Below are positions 1 to 64,000 of a DNA stretch of 64,000 bases, one piece after another. Within the stretch, counting starts at the first letter, position 1; each line of letters opens with the position of its first letter. A program made the translations under genes and the position numbers. A model generated the notes under the pieces. That model ran no database searches, was not told the DNA's origin, and saw only the letters and a program-made list of their open reading frames with translations. This DNA is from Clostridia bacterium. GTDB taxonomy: Bacteria > Bacillota > Clostridia > Acetivibrionales > DSM-27016. Location of the stretch: the NCBI GenBank assembly GCA_026414765.1, contig JAOAIJ010000041.1, positions 1-64,000 of the forward strand, written 5' to 3'.

Positions 1-252
1 GCATGGGAAAAAATTAAAACCAACCTTTTGCCTCACTCAGATTTAACCGGTCGCAACCTCATGCCAATTCTTGACAGTGCGCTTGGTATGCTCGAAGAAA
101 CGGCGGCAAACGGTCAGAGTGTCCAAGAGGTTTTGGGTGATGATATCAAAGGCTTCTGTATAGCACTGGCGGGTGAAGAAGGGGCAAAGTCTTATCGCGA
201 CAAATGGCGCAAAGAGCTCAACAATAATATCGCTAAAAAATTAGGTAAATAG
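1..252 (+). CDS. DUF1048 family protein, C-terminal part
   Basis: The reading frame is already open at base 1, so the true start lies outside the window. About 83 residues remain. They contain the DUF1048 features: a leader helix, then VQEVLGDDIKGFC and a C-terminal K/R-rich helix. DUF1048 proteins are small helical cytoplasmic proteins of unknown function that usually sit between a PadR regulator and an ABC exporter. The same layout is seen here: a second DUF1048 gene starts 10 bases after the stop, and an ABC ATPase gene follows. It is probably the second or third gene of that operon. Its biochemical role is unknown. Confidence 0.75.
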   Translation, partial: AWEKIKTNLLPHSDLTGRNLMPILDSALGMLEETAANGQSVQEVLGDDIKGFCIALAGEEGAKSYRDKWRKELNNNIAKKLGK

Positions 253-261
253 GAGGATGAA

Positions 262-612
262 ATGAGCATAAAAGATATCATCGAAGGCAAAAAAATGTGG
301 CGGGCGCATGTGGCGCGTGTCAAAACGCTCCCAAAAGATTATCAGATTGTTTATAATGAGATTCAAAAATATCTCTTTAAGGTAGGTCCTGTTGAGCTAA
401 CCGACGAAATAGGTTTACTCTCGGGGATTGTCGATCTTTTTGAAGAGGGCGCGGCCTTGGGGAAAGGCGTGCTCGAAGTGACAGGCAGTGACGTAGCGGC
501 CTTCTGCGACGAACTAATCAAAGATTCAAAAACTTACGCTGACATCTATCAAGAATCTGTTGACCAAGAAGTTTACAAGGCCATAAAAAAGGTTACGGAT
601 AAAACAAAGTAA
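262..612 (+). CDS. DUF1048 family protein
   Basis: A complete 116-residue protein preceded by AGGAGG. It has no signal peptide or membrane segment. The pattern IQKYLFKVG, then a glycine-rich turn, then VLEVTGSDVAAFCDEL matches the C-terminal half of the truncated gene just upstream, so the two are paralogues of the DUF1048 family. The ABC transporter ATPase gene begins 15 bases downstream, so all four genes very probably share one transcript. The family has no established biochemical function. A role as an accessory or regulator of the exporter is inferred from its constant genomic company. Confidence 0.8.
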   Translation: MSIKDIIEGKKMWRAHVARVKTLPKDYQIVYNEIQKYLFKVGPVELTDEIGLLSGIVDLFEEGAALGKGVLEVTGSDVAAFCDELIKDSKTYADIYQESVDQEVYKAIKKVTDKTK

Positions 613-627
613 AGGTGGGATATCGGG

Positions 628-1389
628 ATGGAAAAAGCAATTGAAGTGAAAGGGCTGCAAAAGTCTTTCAAGGGCACAGAAGTTTTAAAGGGCATCAATT
701 TTGAAGTGAAGAGAGGTGAGATTTTCGCGCTGCTCGGCTCTAACGGCGCGGGCAAAACCACGGTGGTCAACATCCTTTCGACACTTCTGAAATCTGATGG
801 AGGAACCGCGAGCGTCTGCGGCTTTGACGTTTCGCGTCAGCCGGGAAAGGTACGCGAAAATATCAGCCTGACCGGGCAGTTCGCCGCTGTGGACGAGATA
901 TTGACCGGGCAGGAAAATCTCCTGCTGATTGCTAAACTACGCAGCATTGCAAATCCAGCACAAGTTACCGACGACCTGCTCAAGCGCTTTGGGCTTACTG
1001 ACGCGGCAAACAAAAGGGCAGGTACGTATTCCGGAGGCATGAAACGCAGGCTGGATATAGCGATGAGCCTTATAGGAAAGCCGCAGCTTATTTTTCTCGA
1101 CGAGCCGACAACCGGACTTGACCCGGAGGGGCGGCTTGAGGTCTGGAAAACCGTTAAGGAGCTTGCCGGCAGCGGCGTGACGATTTTGCTCACAACGCAG
1201 TATCTGGATGAAGCGGAACAGCTTGCCGACAAAATCGCGATCCTTAACGAGGGCAAAATTATCGCTAACGGGACGCTTGAAGAACTTAAAAAGCTGTTCC
1301 CGCCTGCAAAAAAACAATATATCGAAAAACAACCGACACTCGAGGAGATTTTCCTCGCGATCATCGGTAAAGGAGGTCAAACAAAATGA
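628..1389 (+). CDS. ABC transporter ATP-binding protein (DrrA/CcmA type)
   Basis: A 253-residue nucleotide-binding subunit. Walker A is GSNGAGKTT at residues 37-45. The signature YSGGMKRR lies near residue 135, followed by Walker B LIFLDEPTTGLDP and then the switch region. The length and the strong TTGLDP motif fit the DrrA-like subfamily that energises ABC-2 type drug or antibiotic exporters. The C-terminal extension ends in PTLEEIFL, typical of the subfamily. The stop codon overlaps the permease start by four bases (ATGA), so translation is probably coupled. The substrate cannot be read from sequence. Base composition is clearly richer in G+C than the genes after 2.2 kb. Confidence 0.93.
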   Translation: MEKAIEVKGLQKSFKGTEVLKGINFEVKRGEIFALLGSNGAGKTTVVNILSTLLKSDGGTASVCGFDVSRQPGKVRENISLTGQFAAVDEILTGQENLLLIAKLRSIANPAQVTDDLLKRFGLTDAANKRAGTYSGGMKRRLDIAMSLIGKPQLIFLDEPTTGLDPEGRLEVWKTVKELAGSGVTILLTTQYLDEAEQLADKIAILNEGKIIANGTLEELKKLFPPAKKQYIEKQPTLEEIFLAIIGKGGQTK

Positions 1390-2141
1390 AAAACAATACA
1401 GGTGTACTCACCGGGCGCTTAATGAAGCACATATTGCGCAGCCCGGACACGATTATCACGGTCGCGCTAACACCGATTGCGATGATGTTGATGTTTGTCT
1501 ATGTGTTCGGCGGCGCGGTAAAAATGAGTATGGGCTCTGATGTGAATTATATTAATTACCAACTGCCGGGCATACTGTTGATGGCTATTGCGTCAGGCAT
1601 AGCCTACACCGCCTTCCGGCTGTTTATGGATATGCAGAAAGGGCTTTTCTCGCGGTTCAATTCCATGCCTATCAGCCGCTCGTCGGTGCTGTGGAGTCAT
1701 GTGCTGACTTCTCTTGTGTCCAACATGCTTACCGTGGTTATTATTATCCTCGTTGCGCTTATTATGGGCTTCCGTTCAAGTGCGGGAATACTTAACTGGC
1801 TCGCGGCAGCGGGAATACTCACACTATACACTCTTGCGCTGACATGGATCGCGGTCATTCCAGGGCTCACGGCAAAATCAATGGAGGGTGCGTCCTCATT
1901 CTCATATCCGTTGCTCTTCCTGCCCTTTCTCAGTTCAGCTTTTGTGCCGACCGAAACGATGCCCAAAGTCGTCCGTGTTTTTGCGGAGAATCAGCCTGTA
2001 ACGTCAATCGTTGAGTCGATTCGCTCGCTGTTGAACTCCGAACCCGTCGGAAACGATATCTGGATAGCCCTCGCGTGGTGTGTCGGTATCATGGTTGTTG
2101 CTTACCTATTCGCGATGAAGGCGTATCGACGCAGGATATGA
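1386..2141 (+). CDS. ABC-2 type transporter permease
   Basis: A 251-residue integral membrane protein with about six hydrophobic segments, arranged as in ABC-2 permeases: an N-terminal TM after LMKHILRSPDT, a conserved LPGILLMAIASG segment, and a late FLSSAFVPTETMP loop followed by NQPVTSIVESIR, both typical of drug-exporting ABC-2 proteins. It overlaps the ATPase gene by four bases and would form the membrane half of that exporter. It is the last gene of the DUF1048-DUF1048-ABC operon. The substrate is unknown. Export of a toxic compound is a family-level inference only. Confidence 0.9.
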   Translation: MKNNTGVLTGRLMKHILRSPDTIITVALTPIAMMLMFVYVFGGAVKMSMGSDVNYINYQLPGILLMAIASGIAYTAFRLFMDMQKGLFSRFNSMPISRSSVLWSHVLTSLVSNMLTVVIIILVALIMGFRSSAGILNWLAAAGILTLYTLALTWIAVIPGLTAKSMEGASSFSYPLLFLPFLSSAFVPTETMPKVVRVFAENQPVTSIVESIRSLLNSEPVGNDIWIALAWCVGIMVVAYLFAMKAYRRRI

Positions 2142-2793
2142 AAATATGAGACGCAAGCCGTTTCTTTCATATCAGTCACTTAATATTCTAAACATAAATT
2201 AAAGCAAAGTTCTATAGACATTTGATATTTGCTAATATTAATTCGTAAACATTAGGAAAAACGCAGCATGTAAGAATTCAATCGTTTGCATAATCAGATA
2301 CGTATATTCAGAGAATTTATAAGAAATAGACATAATAAATTATCTCAAGTCCAGTATGTTCCTGTTTCAGGGTTAATTTGTCCATTACCCAGTATACCTT
2401 CCATAATATATACCCCGAAGTGATTGATATTTCTATAGCATAGAATAAATAATGCAGAATCTTGCAGTGAATGCAAGTTGTTTTGAAAAAAATACTGGAA
2501 AGCTAGTATTTAAGCCCTTTTCAATGAGTTTCTCAATTTCCGTAGAATAAGGTAGAATAATATGTACACTTATTTATTCCACATAGCAGCTAAAATCTTA
2601 CTTAAACTTGCTGAACGTGTTTAGTGTACTTCTGTCATAAGCTTGACTTATATATTTTCATAATATAGCATTGAAGTAATGAAGATATACTACGCATATT
2701 TTACTTCTTAAGCCAATACACTTGTCAGTAATCGTAATTAAGTACTTAAAGTTATTATAGGCATATTGCGTTTTACATTTTGGAGGAAATACG
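2142..2793. other. 650-base AT-rich stretch without a gene
   Basis: No convincing coding frame, RNA gene or strong hairpin is visible. TTGACT near 2643 followed by TATAGC at a short spacing could be a weak promoter for the metallophosphoesterase gene, but the fit is poor. The stretch marks the border between the GC-richer exporter operon and the AT-rich sequence that follows. Confidence 0.5.
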
Positions 2794-3915
2794 ATGCTAT
2801 TTAGATTCATAATAGTTCCTTTTCTTATGATGATACCCGTAGGAATCTACTTATTTTTTTATCTCCTGCGTATTGCAAATTTTTGGAGAGTAGAACGTAT
2901 TCTTAAGAAAGTAAAAGTGGTAGCAGCCCTTATTGCAGTTTGCTTAAGTTTGTGGTCTGTCAATCTATTTGGGTATGGTGCTTTGATTGTACTTCATATA
3001 GTCGGAATAGCTTTGCTTATGGAGGTACTTAACTTTATATGTACTGCTTTGCATAAATTCATGGGTATAAATATTAACACATGGAACAAAATTTTTCGTA
3101 GCGGACTGGTGCCAGTCATTATCACCGGATTGATTATTGGATATGGCTATTACAACATGAAAAATGTAGTGGAGACCGACTATACCATACACACGGGAAA
3201 GTTGATCCGTCAAGATGGCTATAGAATTGCAATGATTGCAGATCTTCATTTTGGTACGACTATGAATGAAGAAAAGCTTAAGAAATACTGTAATGACCTT
3301 GAAGCAAAAAAGCCTGACTTAGTAGTTTTGTGCGGAGACATTGTCGATCAAAGAACTACCTTTTCACAGATGAAAAATGCTGCGTATATACTAGGTAATA
3401 TAAAAAGCAGCTATGGCACTTTCTATGTCTATGGAAATCATGATAAGAGCAGGTATGGTTCTGCCCGGAATTTTGATGCACACCAGTTGGAAAATGAATT
3501 AATAAGTAATGGAATACATGTACTTGAGGATGAAATATATCATATAAATAATGAGTTTACCGTCATAGGTAGGAAGGATAAAGGCTTTTCTTCTGAACAT
3601 ACGCGAAAAACATGCGAAGAGTTAATAAAAAATGTTGATGCCAATAACTTTCTATTGCTGTTGGACCATCAACCTAGTAAACTTCAGGAGAACAGTAGGG
3701 CTGGTATAGATTTGCAATTATCCGGACATACTCATGGAGGACAGATTTGGCCTGAGGGACTGTTTAATGGCATTACAGGAGTTGGAGAGTTAAGTTATGG
3801 ACATAAAAAGATTGACAAGTATCAGATCATTGTTTCATCTGGGATTGCTGGCTGGGGATATCCGATTCGAACCCAATGCCATTCGGAATATGTCATAGTG
3901 GATGTGAGAAGATAG
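2794..3915 (+). CDS. Membrane-anchored metallophosphoesterase (YkuE/YaeI-like)
   Basis: A 373-residue protein. The first about 135 residues hold four hydrophobic segments. The rest is a calcineurin-like phosphoesterase domain with the full metal-binding set: ADLHFG (D150, H152), CGDIVDQ, YGNHDKS, LLDHQPS and SGHTHGGQIWP. These bind a dinuclear metal centre. Relatives such as YkuE and YaeI act on phosphate esters of lipids or cell-surface precursors, so a membrane-proximal phosphodiesterase or phosphatase is expected. The exact substrate is unknown. It is preceded by GGAGGA and stands alone, ending in a convergent terminator shared with the heparinase gene. Confidence 0.88.
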   Translation: MLFRFIIVPFLMMIPVGIYLFFYLLRIANFWRVERILKKVKVVAALIAVCLSLWSVNLFGYGALIVLHIVGIALLMEVLNFICTALHKFMGININTWNKIFRSGLVPVIITGLIIGYGYYNMKNVVETDYTIHTGKLIRQDGYRIAMIADLHFGTTMNEEKLKKYCNDLEAKKPDLVVLCGDIVDQRTTFSQMKNAAYILGNIKSSYGTFYVYGNHDKSRYGSARNFDAHQLENELISNGIHVLEDEIYHINNEFTVIGRKDKGFSSEHTRKTCEELIKNVDANNFLLLLDHQPSKLQENSRAGIDLQLSGHTHGGQIWPEGLFNGITGVGELSYGHKKIDKYQIIVSSGIAGWGYPIRTQCHSEYVIVDVRR

Positions 3916-4035
3916 TTTAGGGGATAGAATCAAATTAAATCTGATTTGATTATTATATTTATAGTAAACCTTAATATACTCAAATCCTTTAAAAGAAGAC
4001 ACAAGAGGCTGTTTTGCCAATTGTCGTAAGACAAG

Positions 4036-4085
4036 AGAGAGACGGAATTTGTCATACTTTTAGTGTCAAAGATCCGTCTCTTTTC
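4036..4085. terminator. Bidirectional terminator between convergent genes
   Basis: An imperfect hairpin with arms AGAGACGGA and TCCGTCTCT extended by TTGTCA/TGTCAA pairing, followed by TTTTCT on the plus strand. It lies between the phosphoesterase and the convergent heparinase-like gene and can serve both. Confidence 0.75.
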
Positions 4086-4089
4086 TAAT

Positions 4090-6591
4090 CTATTTTATAA
4101 ATTCAATGCTGACTTTCCCGGGCTCACTTACATCAAATATACAGTAGCCTGAACTTTCACTAAACTTCAGGCTTTTACCATTCAGTGTTAACTTTGATAC
4201 ATTTTTACCTGAGAGATTTTTAATTTTTATTTCTACCGCAGATGTGATACCTGTTATTTCTCCTTCATATTTATTTGCGCTGCTAAAGTCAAAGGCAAGA
4301 CATACCGGTTTTGAAGAGACAGCCATGATGGTATTGTTATATGAAAGCTTTGTTCCTTCCTTGAACATCCATTTGGGTGTTTTTTCATTGCCTCTGAAAT
4401 AAATAAATCTGGCATCTGTTGATAAGCCTTTTGCACTTATTTCATTGGAATCCTGCTGCTGCAGGTAAATGTCACGTATATTATTCTTTGTTATGGCTGC
4501 TCCAATGTAATCATTACTACTCAAGTTCTCCATTGAAGGGACTTTTTCTTCTACCCCAAGGGGGATGAGAATTTGCATGAACATGGCTTTGTTTGTTCTG
4601 CAGGATACATCCAGGTAGCCGAATGAACCGTAATCACCTTTAATATAGCAGACTTCCCCGGATTTATCTGTATAATTGGCTTTTGAAGAAGTAAGAACCC
4701 ACGAGGCGAGTTTTGATGCACTTCCGTACCTGTCGGTATCGTAGGTCCAAAGGCGGAAGTCCCCCTCCCCAGACATTTTTCCTCGGCCTCCATGTAACAA
4801 TAAATCATATTTAGAATTGGAGTTCCCCGATAAGTAATCTGAAATGACAAAGTAATCCTGTTCAGGAAAGGCTACGGATCGTGCTATTTTATTACCGTTT
4901 TGATAGACGGCTTCTTTTTGTTGAAAATCAAAAAAGCTTGTATCTATATTATATTTTGACAGTGGGGTTTGGTTTATGTTTATATCTTGAGGAGCTTTTC
5001 CGTCAGCCAAGACTGTATTATGAGCTTCTCCCTGCATATACCAGGTTTCCCTAATGGGATCGGAAAAATCCTGGCGTGTATACCCGGCATCACTTGCCAT
5101 TAGCTGGTCTTGCGCGTGTATTGTGAAACTTAGGTGATCATAGTTGTATTGGTTGTCGCTTTCTGCTACACCATGGAAAAGCAAATAACGGCTTTTTGGA
5201 TCCTTATATGCCCATTTGTTCCTGAAGATCGTCTGACCGCCTTCATCCAGGAATACAGTAGCACTGCAGTTTGGAGCAATTTGCTTTATTTCCGGGCGAT
5301 AAAGCATATACTCGTCAAGGAGCCAAGTATGATCTGAGCCTGAACCGGTGTAATCGACATTTAGTAAACCTTTTGAATTTATAGGTGGCATTTTGCTTTT
5401 ATCTTTTTCATAGCTTTTATCCTTTTCAGGAGGATTCTTTTTGTCATTAGTATCAGGTTTTTTCTTTTCGGGGAATTGCATATCTTTTTTTGAATCTTTT
5501 TTAAGATTGTCATCCCACAGTGAAATATCAGTTTTAAAATACGACCATTGAAGTAGATTGCCCAATTTAGCTGAAGAATTTAATGGAGTAGAATCCTTCA
5601 TATAAGCTGCAGCTACCATATGAAGGGGGGCCGGTTTTAGCCATGAGCCTTCTATGTTGGGCATCCATCCGCGTCCGTTACGGATTATTAATGCCCACTC
5701 GAAAGCAGGTTTATATATCTTGAAATTATCTACCCCGGATACATTTTTATAGTTCCACAGGAAAGGAACCATATTAACCAGTGAGAACATAAAATAGTGC
5801 GAGCCTTCCCTGTATACTCCGTCGGAGCTGAAAAAATAGCTTGTGTTCCGGTTAACTTCATAAAGGGATTTTCTCAACCACTCCTTAGCTTCAGGTTCAC
5901 TAGAGAGTGTAAGTGCGGCAGAACCCAATCCCCAGGCTGGCTTTGAAAGATGATTATGAGGCCTTGGGGCCCAAACCTCTAGGTTATCATATATGACAGA
6001 GGCTTCCTTCTTAAGTTTAGCTCGAATATTTGTATTTTCTTCCGGGGATAAGTCATTATACATCCAGTCATAGGCGTCACAAAAGTTCTGAAGCCAGGGT
6101 CCCCTACGCAACTCATCTACAGGACCTCTTTGCTGTGGAGGCATAGAGTAAATGGGTCCCGTATAAGCTTTCTTCAATGCATTTATTGCTTTAGTGCGAT
6201 ACTTTACTTGCTTTGTCATGAGCCATGCAAAAGCATTATATTTTGCTATTCTTGATATATCACCATAATATTTTCGAATTTTTTCTCCGGAGTCACTGCT
6301 CTTAACTTCGCTAGGAAAGGGCATTGACAGTTCGGGTGAACTAAAGACGGTATCCCAAAGCTGTTTGGCATAAGAATCTGCATCTTTCTTACTTCTCATC
6401 TTTTCTATATCACTGCTGTTGAACCAAAGTGACGGGTGAACTTCTTTTTCTGGCAGTACCGGCACTTCTGAGGTCTTAAACCCGCTGTAGGTTGTATACA
6501 TACTATTGTCAACACTATACACTGAAAAGCCGGTTGATAGGATTGAAACTATTACTGCTGTTGACAAAAGACACACAAGTTTTCTTTTCAT
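4090..6591 (-). CDS. Secreted heparinase II/III family polysaccharide lyase
   Basis: An 833-residue protein with an N-terminal signal peptide (KRK, a hydrophobic run, cleavage near residue 27). Residues about 50-350 resemble the alginate-lyase-type helical toroid domain: HPSLWFN at the start, then NHLSKPAWG and FFSSDGVYREGSHYF. Residues about 430-760 resemble the heparinase II/III beta-sandwich, with HGVAESDNQYNYDHLSF and GEAHNTVLADG. It probably cleaves acidic polysaccharides outside the cell by beta-elimination. Between the two domains, about residues 358-404, lies a lysine/proline/aspartate-rich low-complexity insert, unusual for the family. AGAGGTG precedes the ATG. The actual polysaccharide is unknown. 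Confidence 0.8.
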   Translation of the reverse strand: MKRKLVCLLSTAVIVSILSTGFSVYSVDNSMYTTYSGFKTSEVPVLPEKEVHPSLWFNSSDIEKMRSKKDADSYAKQLWDTVFSSPELSMPFPSEVKSSDSGEKIRKYYGDISRIAKYNAFAWLMTKQVKYRTKAINALKKAYTGPIYSMPPQQRGPVDELRRGPWLQNFCDAYDWMYNDLSPEENTNIRAKLKKEASVIYDNLEVWAPRPHNHLSKPAWGLGSAALTLSSEPEAKEWLRKSLYEVNRNTSYFFSSDGVYREGSHYFMFSLVNMVPFLWNYKNVSGVDNFKIYKPAFEWALIIRNGRGWMPNIEGSWLKPAPLHMVAAAYMKDSTPLNSSAKLGNLLQWSYFKTDISLWDDNLKKDSKKDMQFPEKKKPDTNDKKNPPEKDKSYEKDKSKMPPINSKGLLNVDYTGSGSDHTWLLDEYMLYRPEIKQIAPNCSATVFLDEGGQTIFRNKWAYKDPKSRYLLFHGVAESDNQYNYDHLSFTIHAQDQLMASDAGYTRQDFSDPIRETWYMQGEAHNTVLADGKAPQDININQTPLSKYNIDTSFFDFQQKEAVYQNGNKIARSVAFPEQDYFVISDYLSGNSNSKYDLLLHGGRGKMSGEGDFRLWTYDTDRYGSASKLASWVLTSSKANYTDKSGEVCYIKGDYGSFGYLDVSCRTNKAMFMQILIPLGVEEKVPSMENLSSNDYIGAAITKNNIRDIYLQQQDSNEISAKGLSTDARFIYFRGNEKTPKWMFKEGTKLSYNNTIMAVSSKPVCLAFDFSSANKYEGEITGITSAVEIKIKNLSGKNVSKLTLNGKSLKFSESSGYCIFDVSEPGKVSIEFIK

Positions 6592-6978
6592 TGCTATTAC
6601 ACCTCTTGATATTTACAATATACAATAGGTATATTATAGCAATATTTGTATACAATCTCCATTAATATGTGACAAGAGTATCAAAAAAAAGTTGACTTAT
6701 ATAAAATAAAGGCAAAACTATTAGTAGCTTGTACGGGTAATTTGCATGGACGAGTTCGGTTCTAGCATATGTATGGGGGGATGATTGCTTTTTCACAAAA
6801 GAAAGGTGGAACAGTCTGGGGCTTTGGTGATGATGAATAATGTTAAGTCGGCATATTTACTTAAGTTAATGTAGTATTGAGGCATGCTTGATGAATATAA
6901 TTTGTATTTATTCCTGAGTTAGTTTTTAATAGTAAATATCAATACCAAAGTTGTAAAGTTATGTAATAGAATCAATGT

Positions 6979-6999
6979 CATAAAATTTTATGTTATAAT
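6979..6999 (+). promoter_or_regulatory. Extended -10 promoter with overlapping palindrome
   Basis: TATAAT at 6994-6999 is preceded by TG at 6991-6992, giving an extended -10. The 14-base perfect palindrome CATAAAATTTTATG at 6979-6992 abuts it and would be a suitable operator. It lies about 85 bases upstream of the azoreductase start. No good -35 is present, as is common for extended -10 promoters. The remaining 6592-6978 intergenic sequence shows nothing else I can support. Confidence 0.5.
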
Positions 7000-7081
7000 A
7001 ATTTATTGTAAAGAAATGGTTGATAATATCTTATTTCATTATGAAGCTATAATTTATATTAATTTAAAGGAGTAGAATGAC

Positions 7082-7687
7082 ATGAGTAAAGTACTTTACA
7101 TTAAAGCGAATACCACCAGCCCAGAAAAATCAAGAACTTTTAGGATTTCTGATCATTTTGTTCAGGAATATAGAAGGGCTAACCCTAATGATGAGGTGAT
7201 AACCCTTGATTTATGCAAAGAGGACATTAAATTACCTACTGAAAATGAGGTAAATAGTATAATGATTCCTAAAACAGAAGAAAGCCGGAATAACCCTGTT
7301 TTGAAATATGCCTATCAATTTGCGGAATCGGATAAATACATAATTGCTGAACCAATGTGGAATTTAAGCATTCCGGCAATGTTAAAGAATTATATTGATT
7401 ATGTGACTGTATCTGGAATTACCTTTAAATATACAGAACATGGTGCAGTAGGTCTATTACAAGGTAAAAAGGCTATTAATATTATTACTCGTGGTGGTGA
7501 TTTTTCGCATGAGCCGTTGAAATCCTTCTTAATGGATGATAAATACTTAAGAGTTGTATTTGGATTTATGGGAATCAGAGATTTTGTAACTATAACAGCT
7601 GAAAGACTTGATGTTATTGGCGAAGACATAGAGGCGATAATTCAAAGGGCAGTATCAGAAGCAGGAGAAATAGCTAAAACTTTCTAA
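7082..7687 (+). CDS. azoR: FMN-dependent NADH-azoreductase family protein
   Basis: A 201-residue flavodoxin-fold protein. The N-terminus KVLYIKANTTSPEKSRTF is the FMN phosphate-binding loop of the AzoR group. EPMWNLSIPAMLKNYIDYV is the diagnostic second motif, and ITRGGDFS the third flavin-contacting segment. The length is normal for AzoR. Such enzymes are dimeric cytosolic flavoproteins that reduce quinones and azo compounds with NAD(P)H and protect against electrophilic quinones. The start has a good AAAGGAG site. The gene is monocistronic, with its own terminator about 170 bases downstream and a palindrome-associated promoter upstream. Confidence 0.9.
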   Translation: MSKVLYIKANTTSPEKSRTFRISDHFVQEYRRANPNDEVITLDLCKEDIKLPTENEVNSIMIPKTEESRNNPVLKYAYQFAESDKYIIAEPMWNLSIPAMLKNYIDYVTVSGITFKYTEHGAVGLLQGKKAINIITRGGDFSHEPLKSFLMDDKYLRVVFGFMGIRDFVTITAERLDVIGEDIEAIIQRAVSEAGEIAKTF

Positions 7688-7855
7688 AATAGATAAACCT
7701 ATCACTAATTAAATGCAAAAGTGATTGTTTAAGTCTGAATACGGATTCATTTTTTTGTTTTTAGGAGGAGCACTTAGATATATTCAGTCCATTACCCGGT
7801 ATAAATTCTGATACAAGCCCAACCAAGATCCATAAAAATTATTAATAAACCCAAG

Positions 7856-7887
7856 GAGACTATTGCCCTAACGTTATAGTCTCTTTT
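7856..7887 (+). terminator. Rho-independent terminator
   Basis: A hairpin with arms GAGACTAT and ATAGTCTC followed by a run of T. It lies about 170 bases after the azoreductase stop. Sequence between 7688 and 8090 otherwise shows no gene. Confidence 0.8.
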
Positions 7888-8103
7888 TGCATTTTAAAAA
7901 TTATCTTTAGTAAATTTTAAAATAAATTAAGCATTGATTGATAAAAGATATTAGCAATGGTAAAATACAACGTGAGAATTTGGTATTCTATGCAGAGCCT
8001 GCACTATTATGTGGATTATGTGAAATTTCAATTTTAAAATAGTTCTTTTTTTTAGAGTTAATAGTATAAAGTCATGAAATAATATCTGATAGGGGGATTT
8101 ATC

Positions 8104-9462
8104 CTGTTTGACCGTGAACATAAAAATTATTACGAATTGTCCGATGTTCAGAAAAAGGAATGGAGTTTTATTAGAGATAATATAAATCAATACCCTGATA
8201 ACCACAGCAGACATATAGGGGGGTATGCAATTTTTGAAGGGATTGTTGATTTTTATATTTTTCAAGAAGCAATTAACATCTTTGTAAAACGAAATGACGG
8301 AATCAGATTACGATATAAAGAAATCGACGGTGAAGTATATCAATATGTAAGTGAATATAAGAAAATTTTTGTTGATTTCTTTGATTTTAGTAACTATGAT
8401 AACCCCAAAATTGAGTTTGATAAATGGCTAGAAAAAGATTTTAGCAAATCATTTAGTGGTTTTGATAACGACCTTTTTTACTTTGCTTTGTTACAAGTGA
8501 ATAAAAAGCAATCTGTTTTCTATGGGAAGATTCACCATTTGAACTATGATGGTTGGTCTTTTGGAATTATGGTTAACCAAATATTTGACTCGTATATAAA
8601 AATTAAGTATGGAGAGGAGTCGGATGCAAAAGATGAGATTTCATATTTACAACATCTTACTGACGAAAAAACATATTTGTTATCTGAAAGGCTTTTAAGG
8701 GATAAGTGTTTTTGGAATACGTACTTGAAAGGATATCCCGAACTGTTTTGTCAACCTATTCCAATGGCAATTAAAGTAGTTAATAGGATGTATTGCTTAA
8801 ATAAAAAATTGACGGCTAGAATCAAAAAATTCTGTAGTAAGAGATTATCGTTATCTTCTTTTTTTATTTCAGTACTGTCTATATATTTATATATTGTATT
8901 GCAGCGGGATGATATTTTAATAGGCAGCTATATGTCTAACAGGGGGAGTGCTAAGGAAAAAAAGATTATTGGCTGCTTTGCAGGTGATATGCCTTTAAGG
9001 ATCAAAATTGATGAAAATCAAACCTTTTACACATTTGCGGATAAGGTCTGTAGAAATATAAAAAGATGTCTTTTTTACTCCAAATATCCTAAATACCTGC
9101 TCGCTAAGGATTTGAAAATATATGAAAAAGGTTATAGTAATTTGTATCAAATATCTGTGAACTATAATGTTTTGCGACCGCAAGAGTCTCTTGATGGTAT
9201 AAAGTTTAGTATAAAAGAATTGTATACGTCAACCTATACAACTACAAATATGCAAATAGAAATAATTGACTGGTTGGAGCACGAAGATAAACTTTTACTT
9301 AACTTTATTTTTATGCAGAATGTATTCTCAGAGGGGCAAATTGAGTCAATATATAATGATGTTTGCAAGTTGATCGATGTCCTATTAGAAAATAGTCATG
9401 TGGAAATTTGTGACATTAAACTCGGTAAATGGGAAATTTCTAGAAACTATTTAATACCGTAA
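8104..9462 (+). CDS. Stand-alone NRPS-type condensation domain protein
   Basis: A protein of about 450 residues that is a single condensation domain. The N-terminal YYELSDVQ corresponds to the C1 motif. HHLNYDG near residue 150 is the HHxxxDG catalytic motif. SLSSFFISVLS and IGCFAGDMPLRI match later core motifs. No adenylation or carrier domain is attached. The visible frame opens before the first TTG (8137): AGGGGGA at 8091-8097 is followed after six bases by an in-frame CTG (8104), and the extra residues FDREHKNYYEL belong to the domain, so I place the start there. The role could be amide or ester formation, or acyl transfer between carrier proteins. No NRPS gene is adjacent. Confidence 0.75.
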   Translation: MFDREHKNYYELSDVQKKEWSFIRDNINQYPDNHSRHIGGYAIFEGIVDFYIFQEAINIFVKRNDGIRLRYKEIDGEVYQYVSEYKKIFVDFFDFSNYDNPKIEFDKWLEKDFSKSFSGFDNDLFYFALLQVNKKQSVFYGKIHHLNYDGWSFGIMVNQIFDSYIKIKYGEESDAKDEISYLQHLTDEKTYLLSERLLRDKCFWNTYLKGYPELFCQPIPMAIKVVNRMYCLNKKLTARIKKFCSKRLSLSSFFISVLSIYLYIVLQRDDILIGSYMSNRGSAKEKKIIGCFAGDMPLRIKIDENQTFYTFADKVCRNIKRCLFYSKYPKYLLAKDLKIYEKGYSNLYQISVNYNVLRPQESLDGIKFSIKELYTSTYTTTNMQIEIIDWLEHEDKLLLNFIFMQNVFSEGQIESIYNDVCKLIDVLLENSHVEICDIKLGKWEISRNYLIP

Positions 9463-9490
9463 GTTAGTTGAATGTCAACTGACTTACGGT
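9456..9490 (+). terminator. Terminator hairpin overlapping the condensation-domain stop
   Basis: Arms 9456-9471 and 9475-9490 pair over 16 bases with one mismatch and a three-base loop, followed by TTTAT. The stop codon lies inside the left arm. It can terminate the condensation-domain gene and possibly the convergent XRE operon. Confidence 0.75.
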
Positions 9491-9547
9491 TTATAGCTAC
9501 ATAACAACTTGCATTTTTAATATGTGTTTTATGAGGATAATATCGGT

Positions 9548-9760
9548 TTAACTCATATCACTTCTATATTCCAGAATATCACCTGGTTGACATTCTAATA
9601 CTTTGCAAATTGCCTCTAATGTTGAAAGCCTAATTGCTTTTGCCTTTCCATTTTTCAATATAGAAAGGTTAGCCATTGTTATCCCAACCCTCTCTGAAAG
9701 TTCTGTGACACTCATTTTCCTTTTAGCTATCATTACATCAATATTAATTATAATTGCCAT
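9548..9760 (-). CDS. Small XRE-family transcriptional regulator
   Basis: A 70-residue protein that is essentially one Cro/CI-type helix-turn-helix: VTELSERVGITMANLSILKNGKAKAIRLSTLEAIC spans the helices, and the end CQPGDILEY is typical of YozG-like mini-regulators. The ATG at 9760 follows GAGGTG at a good distance; a GTG nine bases upstream overlaps that site and is unlikely. It starts 11 bases after the DUF2975 membrane protein gene ends. This two-gene pairing is common in Firmicutes, where the regulator is thought to control the operon. A candidate operator lies upstream at 10312-10336. Confidence 0.9.
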   Translation of the reverse strand: MAIIINIDVMIAKRKMSVTELSERVGITMANLSILKNGKAKAIRLSTLEAICKVLECQPGDILEYRSDMS

Positions 9761-9770
9761 GTTATTCACC

Positions 9771-10283
9771 TCACACCGTTAAATCATTTTCTGATTTAAT
9801 ATCAATCGCTTCTTCTAAAAGTCTTTGAAGAACAGCAGCGAATACTGAGATTACCATTGAAGCAAAGATAGGGATCATTCCGACTATTATGAGACCTGGG
9901 GCATCGTCTTTCTCTGCTATGAGATAAACGAATGGCATCATTACCACAAACAAGGTACTGATTGTGATTGCACAGTATTTTATATTCTTTAAAGCCTTAA
10001 CAGAAATTTGTGAGAAAGCTTTGTTTTTATCAATATAGCTTAAAAGCCTAAAAGCCTTATACAATGCAATGTAAAACGGTATCGCTGAGGCATATATGCC
10101 TACTAAAATGGGATATAGTATATGGGCATAATCCGGGTTTACCGGATTATTAGCTAACCAAGGCAAACCCAATATACATAAGGCAAGAACTGGAGTTCCA
10201 ATAAAAATAACTGCTATCTTTAAGAAAATTGTTGAACTAAAAATTGCAGCTATCTTTAAGGAAATTGTAGAAAATAGTTTCAT
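9771..10283 (-). CDS. DUF2975 family membrane protein
   Basis: A 170-residue integral membrane protein with four hydrophobic segments. The conserved cytoplasmic-loop stretch NKAFSQISVKALKNIKYCA is characteristic of DUF2975. The ATG at 10283 follows GAGGTG; the ATG five codons earlier overlaps that site. The gene for the small XRE regulator follows directly, the usual partner for this family. Function is unknown. Constant pairing with a regulator suggests a membrane sensor or a modulator of the regulator, but nothing in the sequence proves it. Confidence 0.85.
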   Translation of the reverse strand: MKLFSTISLKIAAIFSSTIFLKIAVIFIGTPVLALCILGLPWLANNPVNPDYAHILYPILVGIYASAIPFYIALYKAFRLLSYIDKNKAFSQISVKALKNIKYCAITISTLFVVMMPFVYLIAEKDDAPGLIIVGMIPIFASMVISVFAAVLQRLLEEAIDIKSENDLTV

Positions 10284-10311
10284 AAAAGGACACCTCATTT
10301 ATTTATTTATA

Positions 10312-10336
10312 GATAAATTATATTTCATAATTTATC
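10312..10336 (-). promoter_or_regulatory. Candidate operator upstream of the DUF2975/XRE operon
   Basis: A perfect inverted repeat, GATAAATTAT, five bases, ATAATTTATC, placed about 30 bases upstream of the DUF2975 start codon. Its position and symmetry suit the site of a dimeric HTH regulator, most simply the XRE protein encoded in the same operon. Confidence 0.5.
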
Positions 10337-10476
10337 GAAAGTCAATAAAATATTATTGAGGTATAATATATTATTATTGTTATCTGAATACGAAATTTAG
10401 GTAAAGATGAATTAATAGGCTGAATACTATTATCCAGAGAATACAAACTAAATTGCTTTTTGATTGTCTTTATGAG

Positions 10477-11832
10477 TTATTTGAAACTAAAAATAATCGG
10501 GAACACAAATGCTACAACTGCGATCCAGGCTGCATAAAAGTACAGATAAAATGTTTGCCATCTCTCAAGTATTGAAAACTCAATTTTCTTTGCAAAATAG
10601 CGAATGTATAACAAGGCAAGACCGCCAAGGTTAACTAACAATGCGATATTTTCGCCAAGAGCGGCAACTTTGTTCGGAGTAATCCCAAATGATGATAGTC
10701 TAAAAAGTATTGCAGACAAAGCAATGCCATCGATAATCAGCGCAACGATTATTAGAGAAAGATTCAAATAATCAAAGATATTTGGAGCAGATTGTTTATC
10801 TCTGGCGGAAATCACATAAAGAACAAGGCCGAGAACTAATACAAGCATTAAATCAAATTGGATTAAAAAATCTCTATCCATAAATGGACTTCTTCCTAAA
10901 ACTATCATGCTTAATAAAAATGCTGTCATGATTATTAGGAACAGAGGGCTGAAAATTTTGGCCAAAACAGGTGCAAAGTTTTCTACGATGCTTCTTTTTG
11001 ATTCGACTAGAAATACAGTTATCATAGCAGCCGCGCATCCACCGTATACCAAAAAGTACTCGGGGACAAATTTACTAAGGTCGATTTGAATTGCGCTAAA
11101 TAAAACTAGAGTAAATCCAGATAGGACTACGATTCCAGCTAATGTCAGTCCGCCATAAATCACTGATTCTCCGGTAAAGCGGATGAAATCCATCCTACCT
11201 TTGCTGCTGCGCCATTTTTCGCCAATATATGCAACCCCCGTAATTAGCCACAAAAACATAGGTAGATGGATTCCAGTCAGTAATTCAGTATTTTTAGGTG
11301 CAAATGACGGATAAAAATTAATTGTTACAGCACTTATAATAAAAATTCCTATGATTATACTGACCAGTTTGCGGTTAAGATTGTGCCTAATTGCGAAGAA
11401 ACCAACGATAAAAGGCAAAATAAAGAACCCAAGATTTTTAAGAAAAAATAATTCTGACCCCGGGGAGAACATATGATAACCGAAAAGTTCAGGTATTTTT
11501 GCCATAGTCCCGGACAATATTGAAAAAATGATGACTAAAAAAATATCCTTGCGGGTCTTTTTCTTGATTTCTGGGTCTATGGAAGCAGAGAATAGATTTT
11601 TCCACATTTTTTCCGTATTAACCTTGGAATATTCTGAAGACAGCTTGTTGATACTACCTAAACGTTTCAGACTTATTAAAAATGCTTCATCCTCTGATAA
11701 TCCCGCTTTAGTTAAGTCTTCGATTTCATCGCGTAAATGACTTTCAAGTTCTAAAATGTCAGTTTCTTTAAGGTTTCCTCCCGAACGTAAATTATCGCTC
11801 CATGCACGAATATTTGATTCTAACTCAAACAT
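10477..11832 (-). CDS. HAAS/permease-prefix domain membrane protein
   Basis: A 451-residue protein. Residues 1-70 form a soluble helical domain with ELESHLRDEIEDL and AGLSEDEAFLISLKRLG, the signature of the HAAS or permease-prefix domain. About ten hydrophobic segments follow between residues 95 and 450. Proteins with this prefix are encoded next to PadR-type regulators, as here: the start lies 26 bases downstream of the padR-like stop on the same strand, preceded by GAGGAGG. The prefix is thought to act in signalling with the regulator. The membrane part shows no transporter motif that I recognise. Confidence 0.8.
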   Translation of the reverse strand: MFELESNIRAWSDNLRSGGNLKETDILELESHLRDEIEDLTKAGLSEDEAFLISLKRLGSINKLSSEYSKVNTEKMWKNLFSASIDPEIKKKTRKDIFLVIIFSILSGTMAKIPELFGYHMFSPGSELFFLKNLGFFILPFIVGFFAIRHNLNRKLVSIIIGIFIISAVTINFYPSFAPKNTELLTGIHLPMFLWLITGVAYIGEKWRSSKGRMDFIRFTGESVIYGGLTLAGIVVLSGFTLVLFSAIQIDLSKFVPEYFLVYGGCAAAMITVFLVESKRSIVENFAPVLAKIFSPLFLIIMTAFLLSMIVLGRSPFMDRDFLIQFDLMLVLVLGLVLYVISARDKQSAPNIFDYLNLSLIIVALIIDGIALSAILFRLSSFGITPNKVAALGENIALLVNLGGLALLYIRYFAKKIEFSILERWQTFYLYFYAAWIAVVAFVFPIIFSFK

Positions 11833-11857
11833 ATTGAAACCTCCTCTATTGATTGTT

Positions 11858-12178
11858 TTACAACGTTTTTAATAAAGTTGAATGAATCATTTGCCATTGT
11901 TTTTTGTGAATATCGAGTTCTTTCAAGCCTTCTTCATTGATCCTGTAATATTTGCGTTGGCGGCCAGTTTGAGAATCTTTCCAGTATGACTCGATTAAAC
12001 CTTGTTCTTCAAGTCGATGCAAAACAGGGTATAACATTCCTTCAGTCCAGATTAATTCATTACCGGAGAGCTCCTTAACTCTTTTGATAATAGAATAACC
12101 ATAGCTGTCGTTTTCCTTCAAAATTGCTAAAATTAACGGGATTGCCGATGCGGCAACCAAATCTTTTGATACATTCAT
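11858..12178 (-). CDS. PadR family transcriptional regulator
   Basis: A 106-residue winged-helix protein. LILAILKENDSYGYSIIKRV is the PadR opening helix, LIWTEGMLYPVLHRLEEQGLI the recognition helix region, and GRQRKYYRINEEG the beta-wing. The ATG at 12178 follows AGGGA; the ATG four codons earlier overlaps it. PadR proteins of this short type are dimeric repressors that respond to small molecules or stress. The gene is first in an operon with the HAAS membrane protein, and the promoter just upstream carries inverted repeats expected for autorepression. Confidence 0.92.
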   Translation of the reverse strand: MNVSKDLVAASAIPLILAILKENDSYGYSIIKRVKELSGNELIWTEGMLYPVLHRLEEQGLIESYWKDSQTGRQRKYYRINEEGLKELDIHKKQWQMIHSTLLKTL

Positions 12179-12191
12179 AGCATCCCTCATT

Positions 12192-12245
12192 ATACCTAGA
12201 ACTTCTATGCATATTAATGATACCTCGAAGTTCTAGGTATGTCAA
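12192..12245 (-). promoter_or_regulatory. padR promoter with overlapping inverted-repeat operator
   Basis: Read on the minus strand, TTGACA (12245-12240), 17 bases, and TATCAT (12222-12217) make a near-consensus promoter. ATACCT, nine bases, AGGTAT (12240-12220) fills the space between -35 and -10. A second, larger inverted repeat with perfect 14-base arms (12192-12205 and 12227-12240) ties this site to a copy placed just downstream of the start of transcription. Binding here would block RNA polymerase. The most likely ligand protein is the adjacent PadR regulator. Confidence 0.75.
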
Positions 12246-12540
12246 TACTGTAATTAATCAGAAGTGTGATTTTTTTTTATGCTCTTATATTATTGCAAAG
12301 TTTTCCAGACATATCTTCAGAATATCAAATGTTTTCTAAACCTACCGATAATTTTATTCTACGTATTAGATTTGGATTATTGTATATAGATTTTACAAAA
12401 TCTTAATATCAGTAAAATGTATTGATTTGTCAGTAATATATTTATTTATTTATCATTTATGATGTAATATAATTAAACTAGTAAAAATGGAATTGGATGG
12501 TAAGAAATGCAGACGAGAAATATTTCTAAGGAGCTGAAAC

Positions 12541-13440
12541 ATGGCCCATATAATGAGAATCGAATCCATATCTCAAATAAATGAGATGGTTGGATATGAA
12601 AAACTCAAACACCCCCTGATAACACTTCTCGAGCCTTCTAAGGTAAAAGTGATACCGGTAATTCAGCAAAAAATCGTAATGAGTTTATATAGTATCAGCC
12701 TAAAAAGTGGCCATGAATGTAAAATAAAATATGGTCGTCAGAACTATGATTTTCAGGAAGGGACCCTGATGTGTTTAGCACCTGGGCAAACCATAGAGCC
12801 GTTAAGTTCATCCGATAGTACAGAATTGGATGGATGGGTTCTTATTTTTCATCCTGATCTGATAAAAAAAAGCGCACTTAGCAAAAAGATGAATGAGTAT
12901 ACTTTTTTTTCATATGATTCACATGAGGCACTTCACCTGTCAAATCAGGAAAGAAGAACGGTCACCGATATAGTAAAAGCAATAAAGTATGAGTATAGTC
13001 AGAATTTAGATATATATAGCCAGGATTTGATCATTTCAAACCTTGAGCTTTTGCTAAATCACTGCAAACGTTTTTATAGTAGGCAATTTGTTACACGTAC
13101 AAATGTAAACAAGGATGTGGTTATCCGGTTTGAAAAATTTTTGAAGTCTTATTTCGACTCCGACAAACCAAAAACGCAGGGATTGCCCAGTGTCAAATAT
13201 TGTGCTAACGTAATGTGCTACTCTCCAAATTATCTAAGTGATTTGCTGAAAAAAGAAACAGGTAAAAACGCTCAAGAGCACATTCACTTTTACTTGATTG
13301 AAAAAGCGAAAATCATGCTCCTGGGAACTCAGGAACCAGTAAATAGTATTGCACATTCATTAGGATTTGAATATCCTCAGCATTTTTCGAAACTTTTTAA
13401 GAATAAAACCGGGATGTTACCGTCTGAGTATAGAAATTAA
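12541..13440 (+). CDS. AraC family transcriptional regulator
   Basis: A 299-residue protein with an N-terminal cupin-like sensor (KIKYGRQNYDFQEGTLMCLAPGQ around residues 60-85) and a C-terminal pair of helix-turn-helix motifs. CANVMCYSPNYLSDLLKKETG forms the first HTH, and NSIAHSLGFEYPQHFSKLFKNKTGMLPSEYR is the strongly conserved second HTH. Start: AAGGAGC seven bases before the ATG. The DUF4386 membrane protein gene begins 30 bases downstream, so the two are probably co-transcribed. The effector is unknown. The 12246-12540 leader has a TATAAT at 12468 but no clear -35. Confidence 0.92.
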   Translation: MAHIMRIESISQINEMVGYEKLKHPLITLLEPSKVKVIPVIQQKIVMSLYSISLKSGHECKIKYGRQNYDFQEGTLMCLAPGQTIEPLSSSDSTELDGWVLIFHPDLIKKSALSKKMNEYTFFSYDSHEALHLSNQERRTVTDIVKAIKYEYSQNLDIYSQDLIISNLELLLNHCKRFYSRQFVTRTNVNKDVVIRFEKFLKSYFDSDKPKTQGLPSVKYCANVMCYSPNYLSDLLKKETGKNAQEHIHFYLIEKAKIMLLGTQEPVNSIAHSLGFEYPQHFSKLFKNKTGMLPSEYRN

Positions 13441-13470
13441 CAAAACAATTGATTAACGAGGAGGAGAGAC

Positions 13471-14175
13471 ATGAATTCAAACAAAAAAGCTGCAAGAATT
13501 GCAGGAATGTGGTATTTGTTTATGGCTCTATTTTATACTTTCAGCATGATCTATGTTGACTCTTCATTTTATGTACCAGGTGATGTTGTGTCTACAGTCA
13601 ATAATATTCTCGCTTCAGAGTGGATATTCCGTTTAGGCTTCATAAGCTGTCTCATAGGTCATATCTGCTTCTTGTTCCTGGCAAATGCACTATACAAGTT
13701 GTTTAAACCAGTGGACAGCAATTTGGCCAGACAGATGGTAATACTTATTATTGTTGGTGTCTCGGTAGCTTTCCTCAACAGGCTTAACCAGCTTGCTTCA
13801 GTCCTGCTCCTGAATGGTGCCGGATATCTCTCAAGCTTTAAGACTTCTCAGTTACATGCATTGGCAATGGTGTTTCTTGATTTGCACAAGCATGGAGGAA
13901 TGATTACCATGATTTTCTGGGGACTCTGGCTTCTTCCACTCGGACTGCTTATTTTTAAGTCGGATATTATTCCTAAAGTTCTGGGAATTCTGTTAATAAG
14001 CGCATGCTTCTGCTACCTGATTGATTTCTTTGTGTTCTTCTTTTTCCCAGGCTATATAGAAGCAACCGATACAGTATTCTCTGTCGTCGAGGCTGTTGCT
14101 GAAGTATCATTTATCCTGTGGCTGCTGATTAGAGGTGTAAAAGGTAAGAAATCAGATGCATGCGGAGTGACCTGA
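13471..14175 (+). CDS. DUF4386 family membrane protein
   Basis: A 234-residue protein with six hydrophobic segments. AARIAGMWYLFMALFYTFSM at the N-terminus, LANALYKLFKPVDSNLARQM in the middle, and IFWGLWLLPLGLLIFKS late in the protein match the DUF4386 pattern. Preceded by GAGGAGG. The family has no known biochemical function. It is often found beside AraC or other regulators, as here, where it is 30 bases from the AraC stop. It may be the regulated target gene. Confidence 0.88.
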   Translation: MNSNKKAARIAGMWYLFMALFYTFSMIYVDSSFYVPGDVVSTVNNILASEWIFRLGFISCLIGHICFLFLANALYKLFKPVDSNLARQMVILIIVGVSVAFLNRLNQLASVLLLNGAGYLSSFKTSQLHALAMVFLDLHKHGGMITMIFWGLWLLPLGLLIFKSDIIPKVLGILLISACFCYLIDFFVFFFFPGYIEATDTVFSVVEAVAEVSFILWLLIRGVKGKKSDACGVT

Positions 14176-14227
14176 AGGATCGCGGCAAGGAAGCCGGTGC
14201 ATTGACACGTCGGTCGAAATTTGGTAG

Positions 14228-14261
14228 ATTTGGTAATATGTATATATACATATTACCAAAT
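14228..14261. repeat. 34-base perfect palindrome
   Basis: Bases 14228-14244 are the exact reverse complement of 14245-14261, with no loop. The arm begins ATTTGGTAATATG. It lies between the DUF4386 gene and the giant LamG gene, about 140 bases before the latter's start. There is no T-run behind it, so a terminator is less likely than a protein-binding site or a cruciform. The rest of 14176-14398 shows nothing else. Confidence 0.8.
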
Positions 14262-14398
14262 GTGCGAAGAAAAGTAAAAAAAGGTTCAGCATGGGTATTA
14301 CTATACCACTAAGCTCAAGCTGTGAAATGGTAAGTAAGAATATTGTGTGTATGCATCTGTCGCGTTAACATAATATAAAGTAAAGGGAGCTTCGAGCT

Positions 14399-17300
14399 AT
14401 GGAAATAAGTGAAATGAAAGAGTTGTTCAATAACGCAATAATTGCTTTGCCATCTTTAGATAAAAGTAAAACAATATCTGTTAAAGGGCTTCTGGAGCTG
14501 ATCAGCATTAATACTGAGGGGTTGATACTTCCTCAGGCGTCTATTGTATTGAATACCTTAAAGTCCATCACAAAAACTAAAGTGCTTGAAATCACTGGCA
14601 TGGTACAGATTGATAATTGCAATATGAATATAGTGCTCAGTATCGCAAAAAATGAACAGACCAAAGGTGTAAGCATTACCTTGGACTTTGAAGGTGAAAG
14701 CGGACAGGTACTATCATTTTCAGAGAGCTTAAATTCCCTACTTCCCCAATTATCCTTATCTAACGAATATATTCCGGTCGGTTTGGATTTGTCCTTAAGG
14801 AAAATAAGTCTGTCATATGATACTGCAAGCAAAAAGCTAAACGGCACACTTAAAGGAATTGCAGCTATAGATAAGTTTTCCATCGATATTAGCGGAAAAA
14901 TAGCAGATAAGGAGGCAAGCCTTTCTTTCAGCATTCCGTCAGTAAGTTTAAGAAAAGCAGTATCAATACTCGTAGCTGATGCAGATGTGCCAGGAATTCT
15001 TCCTGAAATAATTCTTGATAATATGAGTTTTACTGTTTCATCTAAAAGTGGATTTACTGTAAAAGGGACATCTTCTCTGACATGTTGGGAGTGGGATATT
15101 GGTACCGGGCATCCCTTCAATGCTCAAATAAGAGGAGAATTACTTCTAAAACGCGAGCCTGGCAAAAGCATTATGCTGGTCTTTGATGTGATTGGCGAGG
15201 GGGATGTTATACTGGCAGAAAATGACTTGTATATTACGTCCATAGGGCTAAAGCTGCGGCTGAATGCGGATAAAACCTGGTCAGTCAGCGGAAATACAGT
15301 GATTGTGCTTTTGGGAGAACCTTTTACCCTTGATGCTGTTTACGAAAAAAAGACTGAAAAACTCACTCTGTCGGGAGCTGCAAAAAATGGGGGATACTTC
15401 AGATATATCCTGGAGGATATAGGAGAAATAGCTTTCAAAGACTTGAAGATTATATTGCAGAAAAACGTGAAAAAGTTTGCATTTTCAGTAGAGGGTGAGG
15501 GCGGCATCAAAATATACAGTCTGTTTGGGGTACCCGGTATGGAGCAATGTGAAAATCTTTTGAATGTAAACATGGCTGTCAGCCTGTTCTACGACCAAAA
15601 GAACTATGGTATAGTATTAAGGCCAGACAAAGCTGATCTGACTATTCCTATCCCTGCCCCTGTAAAGGATGGAGCAATCTTTTTTGATATAATGTTCGGG
15701 GGTTTGCCGGAATCCGATCATAGCACAAAAGGCGGCGGGATATTCTTGACGAAAAATGAAATTTCCGCATCAGTAAAGTTGAGGTTCAGAGGGCTGCCGG
15801 AAGAGCTGTATGCCCTTGTGCCCAAGGATGGTTCAACTGCCACTCTCAAGATATCCAATAAAGGTGCTGAGTTAGGTATAGACCGTATCACTGCTCCAGT
15901 GGAAATAGCCATACCTCCATTAACTACAAATGACCCTTCTACAGGTGAGGAGCGAATGGTGGATTTGGGTAAAGCATTGATTGATATGACAGATCTCAAG
16001 CTAATCCTTGGCAAGGAAATACAGCTTTCTGTATTATTCGGTGTGGGGATACCCCAACTTCTCAATAAGATATTCGGCATTAAGGAAGATGGAAGCCCTT
16101 CAGTAGAATTCTTTAATACATATGATGCAAGGGACGAAGCTAGCAAGGAAGAAACTACCATAAAAATGAAACTAAGCATCGGTACAGAGGGAGTTTCAGC
16201 TACGATTGTCGGTAAAGCCTCTCCTATTAAGGCAATCAAGCTTAATACCGAAAATGATAAAACTTGGATTCATTGCAATTTGGGTGAGTTTGGACAAGCA
16301 AGCTTCCAAATGCCTGTCCTCAGTCTGGACGCAAAAAGCGGAAGTTTCAGGGCAAGTGGTGGTTTCGATGTCACAAAACCCTTGGCATTGCCCCTTACTC
16401 CATTCAAAGCTCTCTTTGAGCTTGCAGGTTTGAAGGATTTATCGAATATGCTGCCTAACAGCATCTCGATGTACCTGGCACACCAGTTTGAGCATTCCGA
16501 GTGGCCGGATAAAGCAATGCCTCGTCCTTCATTGCTTGACAGTCAGGGAAACCTTGATACGGCAGAAATAAAAAGAGTATTTACCGGTTTTGCAGACTCA
16601 ATGGCGGTAAAAATACCTGATGAGTTGTTAAGACAGTTTGATATGCTGGGGGATTGCTTTGACAGTCTGCCGGAAAAATTAAGACAATACCTGCAGTTCG
16701 AAATGCCAAAAAGCTTTTCCTTTGATCTTTCAGTTACAATTGATGGTGGAATTACATTTGAAGCCGGTGTGAAAGACGGAGACGAGCCGCTTAAGATTAT
16801 TTTTCCGGCTACAAACGGTTTTGGTCCCATACTTGTAGGAATTGAACTTACAAAAGTTGCCTTCGGAGAAATACTATCAGGCAACTTCTTTACGCTGGAA
16901 GCGGGAGTATGTGTAGATGTCTTCGATATTTCACAGATTATTGCAGCTTTGGTTTTGAAAAAAGTCTCAGACAAAATCCCCGTTAAATTGCCGGTTTGTG
17001 CGCCTGACTTCATTCACACAAGAATAATTCTTGATGATGTGTACATGATTATTGATTACAAAACAGTAGCTATGATCACTGATGTACCTATCCCAATACC
17101 TATTCCTGTGTTCTTTAAGCAACTAGGAATTGTGTACACCGACCTTTCGGGTGCAGAAATACGTGCAAATACAGCATTTCCAAAGCCAAAATTGGATTTA
17201 TCGGCTTTTGGCAAAATACTGCTGCAATTAAAGGATTTTTTTACAAAACATGATTCCATGATAGTACCTGAAAAATTAAATACAGATATGGACCTGCGGT

Positions 17301-20224
17301 TTATACTAAACCAAAACTTTATTACGCTTCCCCAATTTATCGGAGGCAGCAAGCTTTCTTTTGATGGCCTGAACGGAGAGAACAGTTCCCTTGCTTTTAA
17401 TGGGAAAAGCCGCCTGGAAATTAGTTATCCGGAGAAATATCTGCAAGCCTTTACAATAGAATTATGGTTCAGGAGATATAGAGAAGGTGCAGAGGTAGAG
17501 GTTTTAGCTGCCGGCAGCAGAATGGAAACCTTTGAAATTCATCTGGGCGGGGAAAGCGGCTCAAATAGTGTCCGTTTCATTCCTATTCCAGGCTTTTATG
17601 TGGATACAACAGCAGAATGCTTTACATCAGAACATTGGGTTCATTTGGCTTGCGTATATGATCCGCGCCAAATGCCCAAGCCGGCAAGAATATATATAAA
17701 CGGGATAGAACAAAAAACAACCCAACAGAATATAGGGATTCGACATACTTTGAAAGACACACCCTTCAACGGGTTATTCATAGGCTGCCGCGGGAACAAG
17801 AAGTACTACTTTGAAGGAGAAATTACTGATATACGGCTGTGGAATAAAGCACGTACCGGAAGTGAAATAAGAGAAAACATGAGTTTCAGATTGCTTTCAA
17901 CAGAGGAAAACCTGATTGGGAATTGGCCTCTTCTGGATGGAGGCGGTACAGACAAAGGAATTTATGACCTCACAAGAAATAGCTCCTACACTAAAAAATG
18001 TGAAACAAGTTGGTCAAGGTCTGCGCCGTTTACAAATGACCGCTTGGAACTCAGCTTACTTGCTGTATGTGCAGCTTTTATGAATAGCATGAAAAGACTG
18101 AATATAAACGAATTAATACGTACTATACCTCTAAATTATAGAATAGGTTACTTACATCTTCCCGCTTCCGTGATACCATTGGATGTAGAGGCGGCTTGGA
18201 TGGTTGCTACACCTGACGAATTTGAAAGTGTGTCAGGCGGTACAATCTGCTATGCTGGAGATGAAGCAAGCAGGCAGGTGCTGGAGGAGAAAATCAGTGA
18301 ATTTAGACCTGTACGCAAGGACTTGCTTGAATTGCTGGATGTGGAGCAAAGGACAAATGCAATACTGAATCAGATAAATACAGCACCCGACACTTTGAAA
18401 AAAGTTAATGGACAGGGCCTGGCAATATTCTTGAAAGGCAGGACTTCTTTTAGGGGGCTGCAAACTGGCGAGTACACACCGGCAGCCTTCGGGGAAAATG
18501 AAATTTCCGTAATGTATGCCCTTACAACTTCAAATTCTAAAGGTTTTGCCACAGGGTACAAAATAGCAGCAAAACTGAAAGATATCTTTGATATTGAGGC
18601 TTTTGGACATATATCAGTTAATAATGAAATAAATGCTGCTAACCCCAATAATGCCGTAAAACTTATAGGATACGGACATCTTGATCTTCCTGCCTTAAAT
18701 CACCGGCCTTTTAAAGGATTTATCAACTATATCCATAATATCCTGGAATTTGAGGGTCAGCTCGCACTATTTCCGGAAGACTTTTTCTATCAAGGCTTAA
18801 AATACCAGATTGAAGGCGCTCTCAAAGGATATCTGAGCAAAGAAAATTTTTATTTCTTTGGTTCTGTAAATTGCAATTTAGGCAGTTTGCGACTGGAAGG
18901 CGCTTCAGTCTACATCAGTCCTGAGCATGCTTATGCTGAGGGAACGTGGATGGGGGCGTCCGCTAGACTTGACATAATAAAAACCCAATATGGAATAGGT
19001 CTGGAAGGCAACGCGGGAATTTCACACTGCGGATTTAATGCTTTTGCTAACATCAAAATAGATACTTCACCGCTTTCCCTGAAAATCGGGGGAACTATTG
19101 CAGATGTTCGGGTTGAACCTTTTTTGAAAGTTACAGGTCTAAAAGAGAATGAAGGAGCAGCATTTACCATGGAATTTAAGGATATGAATCCTGTCATGGT
19201 TATTGAGGGCAAAGCAGAACTTCTGGGAGTATCAGCGGAAACAAATATTCATGCCTCCACCGCCGGATTTTCCTTTGATGTTAGCGGAAAACTTTTTGAA
19301 ATGTTTGATTGCAAGCTTGAGGCTGAAGGTTTGATGATTAACGACCCGACTACTTTCAAAGTAAAAGGTACTTTTATTGAGGGAGAACAAGGGTATTGTA
19401 CCTATATCAGAAATAGTGCTGTTTCAATAATCAATTCCTTAATGGACAGTGCAAATACTGTCTTTGAAAATATTAATACTGAATTGTCAAAACGTCAGGA
19501 AGAATTAAGACAAATCGATGACCGTATAAATAGCAGAAAGTCAGAGGTTTTGGCACAGATTGAAGAAAGCAGCAAAAACATTGAAGCTCTGAAGAGAACA
19601 GTTGAAGGATTTCAATATGAAGTTGATAAAATTCAAAACAATATCAATGAGCTTCAGGAAAGAAAAAGCAAACTCGGCAGAGAAATTGAACAGCTAAATC
19701 GCAGGCCCTGGTGGGAACAATGGGATTTGCCGGTTCAGGTCGGGTCGCGTGTAGGAGAACAAATAGCTATTGATGCAGAAATAGTTGTAATGAGAGTTTC
19801 ACAGGAAGGTGTCAGGGCATCGCTGGAGTTGGCAAAGATAGCCTTGAGTATGGCTCAATCAGCAATTTCTGTTTTACCCGTTGAATTAGACCCTGAAATA
19901 TTAATATTAACAGCTTCAAAAGAAACAATATTACAGGCAATTGAAATGCTTAAGCTTTCTCTTAAGGGTACAAATACAATTTTCCATGCAGGCGGAGGTC
20001 TTTTAGCGGAATACATTCGGGTAAATGGTGCAACCGATATACTTAAAGTCGACAATGCAGAGTTTGAGTGTAAACTTGAGGAGATTAAGAATTCTGAGAT
20101 TGATATCAGATTGAAAAATGTAGAATTTATGGGCAATAAGGTATTTGACACACTTGAATGCAGGTTTGATTTTTCAAATCCAATAAAAAGTATGCAGGAA
20201 TTAATAACCGGAAAACTACTTTAA
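14399..20224 (+). CDS. Giant 1941-residue LamG-domain protein of unknown function
   Basis: I do not recognise the full-length family. There is no signal peptide and no membrane segment, so it is probably cytoplasmic or exported by an unusual route. Residues 1-970 are a long run of alternating beta-strand-like stretches with recurring phrases such as ITGMVQID and LSGAAKNG, suggesting repeated beta units. About 979-1197 is a LamG/concanavalin-type sandwich: AFTIELWFRR, HWVHLACVYD, ARIYING and GEITDIRLWNKARTG. After it come more beta-rich segments, then a coiled coil at about 1678-1775 (QEELRQIDDRINSRKSE), and a final beta-rich tail. LamG domains bind carbohydrate or protein. It is monocistronic, with AAAGGGAG before the start and a strong terminator behind. 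Confidence 0.75.
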   Translation: MEISEMKELFNNAIIALPSLDKSKTISVKGLLELISINTEGLILPQASIVLNTLKSITKTKVLEITGMVQIDNCNMNIVLSIAKNEQTKGVSITLDFEGESGQVLSFSESLNSLLPQLSLSNEYIPVGLDLSLRKISLSYDTASKKLNGTLKGIAAIDKFSIDISGKIADKEASLSFSIPSVSLRKAVSILVADADVPGILPEIILDNMSFTVSSKSGFTVKGTSSLTCWEWDIGTGHPFNAQIRGELLLKREPGKSIMLVFDVIGEGDVILAENDLYITSIGLKLRLNADKTWSVSGNTVIVLLGEPFTLDAVYEKKTEKLTLSGAAKNGGYFRYILEDIGEIAFKDLKIILQKNVKKFAFSVEGEGGIKIYSLFGVPGMEQCENLLNVNMAVSLFYDQKNYGIVLRPDKADLTIPIPAPVKDGAIFFDIMFGGLPESDHSTKGGGIFLTKNEISASVKLRFRGLPEELYALVPKDGSTATLKISNKGAELGIDRITAPVEIAIPPLTTNDPSTGEERMVDLGKALIDMTDLKLILGKEIQLSVLFGVGIPQLLNKIFGIKEDGSPSVEFFNTYDARDEASKEETTIKMKLSIGTEGVSATIVGKASPIKAIKLNTENDKTWIHCNLGEFGQASFQMPVLSLDAKSGSFRASGGFDVTKPLALPLTPFKALFELAGLKDLSNMLPNSISMYLAHQFEHSEWPDKAMPRPSLLDSQGNLDTAEIKRVFTGFADSMAVKIPDELLRQFDMLGDCFDSLPEKLRQYLQFEMPKSFSFDLSVTIDGGITFEAGVKDGDEPLKIIFPATNGFGPILVGIELTKVAFGEILSGNFFTLEAGVCVDVFDISQIIAALVLKKVSDKIPVKLPVCAPDFIHTRIILDDVYMIIDYKTVAMITDVPIPIPIPVFFKQLGIVYTDLSGAEIRANTAFPKPKLDLSAFGKILLQLKDFFTKHDSMIVPEKLNTDMDLRFILNQNFITLPQFIGGSKLSFDGLNGENSSLAFNGKSRLEISYPEKYLQAFTIELWFRRYREGAEVEVLAAGSRMETFEIHLGGESGSNSVRFIPIPGFYVDTTAECFTSEHWVHLACVYDPRQMPKPARIYINGIEQKTTQQNIGIRHTLKDTPFNGLFIGCRGNKKYYFEGEITDIRLWNKARTGSEIRENMSFRLLSTEENLIGNWPLLDGGGTDKGIYDLTRNSSYTKKCETSWSRSAPFTNDRLELSLLAVCAAFMNSMKRLNINELIRTIPLNYRIGYLHLPASVIPLDVEAAWMVATPDEFESVSGGTICYAGDEASRQVLEEKISEFRPVRKDLLELLDVEQRTNAILNQINTAPDTLKKVNGQGLAIFLKGRTSFRGLQTGEYTPAAFGENEISVMYALTTSNSKGFATGYKIAAKLKDIFDIEAFGHISVNNEINAANPNNAVKLIGYGHLDLPALNHRPFKGFINYIHNILEFEGQLALFPEDFFYQGLKYQIEGALKGYLSKENFYFFGSVNCNLGSLRLEGASVYISPEHAYAEGTWMGASARLDIIKTQYGIGLEGNAGISHCGFNAFANIKIDTSPLSLKIGGTIADVRVEPFLKVTGLKENEGAAFTMEFKDMNPVMVIEGKAELLGVSAETNIHASTAGFSFDVSGKLFEMFDCKLEAEGLMINDPTTFKVKGTFIEGEQGYCTYIRNSAVSIINSLMDSANTVFENINTELSKRQEELRQIDDRINSRKSEVLAQIEESSKNIEALKRTVEGFQYEVDKIQNNINELQERKSKLGREIEQLNRRPWWEQWDLPVQVGSRVGEQIAIDAEIVVMRVSQEGVRASLELAKIALSMAQSAISVLPVELDPEILILTASKETILQAIEMLKLSLKGTNTIFHAGGGLLAEYIRVNGATDILKVDNAEFECKLEEIKNSEIDIRLKNVEFMGNKVFDTLECRFDFSNPIKSMQELITGKLL

Positions 20225-20361
20225 TTAGCCTGTTCGGTGTGTAAAAATCGGCGTTTACCAATTACCCTGAAGGCTATATGGAAAAAGTAGCATAAGTAAC
20301 TTGAATACGGCATTATACCGGACTAAATAGAATCATTCAAGAAATATAAATCACTGAAAAA

Positions 20362-20397
20362 GCTGCTGCACACTAAAGTTTCAGTTTGTGCAGCAGC
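20362..20397. terminator. Bidirectional terminator between LamG giant and MMPL genes
   Basis: An 11-base perfect stem, GCTGCTGCACA with TGTGCAGCAGC, lies between the converging genes. It has A-runs on its left and CCTTATTT on its right, so it can work in both directions. Confidence 0.8.
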
Positions 20398-20439
20398 CCT
20401 TATTTATGCTTTTATAAAATGCGCTTTCTTCATCTGCTT

Positions 20440-23400
20440 TTAGATGTCCTTATTCTTTGAAAACAAAACTGCCATAGTACTAGGAAGTGCAATCATAGCC
20501 GGAAGGAAAACGGGTAGCAATATAAAGCATAGAACTATCAATCCTGCAATTACGGCTATGGCCAATTGCGATAAAAGTGTTAAACCGGAAGGTATAAGGG
20601 TTGCGAATGTGCCCCCAAGTATTATGGTTGCTGATGTTATTACGCCTCCTATATGTCTGGAAGCCATAACTATTGCTTCTTTTGGAGACATGTGAGGGTA
20701 TTCTTTGTAACGCATCATCAGGAATATACTGTAGTCTACACCTAATGCCACGATTACAATGAAGGAGAAGAAGGGAACGTATGAAGAAACACCCTCTGAT
20801 CCCATCAGATTTATGAAAAGATAGTTTAGCACAAACATAGCCGCATAGTACGACCCCATAAGGGATGCTGTTATGAAAACCGGTGTCCAGAAGGATCTTA
20901 TAACTAGAAGCAGTACAAGGAATACTCCTATAAGAACTATTACTATCATTCTGTTAAGATCTCGATTCAATACATCATTCATATCACCGGTCATTGCGCT
21001 TGATCCTGACACTCCATATTTTGCGTTTGAAAGAACTGTGTCTTTAAGTCCGCCAGATAAAGTCTTGTTTATTTCTTTTACAGTTTTTAGAGCCTCCTTT
21101 GAATAAGGATCGTCATTCAGAACAATCATCAACTTTGTAATAGTCCTGTCGCCGGACATAAACATATCAAATGAATTCTTAAAGCCTTCATCATTTAAAG
21201 CTTCCTTGGGAATATAGAAGGTTTTATTTGTATTAAGTTGAGAAAGAAATCCGTTAGTCTTTCCAAGTCCGTCAGAAATTTGCTTTAGTCCGTTGTTTAC
21301 ATCGGATAACTTATTACCGAAGGAACTAAATCCATTGAGACCTGATACAAGCTGCTGCTGTCCTGATTTCATCTGTCCAAGACCGTCGGTTACGCTATCC
21401 ATATTATTAACTATAGTGCCTATTCCTGAAGCTGCTTTACCAAGGCCGTTTCTAAGTTCTTTTAACCCTGCAGCCATTTGAGACAAGCCGCTGCTTATTT
21501 CTGACAAGCTCTTATTTGCTGTTCCAAAGCCGGAAGTGGCATTATTATAATTTTCATTTAATGCTTTTATACCTTCTGGCGAAATTCCGCTTAATGATTC
21601 TAATAACTTATCTATGGTTTGCTTTAAACCCAGATAGCTAGGATCGCTTTGAGAGTTTGTATAATTGTTTCCTAAAGCTGTTACCATTGACTGCATCTGG
21701 GACAGAGTGCTTTTTACACCGACAAGGGCCTGCGCAGCACCCTGGTAGTGGGTACCCATATATTTGTAACCAGCCTGCATCTTTTCAAAATTATCAGCTA
21801 ACGATCTAATTCCGTTGCTCATCATTGAGAGATTAGTTTCTATGGTAGCTATACCGTTGCTTATATTTTGTGAATATTTTGAGCCACCAGCTATACCCGA
21901 TTGAATCTGCTTTAACCCGATAGTTAATGCAACCATACCATTTTGAAGCTGTGCTGTACCATCAACCATCTCACTGACTTTTATAAAGTCTGCTGAACCA
22001 AGCTTATCCTGAGCCAACTTCAGTCCGTCATATATTTGCCCTACACCGTCTTGAGTCTTTGATATGCCTTTTGTGACTGAATTTACCTGGCTGCCGATAT
22101 AAAAATTATCAATTTGCTTACCCTCGGGCCGTGTTACAGAAGATACCTGATGTATTCCATTTATTTTCTTGAGTCTTTCAGTCAAGTTATCAATTACTGA
22201 AAGAGATTCATTATTATCAAGTGCTTTGGTATTTTCAATAACAATATTAACAGGCATCGCCTGACCTTGGCCGAAATGCTCTGCAACTAGATTAAAGGCT
22301 TTTGAGGAAGGCTGTGTATCTCCAAGTTCTTTAATGGTATCAAAGTTAAGTTTTTGCTGGTGAAAATACACCGTTGGAACAATAATTAATGCGATGATCA
22401 AAACAGAAATAGCAGGATGCTTTATTGAAGCAGAGGATATTTTATCCCACAGCTTGCTTTCCTTATGACCGGATGTATTCTTTGAGGGCCAGAAAAGCTT
22501 ATTGCCCAAAACCTTCATTGCAAGAGGTGTCAAGGTCAGGATTTCAAGCAACATAATGGCTACACCGATTACTACAACAATACCGGATTTATATATAGGT
22601 GATTCAGAGAAAATAAGGCTGAAGAAGGCTATCAATACAGTGAGTATACTAAAGGCGATTGTTTTTCCTGCGGTTTTATAGGTTTTTACTATAGCATCAT
22701 CTATAGAGCAGCCGTTGGATAGTTCTTCCTTAAACCTGTTAAAAAGAAGGATATTGTAATCGGTTCCTATACCAAAGAGTATAAGTACAAGTAGCACTTG
22801 TGTAAGAGAGGTTACAGGGAAATTGGCTTTATCAATTAATTGAGCTGCGATACCCATGGAACAAAGATAGGAAAACGCTACTGCCAATAGGGATACAATA
22901 GGGGTTACTACCGATCTGAACATAATTATCAGTACTACCAAAATGAATATAACTGTTAATGCAGCACTCTTTTCTACGCCTGACAGAGCTGCCTTAAGAT
23001 AATCATTACCTATAAAGTCTTCTCCTGTAAGATAGTGCTCTACATGTACGTTGCTCAGTTTATTATCAAAGACTTTTTTGATATCATCTATTTCTCTTGA
23101 TCCCTTATCAAGCTTAAAGCTTACCATTAGCATTGTACCATCTTTTGAAATTAAAGAATTTTTTGCCTGGGGCATACTAAAGGGATCAAATATCTTATCA
23201 ATTCCCAACTCAGAACTGCTGGCTCTGATTGCTTTTACACCATCACTGATTTGTTTCATTTCTTCATCGGAAATCTTATTTTTATCATAAAAAACTATAA
23301 TATTATCGGTACCTTTCGATGTATCCATCTTGCTTAATATGGAATTTGCAATTACCGATGGACTGTTTTCATCAAGGCCTTGCTGACCTTTATGTCTTAG

Positions 23401-23496
23401 TATTGCATTAATATCAGGCTGAATCACTGTAAGCAGAATAGCTGCTATAACCCATATTGAGAATATTATCCAACGGGCTTTTATAATTTTTTTCAA
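20440..23496 (-). CDS. MMPL-family RND-type exporter
   Basis: A protein of about 1018 residues with two MMPL halves. Each half begins with one TM segment, then an extracellular domain, then a five-TM bundle; the bundles lie at about residues 175-330 and 830-1010. FGIGTDYNILLFNRFKEEL and ALGVDYSIFLMMRYKEY are the paired proton-relay segments. The second loop (about 420-790) is enlarged with Ser/Gly-rich amphipathic helices such as GLGQMKSGQQQLVSGL, as in Gram-positive YdgH/YhgE-like proteins. It probably exports lipids, lipopeptides or drugs using the proton gradient. A GTG at 23502 sits only two bases from AGAGGAG, so I prefer the TTG at 23496. The divergent TetR gene suggests ligand-induced expression. 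Confidence 0.9.
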   Translation of the reverse strand: MKKIIKARWIIFSIWVIAAILLTVIQPDINAILRHKGQQGLDENSPSVIANSILSKMDTSKGTDNIIVFYDKNKISDEEMKQISDGVKAIRASSSELGIDKIFDPFSMPQAKNSLISKDGTMLMVSFKLDKGSREIDDIKKVFDNKLSNVHVEHYLTGEDFIGNDYLKAALSGVEKSAALTVIFILVVLIIMFRSVVTPIVSLLAVAFSYLCSMGIAAQLIDKANFPVTSLTQVLLVLILFGIGTDYNILLFNRFKEELSNGCSIDDAIVKTYKTAGKTIAFSILTVLIAFFSLIFSESPIYKSGIVVVIGVAIMLLEILTLTPLAMKVLGNKLFWPSKNTSGHKESKLWDKISSASIKHPAISVLIIALIIVPTVYFHQQKLNFDTIKELGDTQPSSKAFNLVAEHFGQGQAMPVNIVIENTKALDNNESLSVIDNLTERLKKINGIHQVSSVTRPEGKQIDNFYIGSQVNSVTKGISKTQDGVGQIYDGLKLAQDKLGSADFIKVSEMVDGTAQLQNGMVALTIGLKQIQSGIAGGSKYSQNISNGIATIETNLSMMSNGIRSLADNFEKMQAGYKYMGTHYQGAAQALVGVKSTLSQMQSMVTALGNNYTNSQSDPSYLGLKQTIDKLLESLSGISPEGIKALNENYNNATSGFGTANKSLSEISSGLSQMAAGLKELRNGLGKAASGIGTIVNNMDSVTDGLGQMKSGQQQLVSGLNGFSSFGNKLSDVNNGLKQISDGLGKTNGFLSQLNTNKTFYIPKEALNDEGFKNSFDMFMSGDRTITKLMIVLNDDPYSKEALKTVKEINKTLSGGLKDTVLSNAKYGVSGSSAMTGDMNDVLNRDLNRMIVIVLIGVFLVLLLVIRSFWTPVFITASLMGSYYAAMFVLNYLFINLMGSEGVSSYVPFFSFIVIVALGVDYSIFLMMRYKEYPHMSPKEAIVMASRHIGGVITSATIILGGTFATLIPSGLTLLSQLAIAVIAGLIVLCFILLPVFLPAMIALPSTMAVLFSKNKDI

Positions 23497-23574
23497 ACTC
23501 ACTACTCCTCTCTTGGATTTTTATTAAACTGTTTACTGTGTTAACATCAGTAGTGAAATATAAACAACAATGTG

Positions 23575-23619
23575 TTGCGATAATATCACAAATGAATTAT
23601 AATATGCATGATGATGCAT
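23575..23619 (+). promoter_or_regulatory. tetR promoter with candidate operators
   Basis: TTGCGA (23575-23580), 17 bases, TATAAT (23598-23603) form a good promoter reading toward the TetR gene. Directly behind the -10, ATGCATGATGATGCAT (23604-23619) is two copies of a self-complementary hexamer. CAACA-ATG-TGTTG (23565-23577) overlaps the -35. Either could be the TetR site controlling both this gene and the divergent MMPL exporter. Confidence 0.6.
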
Positions 23620-23715
23620 TACAACCAACAGATTTTTTGATATTGTATATTCCACTACATATTTGGCAGATGTGTTGATTATTAATAAAAAATTCATATT
23701 TATTAAGGAGTAGTC

Positions 23716-24291
23716 ATGAAAAATGAGAAAGCAGACCGTAGAGTAAAGTACACAAAAATGTTCCTTAAAAAAGGCCTTGTGGAGCTGATGCGGGAAAATC
23801 CAATCTCAAAGATATCCGTTAAAATGCTATGTGAAACCGCCGATATAAACAGGAGCACCTTCTATGCACACTATACAGACCAATACGATTTGCTTGAGCA
23901 GTTGGAGCAGGAAGTGATTGAAGAACTGAAAAAATTCATAAGTAAAGATGCTTTTTCCAAGCAAACAATACAGACAGTACATTCATTGAAACAAATACTC
24001 GACTATATAGCGCAGAATGGTGACTTATTCATAACTTTACTTAGTGAAAACGGGGATTCCTCTTTTCATAGAGAAATAATGTTTTTAGCACAGCAAAAAA
24101 TAATCTCGGATATTCACAATGACTTGAATATAGATGCAAGAACCTCAGAGTACTTGAAAAGCTTCGCCATTACGGGTACTTTAAGTATAGTACAAAAATG
24201 GTTAATAGATGGTATGATCGAATCAACAGAAGAAATGACTGAATTAGTCTCAAAGCTACTTTATAAGGGTCCTTCAGCTTTTTACTCCTAA
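23716..24291 (+). CDS. TetR/AcrR family transcriptional regulator
   Basis: A 191-residue protein. Its N-terminal HTH runs over residues about 12-60: GLVELMRENPISKISVKMLCETADINRSTFYAHYTDQYDLL contains the TetR recognition helix STFYAHY. The C-terminal half is helical and would form the ligand pocket and dimer surface. AAGGAG precedes the ATG. It is transcribed away from the MMPL exporter across a 213-base shared promoter region, the standard layout for a repressor that controls an efflux gene and itself. The ligand is unknown. Confidence 0.92.
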   Translation: MKNEKADRRVKYTKMFLKKGLVELMRENPISKISVKMLCETADINRSTFYAHYTDQYDLLEQLEQEVIEELKKFISKDAFSKQTIQTVHSLKQILDYIAQNGDLFITLLSENGDSSFHREIMFLAQQKIISDIHNDLNIDARTSEYLKSFAITGTLSIVQKWLIDGMIESTEEMTELVSKLLYKGPSAFYS

Positions 24292-24338
24292 CTTACTGTT
24301 TCTACATTATGTTTTTTAGATTTGTCATTTGCTTATCA

Positions 24339-24373
24339 AAAATTGCTAAAAAGTTTAACATTTTAGCAATTTT
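24339..24373 (+). terminator. Terminator hairpin after tetR
   Basis: AAAATTGCTAAAA (24339-24351) and TTTTAGCAATTTT (24361-24373) pair perfectly with a nine-base loop. It lies 48 bases after the TetR stop. Confidence 0.7.
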
Positions 24374-24444
24374 CGGTATACTTTTATTGTATACTATGTT
24401 AAAATGTCTAATGGTGACGGAGCTCACCTTCAAATGCGTAGATA

Positions 24445-24486
24445 CTGATGGCTCCTACTTTGAACAGTCAAAGTAGGAGCCATCAG
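24445..24486. promoter_or_regulatory. Perfect 19-base stem-loop upstream of the Fe-S scaffold gene
   Basis: Bases 24445-24463 and 24468-24486 are exact reverse complements with a four-base ACAG loop. It is followed by TTTAAC, not by a proper T-run, and lies about 70 bases before the scaffold-like gene. It could be a second terminator, an mRNA 5' stabilising stem or an attenuator. Confidence 0.6.
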
Positions 24487-24554
24487 TTTAACAAAGTGCT
24501 AACTAAAATCTTATTTTAGTGAATAAAAAATTATTATGGAAAGGGGTACTAAAA

Positions 24555-25247
24555 ATGAACTATTCACATGAGGTTGAACAAATGATTTGCGTCAAAAAAG
24601 GTCCAAATCATGGGCCAGCCCCAATTCCTGAAGAAGGAAAATGGGTAAAAGCAAAAGAGGTAAAAGACATATCCGGCTTATCACATGGTATAGGCTGGTG
24701 TGCACCACAGCAGGGATGCTGTAAGCTCACACTAAATGTTAAAGAAGGTATAATTGAGGAGGCTCTTGTTGAGACTCTGGGATGCTCCGGTATGACTCAC
24801 TCAGCTGCAATGGCTGCAGAAATTCTCAGTGGAAAAACTATCCTTGAAGCATTGAATACTGACCTTGTTTGTGATGCAATAAACGTTGCAATGAGAGAAA
24901 TATTCAAGCAACTTGCATATGGAAGAACACAGTCAGCTTTCTCAGAAGGTGGACTCCCTATAGGTGCAGGACTTGAAGACCTGGGTAAAGGCTTGCGTTC
25001 ACAGGTCGGAACAATGTTCGGAACTAAGGCGAAGGGTGTAAGATACTTGGAAATGGCTGAAGGTTACATATTGAATATCGGACTTGATGCAGATAATGAA
25101 GTAATCGGTTATAAGTTCGTACACCTCGGAAAAATGATGGATGCCATTAAAAAAGGTGTTGATCCTAAGGAAGCTTATGAAAAGAACATTGGTACTTACG
25201 GAAGATTTGCTGAAGCAGTAAAAGTTATTGATCCAAGACATGAATAA
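24555..25247 (+). CDS. Iron-sulfur scaffold-like partner of GGGtGRT protein
   Basis: A 230-residue cytosolic protein. Residues about 45-150 resemble the IscU/NifU-like fold: GWCAPQQGCCKLTLNVKEG, then ETLGCSGMTHSAAMAAEILSGKT and a later CDAIN. These conserved cysteines could hold a metal or cluster. It is known in clostridia and related anaerobes as the partner encoded directly before GGGtGRT proteins, and that gene follows here after 21 bases. The ATG at 24555 follows AAAGGGG; an upstream in-frame TTG or ATG at 24519 lacks a site. The precise biochemical function of the pair is not established. Confidence 0.85.
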   Translation: MNYSHEVEQMICVKKGPNHGPAPIPEEGKWVKAKEVKDISGLSHGIGWCAPQQGCCKLTLNVKEGIIEEALVETLGCSGMTHSAAMAAEILSGKTILEALNTDLVCDAINVAMREIFKQLAYGRTQSAFSEGGLPIGAGLEDLGKGLRSQVGTMFGTKAKGVRYLEMAEGYILNIGLDADNEVIGYKFVHLGKMMDAIKKGVDPKEAYEKNIGTYGRFAEAVKVIDPRHE

Positions 25248-25268
25248 TTTAGAAGAGAGGTGATTAAA

Positions 25269-26267
25269 GTGGTTAGATTTGAAGGATATGAAAGAAGAAT
25301 AGATAAAATAAATGCTTGTATGGCTGAATACGGATTTAAAAGTCTTGAAGAAGTAAAGGATTTCTGTACTTCAAAGGGTATAGATGTTGATAAAATAGTA
25401 AGAGACGTGCAGCCTATCGCTTTCGAAAATGCTGTATGGGCTTACACTCTGGGTTGTGGTGTTGCGTTAAAGAAGGGTGTTAAGAATGCAGCTGAAGCGG
25501 CTGAAGCTATAGGTATAGGATTGCAGGCTTTCTGTATTCCTGGTTCCGTTGCTGACTCCAGAAAAGTAGGTATCGGACATGGTAATCTCGGTGCAATGTT
25601 GTTAAAAGAAGAAACAAAATGTTTTTGCTTCCTTGCAGGACATGAATCTTTTGCTGCTGCAGAAGGTGCTATAGGCATAGCAAGAACAGCAAACAAAGTA
25701 AGAAAAGAGCCACTTCAGGTTATCCTAAATGGTCTCGGAAAAGATGCGGCATATATAATTTCAAGAATCAACGGTTTTACATATATAGAAACTGATTATG
25801 ATTTTGCTACAGGCGAACTTAAAGTGGTTAATACCAAAGCTTACTCAAATGGGGAAAAAGCTAAGGTTAGAGTTTATGGGGCAAATGATGTTCTTGAAGG
25901 TGTTGCAATAATGATTAAGGAAAGTGTTGACGTTTCAATTACCGGTAACTCAACCAATCCAACAAGATTCCAGCACTTAGTTGCAGGAACATATAAGAAG
26001 TGGGCCGGTGAGAACGGTAAAAGATACTTCTCGGTTGCTTCCGGCGGCGGTACCGGCAGAACGCTTCATCCGGACAACATGGCTGCAGGACCAGCTTCCT
26101 ACGGTTTGACCGACTCTATGGGCAGAATGCACGGAGATGCTCAGTTTGCAGGTTCATCTTCAGTTCCTGCACACGTTGAAATGATGGGTCTTATCGGTAT
26201 GGGCAATAACCCAATGGTTGGTGCAACAGTTGCAGTTGCAGTTGCGATTGAGGAATCAATAAAGTAA
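25269..26267 (+). CDS. GGGtGRT family protein
   Basis: A 332-residue protein containing the name-giving motif: SGGGTGRTLHPDNMAAGP near residues 258-275. Other conserved stretches are CIPGSVADSRKVGIGHGNLG and CFCFLAGHESFAAAEGAIG. Start: the GTG at 25269 is eight bases from AGAGAGG; the GTG at 25260 overlaps that site. The family is widespread in anaerobic Firmicutes and always follows the scaffold-like gene found immediately upstream. Function is unknown; a link to Fe-S or redox metabolism is an inference from the partner. The gene ends in a strong terminator. Confidence 0.9.
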   Translation: MVRFEGYERRIDKINACMAEYGFKSLEEVKDFCTSKGIDVDKIVRDVQPIAFENAVWAYTLGCGVALKKGVKNAAEAAEAIGIGLQAFCIPGSVADSRKVGIGHGNLGAMLLKEETKCFCFLAGHESFAAAEGAIGIARTANKVRKEPLQVILNGLGKDAAYIISRINGFTYIETDYDFATGELKVVNTKAYSNGEKAKVRVYGANDVLEGVAIMIKESVDVSITGNSTNPTRFQHLVAGTYKKWAGENGKRYFSVASGGGTGRTLHPDNMAAGPASYGLTDSMGRMHGDAQFAGSSSVPAHVEMMGLIGMGNNPMVGATVAVAVAIEESIK

Positions 26268-26286
26268 CATAATAAAATAATAATGT

Positions 26287-26346
26287 AAAGCCCAATCCAA
26301 GGAGATAAATTGTTTAAAATATCTTTGGATTGGGCTTTACTTTTTT
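26287..26346 (+). terminator. Strong Rho-independent terminator
   Basis: A long stem with AAAGCCCAATCCAA pairing with TTGGATTGGGCTTT and inner ATAAATT/AAATAT pairing, followed by a run of T. It closes the scaffold/GGGtGRT operon. Confidence 0.9.
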
Positions 26347-26542
26347 AGTGTCCACGAAAGTTTAGGCTTACAAATCATTATAATCTTTGATTTTTCAAAA
26401 TGGCTCACTCTCCCAAAACAAAAATTCTGATTAACTGTCACTTTAAAGCTGTAGACGGAGTTTCTATTTTTTCTTTACGAAATTGGTATTTACATGGGTG
26501 GCTATGTGGTCTTTGTCGAAGATAGTCATAAAATTAGATTTA

Positions 26543-26571
26543 TTGACAATTAAGGTAGACAATGGTAGAAT
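26543..26571 (+). promoter_or_regulatory. Sigma-A type promoter for the three-TM/C39 operon
   Basis: TTGACA at 26543-26548, a 17-base spacer and TAGAAT at 26566-26571 give a near-consensus promoter about 80 bases upstream of the next start codon. The remaining sequence between 26347 and 26542 shows no gene. Confidence 0.7.
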
Positions 26572-26653
26572 TGCGCTGAATAGATCTTTGAGAAACTGCT
26601 TTATATATTACAAATAGTATCGTTACTGCTAAAAAAAGATGGAGGCTGATATT

Positions 26654-27124
26654 ATGAATAAAACATTGGAAATATTGTCACCAGAGCTTTTTATGTTGGC
26701 TATAGTTATTATTATGATTCTGTTTGGTGCCTTTGGAGGTTGTATCAATTACCTGATAGCCAGACAGAAAGCAATTAGAGGAGATGGCAAGACTGACAGT
26801 GTGAGCTTGCTGTACAGTGTTATACTGGGAATTGGCGCTTCTTTTCTTGTACCTCTTTTTTTATCCCTGCTTTCTAGCGATATTATTGATAGATTAGAAG
26901 GCGGACATACCGACTTTTTTATTTTTGGAAGCCTATGCCTTATCGCCGGAATCTCATCTGACAGTTTCATACAGGTTGTATCTAGAAATATGATAAAAAA
27001 ATTATCTAAGGCTGTCAATACAGATGGGAAGGCCTTGGAAAACAGTGTTGTACAGTCTACTCAAAATGTGTTTACTGCAGCGGAGAATGCAGGACAGACA
27101 GAGAAAGGATCAGTTCCCGGATAA
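26654..27124 (+). CDS. YEATS-associated three-TM helix protein
   Basis: A 156-residue protein with three hydrophobic segments: residues about 12-35 (FMLAIVIIMILFGAFGGC), 55-78 (LGIGASFLVPLFLSLL) and 92-108. A helical SDSFIQVVSRNMIKKL tail follows. This pattern matches the small three-TM proteins found next to YEATS-like domain proteins in bacteria; I recognise it from the general pattern, not with certainty. Start: GGAGG eight bases before the ATG at 26654. The C39-like peptidase gene follows after 30 bases, so the two are an operon. Such proteins are thought to act in membrane-linked signalling or conflict systems. Confidence 0.6.
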   Translation: MNKTLEILSPELFMLAIVIIMILFGAFGGCINYLIARQKAIRGDGKTDSVSLLYSVILGIGASFLVPLFLSLLSSDIIDRLEGGHTDFFIFGSLCLIAGISSDSFIQVVSRNMIKKLSKAVNTDGKALENSVVQSTQNVFTAAENAGQTEKGSVPG

Positions 27125-27154
27125 TTTGGTGATATTTAATTGGAGGTGCAATCA

Positions 27155-27649
27155 ATGAAACCAACATACTATAGTCAATATGATGAGCCATACGCAAGTT
27201 ATCCGTATCCATCAGCAAATCACCCCCAGGCTAATATTAAAAGTTCAGGCTGTGGTGTAACTTGCTTTGCAATGGTACAAGCTACCTTGCAAAATCCCAA
27301 ATACACGCCTATAGATGGTGCAAAGGACGCCATTTCTATGAATGACCGTGGTTTAGAGGGTACAGAGGACGAGTTTTTTCAACATGCGGCAGCTAAGTAT
27401 AAATTACAATTCAGCCAGACAAGTGACCTGAATACGGTTTTAGATTCGCTTAAAAATGGTAAACTTGTTGTATGCCGCATGAAAGATTGGTTTAGACCAG
27501 GAGCCGGACACTTTATATTGTCTTGGGGAGTAAATAATGGGAAAATCCAAATTAATGATCCTGCCAGCCGTGAAAACTCGCAGAAACTATGGGACACAAC
27601 GATATTTACACAAAAATGTATTAGGTATTTTATATATGGCAAGCTCTGA
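27155..27649 (+). CDS. Small C39-like cysteine peptidase
   Basis: A 164-residue papain-fold protein of the C39-like (Peptidase_C39_2) group. SSGCGVTCFAMV carries the catalytic cysteine (C33), GAGHFILSWG the histidine (H119) and INDPASR the Asp region (about 138). There is no signal peptide and no ABC domain, so it would be a free cytosolic protease. The ATG at 27155 is eight bases behind GGAGG. It is encoded 475 bases upstream of the radical SAM/Nif11 peptide locus on the same strand. Double-glycine leader peptides are normally cut by C39 enzymes, so it is a candidate leader peptidase; that link is inference. Confidence 0.8.
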   Translation: MKPTYYSQYDEPYASYPYPSANHPQANIKSSGCGVTCFAMVQATLQNPKYTPIDGAKDAISMNDRGLEGTEDEFFQHAAAKYKLQFSQTSDLNTVLDSLKNGKLVVCRMKDWFRPGAGHFILSWGVNNGKIQINDPASRENSQKLWDTTIFTQKCIRYFIYGKL

Positions 27650-27670
27650 TTCAATTTATCTATAAGGGTA

Positions 27671-27853
27671 TTACTTGTTTCCTTCATAATTCCAGAGAAC
27701 TGATTCTGGAAGGATGTTAGGAATATAGAATTCTGCCTCCAAATAGCCTTTCTTTGAAGGTTTAGGGCTAATACTTTCAATTAACAAATGCTCGGCCATT
27801 TCATAATCCGAATTGCTCAGCCAATGATTCATATATTCCAGCAAATCTTTCAA
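27671..27853 (-). CDS. Possible small protein or gene remnant
   Basis: A 60-codon frame starting at TTG with only a weak GGAAG site. The translation, for example YLEAEFYIPNILPESVLWNYEG, has natural-looking composition and could be the C-terminal part of a larger lost protein. I do not recognise a family. It runs opposite to its neighbours. Sequence from 27854 to 28123, upstream of the radical SAM genes, shows no other coding frame and no clear promoter. Confidence 0.3.
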   Translation of the reverse strand: MKDLLEYMNHWLSNSDYEMAEHLLIESISPKPSKKGYLEAEFYIPNILPESVLWNYEGNK

Positions 27854-28123
27854 TGCTTCCAGAGCACATTACAAAACCGCTGTTATCTCTCTTTTAAAAA
27901 ACTCCCTTCCATAAATCCTTTGGATTCGCTTTTAACGTTTTAAATATCTATTCCCGAATACTGATTAATAGATCATCAAATTATTTGTAGAAGTCTGATC
28001 CTTAGTCCGGACTTATGCTGCATTTAACTTGTGAATTAATTGGCATCCACATAAATGTGATGGCATATATTAGTAGGGAATATGGCGATGACGAAAGAAA
28101 TTTGGATGGCAGTGGAGGTATGC

Positions 28124-29914
28124 ATGAATTATGGCGAGACAGTTCCCGTAGAGAGAAAACCTTATGTTTTGCTTTTTTTCATACAAAGAATCCTTTTCAA
28201 AAATTCCTTTGAATATATAGATCCTCTTGGTTTGATGGCTTTAGCCGCATTTATAGGGGAAAAGGGATATAATCCAGGGGTTTTTTCTGGTACGGTAACA
28301 GAAGCAGCTGCGGTGTTGGAAAGAGAGATAAAAAAAAGGACTGTCTCTGCAGTAGGACTGTACTGTGATTTTGAAAACCAATCGGTAGTAGAGAGTTTCA
28401 GCAGCTATGTAAAAGAACACTGGGGTATACCTGTCATTGTAGGCGGACCCCAGGCAGTGGCGCTAAGCAAGGAATTTATCACTTCATCAGGATGTTTCGC
28501 TGTTGCTCGTGGTGAAGGTGAATATACATTATGGGAGTTGTTGGAATATATAGTACACAACAAAGGCAGTATTGAAGGCATAGCCGGCATTACATACATT
28601 AATGAAAAAGGCGATTTGAAATCAAACCCGGACAGAAGCTTAATTACGGATTTGGACGCACTGCCGTTTCAAAATCCGTCCCATTCTCTTACCCAACGAA
28701 AAAATAACTTCTCTTTATTGACCGGTCGCGGTTGTCCGTTTCATTGCGCTTTCTGCTACGAAGGTGGAAACACAAAAACTGTACGTCTGCGCAGTGTTCA
28801 AAATGTAACAGCTGAAATAATCCGATTATTTGACCAAAATCCATACGCAAGATATGTATGGTTTTCCGACGACACATTTACTCTCAATACGTCTCGTGTT
28901 CTGGAGTTTTGTACAGAATTGACCCGTTTACGCGAAAAAAAGGATTTTGTATGGTTTTGCGAGGGTCATCCCAGCACATTGGTCAAAGAACCCGGGGTAA
29001 TAAGGCAAATGGTTGATGCGGGACTTGTCCGTATGCAGATAGGAATAGAGTCAGGTTCCAGGCATGTAATAGAGCAATACCGCAAGCAAACTACACTTGA
29101 GCAAATTGAGGAAGTAATCCTATTGTGCCGGGAAGCGGATTTGCCCCAGCTTTGCGGCAACATAATTATCGGGGGAGCTGGAGAAACCCTGGAGACAATA
29201 GAAGAGACTTGGGCATATATCGACAAGCTGCTAAGCTTAGCGCCAGGCATGCTGGACATATCCCTGACCTTGTTCATGCCTTTTCCCGGTACGGCTATGA
29301 CGCGCTGCCCCAGAAAGTTTGGAATGGACATTGTAGACCCGGACGCTTTGACATCAATAGGAGATTATCCTGTAGCTTCTACTGAAAAAATGGAATTGGG
29401 CGAAATAGCTTCGGCACGGAGAATGTTTACACACAGGATGCTGGAACGTATGAGTGAACTGGTAGATAGGGGTTTGGTTCCGCATAGGGATATAATACGG
29501 CACTACCGGTTGAATGCTGACTATGGGATTTCCAGTATATGGCATAGAGCTATTTATTCTCAAAAACATTTTCTCCACAGGCGGTATATGCTTTTGGCAG
29601 GAAGTTCCGCGAAAAGGATGGAGGACATTGATTCCAGCCAAATTGACAACTATCGTCCGGTACGTGTTTTTACTTTATGGAACGGTATTTCTTGGAGGGG
29701 AGATATACCTGAAATACTTGGATATGTATTGTCACCCCTTGAATATGAACTGATACTTCTTTGCAGCGGAAAACTTAAGTTATGGCAAGTGGTGGATGAA
29801 ATCTGCCGGAAGTTTTCCGGAAGGTATGAAAACTCAAAGGAGGCAAGGGAGATAATTATGAAAATCCTTAAGGAATTTGAAGGACGGAACTGGCTGGTAT
29901 TTGTACCCTACTAA
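28124..29914 (+). CDS. B12-binding radical SAM protein 1 (RiPP maturase-like)
   Basis: A protein of about 596 residues with three parts. Residues about 15-150 form a cobalamin-binding Rossmann-like domain; VIVGGPQAV is the B12-contacting turn, and no DxHxxG motif is present. Residues about 190-420 are the radical SAM barrel: GRGCPFHCAFC gives the [4Fe-4S] ligands C204, C208 and C211, followed by DDTFTL, CEGHPS and IGIESGS. The last about 70 residues (SPLEYELILLCSGKLKL onward) resemble a PqqD-like winged helix. B12 radical SAM enzymes typically methylate unactivated carbons or rearrange substrates. I chose the ATG at 28124 because GGAGG lies five bases upstream. First of three plus-strand paralogues leading to a Nif11 peptide gene. 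Confidence 0.88.
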   Translation: MNYGETVPVERKPYVLLFFIQRILFKNSFEYIDPLGLMALAAFIGEKGYNPGVFSGTVTEAAAVLEREIKKRTVSAVGLYCDFENQSVVESFSSYVKEHWGIPVIVGGPQAVALSKEFITSSGCFAVARGEGEYTLWELLEYIVHNKGSIEGIAGITYINEKGDLKSNPDRSLITDLDALPFQNPSHSLTQRKNNFSLLTGRGCPFHCAFCYEGGNTKTVRLRSVQNVTAEIIRLFDQNPYARYVWFSDDTFTLNTSRVLEFCTELTRLREKKDFVWFCEGHPSTLVKEPGVIRQMVDAGLVRMQIGIESGSRHVIEQYRKQTTLEQIEEVILLCREADLPQLCGNIIIGGAGETLETIEETWAYIDKLLSLAPGMLDISLTLFMPFPGTAMTRCPRKFGMDIVDPDALTSIGDYPVASTEKMELGEIASARRMFTHRMLERMSELVDRGLVPHRDIIRHYRLNADYGISSIWHRAIYSQKHFLHRRYMLLAGSSAKRMEDIDSSQIDNYRPVRVFTLWNGISWRGDIPEILGYVLSPLEYELILLCSGKLKLWQVVDEICRKFSGRYENSKEAREIIMKILKEFEGRNWLVFVPY

Positions 29915-29954
29915 TCACACCTGACGGATTGGTCGGGCAAAAAGGAGAGTAAGT

Positions 29955-31715
29955 ATGGAAGGCAGGGTCTTGCTATTTAATATACACAGGATAACAAGCG
30001 ATATATTGAATCTAGAAGTGGAATCGCCTGGACTGCTGGCACTGGCTGCTTTTTTGGAGACCAAAGGGTATGATGCCCTTGTTTACCAGGGGGAGCCGTC
30101 CTTGGCAAGGGATTTTCTTGGGAGACAGAGCAAGGAAAATATAATATTGGCTGTAGGCTTTTATTGCGATTTTGAAAACCGGACTGAGGTTTCGGAGATG
30201 AGCCGGTTCATTGCCAGCAATTACGGTTTGCCGGTAATTTTTGGGGGTCCTCAGGTAAGTGGTATGGATGCTGAATATATAAGCAATTCAAAATGCACCG
30301 CTGCTATAGCCGGAGAAGGTGAAATTACACTGTGGCGCTTTCTGGACTGCCTCTGTGAGCAAGGGGGCGACTGGCGGGAGCTGGGCGGTGTAGTTTATGT
30401 GGACGAAAGTGGGACTCTCATACAAAAGCCTTGTGGGAATATAGTTCAAAACCTTGACGAGCTGCCTTTGCCGGCACTTCACAGGTGGGTAAACAGGCCT
30501 GTACGCAGGAAGGCTCATGTACTGACAGGCCGAGGATGCCCTTTTAATTGTGCTTTCTGCCATGAAGGCAGCCTTTCGAGAAGTGTACGGCTGCGAAGCG
30601 TGGAACATGTACTGCATGAGGTGGAAACAATACTGGATAATGAACCTTACATAAATTATATTGTTTTTGCGGACGATACGTTTACATTATCACCTGAGCG
30701 TGTGAAGAAGCTATGCGAAGGGCTTGTACGTTTGAGACAAAAAAGGGACTTCATCTGGTACTGTGAGGGGCATATAAAGCTCCTGGACAAATGGCCTGAA
30801 ATGCTTGCAGATATGGTAGAAGCCGGGATGGTCAGGCTGCAGATGGGAATTGAATCCGGAGTGCAGAGTGTTCTGGACAAATATAACAAAGGAACCACGG
30901 TACCGCAAATAGAAAATGTAATCAAGGCTGCAGTTGATGCAGGGGTACATCAAATCGTAGGATTTTTTATAACAGGAGGTCCCTTCGAAAGCCGTGAGAC
31001 CATAGAAAGGAACAAAGCCTTTTATGAAAGGCTTATTGAGCTTGCGCCGGGCATAATTGAATTAGGCCCCAGCCCGTTGATGCCATACCCTGATACTGAT
31101 ATTGCACGTTGTCCCGGAAAGTATGGCATACGCATTCTTGATCCAAAAGGAAATACTACTTTCTCCGACTATCCTGTGACTGAGACAGAGGCTATGACAA
31201 GAGAGGAAATCGCAAAGGCGCAAAAAGAATTGATAGCCCATGGTGTGGGTGTAATGATGCGGCTGTTTAGGCAAGGCAAAGTGCCACATGAAAGGGTGCT
31301 GAACTGTTTCCGTTTTCACTCCTATGGAGCTGTGTCTGTATGGTATACTGCAATTTACAGCCAGGTTCCTTTTGTACACGGCTATTATACACTGCTGGCC
31401 CGTGGGGCGGTAAGCCGGTCTGATGAAATCCCTGAAAACCGGATTGAAGAGTGGCGTCCACAAAGGACTATGGAGATATGGCATGATGTTGATTTTTCGC
31501 AGGGATTCCCCAGAATAGGAAGGGATGTACTCTCGCCGCTGGAGTTTGAGTTGTTGTTGTACAGTACAGGGAAGCTGTGCCTTTGCCAGGTATTGGACAT
31601 TGTATATGATAAATTCTCCGGCAGGATTGAAACCCGTAGGGAGTTTGATGATATGGCAAGGCGGATATTGAGGTCTTTTGAAAAAAAATACTGGTTGGTC
31701 TATGCACCATTGTAG
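29955..31715 (+). CDS. B12-binding radical SAM protein 2 (RiPP maturase-like)
   Basis: A 586-residue paralogue of the preceding protein. The B12 domain turn is VIFGGPQVSG. The cluster motif is GRGCPFNCAFCHE with C195, C199 and C202; the residue after the last Cys is His where most relatives have Tyr. DDTFTLSPERVK, YCEGHIK and MGIESGV follow. The C-terminal segment SPLEFELLLYSTGKLCL has the same PqqD-like pattern. Preceded by AAAGGAGAG and only 40 bases behind protein 1, so it is in the same operon. It shares the WRPQR linker seen in all paralogues. The target residue on the peptide cannot be told from sequence. Confidence 0.88.
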   Translation: MEGRVLLFNIHRITSDILNLEVESPGLLALAAFLETKGYDALVYQGEPSLARDFLGRQSKENIILAVGFYCDFENRTEVSEMSRFIASNYGLPVIFGGPQVSGMDAEYISNSKCTAAIAGEGEITLWRFLDCLCEQGGDWRELGGVVYVDESGTLIQKPCGNIVQNLDELPLPALHRWVNRPVRRKAHVLTGRGCPFNCAFCHEGSLSRSVRLRSVEHVLHEVETILDNEPYINYIVFADDTFTLSPERVKKLCEGLVRLRQKRDFIWYCEGHIKLLDKWPEMLADMVEAGMVRLQMGIESGVQSVLDKYNKGTTVPQIENVIKAAVDAGVHQIVGFFITGGPFESRETIERNKAFYERLIELAPGIIELGPSPLMPYPDTDIARCPGKYGIRILDPKGNTTFSDYPVTETEAMTREEIAKAQKELIAHGVGVMMRLFRQGKVPHERVLNCFRFHSYGAVSVWYTAIYSQVPFVHGYYTLLARGAVSRSDEIPENRIEEWRPQRTMEIWHDVDFSQGFPRIGRDVLSPLEFELLLYSTGKLCLCQVLDIVYDKFSGRIETRREFDDMARRILRSFEKKYWLVYAPL

Positions 31716-31767
31716 ACATTCTTATGGATGCATGATAAAGCAATATCAGGGGGATTAATTCAATATT

Positions 31768-33528
31768 ATGAAATCTGTTTTACTTTTTAATGTGAAGCGC
31801 GCCATGGCTGGACCATCCAATGATTGTTCCGACTACATGGGAGCCTTCTATCTTGCTGCAGTACTTGAAGAAAGAGGGTATGACCCATGGGTATTCCACG
31901 GGTATGCTCACGAGGTACCGGAGATACTGGCAAGGGAAGTATCGTACCGGAATATTGCAGTTATAGGTTTTGCATGTGATTTTGAGAACCGTTCGGTAGT
32001 GGAGGAATTAAGCCTTTTTGTCAAAGAAAAGTACCGGATTCCTGTAGTTGTGGGAGGCCCTCAGGCTATGGACCTAAAAGAGGACTTTTTTAGAAAGTCA
32101 CGGTGTGACTATGTTGTAAGGGGGGAGGGTGAACATACCCTGCCACAGCTTATAGGCTTCATTGTAAAGCATGAGGGCAGCCGTGAAGATATTAAAGGGA
32201 TTACATGGCTGGATGATTCGGCGGGTATTGTCTCAAACGCTGACAATGAACCTGTTTCTGACCTGGATACATTGCCCCTGCCGGCATACCACCGTTCTCT
32301 CCACACCGGCAGGACTTACGGGCGGAGTATATTTACCGGACGTGGATGTCCTTTTTCCTGCGCGTTCTGTTATGAGAGCAACCATAAAAAGAGGGTCCGA
32401 CTGAGAAGTATGGATAAGGTGATGGAGGAAATAAAACATAACCTTGATACTTATCCGGAACTAAATTATATCATTGTTTCGGATGATACGTTTACTTTGA
32501 GTACTGAAAGGGTTCAAGCATTTTGCAAGGGCATAAAAATACTACGCAGCGGAAGGGATTTTGTATGGTATTGCGAAGGCCATGTACATTTACTTGCCAA
32601 ATGGCCCGGGATGATGCGGCTGATGGCAGAGTCGGGGCTTGCCCGTTTACAGATAGGCGTTGAAACAGGCTGCCAGAATGTGTTGGATTTATACAGAAAG
32701 CAGGTAACGCTTGATGAAATTGAGTTTGTTATAGAAGAAGCAGTAAAAGTTGGGGTCCCGCAAATTGCAACCAATCTGATTATCGGCGGCCCTGCGGAAT
32801 GCGAAAAGACAATTGGAGAAACAGAGGCTTTTGCAGAGAGGCTTTTGAGGAAAGCTCCCGGAGTGATTGATATACTTACAGGATTTCTGCGGCCCTATCC
32901 CGGTACAGCAATAGCTGAAAATCCAGAGGCTTTCAAGCTTGCCATATCAGACCCTCAGGGAGCCAAATCCTTTGACGACTATCCGCTGATTGAAGCAAAC
33001 GGCATGACTTTGGAGGATATCTTAAAATACCGCGTCCGCATCAGCAGGCATATTTTCCGTGTTATGAATGAAATTACGGACAAAGGGCTGGTTCCTTACA
33101 AAACCATCCTGTCCCAGTATAAAAGTGCTATGAAATACGGTATCACCAGTATGTGGTATACGGAAATCTTCAAAAAAAATCATTTCCTGGATGAGTACTT
33201 CAGGATGATTGCAAAAGGTGCAGCGGTACGGTTTGAGGATGTGCCGCAGGATGAATTGATGAGGTGGAGGCCTCAGCGTACAGTTGAAATACGTAGAGCT
33301 GTAAACTTTGAGCAGGGGTTTCCGAAAATCGGGGGGTATGTCCTGTCACCGCTGGAATTTGAGCTGCTTCTAAGGTGCTCTGCAAAACTGCGCTTCGAAG
33401 AAGTTCTTGAGGATATGTACAGCACTTTCGGAGAACGGTATGAAGGAATGGAGGCTTTTAAAGGCAGTGTTATTGAGACTTTCCGTAAGTTTGATAAGAT
33501 GTACTGGCTTGTATTTTGCAAAGTATAG
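31768..33528 (+). CDS. B12-binding radical SAM protein 3 (RiPP maturase-like)
   Basis: A 586-residue paralogue. VVVGGPQAMD marks the cobalamin domain. GRGCPFSCAFCYE gives cluster cysteines C194, C198 and C201. SDDTFTLSTERV, YCEGHVH and IGVETGC are the following barrel motifs. The N-terminus is shorter and begins SVLLFNVKRAM. The C-terminal SPLEFELLLRCSAKLRFEE keeps the PqqD-like pattern. The site AGGGGGA lies 13 bases from the ATG, somewhat long, so expression may be weaker. It ends 46 bases before the Nif11 peptide gene, making this gene set and the peptide one probable operon. Confidence 0.88.
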   Translation: MKSVLLFNVKRAMAGPSNDCSDYMGAFYLAAVLEERGYDPWVFHGYAHEVPEILAREVSYRNIAVIGFACDFENRSVVEELSLFVKEKYRIPVVVGGPQAMDLKEDFFRKSRCDYVVRGEGEHTLPQLIGFIVKHEGSREDIKGITWLDDSAGIVSNADNEPVSDLDTLPLPAYHRSLHTGRTYGRSIFTGRGCPFSCAFCYESNHKKRVRLRSMDKVMEEIKHNLDTYPELNYIIVSDDTFTLSTERVQAFCKGIKILRSGRDFVWYCEGHVHLLAKWPGMMRLMAESGLARLQIGVETGCQNVLDLYRKQVTLDEIEFVIEEAVKVGVPQIATNLIIGGPAECEKTIGETEAFAERLLRKAPGVIDILTGFLRPYPGTAIAENPEAFKLAISDPQGAKSFDDYPLIEANGMTLEDILKYRVRISRHIFRVMNEITDKGLVPYKTILSQYKSAMKYGITSMWYTEIFKKNHFLDEYFRMIAKGAAVRFEDVPQDELMRWRPQRTVEIRRAVNFEQGFPKIGGYVLSPLEFELLLRCSAKLRFEEVLEDMYSTFGERYEGMEAFKGSVIETFRKFDKMYWLVFCKV

Positions 33529-33574
33529 AATATGACTTTATGAGCTTTACTGTATGTGAAAGGAGGTGAAAAAA

Positions 33575-33886
33575 GTGTCAATTAATAATGCGAAAGCCCT
33601 TATTCAAAAATTACGTTCTGATAAATCATTAGCGAAAGCTTTTGCAAACGCAAAGACTACTGAGGAATTTCTTAATCTTGCGGCAAAACACGGTTATGAT
33701 ATTACCTTGGATGAATTTACAGAGGCTTTAGACGAGCTTAAAGATGTCATATGCGAGTCTATAGATGATCTGAAAGATGCTCTGGAGGAGTCAAATGATG
33801 ACGGTAAACAGATTGACCAGGCAGTCGGGTTGACAATAGTGGGTGTGGACTATGCTTTTGTAGCAGTGCAGACTTCCTCGACTTGA
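33575..33886 (+). CDS. Nif11-type RiPP precursor peptide
   Basis: A 103-residue peptide, start GTG at 33575, eight bases behind AGGAGG; a GTG at 33566 overlaps that site. Residues 1-55 match the Nif11 leader: AKALIQKLRSDKSLAKAF, TTEEFLNLAAKHGYDITLDEF, and a following acidic helix. The leader continues as ESIDDLKDALEESNDDGKQ. The C-terminal part AVGLTIVGVDYAFVAVQTSST is hydrophobic and beta-branched, and would be the modified core. The usual Gly-Gly cleavage site is not seen; a cut near DDG or AVG is possible. Seven radical SAM paralogues flank it on both sides, so it is very likely their common substrate. A terminator follows. Confidence 0.85.
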   Translation: MSINNAKALIQKLRSDKSLAKAFANAKTTEEFLNLAAKHGYDITLDEFTEALDELKDVICESIDDLKDALEESNDDGKQIDQAVGLTIVGVDYAFVAVQTSST

Positions 33887-33903
33887 TACCCAGTTTCTAA
33901 AGC

Positions 33904-33936
33904 GATGCCTGTCCGTATATTTATACGGCAGGCGTC
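33904..33936. terminator. Bidirectional terminator between precursor and reverse radical SAM genes
   Basis: A hairpin with arms GATGCCTG-T-CCGTATA and TATACGG-C-AGGCGTC (one bulge, one G-T), followed by TCTTTATG. It lies in the 68-base gap where the two converging transcripts meet, so it can end both. Confidence 0.8.
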
Positions 33937-33954
33937 ATCTTTATGCATATACAG

Positions 33955-35718
33955 TCAAGGGGGCATAAACAGCACCCAATGGCGTTCCTGGAAAGTTTTA
34001 AGAATACCCTCTAAGCTATTGCAAAGTTGATCTCCTGATAATCCATCTGGATGCCTTTGCTCCATGAGGAGCTGGATACTGTTCAGATTTATTTTTCCGC
34101 TGCATAGTAAAAGCAGTTCGTACTCAATGGGTGAAAGAGTTGCTTCATACAAAGCAGGTCGTCCATTAGACCAGCCAGCCTTATCCTCTATATCGAAAAC
34201 CCTGCATGGATACCAGTTTTTCAGCTCTGACGGGAGGATTTCTTCCAGCCTTTTTGCCGGTGTAGTGATAAGCATTGTATAGTAGCGCCTTATTGCAGTA
34301 TCTTTTGTATACAGGTATTTATACCATGTGCTGGATACCCCATAACGCAGTGCAAGCTCAAAATGCTTCTTAAGCCTGCCATGGGGAATCTTGTTGGATT
34401 TTAGCAGATATTTCATCGTATCAGAAAGCATTTTTACAAACTTATACCTTTCGTGGCACAGTTCTTCCCTTGAAAATACAAGGGTTTCTGTTACAGGAAA
34501 ATCCTCCAGCGAAGTGAGTGAACTGCGGTCCAGTATGTTCAGGCCAAAATCATGTGGGTAATTGGATATGGCTGTGTTCGGAAGGGGAATAACAAAAGTA
34601 GTGGAGATATCCAGCAATCCCGGTGTTGCAATGAGAAGCTTTTCAATGTAGGTTGATGTAAACTCAAGAGTTTCTTTTGTTTCATGTACTCCTCCTATGA
34701 TGAAATTACCGGCCAGCTGGGGCAAGTCGCATTCCCAGCATAGGTGCACCACCTCTTCAATCTGTTCCACTGTCGTCTGCTTGCCGTACATATCCAGAGC
34801 AGACTGCCATCCGGCCTCCATACCGATTTGCATTCTTACCATTCCTGCATCCTTCATCATGGAAACAAGCTGCGGCCATCTGGACAATATACTCGCATGT
34901 CCTTCACAGAACCATACAAAGTCCCTGGAACTCCGGAGGTCTGACATGACTTCACAGAACAAGGCGATCCTGTCATAGCTTATGGTAAAAGTGTCATCTA
35001 CAAACCAGATATATTTTATTTCAGGGTTTTCATCCAATCCGCGGATTATTTCCTCTTTTACTGATTCCACGCTTCTAAGGCGTAGCTTTTTTGTATTTCC
35101 GCCCTCGAAACAGAATGTACATCGAAAAGGGCAGCCGCGCGCAGAGGCTACAGACAGGTTATATTTATGAGGACGGCGCAGAAGGTGTTGGGAACTGGGA
35201 GCTGGGAGTGCAACCAGGTCATCTATGGGAGGACGTTCGGGAGTAGACACCTCCAGTCCGGCTTCATCAAGGTATACGATACCCTTTATATTTGCAGGGG
35301 TTCCTCTACCCCAGGCCATCCAGTCTAAGAGCTCGCGAATGACATATTCTCCGTCTCCTCGAATAAGAAAGTCACATCTTGCAGCTTTTAAAAACTCTTC
35401 ACCTACATGAAGAGCTTGGGGTCCTCCTACTAATACTCTCACCCCATATTTTTCTTTAAGTATAAGGCTCATAGAAACAACAGCACTCTGATTGTCATAA
35501 TCGCAGTAAAGCCCTACTGCAAAAATCGGGTATTTCCGGGATTCCTCTTCAAATACCTTTACTGCATCGGTGGTTATGCCTGTGAATACACGGGCCCGGT
35601 ACCCATTATCCTCCAGAAAAGCAGCAATGGACATAAGACCCAAATTATCGAGATATTCGAAGGTACGTTTATAGACCATTCTCTGGACATACATAAGTAG
35701 TATGGTTATGCGCTCCAT
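33955..35718 (-). CDS. B12-binding radical SAM protein 4 (RiPP maturase-like)
   Basis: A 587-residue paralogue. VLVGGPQALHV marks the cobalamin domain. ARGCPFRCTFCFEGG gives C196, C200 and C203; it differs from the others by ARG for GRG and by Thr and Phe inside the motif. DDTFTISYDRI, CEGHAS and IGMEAGW follow. SPIEYELLLLCSGKINL begins the PqqD-like end. It is transcribed toward the precursor from the other side and is the last of four minus-strand genes. Protein 1 and protein 7 are its closest relatives by eye (shared GGNTK, EYLDNLGL-like N-terminus). Confidence 0.88.
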   Translation of the reverse strand: MERITILLMYVQRMVYKRTFEYLDNLGLMSIAAFLEDNGYRARVFTGITTDAVKVFEEESRKYPIFAVGLYCDYDNQSAVVSMSLILKEKYGVRVLVGGPQALHVGEEFLKAARCDFLIRGDGEYVIRELLDWMAWGRGTPANIKGIVYLDEAGLEVSTPERPPIDDLVALPAPSSQHLLRRPHKYNLSVASARGCPFRCTFCFEGGNTKKLRLRSVESVKEEIIRGLDENPEIKYIWFVDDTFTISYDRIALFCEVMSDLRSSRDFVWFCEGHASILSRWPQLVSMMKDAGMVRMQIGMEAGWQSALDMYGKQTTVEQIEEVVHLCWECDLPQLAGNFIIGGVHETKETLEFTSTYIEKLLIATPGLLDISTTFVIPLPNTAISNYPHDFGLNILDRSSLTSLEDFPVTETLVFSREELCHERYKFVKMLSDTMKYLLKSNKIPHGRLKKHFELALRYGVSSTWYKYLYTKDTAIRRYYTMLITTPAKRLEEILPSELKNWYPCRVFDIEDKAGWSNGRPALYEATLSPIEYELLLLCSGKINLNSIQLLMEQRHPDGLSGDQLCNSLEGILKTFQERHWVLFMPP

Positions 35719-35779
35719 TTCAGCCAGCCCCCTCTCTCACCGCCCTAAAGGAAATAAACAACTGCCGCTTCACTGACAT

Positions 35780-37540
35780 TCAAAAACGGGCATACGCCAG
35801 CCATCGTTTTTCTTCAAACCCTTCAAGCAGCTTCAGAACTGTACCATCAAAGGCATCCCTGCTTTCAAACCTGCTTCCGAAGCCTGCGTATAATCTGTCC
35901 AGTATTTCTCCCAGCCTGAGTTTGCCACTGCATAAAAGAAGTAACTCGTATTCCAAAGGAGAAAATACATAGTCATTGATTTGTGGAAATCCACTGTCAA
36001 GTGATAGGGTATTCCAAATTTCAAATACTCTTTGGGGATGCCATGAATACAGCTCGTGTTTGGCTATGTCCTGTGAACGGCATACTGCATTACGAGCCAT
36101 TAACTGATAATAGCGGTTGTAAATCGGATGCTTGATAAATACATTGATAAACCACCGGGAATAGACCCCGTACCTATAGGCTAGGCGATAGTTTCCAATG
36201 ATTACATCATGGGGTATTTTCCCCCCGGTATACATTTTCATCATTGTATTATAGAGGTGTTTGTTAAGCCTATGCCTGGCGTTAAACAGTTCCATCCAGG
36301 TAAATGCCTCCGTTTCGGTCAGAGGAATATCCTCGAGACCTTGGGTTTCACGTTCTGACAGCAGACGTAAGCCGAAATCCTGAGGTCTTTTCGTAATGGC
36401 TGTGTTGGGATAAGGCATGAGGAAGAAACCCAGGGATTCAAACCTGCCTGGCGCCAGCTCCATAAGTCTTGTAACCAGATTTGCCCCGGCTTCAAGGGTT
36501 TCCGGGCTTTCAAGCGGGCCGCCCACAATTATATTGCCAGTTATTTGAGGTATCCCGGCTTTTACACTTTCACGTACCACAAATTCCATCATTTCTGCTG
36601 TGGTTTGCTTTTTATACAGAGAAAGCACCTCGTCAGAACCTGACTCAATGCCAAGAAACAGCTTCACGAGACCTGCATCTGCCATTTGTTTCAGCATCTC
36701 GGGCCATTTGTACAAGGTTTGGACATGGCCTTCGCAAAACCATACGAAATCCTTCTTTTGTCTCAGTCGTTTAAGCCCTGTGCAGAATTGCTCCACACGC
36801 TTTGGGTCCAGAGTGAATGTATCATCAATAAAAAATATATACTTGCAATTCGGGTGTCGTCCAAAATGGCAGGTAATTTCGTCAAGAACATTCTGTACGC
36901 TTCGGAAACGGACTCTCCTGGTATTGTTTCCTTCATAGCAGAATGCGCAGTGATAGGGGCAGCCACGTCCAGTCATGACAGGAAGGATAGACCAGGATTC
37001 ATGTCCTTTTTCCAACCTGAAGTCAGGCCACGGCAGGCTGTCAAGATCTTCAATTGGCTTTCTGTCGGGACGGCAGACCATCTCTCCACTTTCGTCAAGG
37101 TATGATATGCCGTCTAGCTCTGCCCGGCTTTTTTCACCCTTTATATAGAGATCCAGCAGTTCAAGGAGCGGGAATTCGCCATCTCCACGGATAATTGCAT
37201 CACAACCCGACTTCTCCAGAAAACTCTGGTTCAGTCCAACGGCCTGGGGACCACCTACAAAAACGGGTATACCCCATTTTTCCTTGATGTACCTGGATAT
37301 CTCTGTAACCAGCGTGCTGTTTTCATAATCACAATAAAACCCTACGGTCAGTGCACCATCTTCAGCCATTTTCCTTTCGATCCATTCCATGGCTTCATGG
37401 GCGAATCCCCGGAACAGTGCCGCACTATAGCCTTTTTCCTTCAGGAAAACAGTAAGGAGATTTTGGCCGATGCTGATATCTTCCGGTACAGAGCCCCAAT
37501 TTTCCCGGTGGGTATTTATAAGTAAAATATCGTATGTCAT
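35780..37540 (-). CDS. B12-binding radical SAM protein 5 (RiPP maturase-like)
   Basis: A 586-residue paralogue. VFVGGPQAVGL marks the B12 domain. GRGCPYHCAFCYEGN gives C194, C198 and C201. DDTFTLDPKRVEQ, FCEGHVQ and LGIESGS follow, with GGPLESPETLE in the outer barrel. The C-terminal SPLEYELLLLCSGKLRLGE has the PqqD-like pattern. It lies 49 bases downstream of the degenerate paralogue and 61 bases upstream of protein 4, all in one apparent operon. The N-terminal sequence TYDILLINTHRENW begins directly with the first beta-strand of the B12 domain. Confidence 0.88.
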   Translation of the reverse strand: MTYDILLINTHRENWGSVPEDISIGQNLLTVFLKEKGYSAALFRGFAHEAMEWIERKMAEDGALTVGFYCDYENSTLVTEISRYIKEKWGIPVFVGGPQAVGLNQSFLEKSGCDAIIRGDGEFPLLELLDLYIKGEKSRAELDGISYLDESGEMVCRPDRKPIEDLDSLPWPDFRLEKGHESWSILPVMTGRGCPYHCAFCYEGNNTRRVRFRSVQNVLDEITCHFGRHPNCKYIFFIDDTFTLDPKRVEQFCTGLKRLRQKKDFVWFCEGHVQTLYKWPEMLKQMADAGLVKLFLGIESGSDEVLSLYKKQTTAEMMEFVVRESVKAGIPQITGNIIVGGPLESPETLEAGANLVTRLMELAPGRFESLGFFLMPYPNTAITKRPQDFGLRLLSERETQGLEDIPLTETEAFTWMELFNARHRLNKHLYNTMMKMYTGGKIPHDVIIGNYRLAYRYGVYSRWFINVFIKHPIYNRYYQLMARNAVCRSQDIAKHELYSWHPQRVFEIWNTLSLDSGFPQINDYVFSPLEYELLLLCSGKLRLGEILDRLYAGFGSRFESRDAFDGTVLKLLEGFEEKRWLAYARF

Positions 37541-37589
37541 ATAAAATTACCCCACATATATAAGTTTAAAGTAAACATGTAAATACAGC

Positions 37590-38705
37590 TTATATAGCTG
37601 TATATGCCAGCCAATACCTGTCTTCAAATGACCTGAGTATTGACATGGCAGTCGTGTAAAACTCCCCATATCCTTCAAATCTGCTGCCAAAGCGCGAAAA
37701 GATTACATCCAGCACCTGTTGAAGGGTTAATTTGCCTGTAGAATGCAAAAACAGTTCGTATTCAAGAGGGGAAAGAACCTGACTACCGATACGGGGATAG
37801 CCCTTTTCATAATCTACAGAAGCCCACATATCTATTGTGCGCTGAGGTCTCCATGTTTCCAATTCATCCGGTGCTATATCAATTGAGCGTCTGGCAGCAC
37901 CACGCGATAAAAGGTTGAAATAGTTGAACAGCACCTTATACTTCTTAAATATTGTGCTATGCCATAAGGAATCTATTCCATAGTTTTCATATAGTGTGAA
38001 ATGAGAAAGTATTTTTTTGTGAGGGATTTTGCGTTTGGCTTCCAGACTGCACATACAGGAGATAATCTGAGAGTAGTATTTTTGCTGCACTATAATAGGC
38101 CAATCTTTTCTGATGTCTTTTAATTTCCAGGGAGTACTTTCATAGTTCTCCAGCAGGATCACACTGTCTGAAGACAAGTTATCTTCTGTAGAAAATGGTA
38201 AATCAGAAGCACTGTAAATGCGAAGAAGCGGGCTAGGCCCGGGTTCGAAGCTTCCAGGTGATGCAGTAATCAACCCTCTTACACGTTCTAGCACACTTTC
38301 AATATTTTCAATACTCTGTGGTAACCAATCTAATACCATATGACCCACAACCTGTGGTATGACACCTTTGGAACAGAGGACGGAAGCGTATGTAAAATCA
38401 TTATTATCTGACTGCGTGTTAATTTCCAGTTCGATTCGCACAAGGCCGCAGTCTGCAAGTTCTTCAGCCAATTCAGGTATGTCCGCTAAAACGAAAGGTT
38501 TACACCGGCATCCCCATACAAAATCCCGTGTGTTTTTCAAATCTGCCATTCCTCGGCTGATTTGTGAAGCCTTCACAGCATCGCGGGCAAAGTCGTCGCC
38601 TGTTAGGCGTATAAACTTCAAATCCGGAAATTCCTTTAGTCTTTTCTCTACTTCATCTAAAATAACTTGGACATTCTTTTCTTTGACGAATACGTTGTTT
38701 TCCAT
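37590..38705 (-). CDS. Degenerate radical SAM paralogue (pseudoenzyme)
   Basis: A 371-residue relative that begins where the others have already passed the cluster motif. The B12 domain and CxxxCxxC are absent. DDTFT has become DDFAR, FVWFCEGH has become FVWGCRCK, and IESG has become INTQ. The frame is intact over the remaining barrel half, the WRPQR linker and the C-terminal SPLEYELFLHSTGKLTLQQ segment. The start ATG at 38705 follows GGGGG and lies 17 bases from the stop of protein 7. It cannot bind the cluster by the usual route, so a partner, scaffold or peptide-binding role is likely. Decay in progress is the alternative, but no stop or frameshift is visible. Confidence 0.8.
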   Translation of the reverse strand: MENNVFVKEKNVQVILDEVEKRLKEFPDLKFIRLTGDDFARDAVKASQISRGMADLKNTRDFVWGCRCKPFVLADIPELAEELADCGLVRIELEINTQSDNNDFTYASVLCSKGVIPQVVGHMVLDWLPQSIENIESVLERVRGLITASPGSFEPGPSPLLRIYSASDLPFSTEDNLSSDSVILLENYESTPWKLKDIRKDWPIIVQQKYYSQIISCMCSLEAKRKIPHKKILSHFTLYENYGIDSLWHSTIFKKYKVLFNYFNLLSRGAARRSIDIAPDELETWRPQRTIDMWASVDYEKGYPRIGSQVLSPLEYELFLHSTGKLTLQQVLDVIFSRFGSRFEGYGEFYTTAMSILRSFEDRYWLAYTAI

Positions 38706-38722
38706 CACAACCCCCATAAAGC

Positions 38723-40540
38723 CTAATATTCTGTGTACCCTAGCCAACGACGACCTTCGAACCGGCTCATAATTCCCAGTACAGCAGTACAGAAGTCTTC
38801 GTAACAGGAAAAATCGTTTTTAAAATTGGAATATAAGCACATACAGATTTTGTTCAGTGTTGTTGTTCCCGTACACGACAGAATAAGTTCAAATTCAAGC
38901 CATGATAATTTCTGTCTGGCTATTATAGGATTGCCGCTATCAAAATCACAGTATTCCCATAATCTGAAAGTACGAATGGGACAATGATTCCATATTTCAC
39001 TGCCGGGTATTAGTTTAGAATTCACAATAGAGCCCTGTTCCATTAATGTATAGTAGTTTTTTAGAATATTGTCCGGAGAGTAGACCATTTTGTACCAATT
39101 GCTCTCAATCCCATATTTATGTTTCAGGCGGAAATCCTCCAATATACGGGCTTCAGAGATATGCCCTTCTTCCTGGAGGTTTAGCATTTTAGTAAGGATG
39201 TGGTTTGTGAATTCCATCCTCATGGAGGTTATTTCCTCACGGGAGAGATCTCTGGTTTCAGCAACTGCAATATCACCCGATGAGGTAAGGGAGTCTATAT
39301 CTATAATGTTTAAGCCAAAGGCGGATGGATTGCACGTTAGGGCCGTATTAGGCAAAGGGAGGAAAAATGTAGAGGTAATATCCACCATGCCTGGTCCTAT
39401 ATCAAGAAGCCTTGCTACAAATTTTTTTGTTTCATCAAAGGTCTGCCGGGTTTCCAGAGCGCCGCCGATGATAATGTTCCCTGCTAGCTGTGGCAAGCCC
39501 TTTTTCCAGCATTGCTGGACTACATCTTCTATTTGCTCTAATGTGGCTTGCTTTCTGTATAGTTCAATAACACGGGGAGATCCGGATTCTATTCCTATCT
39601 GCATTCTGACAAGACCTGATTCTAGCATTGCAGATAGCATGTCGGGCCATCTTATGAAAGTACTTGGGTGGCACTCACAAAACCAGACGAAATCGTATTC
39701 CCTTCGTAAATTTGCAAATTCTCTGCTAAAGGCTTCAATACGCTTAGGGTCGAGGGTGAAGGTGTCATCTGCAAACCATATGTACCTAATACCAGGGTTA
39801 TGTTCCAGGGCGCAGCGGAGCTCGCTAATTACATTGTCCACACTCCGCAGGCGTACTTTTCCAGGGACGCTTCCTTCATAGCAGAAAGCGCAGTTGAAGG
39901 GGCAGCCGCGCCCGGTCAGCAGAGTAAAACTTTTTCTGTTTTTATAAGAGGTCCAATCCTTTCCTGGTTTTCTGAAAGGTAATCCATCAAGGTCATTTAT
40001 AGGGGGGCGTGGCTTTAAACTGATAAGGTGATTGTCCTTATCAAGATAGGAGACTCCAGCAATGGTTTCAAGGGAACCGCAGCCATGAAGAAAGAACTCC
40101 AGTAACTCATAAACCGGATATTCTCCTTCTCCACGTATTAGTACATCACAACAGGAGTTTTTTAGAAAACTGTCTCCCAGGGCTACTGCCTGCGGGCCTC
40201 CTATAAACACTTTTGTGCCCCATTTGTTTTTTACTGTCCGGCAGAAGCTTTCAACTACCGAGCAGTTTTCATAATCACAATAAAGCCCAACAACATCCAG
40301 GCCATATTCAGATATTTCCTGATCAACAACAGAGAGAGCTATGTGAGCTGGGCCTGAAAAAACTTTGGCATTATACCCTTTGTCTTCTACAAAAGCAGCA
40401 AGTGCCTTTAATCCCAGTGGTTCTGTAAGTTGATAGAGATTACCTGTACCAAGACGCTGCATATATATAAACATGATCTTACCTCTTATGCTGTCTTCAG
40501 GCTTACTCCCGTCTAAGCTTTTAGATATTCCTTCAACCAA
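38723..40540 (-). CDS. B12-binding radical SAM protein 7 (RiPP maturase-like)
   Basis: A paralogue of 605 residues from the TTG at 40540, which has AGAGGAG eight bases upstream. An ATG at 40474, also with AGAGG, would give 583 residues and align better with the others. VFIGGPQAVAL marks the B12 domain. GRGCPFNCAFCYEGS gives C213, C217 and C220 in the longer numbering. DDTFTLDPKRIEA, CECHPS (Cys for the usual Gly of CEGH) and IGIESGS follow. The C-terminal SWLEFELILSCTGTTTLNK is the most divergent of the PqqD-like ends. First gene of the minus-strand operon. Confidence 0.87.
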   Translation of the reverse strand: MVEGISKSLDGSKPEDSIRGKIMFIYMQRLGTGNLYQLTEPLGLKALAAFVEDKGYNAKVFSGPAHIALSVVDQEISEYGLDVVGLYCDYENCSVVESFCRTVKNKWGTKVFIGGPQAVALGDSFLKNSCCDVLIRGEGEYPVYELLEFFLHGCGSLETIAGVSYLDKDNHLISLKPRPPINDLDGLPFRKPGKDWTSYKNRKSFTLLTGRGCPFNCAFCYEGSVPGKVRLRSVDNVISELRCALEHNPGIRYIWFADDTFTLDPKRIEAFSREFANLRREYDFVWFCECHPSTFIRWPDMLSAMLESGLVRMQIGIESGSPRVIELYRKQATLEQIEDVVQQCWKKGLPQLAGNIIIGGALETRQTFDETKKFVARLLDIGPGMVDITSTFFLPLPNTALTCNPSAFGLNIIDIDSLTSSGDIAVAETRDLSREEITSMRMEFTNHILTKMLNLQEEGHISEARILEDFRLKHKYGIESNWYKMVYSPDNILKNYYTLMEQGSIVNSKLIPGSEIWNHCPIRTFRLWEYCDFDSGNPIIARQKLSWLEFELILSCTGTTTLNKICMCLYSNFKNDFSCYEDFCTAVLGIMSRFEGRRWLGYTEY

Positions 40541-40719
40541 CGTGCATGCTCCTCTTGTGAGATATTGGCAATTTGGCGTTGCCTATTACAATATATTCGT
40601 AAAGCTTACTGATTATATCTTTGCAAGAAGTAAGTTTATCATTTTTGGCAATTCTGAAGCTAAAAACGCGGCTTAAGTTGCTTTGAAGCAATAAATCAAT
40701 CTGAATATTACAAAGCTCT

Positions 40720-40747
40720 TTGTGCTTTCTTAATAAAGTAATATAAT
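40720..40747 (+). promoter_or_regulatory. Possible corA promoter
   Basis: TATAAT at 40742-40747 with TTGTGC 16 bases upstream, 39 bases before the CorA start. The 246-base gap to the radical SAM operon should hold its divergent promoter too, but I see no clear one. Confidence 0.4.
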
Positions 40748-40786
40748 AGGTATTGATGAATGAAAAGATTTGCGGAGGATAAGAAA

Positions 40787-41746
40787 TTGATTAATACAAT
40801 TGCCTTGACAGAGGATTTAGAGCTTCTTATAGATGTTCCTATTGAGCGCTTGACTGAATCGGACATTAACTGGTATTGGGTGGATATTACAGAGTGTGAT
40901 GAAAGTTATAAATCATTATTAAGCGAGCACTTTGGTTTTCATCATTTATCAATAGAAGACTGTTTACATTATTATGAGCGTCCCAAGGTAGACTACTATG
41001 ATACATATAATTTCTTTGTTCTTAATGCACTAAATATAAAAAGCCTAACAGCTTCTGATTTAAATCTGTTTGTTGGGAAGAATTATATCGTGTCCTTTCA
41101 TAAGGTTGAGATTATGCAAATAAAGGCTGTACGTGAGAAATTGATATCAAACAAAAATATATGGGCTGAAGGACATCTCTATGTCACTTATCTTATTTTT
41201 GATAAGATTGTTGATCAGTACTTTCCGGCAGTTTACCAAATAGAAGATAAACTGGGGAGTATTACAATCAGGGCAGGCGGAAATTTAAACGAAAGTATAA
41301 TTAACAAGGTTTTTGGCTTGCGCGAAGACCTTCTGAAGCTTAGAAGAATTATTAATTCAATGAAAGAACTTTTATACAGGATAATAAATTCTGAACACTT
41401 ACAGGAGTTCAGGGACAGTAAGCAATACTTTAATGATATATATGACCATCTTCTCAAGCTTTCGGATATAGTGGAATCCAACCGGGAGATGACCGCTGAT
41501 ATGCGTGACAGCTACTTGTCAATAAACTCGCATCGGATGAACAGGATCATGACAATCCTTACTATAATAACATCAATTTTTATACCATTGACCTTTGTAG
41601 TGGGAATCTATGGAATGAATTTTGAGTATATGCCCGAATTGAGTTGGAAATATGGATATTTTCTAGTACTTGGAATCATGGCGATAATTGGTGTTGGAAT
41701 GTTTCTGTGGTTTAAAATAAAAGGCTGGTTGAACATTTATAAATAG
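40787..41746 (+). CDS. corA: CorA family magnesium transporter
   Basis: A 319-residue protein. The soluble N-terminal funnel domain contains WYWVDITECDE and HFGFHHLSIEDC. Two C-terminal TM segments follow, with YGMNFE at the end of the first: the GMN signature of the channel mouth. The pentameric family carries Mg2+ and sometimes Co2+ or Ni2+ into the cell. Cobalt is needed for the B12 of the neighbouring enzymes, but a direct link is not shown. I prefer the TTG at 40787, eight bases behind GGAGG, to the ATG at 40760, which has no site. Confidence 0.92.
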   Translation: MINTIALTEDLELLIDVPIERLTESDINWYWVDITECDESYKSLLSEHFGFHHLSIEDCLHYYERPKVDYYDTYNFFVLNALNIKSLTASDLNLFVGKNYIVSFHKVEIMQIKAVREKLISNKNIWAEGHLYVTYLIFDKIVDQYFPAVYQIEDKLGSITIRAGGNLNESIINKVFGLREDLLKLRRIINSMKELLYRIINSEHLQEFRDSKQYFNDIYDHLLKLSDIVESNREMTADMRDSYLSINSHRMNRIMTILTIITSIFIPLTFVVGIYGMNFEYMPELSWKYGYFLVLGIMAIIGVGMFLWFKIKGWLNIYK

Positions 41747-41765
41747 TGTATTTAGGCTGTATAAA

Positions 41766-42130
41766 ATGTTGTATTCCTTATCAAAAGTCAATAGGCAGCC
41801 TCTAAATTACGAGGAGTACGGGGAGCTTTTAGAAATTAATTCTATTAAAGATTCACAAAATGGAGTGTTTATGATGTTAATTGCAAGGCAGCTGCTTACA
41901 AAAATTTATCTAGGTACCATAAACGTGAAGAGTCAAAGTTTATCAATACTGGACATAAGAAAGCGCTGCTAACTGTCAAAACTGCAGATCAGCTTGGATT
42001 TACGGGCAAAAGAGACATAATTTACAAGGGTTTTGATGGCGGAGATGACCTTGATAGCGGTGTCGACGATTTTGACAAAGAAAAATTCCATAAATTGTGG
42101 ATTGGAAGAAAATATAATAGTATAATTTAG
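41766..42130 (+). pseudogene. Decayed gene in two frames
   Basis: One frame reads MLYSLSKVNRQPLNYEEYG and stops at 41972. A second frame overlaps it from about 41850 (SVYDVNCKAAAYKNLSRY) and runs to TAG at 42130 with INTGHKKALLTVKTADQL and GFDGGDDLDSGVDDFD. The second has no plausible start, and its composition looks like real protein. I do not recognise the family. A frameshifted remnant is the simplest reading. The rest of the gap to 42264 holds nothing else. Confidence 0.4.
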
Positions 42131-42264
42131 GTGGTATTATTTTGATTTCAATATCATACTTTTCAGTTGTAATGAAAAATGATACCAGGTATATATTTGC
42201 TGGAGCATATCACCAAAAACGTAAATCAATGAGCATTTTGATATAGAAAAAGGGAGGGGAACTG

Positions 42265-43065
42265 ATGAAAGAGCGAAGCTATAATGATATCACTATTCAC
42301 TCTTGGGAAGAACTTATTGAAAAGGTCTATGAGAATTCTTACAGATCGGACATAAATAGATATAGGACAAGTTTTGTATTCAGGGGGATAAGTGATAAAG
42401 GCTATGAGCTCAAAACTTCATTAGAAAGAAATTGTAAGGACAATTGTGGTTTAGAAAACAGTATATTGAGGAATTTCATTAAGTATGCAAGATTAGGGGC
42501 GGAGAGTGAAAAGAATATTTGGAAGGTGCTTGCCATTGCTCAGCACCATGGATTGCCTACAAGGCTTTTGGACTGGACATACTCACCTTTTGTAGCTATG
42601 CACTTTGCAACTTTTGATACGGATAGTTTTGATAAAGACGGTGTTATATGGTGTATAAATATAGAAAGAATGCATGAGGTAATCCCAGGCAAACTGAGAA
42701 CTATTCTAAAAAGGGAAAACGCGTACGCATTTACAACAGAAATGCTTTCGGAAAAATGCTCAAATTTAGGTGATTTTGACACTTTATCCGATAATCCTTT
42801 TTTGCTGTTTTTTGAGCCTCCGTCATTAGATGACAGGATTATTAATCAGTTTGGATTACACTCTGTAGTATCCAACCCGACTATAATTCATGATGAGATA
42901 TTAGTAAATTATCCTGACTACTATAAAAGACTAATAATCCCTAAGGAAATAAAATTAGAGATTAGAGATAAATTAGACCAGGCGAATATTAATGAGAGGG
43001 TTCTTTTTCCTGGCCTTGATGGTTTGTGTACCTGGCTTGCCAGGCATTATAGACCCCTAAGTTGA
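42265..43065 (+). CDS. FRG domain-containing protein
   Basis: A 266-residue soluble protein with the FRG domain: the FRG triplet at residues 39-41 (FVFRGISDKGYELKTSL) and QHHGLPTRLLDWTYSPFVAM at about residues 93-112. FRG domains are widespread in bacteria and phages, often as single-domain proteins near defence or mobile genes. The biochemical activity is not settled. It is preceded by AAGGGAGGGG and followed by a hairpin terminator. No toxin or restriction partner is adjacent; the decayed gene upstream could be a lost partner. Confidence 0.88.
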   Translation: MKERSYNDITIHSWEELIEKVYENSYRSDINRYRTSFVFRGISDKGYELKTSLERNCKDNCGLENSILRNFIKYARLGAESEKNIWKVLAIAQHHGLPTRLLDWTYSPFVAMHFATFDTDSFDKDGVIWCINIERMHEVIPGKLRTILKRENAYAFTTEMLSEKCSNLGDFDTLSDNPFLLFFEPPSLDDRIINQFGLHSVVSNPTIIHDEILVNYPDYYKRLIIPKEIKLEIRDKLDQANINERVLFPGLDGLCTWLARHYRPLS

Positions 43066-43242
43066 ATTCTACACAGCAAGCTTATTACCAATATGCAGGT
43101 AGTTCGGAGTTATAATTAGATTATCATCAGATTTTTGCAAAAAATGTACGCTAAGAAATTGTGTTGTGTCATATGCCTGAATTAACTGATTCAAAGGACT
43201 TAATGCAATACAATTGATATTGTGTTGAGTCAGGAATTTTCA

Positions 43243-43282
43243 TAAGAATGGGAGTTACGCAAATAATAACTCCCATTTCTTA
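43243..43282. terminator. Terminator hairpin between FRG and lipoprotein genes
   Basis: TAAGAATGGGAGTTA pairs with TAACTCCCATTTCTTA, with one bulged base and a nine-base loop. No clear T-run follows on either strand. It lies between two converging genes. The rest of 43066-43445 is AT-rich and shows no gene. Confidence 0.6.
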
Positions 43283-43445
43283 ATGTATAAAAATTATACT
43301 AGTTTTACTCAGAAGAATCAACAAAACTAACGAATATTAATCTAAGACTATGAGTCGCAAAATATCTTTTTAGTTATATGCTAAACTATAGCTTACGAAT
43401 GTATTTTGCAAGGACGTACTGATTTTCAGACTTATGTAAAGAATT

Positions 43446-44018
43446 TTATAAAAATTTGATACCACTTATTATATAATAGTGTTCATCATTATCTGGATTA
43501 AATAATACCTTGATATCATAGGAATAATTACCGGATGCCTTAAGTTTATCCATATCTCCATCCTTATCAGATGTTTTACTTAAATACAAAAATCCAACCT
43601 TGTTACTATTAAAGTGTTCAACATTTGACTCGCACTTATATACAGCAATATCCTTCAAAACTACTTCTCCACCAGCGTTATCTGTAATAGACTTTATTAG
43701 TTTATTGTAATTTTTTTTCAAACTGTCTACGTTATTATCTATGGGAGTACTTTTATTTATAAGTATATATTTACCTACATTAACTGTAGAAACTAAAAAG
43801 AAATTATTATTATCATTGTCTGAGAAGGTGCAATAGATATTGTTTTTGCCGCCCAAAACAGGCGGTTCGCTTAATATAAAATCCTTAAATTCCTTTGCTT
43901 TGAATTTCTCTATGATCATGTTTTTATAATCATTGATATCTTTAGGTTGAGTTGTGCTTGCACACCCATTCAATATTGAAAACAAAAACAACATACCAAG
44001 TAAAAGGTATTTACTCAT
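43446..44018 (-). CDS. Putative lipoprotein of unknown function
   Basis: A 190-residue protein with a lipoprotein signal: a hydrophobic run and the lipobox LNGC, giving a lipid-modified cysteine at residue 19. The mature part is polar, Asn/Lys-rich and beta-strand-like. I do not recognise a domain. GAGGTG precedes the ATG. It follows the secreted peptidase gene on the same strand after 118 bases and may be co-expressed; a role as its inhibitor or anchor is possible but unproven. Confidence 0.75.
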   Translation of the reverse strand: MSKYLLLGMLFLFSILNGCASTTQPKDINDYKNMIIEKFKAKEFKDFILSEPPVLGGKNNIYCTFSDNDNNNFFLVSTVNVGKYILINKSTPIDNNVDSLKKNYNKLIKSITDNAGGEVVLKDIAVYKCESNVEHFNSNKVGFLYLSKTSDKDGDMDKLKASGNYSYDIKVLFNPDNDEHYYIISGIKFL

Positions 44019-44136
44019 TAATACACCTCGCTAAATTTTGATATTAAAGTAATTATTCTATATTTACCACTGCTAATAAATTAATTGAAGATAATAAATG
44101 TTGTTTTAAATTGTTCTATTTTCAGAATAACAGTAA

Positions 44137-45426
44137 TTACTTGGGAGTAGCAGGAGTTATATATGTTGCAGCTCCTACTAAAGTCGATGTTGTTGCGTAT
44201 ATATACCGATCCCCACTGTTCCAATTATCATGTACTACATAGAAATCGTGAGTATATGATGCAATAGTTCCCTGGTAAAGTGTTTTATACTTAGTATAGC
44301 CTCTAACTGCAACGGTATGATTATAATACTGACCACTTGCTAATGAAAATAAAACCGGTTTATTATTATCAATCTCACTACGGATCGAACTGAAACTCCA
44401 TGTGTAGCTGGTAGATCCACTCCCGTTTGTATAACCAAAAGCTTTCCAACTGTTAGTTACAAGATTATTGTTTTTAGTTACGCCCAAACCGCCGCTAGGC
44501 GTATATCCAAGACTGACAGCCTCCGCGCGTACTTTGCTATATATTGCAGATTTATCCAATGGTACTTTAGTCCAGCCATTGGCAGAGAAATAGATAAATA
44601 TATTTGATAATGAACTTAATGTACAGTTGTTAACTCCGGAACCAGTAGTTTTACCAACACCATCGGATGTTTCATAATCTTTTTGCAGCCAGTTTCCAAC
44701 GTAATCAAGTAGTTTTGTATTGGAGGAATCTTTAAAATATGTAGCAGCACTGTTCCATGTATTTTGTAAATATATGGCGGGGTCTGAAATAACTTCACCG
44801 TTTCCATTATCACCAACAAAAAAATCTTTTAACACTGAATCATTAGCTTTTAATATGTTTCCCCATATTTGCTTATTATTAGCCTTGTCACTTTTGTTAA
44901 CATTGAAGAATTTCTTTACTTTGTCTTTTGATTGTTTTTCTCCATAGTCACTCACTAAATCGTTATTTTCATATTCTGAAAAATAATTTAAGTTTCCAAG
45001 GTAATGCAATTTTTTCTGCTTTGAATTACCATTTGTGTAAGCCTCCAAATTTTCGATCGGAGATTTTGCACTATATGAGAACTCTACAACAGGATTCATT
45101 TCAGTATTTGCAGCTACCACAATATATCCTTTTGGTTGGCTCCCTTTTGAAATATTGAAAACATATGTGGTAACATCTTCATCTAAACCATAAAGAGGAG
45201 TTACCGAGCTGATTTTGCAGCTATTATCCCAACCACTTTCATTGTTGTATACAATATCATTGAGCATAAAATAGACAGCAGCTTTTGATGCACCAGTATT
45301 GTTAACATCAAAATTTAAAGCAGCTTCCGTTTCGTCTTTCTTTAGACTGGTAGGAGCAGCACTTGCTATAGTTTGAGATAATAAAACAAGGGATAAAACA
45401 AGTGTTCCAAGTTTTCTTAATAACAT
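44137..45426 (-). CDS. Secreted papain-fold (C10/C39-like) cysteine peptidase
   Basis: A 429-residue protein with a signal peptide (LLRKLGTLVLSLVLLSQTIASAA). Residues about 25-230 look like a propeptide of the streptopain type, with GYIVVAANTEMNPVVEFSY. The catalytic region has NNCTLSSLSNIF (C268), NHTVAVRGY (H370) and VHDNWN near 393. The arrangement Cys, His, Asn/Asp fits papain-like peptidases of the C39-like group. The start at 45426 follows GGAGG; the ATG five codons earlier overlaps it. It would act outside the cell. A downstream lipoprotein gene shares its strand. Confidence 0.75.
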   Translation of the reverse strand: MLLRKLGTLVLSLVLLSQTIASAAPTSLKKDETEAALNFDVNNTGASKAAVYFMLNDIVYNNESGWDNSCKISSVTPLYGLDEDVTTYVFNISKGSQPKGYIVVAANTEMNPVVEFSYSAKSPIENLEAYTNGNSKQKKLHYLGNLNYFSEYENNDLVSDYGEKQSKDKVKKFFNVNKSDKANNKQIWGNILKANDSVLKDFFVGDNGNGEVISDPAIYLQNTWNSAATYFKDSSNTKLLDYVGNWLQKDYETSDGVGKTTGSGVNNCTLSSLSNIFIYFSANGWTKVPLDKSAIYSKVRAEAVSLGYTPSGGLGVTKNNNLVTNSWKAFGYTNGSGSTSYTWSFSSIRSEIDNNKPVLFSLASGQYYNHTVAVRGYTKYKTLYQGTIASYTHDFYVVHDNWNSGDRYIYATTSTLVGAATYITPATPK

Positions 45427-46095
45427 AATGCTTTCCTCCATATATTGGTATTTTTTATATTTTATACTTAATTAATCCTATAATCAATATAGAAAATTTA
45501 CAATTTCTATTGTTCAAAGTAATATGTCATTGAATTTTTTCAATATTCTATACCTATCTATTAATATTACCATAATTTCACAACTTTGTATTTGTGGTAT
45601 CTAACATACTTATTGTAGTTTATCTGATATTCCATTTGAGTAGAAGGGTGGAAAAATTGGGAATTACATTGTTCTAGAATGGGTTTGGTTAATAAAAAAG
45701 ACTACATTCTATAAATTGGGATAACAGTATGTAAATTCGCATCGAATATACACTTCTGAACTACATAACCTGACGAGTTATCAGCCTTGTAAACTCCCTT
45801 TTTAGTCTTAATAAATAGGGTTTTAGTTCATCATGTATTCCTTAATTTTAATTGCCCTTCCTTATGTCTGTATCGAGCGACAGAAAACCATTGGAATTCA
45901 TTTTTCAACAGAAGTAAAAAAGTAGGGTGAATTGTAGTTTACCCTACTTTTTTTATATTTCCTTCCATATAGTTTTAGTATTTATCTTGCTGGCCTCTTT
46001 TCTATCAGGACAGAAGAAAAGGCAGTATGTCGTGCAATGGTGAGGAAGCTCACATCCTTGTTTTGAAAAATATTGGGAATTAAAGGAATTTATAC
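45427..46095. other. Gene-poor stretch before the polyketide locus
   Basis: No convincing coding frame is visible across nearly 700 bases. It holds one strong hairpin at 45916-45954, listed separately, and otherwise AT-rich sequence. It separates the peptidase gene from the polyketide cluster. Confidence 0.5.
45916..45954. terminator. Strong orphan terminator hairpin
   Basis: AAAAAAGTAGGGT and ACCCTACTTTTTT pair perfectly over 13 bases with a 12-base loop, with T-runs for either strand. No gene ends near it on the plus strand, so it may insulate the polyketide locus or be left over from a lost gene. Confidence 0.75.
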
Positions 46096-46124
46096 TTGAA
46101 TAATATGTAAATATATGGTAAGAT
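46096..46124 (+). promoter_or_regulatory. Candidate loaP promoter
   Basis: TTGAAT at 46096-46101, 17 bases, TAAGAT at 46119-46124. It would give a leader of about 285 bases before loaP. Its match is moderate, but it is the best in the region. Confidence 0.4.
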
Positions 46125-46416
46125 TGTAACAAATAGTGGGATTTTACTTACGGGGATTATTATCACTAGCAACTAAAATAAGACAATATTCCTTTATTCC
46201 AGATACAAATTATGCAGATGGATATCAGTTCTATTAACAATGAATTAAAAGTGTACAACCTAAAGTGATTCAAATTACAAAATAATTTATCTTGTTTGAT
46301 GCGGGGGCGCTCAAATTAAGGAAATTATTATTATAGTAAACCAAAATCAGAAATATCAATTTAAGCAGATATATTTCTATTAAGTAATTATGCCTTTTTG
46401 TAGAAAGGGGATTCAT

Positions 46417-46923
46417 TTGTGTTGGTATATACTTAGAACAAGACCAAGTCAGGAAGAAAAAAATCAGCAGTTAATCCAGATAATATTCCGGGACTTGGAA
46501 ATCATTTTTCCTAAACGCAGACTCAGTTGGCGTAAAAAGGGTCAGATTATTGATATAATCGAGCCTTTGTTCAGAGGGTATTTATTTGTAACAACTACCA
46601 ATGAGCGCATTGAAGAACTTGATTTATGGCTTCGTGTTAACAGAATAGAAGCTCAATTAATGAAAACTGATAAAAAAATATCTCAAATAACTTCAGAGGA
46701 AGCTGATTTGATAAGTAAATTGATGTGCAATGGGGATATTGTAGAAAAGAGTGAAATAAAAAAAATCGGTGAAAGGGTTAGTATAGTCAGTGGACCATTG
46801 GTTGGTCTGGAAGGGATTATTGAAAGGTTCTCTAAAAGAAACCGACGCGTTACTGTACGAATAACAATAGGCGGTGAAGTAAAAAGGGTTGATTTAGAAG
46901 GAAAGTGGCTAAATCTCGAGTAA
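46417..46923 (+). CDS. loaP: LoaP-type NusG paralogue (antiterminator)
   Basis: A 168-residue protein with a NusG N-terminal domain (WYILRTRPSQEEKN, then EPLFRGYLFVTT) and a C-terminal KOW segment (GERVSIVSGPLVGLEGIIERFSKRNRRVTVRI). It is a specialised NusG paralogue, not the housekeeping copy. LoaP proteins bind a leader RNA hairpin and carry RNA polymerase through terminators in long antibiotic operons. Position fits exactly: it is the first gene before a trans-AT polyketide operon, followed by a hairpin and a long leader. Start: TTG at 46417, six bases behind AAAGGGG; the ATG at 46390 has no site. Confidence 0.85.
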   Translation: MCWYILRTRPSQEEKNQQLIQIIFRDLEIIFPKRRLSWRKKGQIIDIIEPLFRGYLFVTTTNERIEELDLWLRVNRIEAQLMKTDKKISQITSEEADLISKLMCNGDIVEKSEIKKIGERVSIVSGPLVGLEGIIERFSKRNRRVTVRITIGGEVKRVDLEGKWLNLE

Positions 46924-46988
46924 TTCTTAAATTATTTCAGGCTTTTACAGCCGAGTGGTTATAAAATAATTTGTTTTGAATAATTTTA

Positions 46989-47027
46989 AATTAAAAGAAT
47001 CATCTCTGCGAGATGATTCTTTTAATT
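46989..47027 (+). terminator. Perfect 18-base hairpin behind loaP
   Basis: Arms 46989-47006 and 47010-47027 are exact reverse complements with a TGC loop; the right arm ends in TCTTTTAATT. It could be an intrinsic terminator that LoaP overcomes, or the end of a separate loaP transcript. Confidence 0.75.
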
Positions 47028-47292
47028 ATTAATATAGGAAACTGTTTATATCCTAATTAGTTTAGACTATTCATTAATATGAGGGGGGGAGAAATAGTAT
47101 AAAGCTGCTTAATGCAAGTTTATCAAGTAAAAATAATCATAGATATATATTTGCATTTTTACAGTATTAATTTTCAAATTCTTAAGAAAAGAATATTTAA
47201 CGACTTTATTAAGAAAAAACAAAAGTGTTTATTTAGTTAACAATAAATATCCTGTAATTAACGTATTGATTTTGAAAAGGGTGATATTAAGT
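47028..47292 (+). promoter_or_regulatory. Long leader of the polyketide operon
   Basis: About 265 non-coding bases before the first biosynthetic gene. GAGGGGGGAG at about 47081 looks like a ribosome site but no frame follows it. TTCTTAAGAA and small AT hairpins occur near 47180-47250. A leader of this kind is where LoaP is expected to bind RNA. I cannot point to one convincing element. Confidence 0.4.
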
Positions 47293-49167
47293 ATGAAATC
47301 CATTGTATTTATGTTTTCAGGACAAGGTTCTCAGTACTATCAAATGGGAAAAGAACTTTTTGTCCAGGATCAAGTTTTCCGAAAGTGGATGATAAGATTA
47401 AATGATATTGCAAAACAAATCGGCGGCATTTCTGTTATTGATCAGCTATACAGTGAGGAAAAGCGTATAGGCGAACCATTTATACAGCTTAAATATACCC
47501 ATCCGGCAATTTTTATGGTGGAATATGCTATGGCACAAAAATTACTAGAAAGCAGAATAGAAGCTGATTTTGTCATGGGTACCAGTTTAGGAGAGTATGC
47601 AGCAGCTGCTGTAGCTGGTGTTTTAGGGGTTGAAGAAGCAATGGAAGCTGTCATAAGGCATGCACAAGCCATTGAAACTTATTGCTCCGGGGGAGGTATG
47701 CTTGCTATTATTCATGACGTTAATCTGTTTTACGAACTGCCGTTAATTAACAAAAACAGTGAATTAGCCTTCTCAAACCATGAATCACACTTTGTAGTTT
47801 CGGGTAGAACGGAGCAACTAAAGCAAATTGAGGAATACCTAAAAGGAAGAGAAATCTCATACCTAACATTACCAGTTAACTATGCCTTCCATTCTTCATT
47901 AATAAACCCTGCAGCAGATAGCTTTATAAGTTATCTGACTGCCAAACGTTATAAGAATCCTCAAATTCCTTTTATTTCCTGTTTATATGGTGATCGCCTG
48001 GCATCTGTAGAAGGTGACTATTTGTGGGAGGTTACAAGGAGGCCGATTAAGTTCCGTGAAGCTGTCAGGGAGCTGGAGAGGGAAATGGATGGGAAGTTAG
48101 TTTATTTGGATCTGGGGCCTGGAGGTACATTAGCCAATGTTGTGAAGCATAATCTTAAGGAAAAGTCTCAATCAGAAAGCTTTGCAATTATAACGCCTTT
48201 TAATAGGGAGCTAAAAAATCTGGCAAAAATAACAGAGTCTTTAAACGTAAATTCTTTAGTTAATAATCATAGCGAGGTTAACAGGAAAAGACAGGAAATA
48301 GTATATGTTTTCCCGGGTCAAGGGTCACAAATAAAAGGAATGGGAGATAAACTTTTTGATGAGTTCCCGGAAATAGCTAAGAAGGCTGATGAAATACTTG
48401 GCTATTCAATAAAAGAGCTTTGTTTGCAGGATCCACATAATTTTTTAGGAAAAACCCAGTATACACAGCCTGCACTATATACAGTAAATGCTCTCAGTTA
48501 TCTGAAGAAGATCAAGGATACAGGAACAAAGCCGGATTATTTAGCTGGGCATAGTTTGGGTGAATACAGTGCATTGTTTGCCGCAGGTGCTTTTGACTTT
48601 GAAACCGGGCTGAAGTTGGTTCAAAAGAGAGGGGAACTAATGAGCAGGGCAAGTGGAGGAGGCATGGCTGCAGTTATAGGCTTAAGCGATGACAAAGTGG
48701 AAGGGATCTTGAGAGAAAATGGTTTTGACACTATTGATATTGCAAATTACAATAGTCCGACTCAGATTGTACTGTCAGGACCAAAGGATGAAGTAGTAAA
48801 AGCTGCACATTTATTTAAAGCTGCAGATGCAATGTATATACCTCTGAACGTGAGTGGCGCATTTCATTCCAGATATATGTCAGAGGCGAAAGAAAAATTT
48901 GAAAAATTTATTGACGAGTTTACATTTAGCAAATTGGAAATCCCGGTTATTTCTAATGTTCGTGCAAGGCCTTATAAGACCAGCCAGCTGAAAGCTAATC
49001 TGGTTGAACAAATAGTTTGTCCGGTAAAATGGACCGAAAGCATTAGGTATTTACTGGGACGGGGTAGCGTAGTGTTTGAAGAGGTAGGACCAGGCAATGT
49101 ACTAACCAAACTGGTGGATAAAATACGACAGCAGTCTGAACCGCTGGTGATCAATGATAATGAATAG
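47293..49167 (+). CDS. Tandem acyltransferase (acylhydrolase-AT) of trans-AT PKS
   Basis: A 624-residue protein of two FabD-like domains. The first (1-300) has [18 protein letters not shown] and the serine loop GTSLGE (S98), with Thr where the usual His stands, and YAFHSS. Such first domains in trans-AT clusters are often proofreading acylhydrolases. The second (about 340-624) has [24 protein letters not shown] (S421) and GAFHSR (H525), the pattern of malonyl-CoA transferases. It would load malonyl units onto PKS carrier domains that have no AT of their own. Start: ATG at 47293 after AAGGGTGAT. First biosynthetic gene of the operon. Confidence 0.92.
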
Positions 49168-49228
49168 GTGAAGGGTGAAAATGCCTGATGTATGAATGCT
49201 TGGGCATTTTAAAATGGTAAAAGGTTTC

Positions 49229-50590
49229 ATGGAGATTAACTTTTTAAAGATAACAGCTTCATCTTTAGGTAATGACGGATTTAGGAAAGATTACAATCTC
49301 AAGTACGCATATATAGCAGGTGCCATGTACAGGGGAATATCTTCTGCAGATATGGTAGTAAGACTTGGTAAAGCAGGGATGCTGGGCTTTTTCGGTACGG
49401 GAGGACTCAAGCTGCAGCAGGTAGAGAATGCAATCCTGAAGATTCAGAAGGAATTAACAAGTGATCAGCCGTATGGTATGAATCTAATCTATAATCCTAA
49501 CAAGCCTGAATCAGAAGATCAGGCTATTGATCTTTTCATCAGGTGCTGTGTCAGGAATATTGAAGCTGCAGCATATATGAGCATAACTCCCGGATTGGTA
49601 AGATTACGGAGCCAAGGTTTAAAACGTAATCCGGACGGGACTATACACGGAAACAGCAGAATAATTGCAAAGGTATCAAGGCCTGAGGTTGCAGAAGCAT
49701 TTTTAAGTCCGGCACCTGAGCGGATTATTCTTAAGCTGGTTCAGGAAAACAAAATCAGTGAAGAACAGGCTGAGCTGCTAAGAGAAATACCTGTAGCGGA
49801 GGATTTATGCATAGAGGCAGATTCCGGTGGTCATACCGATGGTGGTGTGGCTTATACCCTGATGCCAGCCATGCTAAGGCTTAGGGATGAAATGATGAAC
49901 AAATACAAGTACTGCAAAAAGATCCGAATTGGCGCTGCCGGTGGAATTGGCACTCCGGAAGCGGCAGCGGCAGCTTTTATTATGGGTGCCGATTTCATTG
50001 CAACCGGATCTATAAATCATTGTACTGTAGAGGCAGGCACAAGTGACATAGTAAAAGATATGCTGCAGCAAATGAATATTCAGGATACCGAATATTCTCC
50101 GGCAGGTGACATGTTTGAAATAGGGGCCAGGGTTCAGGTACTAAAAAAAGGGGTGTTTTTCCCCGCCAGGGCAAATAAACTCTATGACATGTACAGGTTT
50201 TATAATTCACTGGATGAAATAGATGAGAAGAGCAAAACGCTAATTCAGGAAAAATATTTCAAACGTAGTTTTAAGGAAGTTTTTGAAGAAATCAAAGGGC
50301 ATTTGTCCCCACTTGAGCTGGAGAGAGCAGAAAAAAATCCCAAGCACAAGATGGCATTAATCTTTAAATGGTATTTCAGGTATTCCACTCTGTTAGCCCT
50401 GGACGGTAATCCCGAATGTCAAGTGGATTACCAAGTGCACTGCGGTCCGGCGTTGGGTGCACTAAATCAATGGTTAAAAGGAACTTCCTTAGAGAATTGG
50501 AGAAACCGGCACGTTGATGAGATTGGTGAAAAACTCATGACAGAGACTGCGGAACTTCTCACACGACGCATTAAATCCCTAATAAGTTAA
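49229..50590 (+). CDS. PfaD-type trans-acting enoyl reductase
   Basis: A protein of about 453 residues with the flavin TIM-barrel of PfaD enzymes: [22 protein letters not shown] at the start, [18 protein letters not shown], and [30 protein letters not shown] for FMN-phosphate binding. The C-terminal helical part ([25 protein letters not shown]) is typical. It reduces enoyl-ACP intermediates in trans. The modules seen in this window have no ER of their own, so this gene fits them. Start: the ATG at 49229 has AAAAGG four bases upstream; the ATG at 49196 has no near site but is also possible. Confidence 0.92.
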
Positions 50591-50608
50591 CGATTAAGGA
50601 GGCATAGA

Positions 50609-51598
50609 ATGTTAATTGAGAATATTGAATTAACTATGAGTCATGTTGGTTTAGGGACGTTAAATGAATATGCGCTTCTTTTGTTGTTTGGAAATGCACA
50701 TAGCCATCATCTTACACTTAATACAGGGATTTGCCCGGATGAAATAAAAGATAATCAAGGGCTGACTCTTTATCCTGCATATTTTATGACTCACCTTAAA
50801 GTCCCCAAGAATTTGCTGCTTTCGACTTACAAACTTTGGGACAATATATCGGTAGGTGTAGATGTAGCCCGTTTTGGGGAAACAATTTTAGAATCTTTAT
50901 ATGTATTGGGCAAACAGGGGGAAATCGCATCAGATACTGCCCGATGGGATCTGGAAAAGTATCCTTCCATGAGAGCTAACAGTTTAATTATTGTCGATGT
51001 TGGTGAAACAGGAGGGTTTGCACGAAAGGTTTCTATTCCCAAGCCGGAATGCATTGCTGTCTTACCCAAGGTATCAAGAGCTCCGGAAGCAATACCCAGA
51101 AGTAAAAATATCCGCAGTTCTGGCTTTGGTTTTGAACCTGGAAATCTTAAGACGCTGGATCCAATTGTGTATTATGTAGCCAGTGACCAGGATGCAGCTC
51201 CAGGGCATGCTATGGTTTTTGCCAAATTTACCAGAATAATGGACTGGGCAGAATATATTATGCTTTCTCAACAGTTGAAGCCAGGTTTTCCGTCCAATGT
51301 TTTGCAATACCTGTCAGTACTTGAAAGGGAAACATTTTATTACGGAAATTGTTTTGCCGGTGAAACTTTGGAAGTATATATCAAAGGTACAATCAAAGAG
51401 TGTGATCCGAACTATCACGGGGATTCATTACAGATTATTTCTGTTGCAATTTTATCATGCCAGATAGAAATATACCTGCAAAGAAATAAAACGCTCCTGG
51501 CTATAGCAAATGCTAAAAAACTGTTAGCCCTGCCTACTTCTTCCCAGGATTTTATTCCGGATATTAAGCGAATAATCAACAATCTGAATAAAAACTAA
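50609..51598 (+). CDS. LnmK-type bifunctional acyltransferase/decarboxylase
   Basis: A 329-residue protein of the LnmK/Pnap_2097 family, a double hot-dog fold. Recognisable stretches: PAYFMTHLKVP with the tyrosine near position 55, SLIIVDVGETGGFARKVSI, CIAVLPKVSRAPEAIPRSKNIRSSGFG, IMDWAEYIMLSQ, and ERETFYYGNCFAGETLEV. LnmK loads methylmalonyl-CoA onto its partner ACP and decarboxylates it to propionyl-ACP. The next gene here is a free ACP, just as LnmL follows LnmK. The substrate could equally be malonyl. AAGGAGG precedes the ATG. It would supply a starter or a beta-branch unit; no HMG-synthase cassette is visible in the window. Confidence 0.8.
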   Translation: MLIENIELTMSHVGLGTLNEYALLLLFGNAHSHHLTLNTGICPDEIKDNQGLTLYPAYFMTHLKVPKNLLLSTYKLWDNISVGVDVARFGETILESLYVLGKQGEIASDTARWDLEKYPSMRANSLIIVDVGETGGFARKVSIPKPECIAVLPKVSRAPEAIPRSKNIRSSGFGFEPGNLKTLDPIVYYVASDQDAAPGHAMVFAKFTRIMDWAEYIMLSQQLKPGFPSNVLQYLSVLERETFYYGNCFAGETLEVYIKGTIKECDPNYHGDSLQIISVAILSCQIEIYLQRNKTLLAIANAKKLLALPTSSQDFIPDIKRIINNLNKN

Positions 51599-51625
51599 AA
51601 TAAAAATTTGAGTGAGGTAATTTAA

Positions 51626-51895
51626 ATGGAACAAACAGAAAAGATAATCAAGAATGTCATTCAGGAAATATTAGAACAAAAACCTTATAAAGTTACGGAA
51701 ATCAAAGATGAACAGAGACTGATTGAGGATCTGGGCTTTTCATCACTTGATATTGCCCAGCTAATCGCCCATTTGGAAATTGAACTGGATGCAGACCCAT
51801 TTTCGCAGGGAGCTTTGATTTCCAGTGTTCGTACGGTTAAAAGCTTAATTGAAGTTTATCAGGCCTGTTTGGATGGAAAAATTGTGAGGAGTTAA
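51626..51895 (+). CDS. Discrete acyl carrier protein
   Basis: An 89-residue helical protein. LGFSSLDIAQLIAHLEIEL holds the phosphopantetheine serine (S40), with Ser in place of the common Asp before it. GAGGT precedes the ATG. It sits between the LnmK-type gene and the acyl-activating ligase, which suggests it carries the unit made or loaded by one of them. Its neighbours fit an LnmL-like role. Confidence 0.9.
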   Translation: MEQTEKIIKNVIQEILEQKPYKVTEIKDEQRLIEDLGFSSLDIAQLIAHLEIELDADPFSQGALISSVRTVKSLIEVYQACLDGKIVRS

Positions 51896-51900
51896 AGAAA

Positions 51901-53250
51901 ATGAGTGAAAATAGCTGGATATTGGAGAAACTCGGAGAAGTGGAAAAGGATGAATTTCTGGTTTTTAAAGACAGGATTTATAGCTATTCCGATCTTATCT
52001 CGAACATAAATACATGGAGAAGCAAACTGAAACGTCTGGGGGTAGCCGAAGGGGAATGTGTGGCCTTAATAGGGGATTATTCGCCTAACATTATCTTTTT
52101 GTTTCTAGCTCTGGTTTTAAATAAAAACATAATTGTTCCCATTGGAAGAGAATCACAGGATAAACTAGATGAGATGCTTTCAGTTGCAAAGGTTAACAAA
52201 TGTTTTCAATTTGACACGGAAGATAATTGGGAATTCACTATAGCAGCTGAGATTTCCGATTCACCTTTATTGGATGTCTTAAGAAGGGAAAGGGAATCGG
52301 GCATAATTATTTTTACATCCGGAACTTCCGGAAAAAGCAAAGCGGCAGTACTAAACACGTCAAAGCTTATTGAGAAATATCAGATATCTAAACGAAAACC
52401 GTTCCGTACACTGATCTTTTTGAAGCTGGATCATATTGGAGGGATAAATACGCTTTTCTCCATAATGTTCAACGGCGGAACAATCATAACCTCTGAAGGC
52501 AGAACTCCCCAAGCAGTCTGCGAAGTAATACAAAATCAAAGGGTCGAGCTGCTGCCTACAACTCCAACCTTTCTAAATATGTTACTGATGGCAAGGTCCT
52601 ATGAGAGTTATGACATATCCTCGCTAAAAATCATAACTTACGGCACAGAGCCAATGCCACAGTCTACTCTTAATTCAGTGAACAGATTGTTTCCATTGGT
52701 AACGCTAAAGCAAACCTATGGCTTAACTGAGTTGGGTATATTTTCAACGAAATCAAAGGATAACCATTCTAATTGGCTGAAGGTGGGAGGTAAGGGTATA
52801 GAAACAAAAATTGTTGATAATACGCTTTGGATAAAAGCCAGCTCGGCAATGCTAGGCTATCTTAATGCCCCATCCCCCTTTGATGAAAACGGTTGGTACA
52901 ATACAGGCGATGAAGTTGAAGTTGATGGAGAATATATCCGTATATTAGGTAGAAAAAGCGAAATTATCAATGTTGGAGGAGAAAAGGTCTATCCGGCAGA
53001 AGTGGAAAGTGTTTTGCTGGAAATTCCCAATATAAAAGATGTTCTGGTAACAGGAAAAAGGAGCCCGATTACCGGGCAAATCGTAACAGCTGCTGTTGTT
53101 CTTGAACAGCCGGAAGAAATAAAGGACTTAAAAAAACGGATCATTGAATATTGTAAAATACGTCTTTTACCTTATAAGATACCCACAATAATAACCATAT
53201 CCGATAAAGAACTGGTAAGCGAGAGATTTAAGAAAATGAGATGTATTTAA
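51901..53250 (+). CDS. AMP-binding acyl ligase
   Basis: A 449-residue ANL-superfamily enzyme, short for the family. FTSGTSGKSKAAV is the ATP-binding P-loop, TYGLTELGIF the A5 motif, and YNTGDEVEVDGEYIRILGRKSEIINVGGEKVYPAEVE the hinge and A8 region. The C-terminal SERFKKMR holds the likely catalytic lysine. It activates a carboxylic acid as its adenylate and passes it to CoA or a carrier protein, perhaps the discrete ACP directly before it. Starts five bases after the ACP stop. Substrate unknown. Confidence 0.9.
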   Translation: MSENSWILEKLGEVEKDEFLVFKDRIYSYSDLISNINTWRSKLKRLGVAEGECVALIGDYSPNIIFLFLALVLNKNIIVPIGRESQDKLDEMLSVAKVNKCFQFDTEDNWEFTIAAEISDSPLLDVLRRERESGIIIFTSGTSGKSKAAVLNTSKLIEKYQISKRKPFRTLIFLKLDHIGGINTLFSIMFNGGTIITSEGRTPQAVCEVIQNQRVELLPTTPTFLNMLLMARSYESYDISSLKIITYGTEPMPQSTLNSVNRLFPLVTLKQTYGLTELGIFSTKSKDNHSNWLKVGGKGIETKIVDNTLWIKASSAMLGYLNAPSPFDENGWYNTGDEVEVDGEYIRILGRKSEIINVGGEKVYPAEVESVLLEIPNIKDVLVTGKRSPITGQIVTAAVVLEQPEEIKDLKKRIIEYCKIRLLPYKIPTIITISDKELVSERFKKMRCI

Positions 53251-53265
53251 GAATGGGGGCCAAAT

Positions 53266-54003
53266 ATGAATAATGGTAGGGTAGTTATAGTAAGCGGGGG
53301 AAGCCGTGGATTGGGTAAAGCTATTGTTCAAAGCCTTTTAAACCATAACTTTATTGTTGCTGCATTCAGTCGGAGTGAAACTGATTTCATTAAGCAGCTA
53401 AAAGAAAATGAAGAACATAAAGATAATTTTTACTGGGAGCCTATAGATGCGAAGGATTATAATTCCTTGAAAGTCTTTGTATCCAACCTTTATAAAAAAT
53501 ACGGGGGAATAGCAGGGCTTGTAAATAATGCGGGTGCAAGTCTTGAACAATTGCTTCCCCTTACTAACGAGGATAATATTGACGAAATACTTAGCTTGAA
53601 TCTGGGCTCCGTTATTAACTTAACCAGATACGTATCCCGTGTAATGCTTCTGAAAAATGAAGGTGTAGTAATAAACATAAGCTCCATAGTAGGTTTGAGA
53701 GGCTTTAAGGGAACATCTGTTTATGGTGCTTCTAAAGCGGCCCTGGATGGTTTTACACGGAGTCTTGCACGGGAATTGGGAAGCAAAGGAATACGGATCA
53801 ACTCAATAGCACCGGGCTTTTTAGATACCGATATGACAAAGGAAATGACAGAAACAAAGAAAGCTCAAATTATCAGAAGAACACCTTTGGGTCGCTTAGG
53901 TGATGTAGAAGATATAGTAGGGGTGGTAAGGTTTTTATTATCATCTGAAGCTAAATTTATAACCGGTCATACATTTGTGGTCGATGGTGGTTTGACCTGT
54001 TAA
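53266..54003 (+). CDS. SDR-family 3-oxoacyl-ACP reductase-like
   Basis: A 245-residue short-chain dehydrogenase, FabG-like. VSGGSRGLGKAIVQ binds NADPH, NNAGAS is the second motif, and SSIVGLRGFKGTSVYGASKAAL holds the catalytic Ser, Tyr and Lys (YGASK). RINSIAPGFLDTDMTKEM and GHTFVVDGG complete the family pattern. It reduces a beta-ketoacyl-ACP. It lies 16 bases after the ligase gene and directly upstream of the PKS gene, in the same operon, so it probably works on a carrier-bound unit in this pathway. Confidence 0.92.
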   Translation: MNNGRVVIVSGGSRGLGKAIVQSLLNHNFIVAAFSRSETDFIKQLKENEEHKDNFYWEPIDAKDYNSLKVFVSNLYKKYGGIAGLVNNAGASLEQLLPLTNEDNIDEILSLNLGSVINLTRYVSRVMLLKNEGVVINISSIVGLRGFKGTSVYGASKAALDGFTRSLARELGSKGIRINSIAPGFLDTDMTKEMTETKKAQIIRRTPLGRLGDVEDIVGVVRFLLSSEAKFITGHTFVVDGGLTC

Positions 54004-54051
54004 ACTATTGTAATGCCATAGATTATCTTTTATAAAAGGAAGGTTATGCCA

Positions 54052-57000
54052 GTGGAGCGCATGAAAGAATATTTAAGAGAAATTATCGGGGAAAAACTAG
54101 GTATTGAAAAGTGTGCAGTTGGTTCAGATGCAGCATTTTTCAGCCTTGGAGTGACCTCAATAATAAGTGAAGAAATCTTGGCTATATTGCGCCAAGAGTA
54201 TAAAAACCTGTCTTCAACATTATTGTTTGAGTATCCTAATATTAACAGACTTAGTAATTTTCTTGCCACCCAAGAGCGTCAATCAATAGTCAAGAAGTTA
54301 GATGAAAGAAAAATTGAGCCTGAGGCAGTTGATGAAAATGTGGCAGGAGTAGAGGCTTACCTGACTCAAAACGATATCAAAAATCCGGATGATCGTATTG
54401 TTAATAAGTCGGATAAAGCACAAAAGGTTGCTAAGGTACTAAAAGCTGATGACTCTGCAAAAAAAAGAGGATATGATATAGCAATTATCGGAATCAGCGG
54501 AAAGTTTCCCAAGGCCGGCGACCAGCTTGAGTACTGGAGAAATCTGGTCGGAAACAGGGATTGCGTTGAGGAAATACCTGAAGACAGATGGAGATATGAT
54601 ACTGTCTATTCCGAGGAAAAAAATAAAGAAAATAAATCTTATAGCAAATGGGGCGGGTTTATTGATGATGTGGATAAATTTGACCCATTGTTTTTTTCCA
54701 TCTCCCCTCTGGAAGCAGAATTAATGGATTTACAACAGAAGCTGTTTCTGACTTGCTGCTGGGAGGCAATGGAGGATGCAGGTTATGGTAAAACCAGGTA
54801 TAGAAAGACTAATAATATCGGTGTTTATGCAGGAGTTACCTGGAATGAGTTTTCATTGATCGCTCATGAAGAAGGATATTTAAAGGGACAGCATAAAGGC
54901 CCTGGATCTTTATACTGGAGTATTCCGAACCGGGTGTCTTATTTCTTAAACCTTACAGGTCCCAGTTTAGCCATTGATACTGCGTGTTCATCCTCTCTGG
55001 TGGCTATTCATCAGGCATGTCAGTCTATTTTATCAGGTGATTGTGAAATGGCATTGGCAGGAGGTGTTAATCTCAGCCTGCACCCCAGCAAATATATTTA
55101 TTTGAGTCAGTCGCACTTTCTTTCTACCGACGGTAAATGCCGTAGTTTCGGGGAAGGTGGAAATGGTTATGTTCCGGGAGAGGGCTTGGGAGTTATTTTG
55201 CTTAAGCCGCTAGACAAAGCAGTTGAGGATGGAGACTATGTTTATGGATTAATCCGGGGTTCAGCCACAAATCATGGCGGTAAAACTACCGGCTATACAG
55301 TGCCAAATCCGGAATCCCACCGTAATCTGATACTTACCGCTATTGACAGGGCACAGATACATCCTGAGGAATTAAGCTATATCGAATGTCACGGAACCGG
55401 AACGGCTCTGGGCGACCCCATTGAAATCAGGGGACTTACGATGGCTTTCCAAGAACATACTAATAAAAAACATTTTTGCGGCATTGGTTCGGTAAAATCC
55501 AATATAGGCCACTTGGAGGCAGCAGCAGGAGTGGCAGGACTAATCAAGGTATTACTTAGCATGAGATATGGAACTTTACCTGCAAGTATACATTCTAAGG
55601 AGCTAAACAGCAAAATCGACTTCGATAACTCTCCCTTTTATGTTATACGGAATAATCAGAAATGGGCTGCAGAAGGCGCAAATTGCCGTTTAGCTGCAGT
55701 TAGTTCCTTTGGAGCCGGTGGGTCCAATGCACATGTAATCCTGGAATCTTATGATAATAGCCACCGGTTATGTCAAATCAACTGCAGAACTGACCATGAG
55801 ATTATTACTTTGTCGGCTCAGACACAAGAGCAATTGCTGGACTATGCAAAAAAACTGAATATATATATTGCCGAAGTACAGGGCTATTCTTCCCTTACAG
55901 AACAATACAGCTTGCATAATATAGCAAGGACATTGCAGGCCGGGCGGGAATGTTTCCGTTACCGGATGGCAATTATAGCCGCTTCTATAACAGAGCTTCA
56001 GAAAAACCTTCAGAATTTTATCAGTGGCATAATTGATAATAAAAATGTCTTTCTTGGAGAGGCTTCTGAATCTGGTAAATCAGAAAACAACAGTGAAAAA
56101 ATTCCGTTAATAATAAATTCATTGAAAGCAGAGGAAATCGCCTCCTTATGGGTAAAAGGCGGATTGGATAATAACTTGATGGAAGCAGATGAAGAATTTC
56201 TAAAATTACCTCTTCCTACCTATCCGTTTTTAAAGGAAAAGTCCTGGCTTACAGACAGTGAAGTACTCTATGAAAAAGAAATGCTGCAAAGTATTGAATA
56301 TCTTCATCCTTTATTAGATTCCAACATTTCAACATGTGAAAAAGGTTGTTTCAAAAAAGTATTTTCAAAAAAGGAATACTTCCTTAAGGACCACCTTGTT
56401 AATAACCGTTATGTACTACCGGGAGTATGTCATTTGGAGATGGCAGGTGTTGGGGCTACTTTATGGGGTAAAGGGAAGGTTAGAAATATAAAAGATGTAT
56501 GGTTTGTCAGTCCGATAACCGTTGGCGATGAACTGGAGAACGTCGAGCTTGAGCTTTCCTCCAAAGAGGACTGTATACATTTCGAAATTAAGAAACCTCC
56601 TGAAAAAGGAGGTTCATTATTTTCTCAAGGAACTATAGATTGCCGGGAAGGCTTTTTAACTTCAAAAGAAACATATTCAGCAGATTTGGCAAAACTAAAG
56701 GCCGGACTTAATAAAACCCTGACAATACCGGAGTTTTATCAGTTGTTTGCTAAAATTGGTATCACTCAAAAGGCTAGCTTCCAGGTTATCAGGGAGTTCT
56801 TTTTTAAGGAAAATGAGGCTTTCTCAAAGATAAAACTTCCATCAGATTTGGAAAGGGACTTTTCAGATTATTTGTTACATCCTGCATTGATGGATGGTGT
56901 AGTCCAGACAGCTATGGCTCATATACTGACCAGTGAAAGTACACCGTCGCTTATTGTGCCGTTCCATTTTGAGGAAATAGAAATTGTAAAACCTCTAACT

Positions 57001-60000
57001 TCAACAATCTTTGTTCACGCTGTTCTGGAAAACCCGGCGGTAAACCAGTATAAGATCAAGATTTTTAACGATCAGGGTGAACTTTCTATAGACATAAAAC
57101 AATTCATTGTCAAGTCAGTAAAGGAAAACAAAAACTTCACAGATTCTAGCACGGTCTTGCGGGAGCAAATTCTTCAGGCCAATAACTGCAATCTGTTGGT
57201 TCCTGCCTGGGACGTAGTTCCTGTCGTGAAAAATTCTACAGTTTTTCCTCAAGACGATAATGTCGTTGTTGTGGGGGGGACGGCTGAAAACCTCAAAGCT
57301 ATAAGACAATACTATTCAAATGTTCAATCTTTGAAGATACTATCAAATGACACCATCGGGGTGATCCTGAATAAACTGGAATCCCTCGGCAATATACGTC
57401 ATATTATTTGGGTGGCTCCTTTTAAGCCTTTGAAATCTATAGCCGATGATATGGTGGTGAAAGATCAGAAAAGAGGGGTTGTCCAGATTTTCAGAATGGT
57501 TAAAGCCCTCCTTCAATCAGGTTATGGTACAAAAGACTTACTTTGGACCGTAATTACCACCCAGTCTCAGCCTATATCCGGAAGCGATGCGGTAAATCCC
57601 ACTCATGCCAGTATTCACGGTTTGATAGGCTCCATGACTAAGGAGTATTCAAACTGGAAAGTCCGTTTGGTTGACCTTGAAGCAGAATGTGAGTGGCCTT
57701 TGGCAGAAATACTCTCCATAATTCCAAGTCCATCGGGGGATGCCTGGGTTTACAGGGGAGGGGAATGGCACCGACAGCACCTGGTTCCCTTTAGAAACAC
57801 TCCGGTCGACAGGTCTCTATACCGGTCTGGCGGAGTATACGTGGTGATAGGTGGTGCCGGCGGAATAGGGGAAGCTTGGAGTGAGTATATGATACGAACT
57901 TATCAGGCTCACATCATATGGATTGGCAGGAGCAGAAAGGATGCTGCCATTCAAAACAAAATAAACAGATTAGCAGCTCTAGGTCCTGCCCCCTACTACG
58001 TTTCCGCAGATGCTACGGACTTGAAGGCCTTGCAGCAAGCCTATATGGAGATAAAACAGCTCTATACTGAGATTAATGGTGTAATTCATTCTGCTATAGT
58101 ATTACTGGATCAAAGCCTTGCGCGGATGGATGAAGAACGGTTTCAAGCTGCATTATCAGCAAAGGTTGATGTCAGCGTACGTATAGCTCAGGTCTTTGAT
58201 AATGAAGCTTTAGATTTTATACTGTTTTTCTCTTCAATGATGTCTTTTACAAAAGACCCGGGACAATGTAATTATGCTTCCGGCTGCACATTTAAGGATG
58301 CTTTTGCTTTCCGGCTGGCAAAGGAATTGGCATGTCCTGTGAAGGTCATTAACTGGGGATATTGGGGTAGTGTAGGAGTTGTTGCCTCCAGTGATTATCA
58401 AAAAAGGATGGCGCAGGCGGGAATAGGGTCCATAGAGCCTGCTGAGGCCATGGAGGCATTGGAGATACTCCTTGCTGAGCCTGTAAGACAGCTTGGATTG
58501 CTGAAAACAACTAAGACAGCGAAGTTGGAGGAGACAAGCCCGCGTCCGCTTATAGAAGAAAGCATAACTGCTTATCCTGAATATATGCCATCAAATGCAG
58601 AAGACTTGCAGAGGATGATTTTAATCAACACAGACCTGTATAAACCGGAAGAGATCGACAAATCTGATACAGTTCTTCAGACAAGCCTGATGGAAAAGCT
58701 TCTCTGCAAGTTATTATGGAGTCAGCTGAAATCAGCAGGATTATTTAAAGAACGGGATAATTCACTTGCAGACCTTAAGACGAAGGGCAAAATTCCGGAT
58801 TTATATGACAGATGGCTGGCAGAAAGTATTGATGTGCTGGCCGGCAATAATTATCTGACTGTTGACGGTTCCTTGTGTACTGTGACTGATATTGGCACTG
58901 AAGACCTTGAGACAGCATGGAAAGAATGGAATAAACAAAAGGCGTTGTGGATGAAGAATCCTGACCTGAAAGCAAGGGCAGTGTTAGTAGAAACTACACT
59001 ACTTGCATTACCTGAAGTGCTTACCGGTAAATTACCGGCTACTGATGTTATGTTCCCGAATTCTTCCATAGAACTTGTTGAAGGAGTATATAAAAACAAC
59101 CTTATAGCCGACTATTACAACGAAGTGGTGGCAGATACCGTAGTTGCCTATCTGGAGCAGAGGATTAAAGAGGATCCGAAGGCTGGCATACGGATTCTGG
59201 AAGTTGGTGCAGGTACCGGAGGAACCAGTACAATGGTGTTCCGGAAACTTAAGCCTTACCAGGAGCATGTTCACGAATATTGCTATACAGATATATCCAA
59301 GGCATTCTTAATCCATGCAGAAGAGCAATTCGGACAGGAAAATCCGTATTTGACCTGTGAAATATTTAATGCTGCTAAACCGCTTTCTGTGCAAAGTATT
59401 AAGCCGGGTGGATATGATGTGGTAATCGCTACCAATGTATTGCATGCAACCCCCAATATACGTGAGACTCTGCGGAATGTAAAAGCAGTGTTACGTAAGA
59501 ATGGACTCTTATACCTAAATGAGATAAACAGCAATTCCCTGTTTTCCCATCTTACTTTCGGCCTTTTAGAAGGATGGTGGTTATATGAAGACCCCGGACT
59601 GCGTATTCCTGGTTGTCCGGGACTATATCCTGAAGTTTGGGAAAAAATACTTGATCGTGAGGGATTTCGGGCAATTTTCTTTCCGGCACAAAAAGCCCAT
59701 GGTTTGGGACAACAAATCATTATAGCTGAAAGTGATGGAGTTGTCAGGCAAAAACAGTCTGAAGATTCGGGAGCCGGAATTGGGAAGAAGACAGTGTATG
59801 CATCTCTGACACAAGGCCCGGCTGCTGAACCAGAACTGCCGGCAGCTTTTTCTGTAAGGATAGCGCCAGACTTGTTGAGGGAAAAAAGTACAAACTATAT
59901 TAAGCAAATGGTTAGTGAGACACTGAAAATTCCTTATCAAAGGATTGAACCTTCAGTATCTCTTGAGAAATACGGAATAGATTCAATATTGGTTGTCCGC

Positions 60001-63000
60001 TTGACTAACAAACTGAGAGAAGTATTTGAGAACATAAGCAGTACCCTGTTTTTTGAATACCAGACCATTGATGCTTTGGTAGAATACTTCCTGAACAGCC
60101 ATAAGGAGTCTTTGTTGAAGCTTGTAGGAATAAGAAATGATTCAGCGCATGAAGAAATTCCTGTAAATGAACGGATGCTACAGGAAGCAAGACCGACAGC
60201 AGCAGTGGAACTACTACGGGAGAAGGCAACTATATATATTAAGCAGTTAGTAAGTGATACCCTGAAAATTCCTTTCCAGAGGATTGATTCTTCAGCATCT
60301 CTTGAGAAATACGGAATAGATTCAATATTGGTTGTACGTTTGACCAATAAGCTAAGAGAAGCATTTGAAAATATAAGCAGCACCTTGTTCTTTGAATACC
60401 AGACCATTGACGCTTTGGTCGGGTATTTCCTGAATAATCAGAAAGAGTCTCTGTCAAAGCTGGTAGGAATAGATGAACAGCCAGTGGTGGAAGTGCTTCC
60501 AGACAATAAACTGAAGCCGACGGAAGCTATACCGGTAGCGGCACCGGAACTGTTACGGGAAAAAGCTACAACCTACATAAAACAGTTAGTAAGTGATACC
60601 CTGAAAATTCCTTTCCAGAGGATTGATTCTTCAGTATCTCTTGAAAGATATGGAATAGATTCAATATTGGTTGTACGTTTGACCAATAAGTTAAGAGAAG
60701 TATTTGAAAACATAAGCAGCACCTTGTTCTTTGAATACCAGACCATTGACGCTTTGGTCGGGTATTTCCTGAATAATCAGAAAGAGTCTCTGTCAAAGCT
60801 GATAGGGATAGTCGAACAGCCAAGACAGGAAGAAGTAGCTGTTACTAAAGAGTTGACAGGTGCGTTGCCGGAAAAGGCACCGGTTGTCCCTGCTCAATCA
60901 AGTCCCGTGAGGGACATGGAATCGGAATTACGTGACTATCATGTTCACGATGTTGCAATAATAGGTTTGGCAGGCCGTTATCCCGGGGCTAACCGCATGG
61001 AGGAGTTCTGGAATAACCTGATACAGGGAAAGATCAGCGTTACAGAGATTTCTAAAGAACGATGGGATTGGAAGAAGTATTATGACAAGGAAAAGGGAAA
61101 GTGGGGATCAATCTATTCAAAATGGGGGGCGTTTGTTAATGACTCTGATAAATTTGATCCGTTCTTTTTTCAAATCTCACCTGCCGAGGCAGACAGAATG
61201 GACCCGCAAGAGCGGTTATTCCTGGAAATAGCTTACGCCAGTATAGAGGATGCAGGATATACACCGGCAAATCTTTCGGACAGCAGGAAAATCGGTGTAT
61301 TTGTCGGAGTGATGCATGGTGATTATCCGACCGTGCCAAGCTACTGGTCTATTGCAAACCGGGTTTCCTATCTTTTCAATTTTCAAGGTCCGAGCATGGC
61401 GGTGGATTCTGCGTGCTCTTCTTCGCTAACGGCAGTTCATTTAGCCTTGGAGAGCCTTTACAGCGGCATCAGTGACTGCGTAATTGCAGGTGGTGTGGCT
61501 TTAATTAATGATCCTTCCCACTTCGAACGTTTATCTGCTTTTTCTATGTTGTCTGCGGGAGATAAGTGCAAACCCTTTGGAGATCAGGCTGATGGAATCA
61601 TAGCTGCTGAAGGAATGGGGGCTATTGTATTAAAGCCACTGTCGAAGGCGGTTGCAGATGGTGATCATATATATGGAATTATAAAGGGGAGTATGATAAA
61701 CGCAGGGGGAAAAACTAACGGATATATGGTTCCCAATCCTAACGCTCAATTCCGGTTGATAGCAGATTGCTATAAAAGGGCTGGGATTAGTGCGAGGGCA
61801 GTCAGTTATGTAGAAGCACACGGAACAGGTACGGCTTTGGGTGATCCTATTGAAATTACAGGCTTAACCCGTGCCTTTGAGGTTGATACAAATGAAAAGC
61901 AGTTTTGTGCAATAGGTTCAGTCAAATCGAATATCGGACATAGTGAAAGTACTTCTGGTATAGCCGGCATAACCAAAGTGCTCTTACAGCTAAAACATGG
62001 TCAAATCGTGCCTTCTCTAAACTCTAAGGTATTAAACCCGCATATTGATTTTAGCAGTTCACCCTTTGTTGTCCAACAAGAGCTTCGGGAATGGGAACGG
62101 CCGAAGGTTTCATTGAACGGAAATACTTTAGAATATCCGCGGATAGCAGGAATCTCATCCTTTGGGGCAGGAGGAGCAAACGCCCATGTTGTTATTCAGG
62201 AATACATACCTGATAATATAGCAGACCCGCAAATCAGAATAGTCTCAGAAAACCCGGCGGTCATCTTATTGTCCGCAAGGAACGAGGAACGTCTGAGAGA
62301 ACGGGTGAAACAATTGCTGAATGCTGTTAAGGAACAGAATTTTTCCGACAGTAATATGGCTGATATAGCTTATACTCTACAGGTTGGCCGTGAGGCGATG
62401 GATGAGCGACTGGCTTTATTGGCGGCATCAATAAAGGAACTTGAAGAAAAACTGCAGAACTATCTTGACGGACATGAAGGGATAATTGATTTATATAGGG
62501 GACATGTAAAGGGTAACAGGGATTTTTTGAATGTTTTTGCATCGGATGAAGATATGGCAAAAACAATCGGTATTTGGCTCGATAAGAGAAAATACGGGAA
62601 ATTGCTTAATCTTTGGGTTAAGGGTATAGCAATAGACTGGCATAGACTCTATGATGGTAAAAAGCCATTCAGAATAAGTCTTCCTACATATCCTTTTGCC
62701 AAAGAGCGGTATTGGGTCCCCAAAAACAAGATAATGCTGAATGGCGGATCGGCTGGTACTGCTTCGGAAACTGCATCAGTGATCCACCCGCTGGTACAGC
62801 AGAATACCTCTGTATTCTCAGAACAACGCTTCAGTTCGGTCTTTACAGGGCAGGAGTTTTTCTTGGCGGACCATGTAGTGAAAGGACGACATATCTTGCC
62901 GGGAGTAGCTTACCTTGAGATGGCCCGTGAAGCAATAAGTTATGCTTCAGCACTGAAGAAAGATCAAACAGGTCTTCAACTGAAAAACATCCTTTGGAAT

Positions 63001-64000
63001 CAACCCATCGTTGTAAATAATGATTCAGTTCAGGTCCATATAGGACTTTATCCTGCAGAAAATGGAGAAATTGCATTTGAAATATATACAGAAACAGAAG
63101 AGGACGGCTCGGAGCCTGTATTACACTGTCAGGGCAGAGCTGTCCTTAAGGCCGGCTTGGAAAGCAGGAATTTGAATATTCCGGCATTACAGTCGGAGTG
63201 TGTAAGAAATACTATTATGGCAAGCCAATGCTACGGGACATATAGGTCTATGGGTATTACTTTCGGCCCGGGACACCAGGGGATTGAGAAGATACACGTG
63301 GGAACAGGCCAAGTGTTAGCAAAGTTGTCCTTACCTTCCTCTGTTGAAAACACTAAAGATGAATTTGTTCTCCATCCAAGTCTCATGGATTCGGCAATGC
63401 AAGCATCAATCGGTTTACTGATGAGTGAAACTGAACCTTGCGAAAACAGTACAGCAACCAAACCTTTTCTGCCGTTTACCGTAAAGGAAGTTGAGATATT
63501 AAGCGGGTGTACTTCCAATATGTGGGCATACCTACGGCTAAGTGAAGAATTTAGTGCAGGAGACAAAGTATTGATTCTGGATATTGATATATGTGATGAT
63601 TCAGGCAATATTTGTGTAAGGATAAAGGGGCTTGCAACAAGGGTGTTGGAAAATGAAATAGAGCCTGTAGAGCCCTCTCAGGCTTTTGGAACTCTATTGC
63701 TTCGAACTTACTGGAAAGAACAAAGCGTTATACAGAAAGCAACTGTTCCTGACTATGATAAAAATCTTGTAGTTGTTTGTGAACCTATAAATGTATCTAA
63801 AGAGGCTATAGAATCAGGAGTAAAAGAGGCTCGCTGCATTAGCTTGCCTATGGGACAAAATGAAACAGAGGAAAGGTTCCTGAAGCTTGCACTACGGATT
63901 TTTGAGGAAATACAAGGCATTACGGCAGACAATCCCGATCATAAGGTGTTAGTCCAGATAATGGTTGCAGATAAGAATGAGCATCAGCTCTTTGCAGGAC
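54052..64000 (+). CDS. Trans-AT polyketide synthase, ACP-KS-DH-KR-cMT-ACP3-KS-DH...
   Basis: Open to the window end; at least 3316 residues. Start: GTG at 54052 is eight bases behind AAAGGAAGG; the ATG at 54046 is too close and ATG 54061 too far. ACP (S36, in GVTSI). KS1 with C312, H447 and H487. DH1 with H781 and D948, but the HxxxGxxxxP glycine is Asn. KR with GGAGGIG near 1267, S1395 and Y1408. C-methyltransferase at about 1674-1897 with LEVGAGTGG. Three ACPs in tandem (S1978, S2091, S2204). KS2 with C2455, H2590 and H2630. DH2 with an intact H2941 motif and D3113. There is no AT domain. Module 1 should give an alpha-methyl enoyl product. Probably cytoplasmic, as a giant complex. Confidence 0.93.
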   Translation, partial: MERMKEYLREIIGEKLGIEKCAVGSDAAFFSLGVTSIISEEILAILRQEYKNLSSTLLFEYPNINRLSNFLATQERQSIVKKLDERKIEPEAVDENVAGVEAYLTQNDIKNPDDRIVNKSDKAQKVAKVLKADDSAKKRGYDIAIIGISGKFPKAGDQLEYWRNLVGNRDCVEEIPEDRWRYDTVYSEEKNKENKSYSKWGGFIDDVDKFDPLFFSISPLEAELMDLQQKLFLTCCWEAMEDAGYGKTRYRKTNNIGVYAGVTWNEFSLIAHEEGYLKGQHKGPGSLYWSIPNRVSYFLNLTGPSLAIDTACSSSLVAIHQACQSILSGDCEMALAGGVNLSLHPSKYIYLSQSHFLSTDGKCRSFGEGGNGYVPGEGLGVILLKPLDKAVEDGDYVYGLIRGSATNHGGKTTGYTVPNPESHRNLILTAIDRAQIHPEELSYIECHGTGTALGDPIEIRGLTMAFQEHTNKKHFCGIGSVKSNIGHLEAAAGVAGLIKVLLSMRYGTLPASIHSKELNSKIDFDNSPFYVIRNNQKWAAEGANCRLAAVSSFGAGGSNAHVILESYDNSHRLCQINCRTDHEIITLSAQTQEQLLDYAKKLNIYIAEVQGYSSLTEQYSLHNIARTLQAGRECFRYRMAIIAASITELQKNLQNFISGIIDNKNVFLGEASESGKSENNSEKIPLIINSLKAEEIASLWVKGGLDNNLMEADEEFLKLPLPTYPFLKEKSWLTDSEVLYEKEMLQSIEYLHPLLDSNISTCEKGCFKKVFSKKEYFLKDHLVNNRYVLPGVCHLEMAGVGATLWGKGKVRNIKDVWFVSPITVGDELENVELELSSKEDCIHFEIKKPPEKGGSLFSQGTIDCREGFLTSKETYSADLAKLKAGLNKTLTIPEFYQLFAKIGITQKASFQVIREFFFKENEAFSKIKLPSDLERDFSDYLLHPALMDGVVQTAMAHILTSESTPSLIVPFHFEEIEIVKPLTSTIFVHAVLENPAVNQYKIKIFNDQGELSIDIKQFIVKSVKENKNFTDSSTVLREQILQANNCNLLVPAWDVVPVVKNSTVFPQDDNVVVVGGTAENLKAIRQYYSNVQSLKILSNDTIGVILNKLESLGNIRHIIWVAPFKPLKSIADDMVVKDQKRGVVQIFRMVKALLQSGYGTKDLLWTVITTQSQPISGSDAVNPTHASIHGLIGSMTKEYSNWKVRLVDLEAECEWPLAEILSIIPSPSGDAWVYRGGEWHRQHLVPFRNTPVDRSLYRSGGVYVVIGGAGGIGEAWSEYMIRTYQAHIIWIGRSRKDAAIQNKINRLAALGPAPYYVSADATDLKALQQAYMEIKQLYTEINGVIHSAIVLLDQSLARMDEERFQAALSAKVDVSVRIAQVFDNEALDFILFFSSMMSFTKDPGQCNYASGCTFKDAFAFRLAKELACPVKVINWGYWGSVGVVASSDYQKRMAQAGIGSIEPAEAMEALEILLAEPVRQLGLLKTTKTAKLEETSPRPLIEESITAYPEYMPSNAEDLQRMILINTDLYKPEEIDKSDTVLQTSLMEKLLCKLLWSQLKSAGLFKERDNSLADLKTKGKIPDLYDRWLAESIDVLAGNNYLTVDGSLCTVTDIGTEDLETAWKEWNKQKALWMKNPDLKARAVLVETTLLALPEVLTGKLPATDVMFPNSSIELVEGVYKNNLIADYYNEVVADTVVAYLEQRIKEDPKAGIRILEVGAGTGGTSTMVFRKLKPYQEHVHEYCYTDISKAFLIHAEEQFGQENPYLTCEIFNAAKPLSVQSIKPGGYDVVIATNVLHATPNIRETLRNVKAVLRKNGLLYLNEINSNSLFSHLTFGLLEGWWLYEDPGLRIPGCPGLYPEVWEKILDREGFRAIFFPAQKAHGLGQQIIIAESDGVVRQKQSEDSGAGIGKKTVYASLTQGPAAEPELPAAFSVRIAPDLLREKSTNYIKQMVSETLKIPYQRIEPSVSLEKYGIDSILVVRLTNKLREVFENISSTLFFEYQTIDALVEYFLNSHKESLLKLVGIRNDSAHEEIPVNERMLQEARPTAAVELLREKATIYIKQLVSDTLKIPFQRIDSSASLEKYGIDSILVVRLTNKLREAFENISSTLFFEYQTIDALVGYFLNNQKESLSKLVGIDEQPVVEVLPDNKLKPTEAIPVAAPELLREKATTYIKQLVSDTLKIPFQRIDSSVSLERYGIDSILVVRLTNKLREVFENISSTLFFEYQTIDALVGYFLNNQKESLSKLIGIVEQPRQEEVAVTKELTGALPEKAPVVPAQSSPVRDMESELRDYHVHDVAIIGLAGRYPGANRMEEFWNNLIQGKISVTEISKERWDWKKYYDKEKGKWGSIYSKWGAFVNDSDKFDPFFFQISPAEADRMDPQERLFLEIAYASIEDAGYTPANLSDSRKIGVFVGVMHGDYPTVPSYWSIANRVSYLFNFQGPSMAVDSACSSSLTAVHLALESLYSGISDCVIAGGVALINDPSHFERLSAFSMLSAGDKCKPFGDQADGIIAAEGMGAIVLKPLSKAVADGDHIYGIIKGSMINAGGKTNGYMVPNPNAQFRLIADCYKRAGISARAVSYVEAHGTGTALGDPIEITGLTRAFEVDTNEKQFCAIGSVKSNIGHSESTSGIAGITKVLLQLKHGQIVPSLNSKVLNPHIDFSSSPFVVQQELREWERPKVSLNGNTLEYPRIAGISSFGAGGANAHVVIQEYIPDNIADPQIRIVSENPAVILLSARNEERLRERVKQLLNAVKEQNFSDSNMADIAYTLQVGREAMDERLALLAASIKELEEKLQNYLDGHEGIIDLYRGHVKGNRDFLNVFASDEDMAKTIGIWLDKRKYGKLLNLWVKGIAIDWHRLYDGKKPFRISLPTYPFAKERYWVPKNKIMLNGGSAGTASETASVIHPLVQQNTSVFSEQRFSSVFTGQEFFLADHVVKGRHILPGVAYLEMAREAISYASALKKDQTGLQLKNILWNQPIVVNNDSVQVHIGLYPAENGEIAFEIYTETEEDGSEPVLHCQGRAVLKAGLESRNLNIPALQSECVRNTIMASQCYGTYRSMGITFGPGHQGIEKIHVGTGQVLAKLSLPSSVENTKDEFVLHPSLMDSAMQASIGLLMSETEPCENSTATKPFLPFTVKEVEILSGCTSNMWAYLRLSEEFSAGDKVLILDIDICDDSGNICVRIKGLATRVLENEIEPVEPSQAFGTLLLRTYWKEQSVIQKATVPDYDKNLVVVCEPINVSKEAIESGVKEARCISLPMGQNETEERFLKLALRIFEEIQGITADNPDHKVLVQIMVADKNEHQLFAG
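60244..60816 (+). repeat. Near-identical ACP-coding direct repeat
   Basis: Bases 60244-60477 and 60583-60816 are nearly the same, with a period of 339 bases (113 codons). They encode the second and third ACP of the tandem triplet. The first copy (about 59905-60140) is more divergent. Recent duplication or gene conversion is the simplest reading. Confidence 0.9.

What the first reader, a model, noticed from the sequence alone, without database searches (positions are those of the whole stretch)
28124..40540. Seven B12/radical SAM paralogues around one Nif11-type peptide: likely a new RiPP class
Three plus-strand and four minus-strand paralogues converge on one 103-residue peptide with a Nif11-like leader and a beta-branched hydrophobic tail. 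Six carry both a cobalamin domain and CxxxCxxC. I know of RiPP pathways with one to a few B12 radical SAM enzymes (polytheonamide is an example), but not seven related copies for one precursor. Likely chemistry is multiple C-methylations or other C-H modifications at different residues of the tail.
Basis: partly seen in the sequence, partly recalled or inferred. Interest (0 to 1): 0.95.

Follow-up and report, generated by a model that had tools for sequence, protein, structure and literature searches.

The report
Six B12-radical enzymes, one conserved peptide
Six vitamin-B12-type radical enzymes and a seventh copy that has lost its catalytic motifs sit head-on around one short peptide gene whose tail is almost unchanged across distant bacterial phyla, so together they likely build one heavily modified peptide, predicted to be methylated on carbon at several places.

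Summary
Six full-length cobalamin-binding radical SAM (B12-rSAM) paralogues (A-F) plus a seventh, G, which lacks the cobalamin domain and CxxxCxxC, converge on one Nif11-leader peptide (33575-33886). The collinear layout recurs in Wallbacteria and UBP16 genomes and, without F and G, in an Acidobacteria genome. A five-module version occurs in Acetobacterium, Sporomusa, other Clostridia and Synergistaceae. Of 35 loci from one GTDB scan, 24 hold three or more modules; 23 of these carry the peptide, and the 24th is cut at a contig end. Enzymes fall into orthologous groups, and the peptide core (LS-IVGVDYAF---Q) is near-invariant while leaders are 27-43% identical to the window's. This is a conserved RiPP pathway.

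Best model: the enzymes divide the core's residues among them, most likely by C-methylation (inferred). G is not simply decaying: a G-like domain is fused behind F in Wallbacteria, replaces F's own C-terminus in three other proteins, and evolves under constraint (dN/dS about 0.2). G is therefore predicted to be F's substrate-binding partner. Chemistry and role are untested. A 2019 paper noted the Acetobacterium cluster in one sentence as 'bacteriocin' genes; nothing further turned up in ten full-text searches of open papers.

The parts
28082..29914 (+). Enzyme A: B12-binding + radical SAM (CPFHCAFC), 610 aa
   Evidence: PF04055 79.9 bits, PF02310 30.0 bits; orthogroup A with L030, L041, L038, L045, L031
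29955..31715 (+). Enzyme B: B12-binding + radical SAM, 586 aa
   Evidence: PF04055 82.8, PF02310 26.9 bits; orthogroup B, joined (support 86) by the second half of the ~1200-aa double enzyme of Firmicutes/Synergistaceae
31768..33528 (+). Enzyme C: B12-binding + radical SAM, 586 aa, next to the peptide gene; AlphaFold model pLDDT 90.5
33575..33886 (+). Nif11-leader precursor peptide, 103 aa (GTG start behind AGGAGG; the longer ORF starts at 33566)
   Evidence: PF07862 50.8 bits, TIGR03798 43.9 bits; RBS
33821..33883 (+). AV plus core region GLTIVGVDYAFVAVQTSST: near-invariant in 27 distinct precursors; AVG here instead of the usual GG cleavage motif
33904..33936 (.). Strong inverted repeat between the convergent operons, likely a shared transcription terminator
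   Evidence: RNA fold of 33880-33960: -29.4 kcal/mol, z -5.64; not listed by the consensus terminator scan
33955..35718 (-). Enzyme D: B12-binding + radical SAM, 587 aa
   Evidence: PF04055 62.4, PF02310 32.8 bits; orthogroup D
35780..37540 (-). Enzyme E: B12-binding + radical SAM, 586 aa
   Evidence: PF04055 73.4, PF02310 30.0 bits; orthogroup E
37590..38747 (-). G: pseudo-enzyme; half barrel without CxxxCxxC, no B12 domain, conserved C-terminal domain. The ATG-started form (371 aa) begins at 38705
   Evidence: model pLDDT 83; homologue P0002, also without motifs
37593..37910 (-). C-terminal domain of G (residues 280-385), predicted winged-helix-like; a counterpart ends A-F too
   Evidence: dN/dS of its fused counterparts 0.18-0.26
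38723..40540 (-). Enzyme F: B12-binding + radical SAM, 605 aa; its own C-terminal domain is diverged
   Evidence: PF04055 80.0, PF02310 44.5 bits; orthogroup F; long branch of its C-terminus

Best explanation
This is the gene cluster of a conserved ribosomal peptide natural product: six B12-radical SAM enzymes, each in its own orthologous group, flank one Nif11-leader peptide with a near-invariant core, and each is predicted to modify its own residue(s) of that core, most likely by C-methylation, while the seventh, motif-less copy (G) likely serves enzyme F as a non-catalytic substrate-binding partner. Shown: the genes, their orthology and collinearity across phyla, core conservation with synonymous change, loss of catalytic motifs in G, purifying selection on the G-like C-terminal domain where it is fused, and fusion of G-like parts to F or in place of F's C-terminus elsewhere. 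Inferred: that the C-terminal domain binds the Nif11 leader, that the reactions are methylations, that the work is divided by residue, and that the leader is then removed. In Clostridia a neighbouring C39-peptidase ABC exporter would cut at GG. In the window organism, whose precursor has AVG and whose genome has no such exporter hit, another protease would be needed.
Against: No modification has been measured. AprD4 (a dehydratase) and OxsB (ring contraction) tie with the methyltransferases in the fold comparison. The best NCBIfam model for five of the six is HpnJ, not a RiPP enzyme, and every NCBIfam score is far below cut-off. The number of modules varies (5, 6 or 7) with little change in the core, which a strict one-enzyme-one-residue rule does not predict; and two Poy enzymes do 17 methylations (PMC9505594 passage), so enzyme number need not equal site number. 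PqqD similarity of the C-terminal domain is weak: 1 of 20 members at E 0.21, and no convincing PDB sequence match (best E 0.1). B is a close second to G as best hit of the fused parts (for example 132 against 139 bits in L041), and the domain tree leaves G, B and the fused rows unresolved. The fused proteins P0031, P0032, P0033 and P0036 are near copies of those in L044, L041, L041 and L030, so they are not independent. P0002 and G share only 37% identity, and the barrel relic evolves faster (dN/dS 0.20 and 0.39; the third pair, with saturated dS, has pN/pS 0.48). The window genome has no C39 exporter hit, so maturation there is unexplained.
Confidence: 0.62

Rival explanations
1. Same RiPP pathway, but several of the enzymes do something other than methylation (cyclisation, C-C or C-S links, epimerisation, oxidative changes), so the product is a cross-linked or rearranged peptide.
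For: B12-rSAM enzymes with non-methylating reactions (OxsB, AlsB, BchE, ThnL) are named in PMC13331322 (passages); OxsB and AprD4 tie with methyltransferases in the fold comparison; TIGR02026 BchE is among the better models for several copies. Nif11 precursors with other radical SAM enzymes undergo splicing at Xaa-Tyr (PMC11002830 passage), and the core here has an invariant Tyr, though those enzymes are not said to be B12-dependent.
Against: The two RiPP models among the hits, ApyD and TIGR03975, are C-methylating enzymes (ApyD product: PMC10635010 abstract; TIGR03975 by its name).
Confidence: 0.25
2. G is a decaying pseudogene left over from the duplication that made the family, with no role.
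For: It lost the N-terminal half and the motifs; no match in 59 other genomes of the same family, order or class; the start lies in a weak context just after F's stop.
Against: A second motif-less homologue exists (P0002, 583 aa, open frame), whose longest contig (49,940) has the length of that of a C-type (P0009) and an F-type protein (P0113). G-like parts are fused to or substituted into F in other lineages, and the fused domain is under purifying selection.
Confidence: 0.12
3. The enzymes act on something other than the peptide (a lipid, as the name of HpnJ suggests), and the Nif11 peptide is a neighbour only.
For: HpnJ is the top NCBIfam model for A, B, D, E and F; distant single-copy relatives occur without Nif11.
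Against: The peptide lies in or beside the block in 23 of 24 multi-module loci, in three gene orders. The core is near-invariant. HpnJ scores are 108.0-125.5 bits against a cut-off of 577.6.
Confidence: 0.04
4. The product is an ordinary bacteriocin, as antiSMASH labelled the Acetobacterium cluster.
For: C39-ABC exporter and HlyD beside the cluster in Clostridia; antiSMASH label reported in PMC6925170 (passage).
Against: Bacteriocin cores usually diversify (general knowledge), whereas this core is near-invariant from Acidobacteria to Acetobacterium. No dedicated immunity gene was recognised among the neighbours that were annotated, and the window genome has no C39 exporter hit. A conserved target, signal or cofactor role would fit as well; none is shown.
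Confidence: 0.3

Closest known systems
Acetobacterium 'bacteriocin' cluster of PMC6925170 (antiSMASH, 2019)
   Same: Same family and peptide type: two radical SAM, two B12-binding radical SAM, HlyD and one Nif11 peptide, said to be homologous to an A. woodii cluster (passages). Our Acetobacterium loci (L035, L040, L043, L047, L050, L064) show a ~1200-aa double enzyme, three single enzymes, the peptide, and neighbours of the HlyD and ABC families annotated in L047.
   Different: Five modules in four proteins, all on one strand, no G; no analysis of core, orthology or relatives in the passages read.
Bottromycin C-methyltransferases (BotRMT1-3)
   Same: Several radical SAM C-methyltransferases, each with its own residue(s) on one peptide (PMC11285071 passages).
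   Different: Three enzymes; follower-type precursor (recalled), no Nif11 leader, no pseudoenzyme (recalled).
Polytheonamide PoyB/PoyC
   Same: Two B12-rSAM C-methyltransferases on one precursor, working on separate regions (PMC11285071 passages).
   Different: Two enzymes for 17 C-methylations (PMC9505594 passage); different leader family (recalled); PoyC has Cx7Cx2C, here CxxxCxxC.
ApyD (aminopyruvatide RiPP)
   Same: Best NCBIfam match of enzyme C (129 bits); makes beta-methyltyrosine (PMC10635010 abstract); carries a fused recognition (RRE) domain (PMC11002830 passage). The core here has an invariant Tyr.
   Different: Score far below cut-off (750); one B12-rSAM enzyme, with P450, MNIO and methyltransferase partners not seen here.
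CysS and MgmA (cobalamin-dependent radical enzymes)
   Same: Closest solved folds to enzyme C over residues 1-477 and 3-439.
   Different: Enzyme C has about 100 more residues at the C-terminus that those alignments do not cover; 17-20% identity.

Membership tests
Nif11-leader RiPP precursor | Nif11 leader above curated cut-off | tested here: met
   PF07862 50.8 (23.8), TIGR03798 43.9 (32.3)
Nif11-leader RiPP precursor | GG-type cleavage site before the core (usual, not obligatory) | tested here: not met
   Window has AVG; 25 of 27 distinct precursors have GG, P0006 has AAG
Class B (B12) radical SAM enzyme | CxxxCxxC plus B12-binding domain | tested here: met
   Six of seven; PF02310 passes its own cut-off in three of six (C, D, F), the other three match at 26.9-30.0 bits
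Class B (B12) radical SAM enzyme | Same, for the seventh copy G | tested here: not met
   No CxxxCxxC, no B12 domain
RiPP C-methyltransferase | Methyl transfer to a carbon of the precursor | not testable with these tools
   Needs mass spectrometry
HpnJ (TIGR03471) | Score over equivalog cut-off 577.6 | tested here: not met
   108.0-125.5 bits
ApyD (NF050148) | Score over cut-off 750 | tested here: not met
   75.7-129.0 bits
rSAM_ocin_1 RiPP C-methyltransferase (TIGR03975) | Score over cut-off 281.85 | tested here: not met
   43.0-73.0 bits
PqqD / RiPP recognition element (C-terminal domain) | Sequence or fold match to PqqD | tested here: inconclusive

The most novel reading that the evidence does not exclude
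A single, nearly invariant modified peptide is made in at least four phyla by an assembly line of five to seven dedicated B12-radical enzymes, one orthologue per modification, with a pseudo-radical-SAM subunit that lends its peptide-binding domain to enzyme F. The conservation would mean a shared physiological role (signal, metallophore or cofactor) rather than chemical warfare.
Probability: 0.35. Interest if true: 0.93.

Novelty: new variant of a known kind. Interest (0 to 1): 0.83.

Why it matters
The RiPP pathways with several radical SAM C-methyltransferases that I saw described have two (polytheonamide) or three (bottromycin). Six orthologously fixed ones on a core of about 15 residues would be the densest such set known to me (recalled), and would let enzyme order and site choice be worked out on one peptide. 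A catalytically dead radical SAM protein kept as a substrate-binding partner would be an unusual use of the fold. The pathway sits in cultured acetogens (Acetobacterium, Sporomusa malonica), so product and function can be tested directly.

Tried and rejected
Local gene amplification: rejected, since the copies fall into orthogroups shared with distant phyla. Chance neighbour: rejected. Nearby C39-like peptidase (27140-27649) as the maturation protease: possible, but no relative of it was found beside the other clusters, so not claimed. PqqD identity of the C-terminal domain by Pfam and PDB sequence: inconclusive. Foldseek with G gave no PDB hit at E<=0.001; VIA rows are mostly radical SAM barrels, and the absence of PqqD there is no evidence. 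The promoter and terminator consensus scan found no more sites than shuffles. The taxonomy of the host genome was not determined. Papers: ten searches. For most hits I saw listings only; I read passages of eight papers and the abstract of one. Of these only PMC6925170 describes this cluster. The string VGVDYAF occurs in no held paper. The library holds open-licence papers only.

Rows dropped: two Nif11 hits in L037 without DY near the end were left out of the precursor alignment, so 'DY in all 27' is by selection. L059-L063 were left out of the neighbour census. Trees used 76 of 136 rows and 58 chosen rows each. The C39 search was given 13 of 35 loci. The genome-contig scan used two short peptide patterns, so its counts are lower bounds. 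The last protein search scored only the 7,995 best candidates and listed 120 of 131. Alignment A5 held a full-length row by mistake and was redone without it as A6.
Full report
What is in the window. Eight genes between 28082 and 40540 form two convergent operons. On the plus strand are enzymes A, B, C and the peptide; on the minus strand F, G, E, D. A strong stem-loop separates the last genes (fold of 33880-33960 at -29.4 kcal/mol, z -5.64). A-F each have a cobalamin-binding and a radical SAM domain with CxxxCxxC. G has neither and keeps only the second half of the barrel and the C-terminal domain. The block has 44.2% G+C against 37.7% and 38.5% on its two sides, and with G as query the family was absent from 59 other genomes of the same family, order or class, so the cluster may have been acquired horizontally.

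Related loci. One scan of the 84,980-species collection with two peptide patterns gave 35 loci. Sorted: 16 have the complete five-module set; six are parts of such sets cut by contig ends (L032, L033, L049, L051, L053, L058); four have the convergent layout (L030, L031, L041, L044); L038 is from the same genome as L044 and likely the other part of its cluster; L045 is a broken A gene near a contig end; and seven are single distant or truncated copies (L054, L056, L059-L063). Of 24 loci with three or more modules, whole or cut, 23 hold the peptide. L038 does not, because its contig ends inside C. At genome level, 23 of 31 genomes have a Nif11 hit; L041's genome was not held. The eight without are those of L054, L056, L058 and L059-L063.

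Orthology. In the tree of 76 modules each window enzyme groups with the gene at the same position in L030, L041, L044/L038 and, except F and G, L031. Groups C, D and E also take in the five-module sets, and B does at support 86 (SH-aLRT only). The first half of the ~1200-aa double enzyme is about equally close to A and F. Long branches (G, P0002, L054, L057, L031) make some placements unsure, as the tool warned. Order is collinear: A-B-C-peptide-D-E-G-F in the window; A-B-C-peptide-D-E'-E-(F fused to G-like part) in L030 and L041; A-B-C-peptide-D-E-E in L031. The five-module sets read double-C-peptide-E-D in Acetobacterium and Sporomusa and peptide-E-D-double-C in Synergistaceae.

The peptide. 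Thirty small ORFs matched the leader profile. Two from L037 without DY near the end were dropped; with P0006, 27 distinct precursors remained. Twenty-five have L[ST][ILM]VG[VI]DY[AVT]F; the two exceptions are extra copies in L040 and L036 (ITLVGIDYPF and TSMIGFDYPF) at loci that also have a normal copy. In eight representatives the 17 core columns average 0.89 majority residue against 0.60 in 65 leader columns; 0 of 100,000 permutations reach this. Among ten loci the window core shares 10-13 of 14 residues with the other nine while 3-9 codons differ synonymously, and leader identity to the window is 27-43%. The core is thus held by selection on the peptide.

The pseudoenzyme. A word-based search of 5.8 billion proteins with G returned, besides itself, only P0002 (37%; motifs also lost), P0003 and P0004 (both 28%). 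P0002's longest contig has the same length as those of P0009 (best hit C, 62%) and P0113 (best hit F, 59%), which suggests, but does not prove, one cluster. In L030, L041, L044, P0031, P0032, P0033, P0036 and P0083 an extra part with a second C-terminal domain follows F. In these and in P0058 and P0003 that part has G or P0002 as its best hit among window A-G and P0002, 10 of 10; B is second or close to it, and several of the proteins are near copies of one another. In P0058 the part covers G's half barrel too (36% over 362 columns, 218 bits; B 168). In P0003, P0058 and Heliobacterium undosum P0103, F's own C-terminus is missing and the end is most like G (49-54% identity; B 43-50%; F 33-36%). 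The tree of this domain leaves those rows unresolved among G and B. dN/dS of the fused domain is 0.18-0.26, like that of F's own C-terminus (0.15-0.22), while the barrel relic is at 0.20 and 0.39 with one saturated pair. The simplest reading is that G supplies F with a working substrate-binding domain, in trans or fused.

Export. A HlyD-type protein and a C39-peptidase ABC transporter were annotated beside the cluster in L047, a HlyD-type protein in L052 and a C39-ABC in L057; related families lie beside others. Of 13 genomes tested, 12 have PF03412; the one without (that of L053) has a GG precursor. The window genome has none, and its precursor has AVG in place of GG. This pairing is one case only.

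Literature. PMC6925170 (passages) mentions the Acetobacterium cluster as antiSMASH 'bacteriocin' genes. PMC11285071 (passages) gives three radical SAM C-methyltransferases for bottromycin and two for polytheonamide. PMC10635010 (abstract) gives beta-methyltyrosine for ApyD. PMC13331322 (passages) lists non-methylating B12-rSAM reactions. PMC11002830, PMC8120280, PMC9505594, PMC11583998 and PMC8868522 (passages) mention Nif11 precursors, most of them also B12-rSAM enzymes, but, in those passages, not this cluster.

Verdict. A real, conserved, multi-phylum RiPP pathway with an unusual number of fixed B12-radical enzymes and a likely functional pseudoenzyme; chemistry and role untested.

Noticed in passing
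window 24404-24464: Fluoride riboswitch (RF01734, 35.3 bits) just upstream of a NifU_N-like gene and a GGGtGRT gene (24519-26267).
   Followed up: no
window 46390-54003: NusG-like gene followed by acyltransferase, FabD-insert/NMO, AMP-ligase and short-chain reductase genes: looks like part of a trans-AT polyketide cluster with its own antiterminator (reading from general knowledge).
   Followed up: no
window 26639-27649: YLATT three-TM protein and a C39-like cysteine peptidase next to the cluster; could be a stand-alone maturation protease, but no relative was found beside the other clusters.
   Followed up: partly
L040:11708-12922 and L036:5961-6675: Acetobacterium-type loci with three or two precursors, one with a variant core (ITLVGIDYPFVMTPIVP or TSMIGFDYPFVMTPIVP): a natural test of enzyme site choice.
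   Followed up: partly
L057: A Clostridiales (RUG340) locus holds a diverged five-module set with the same core and two ABC transporters.
   Followed up: partly
L037:46-426 and 18602-19120: Other Nif11 peptides with Gly/Ala-rich tails lie near the Synergistaceae cluster; unrelated core.
   Followed up: no
L059-L063: Single distant B12-radical SAM homologues (open frames of 615-848 aa) in UBP9 and other bacteria; no Nif11 hit in their genomes.
   Followed up: partly
L054:1697-8208: Megasphaera MAG: a lone family member beside a SPASM radical SAM gene and two dynamin-like GTPase genes.
   Followed up: no
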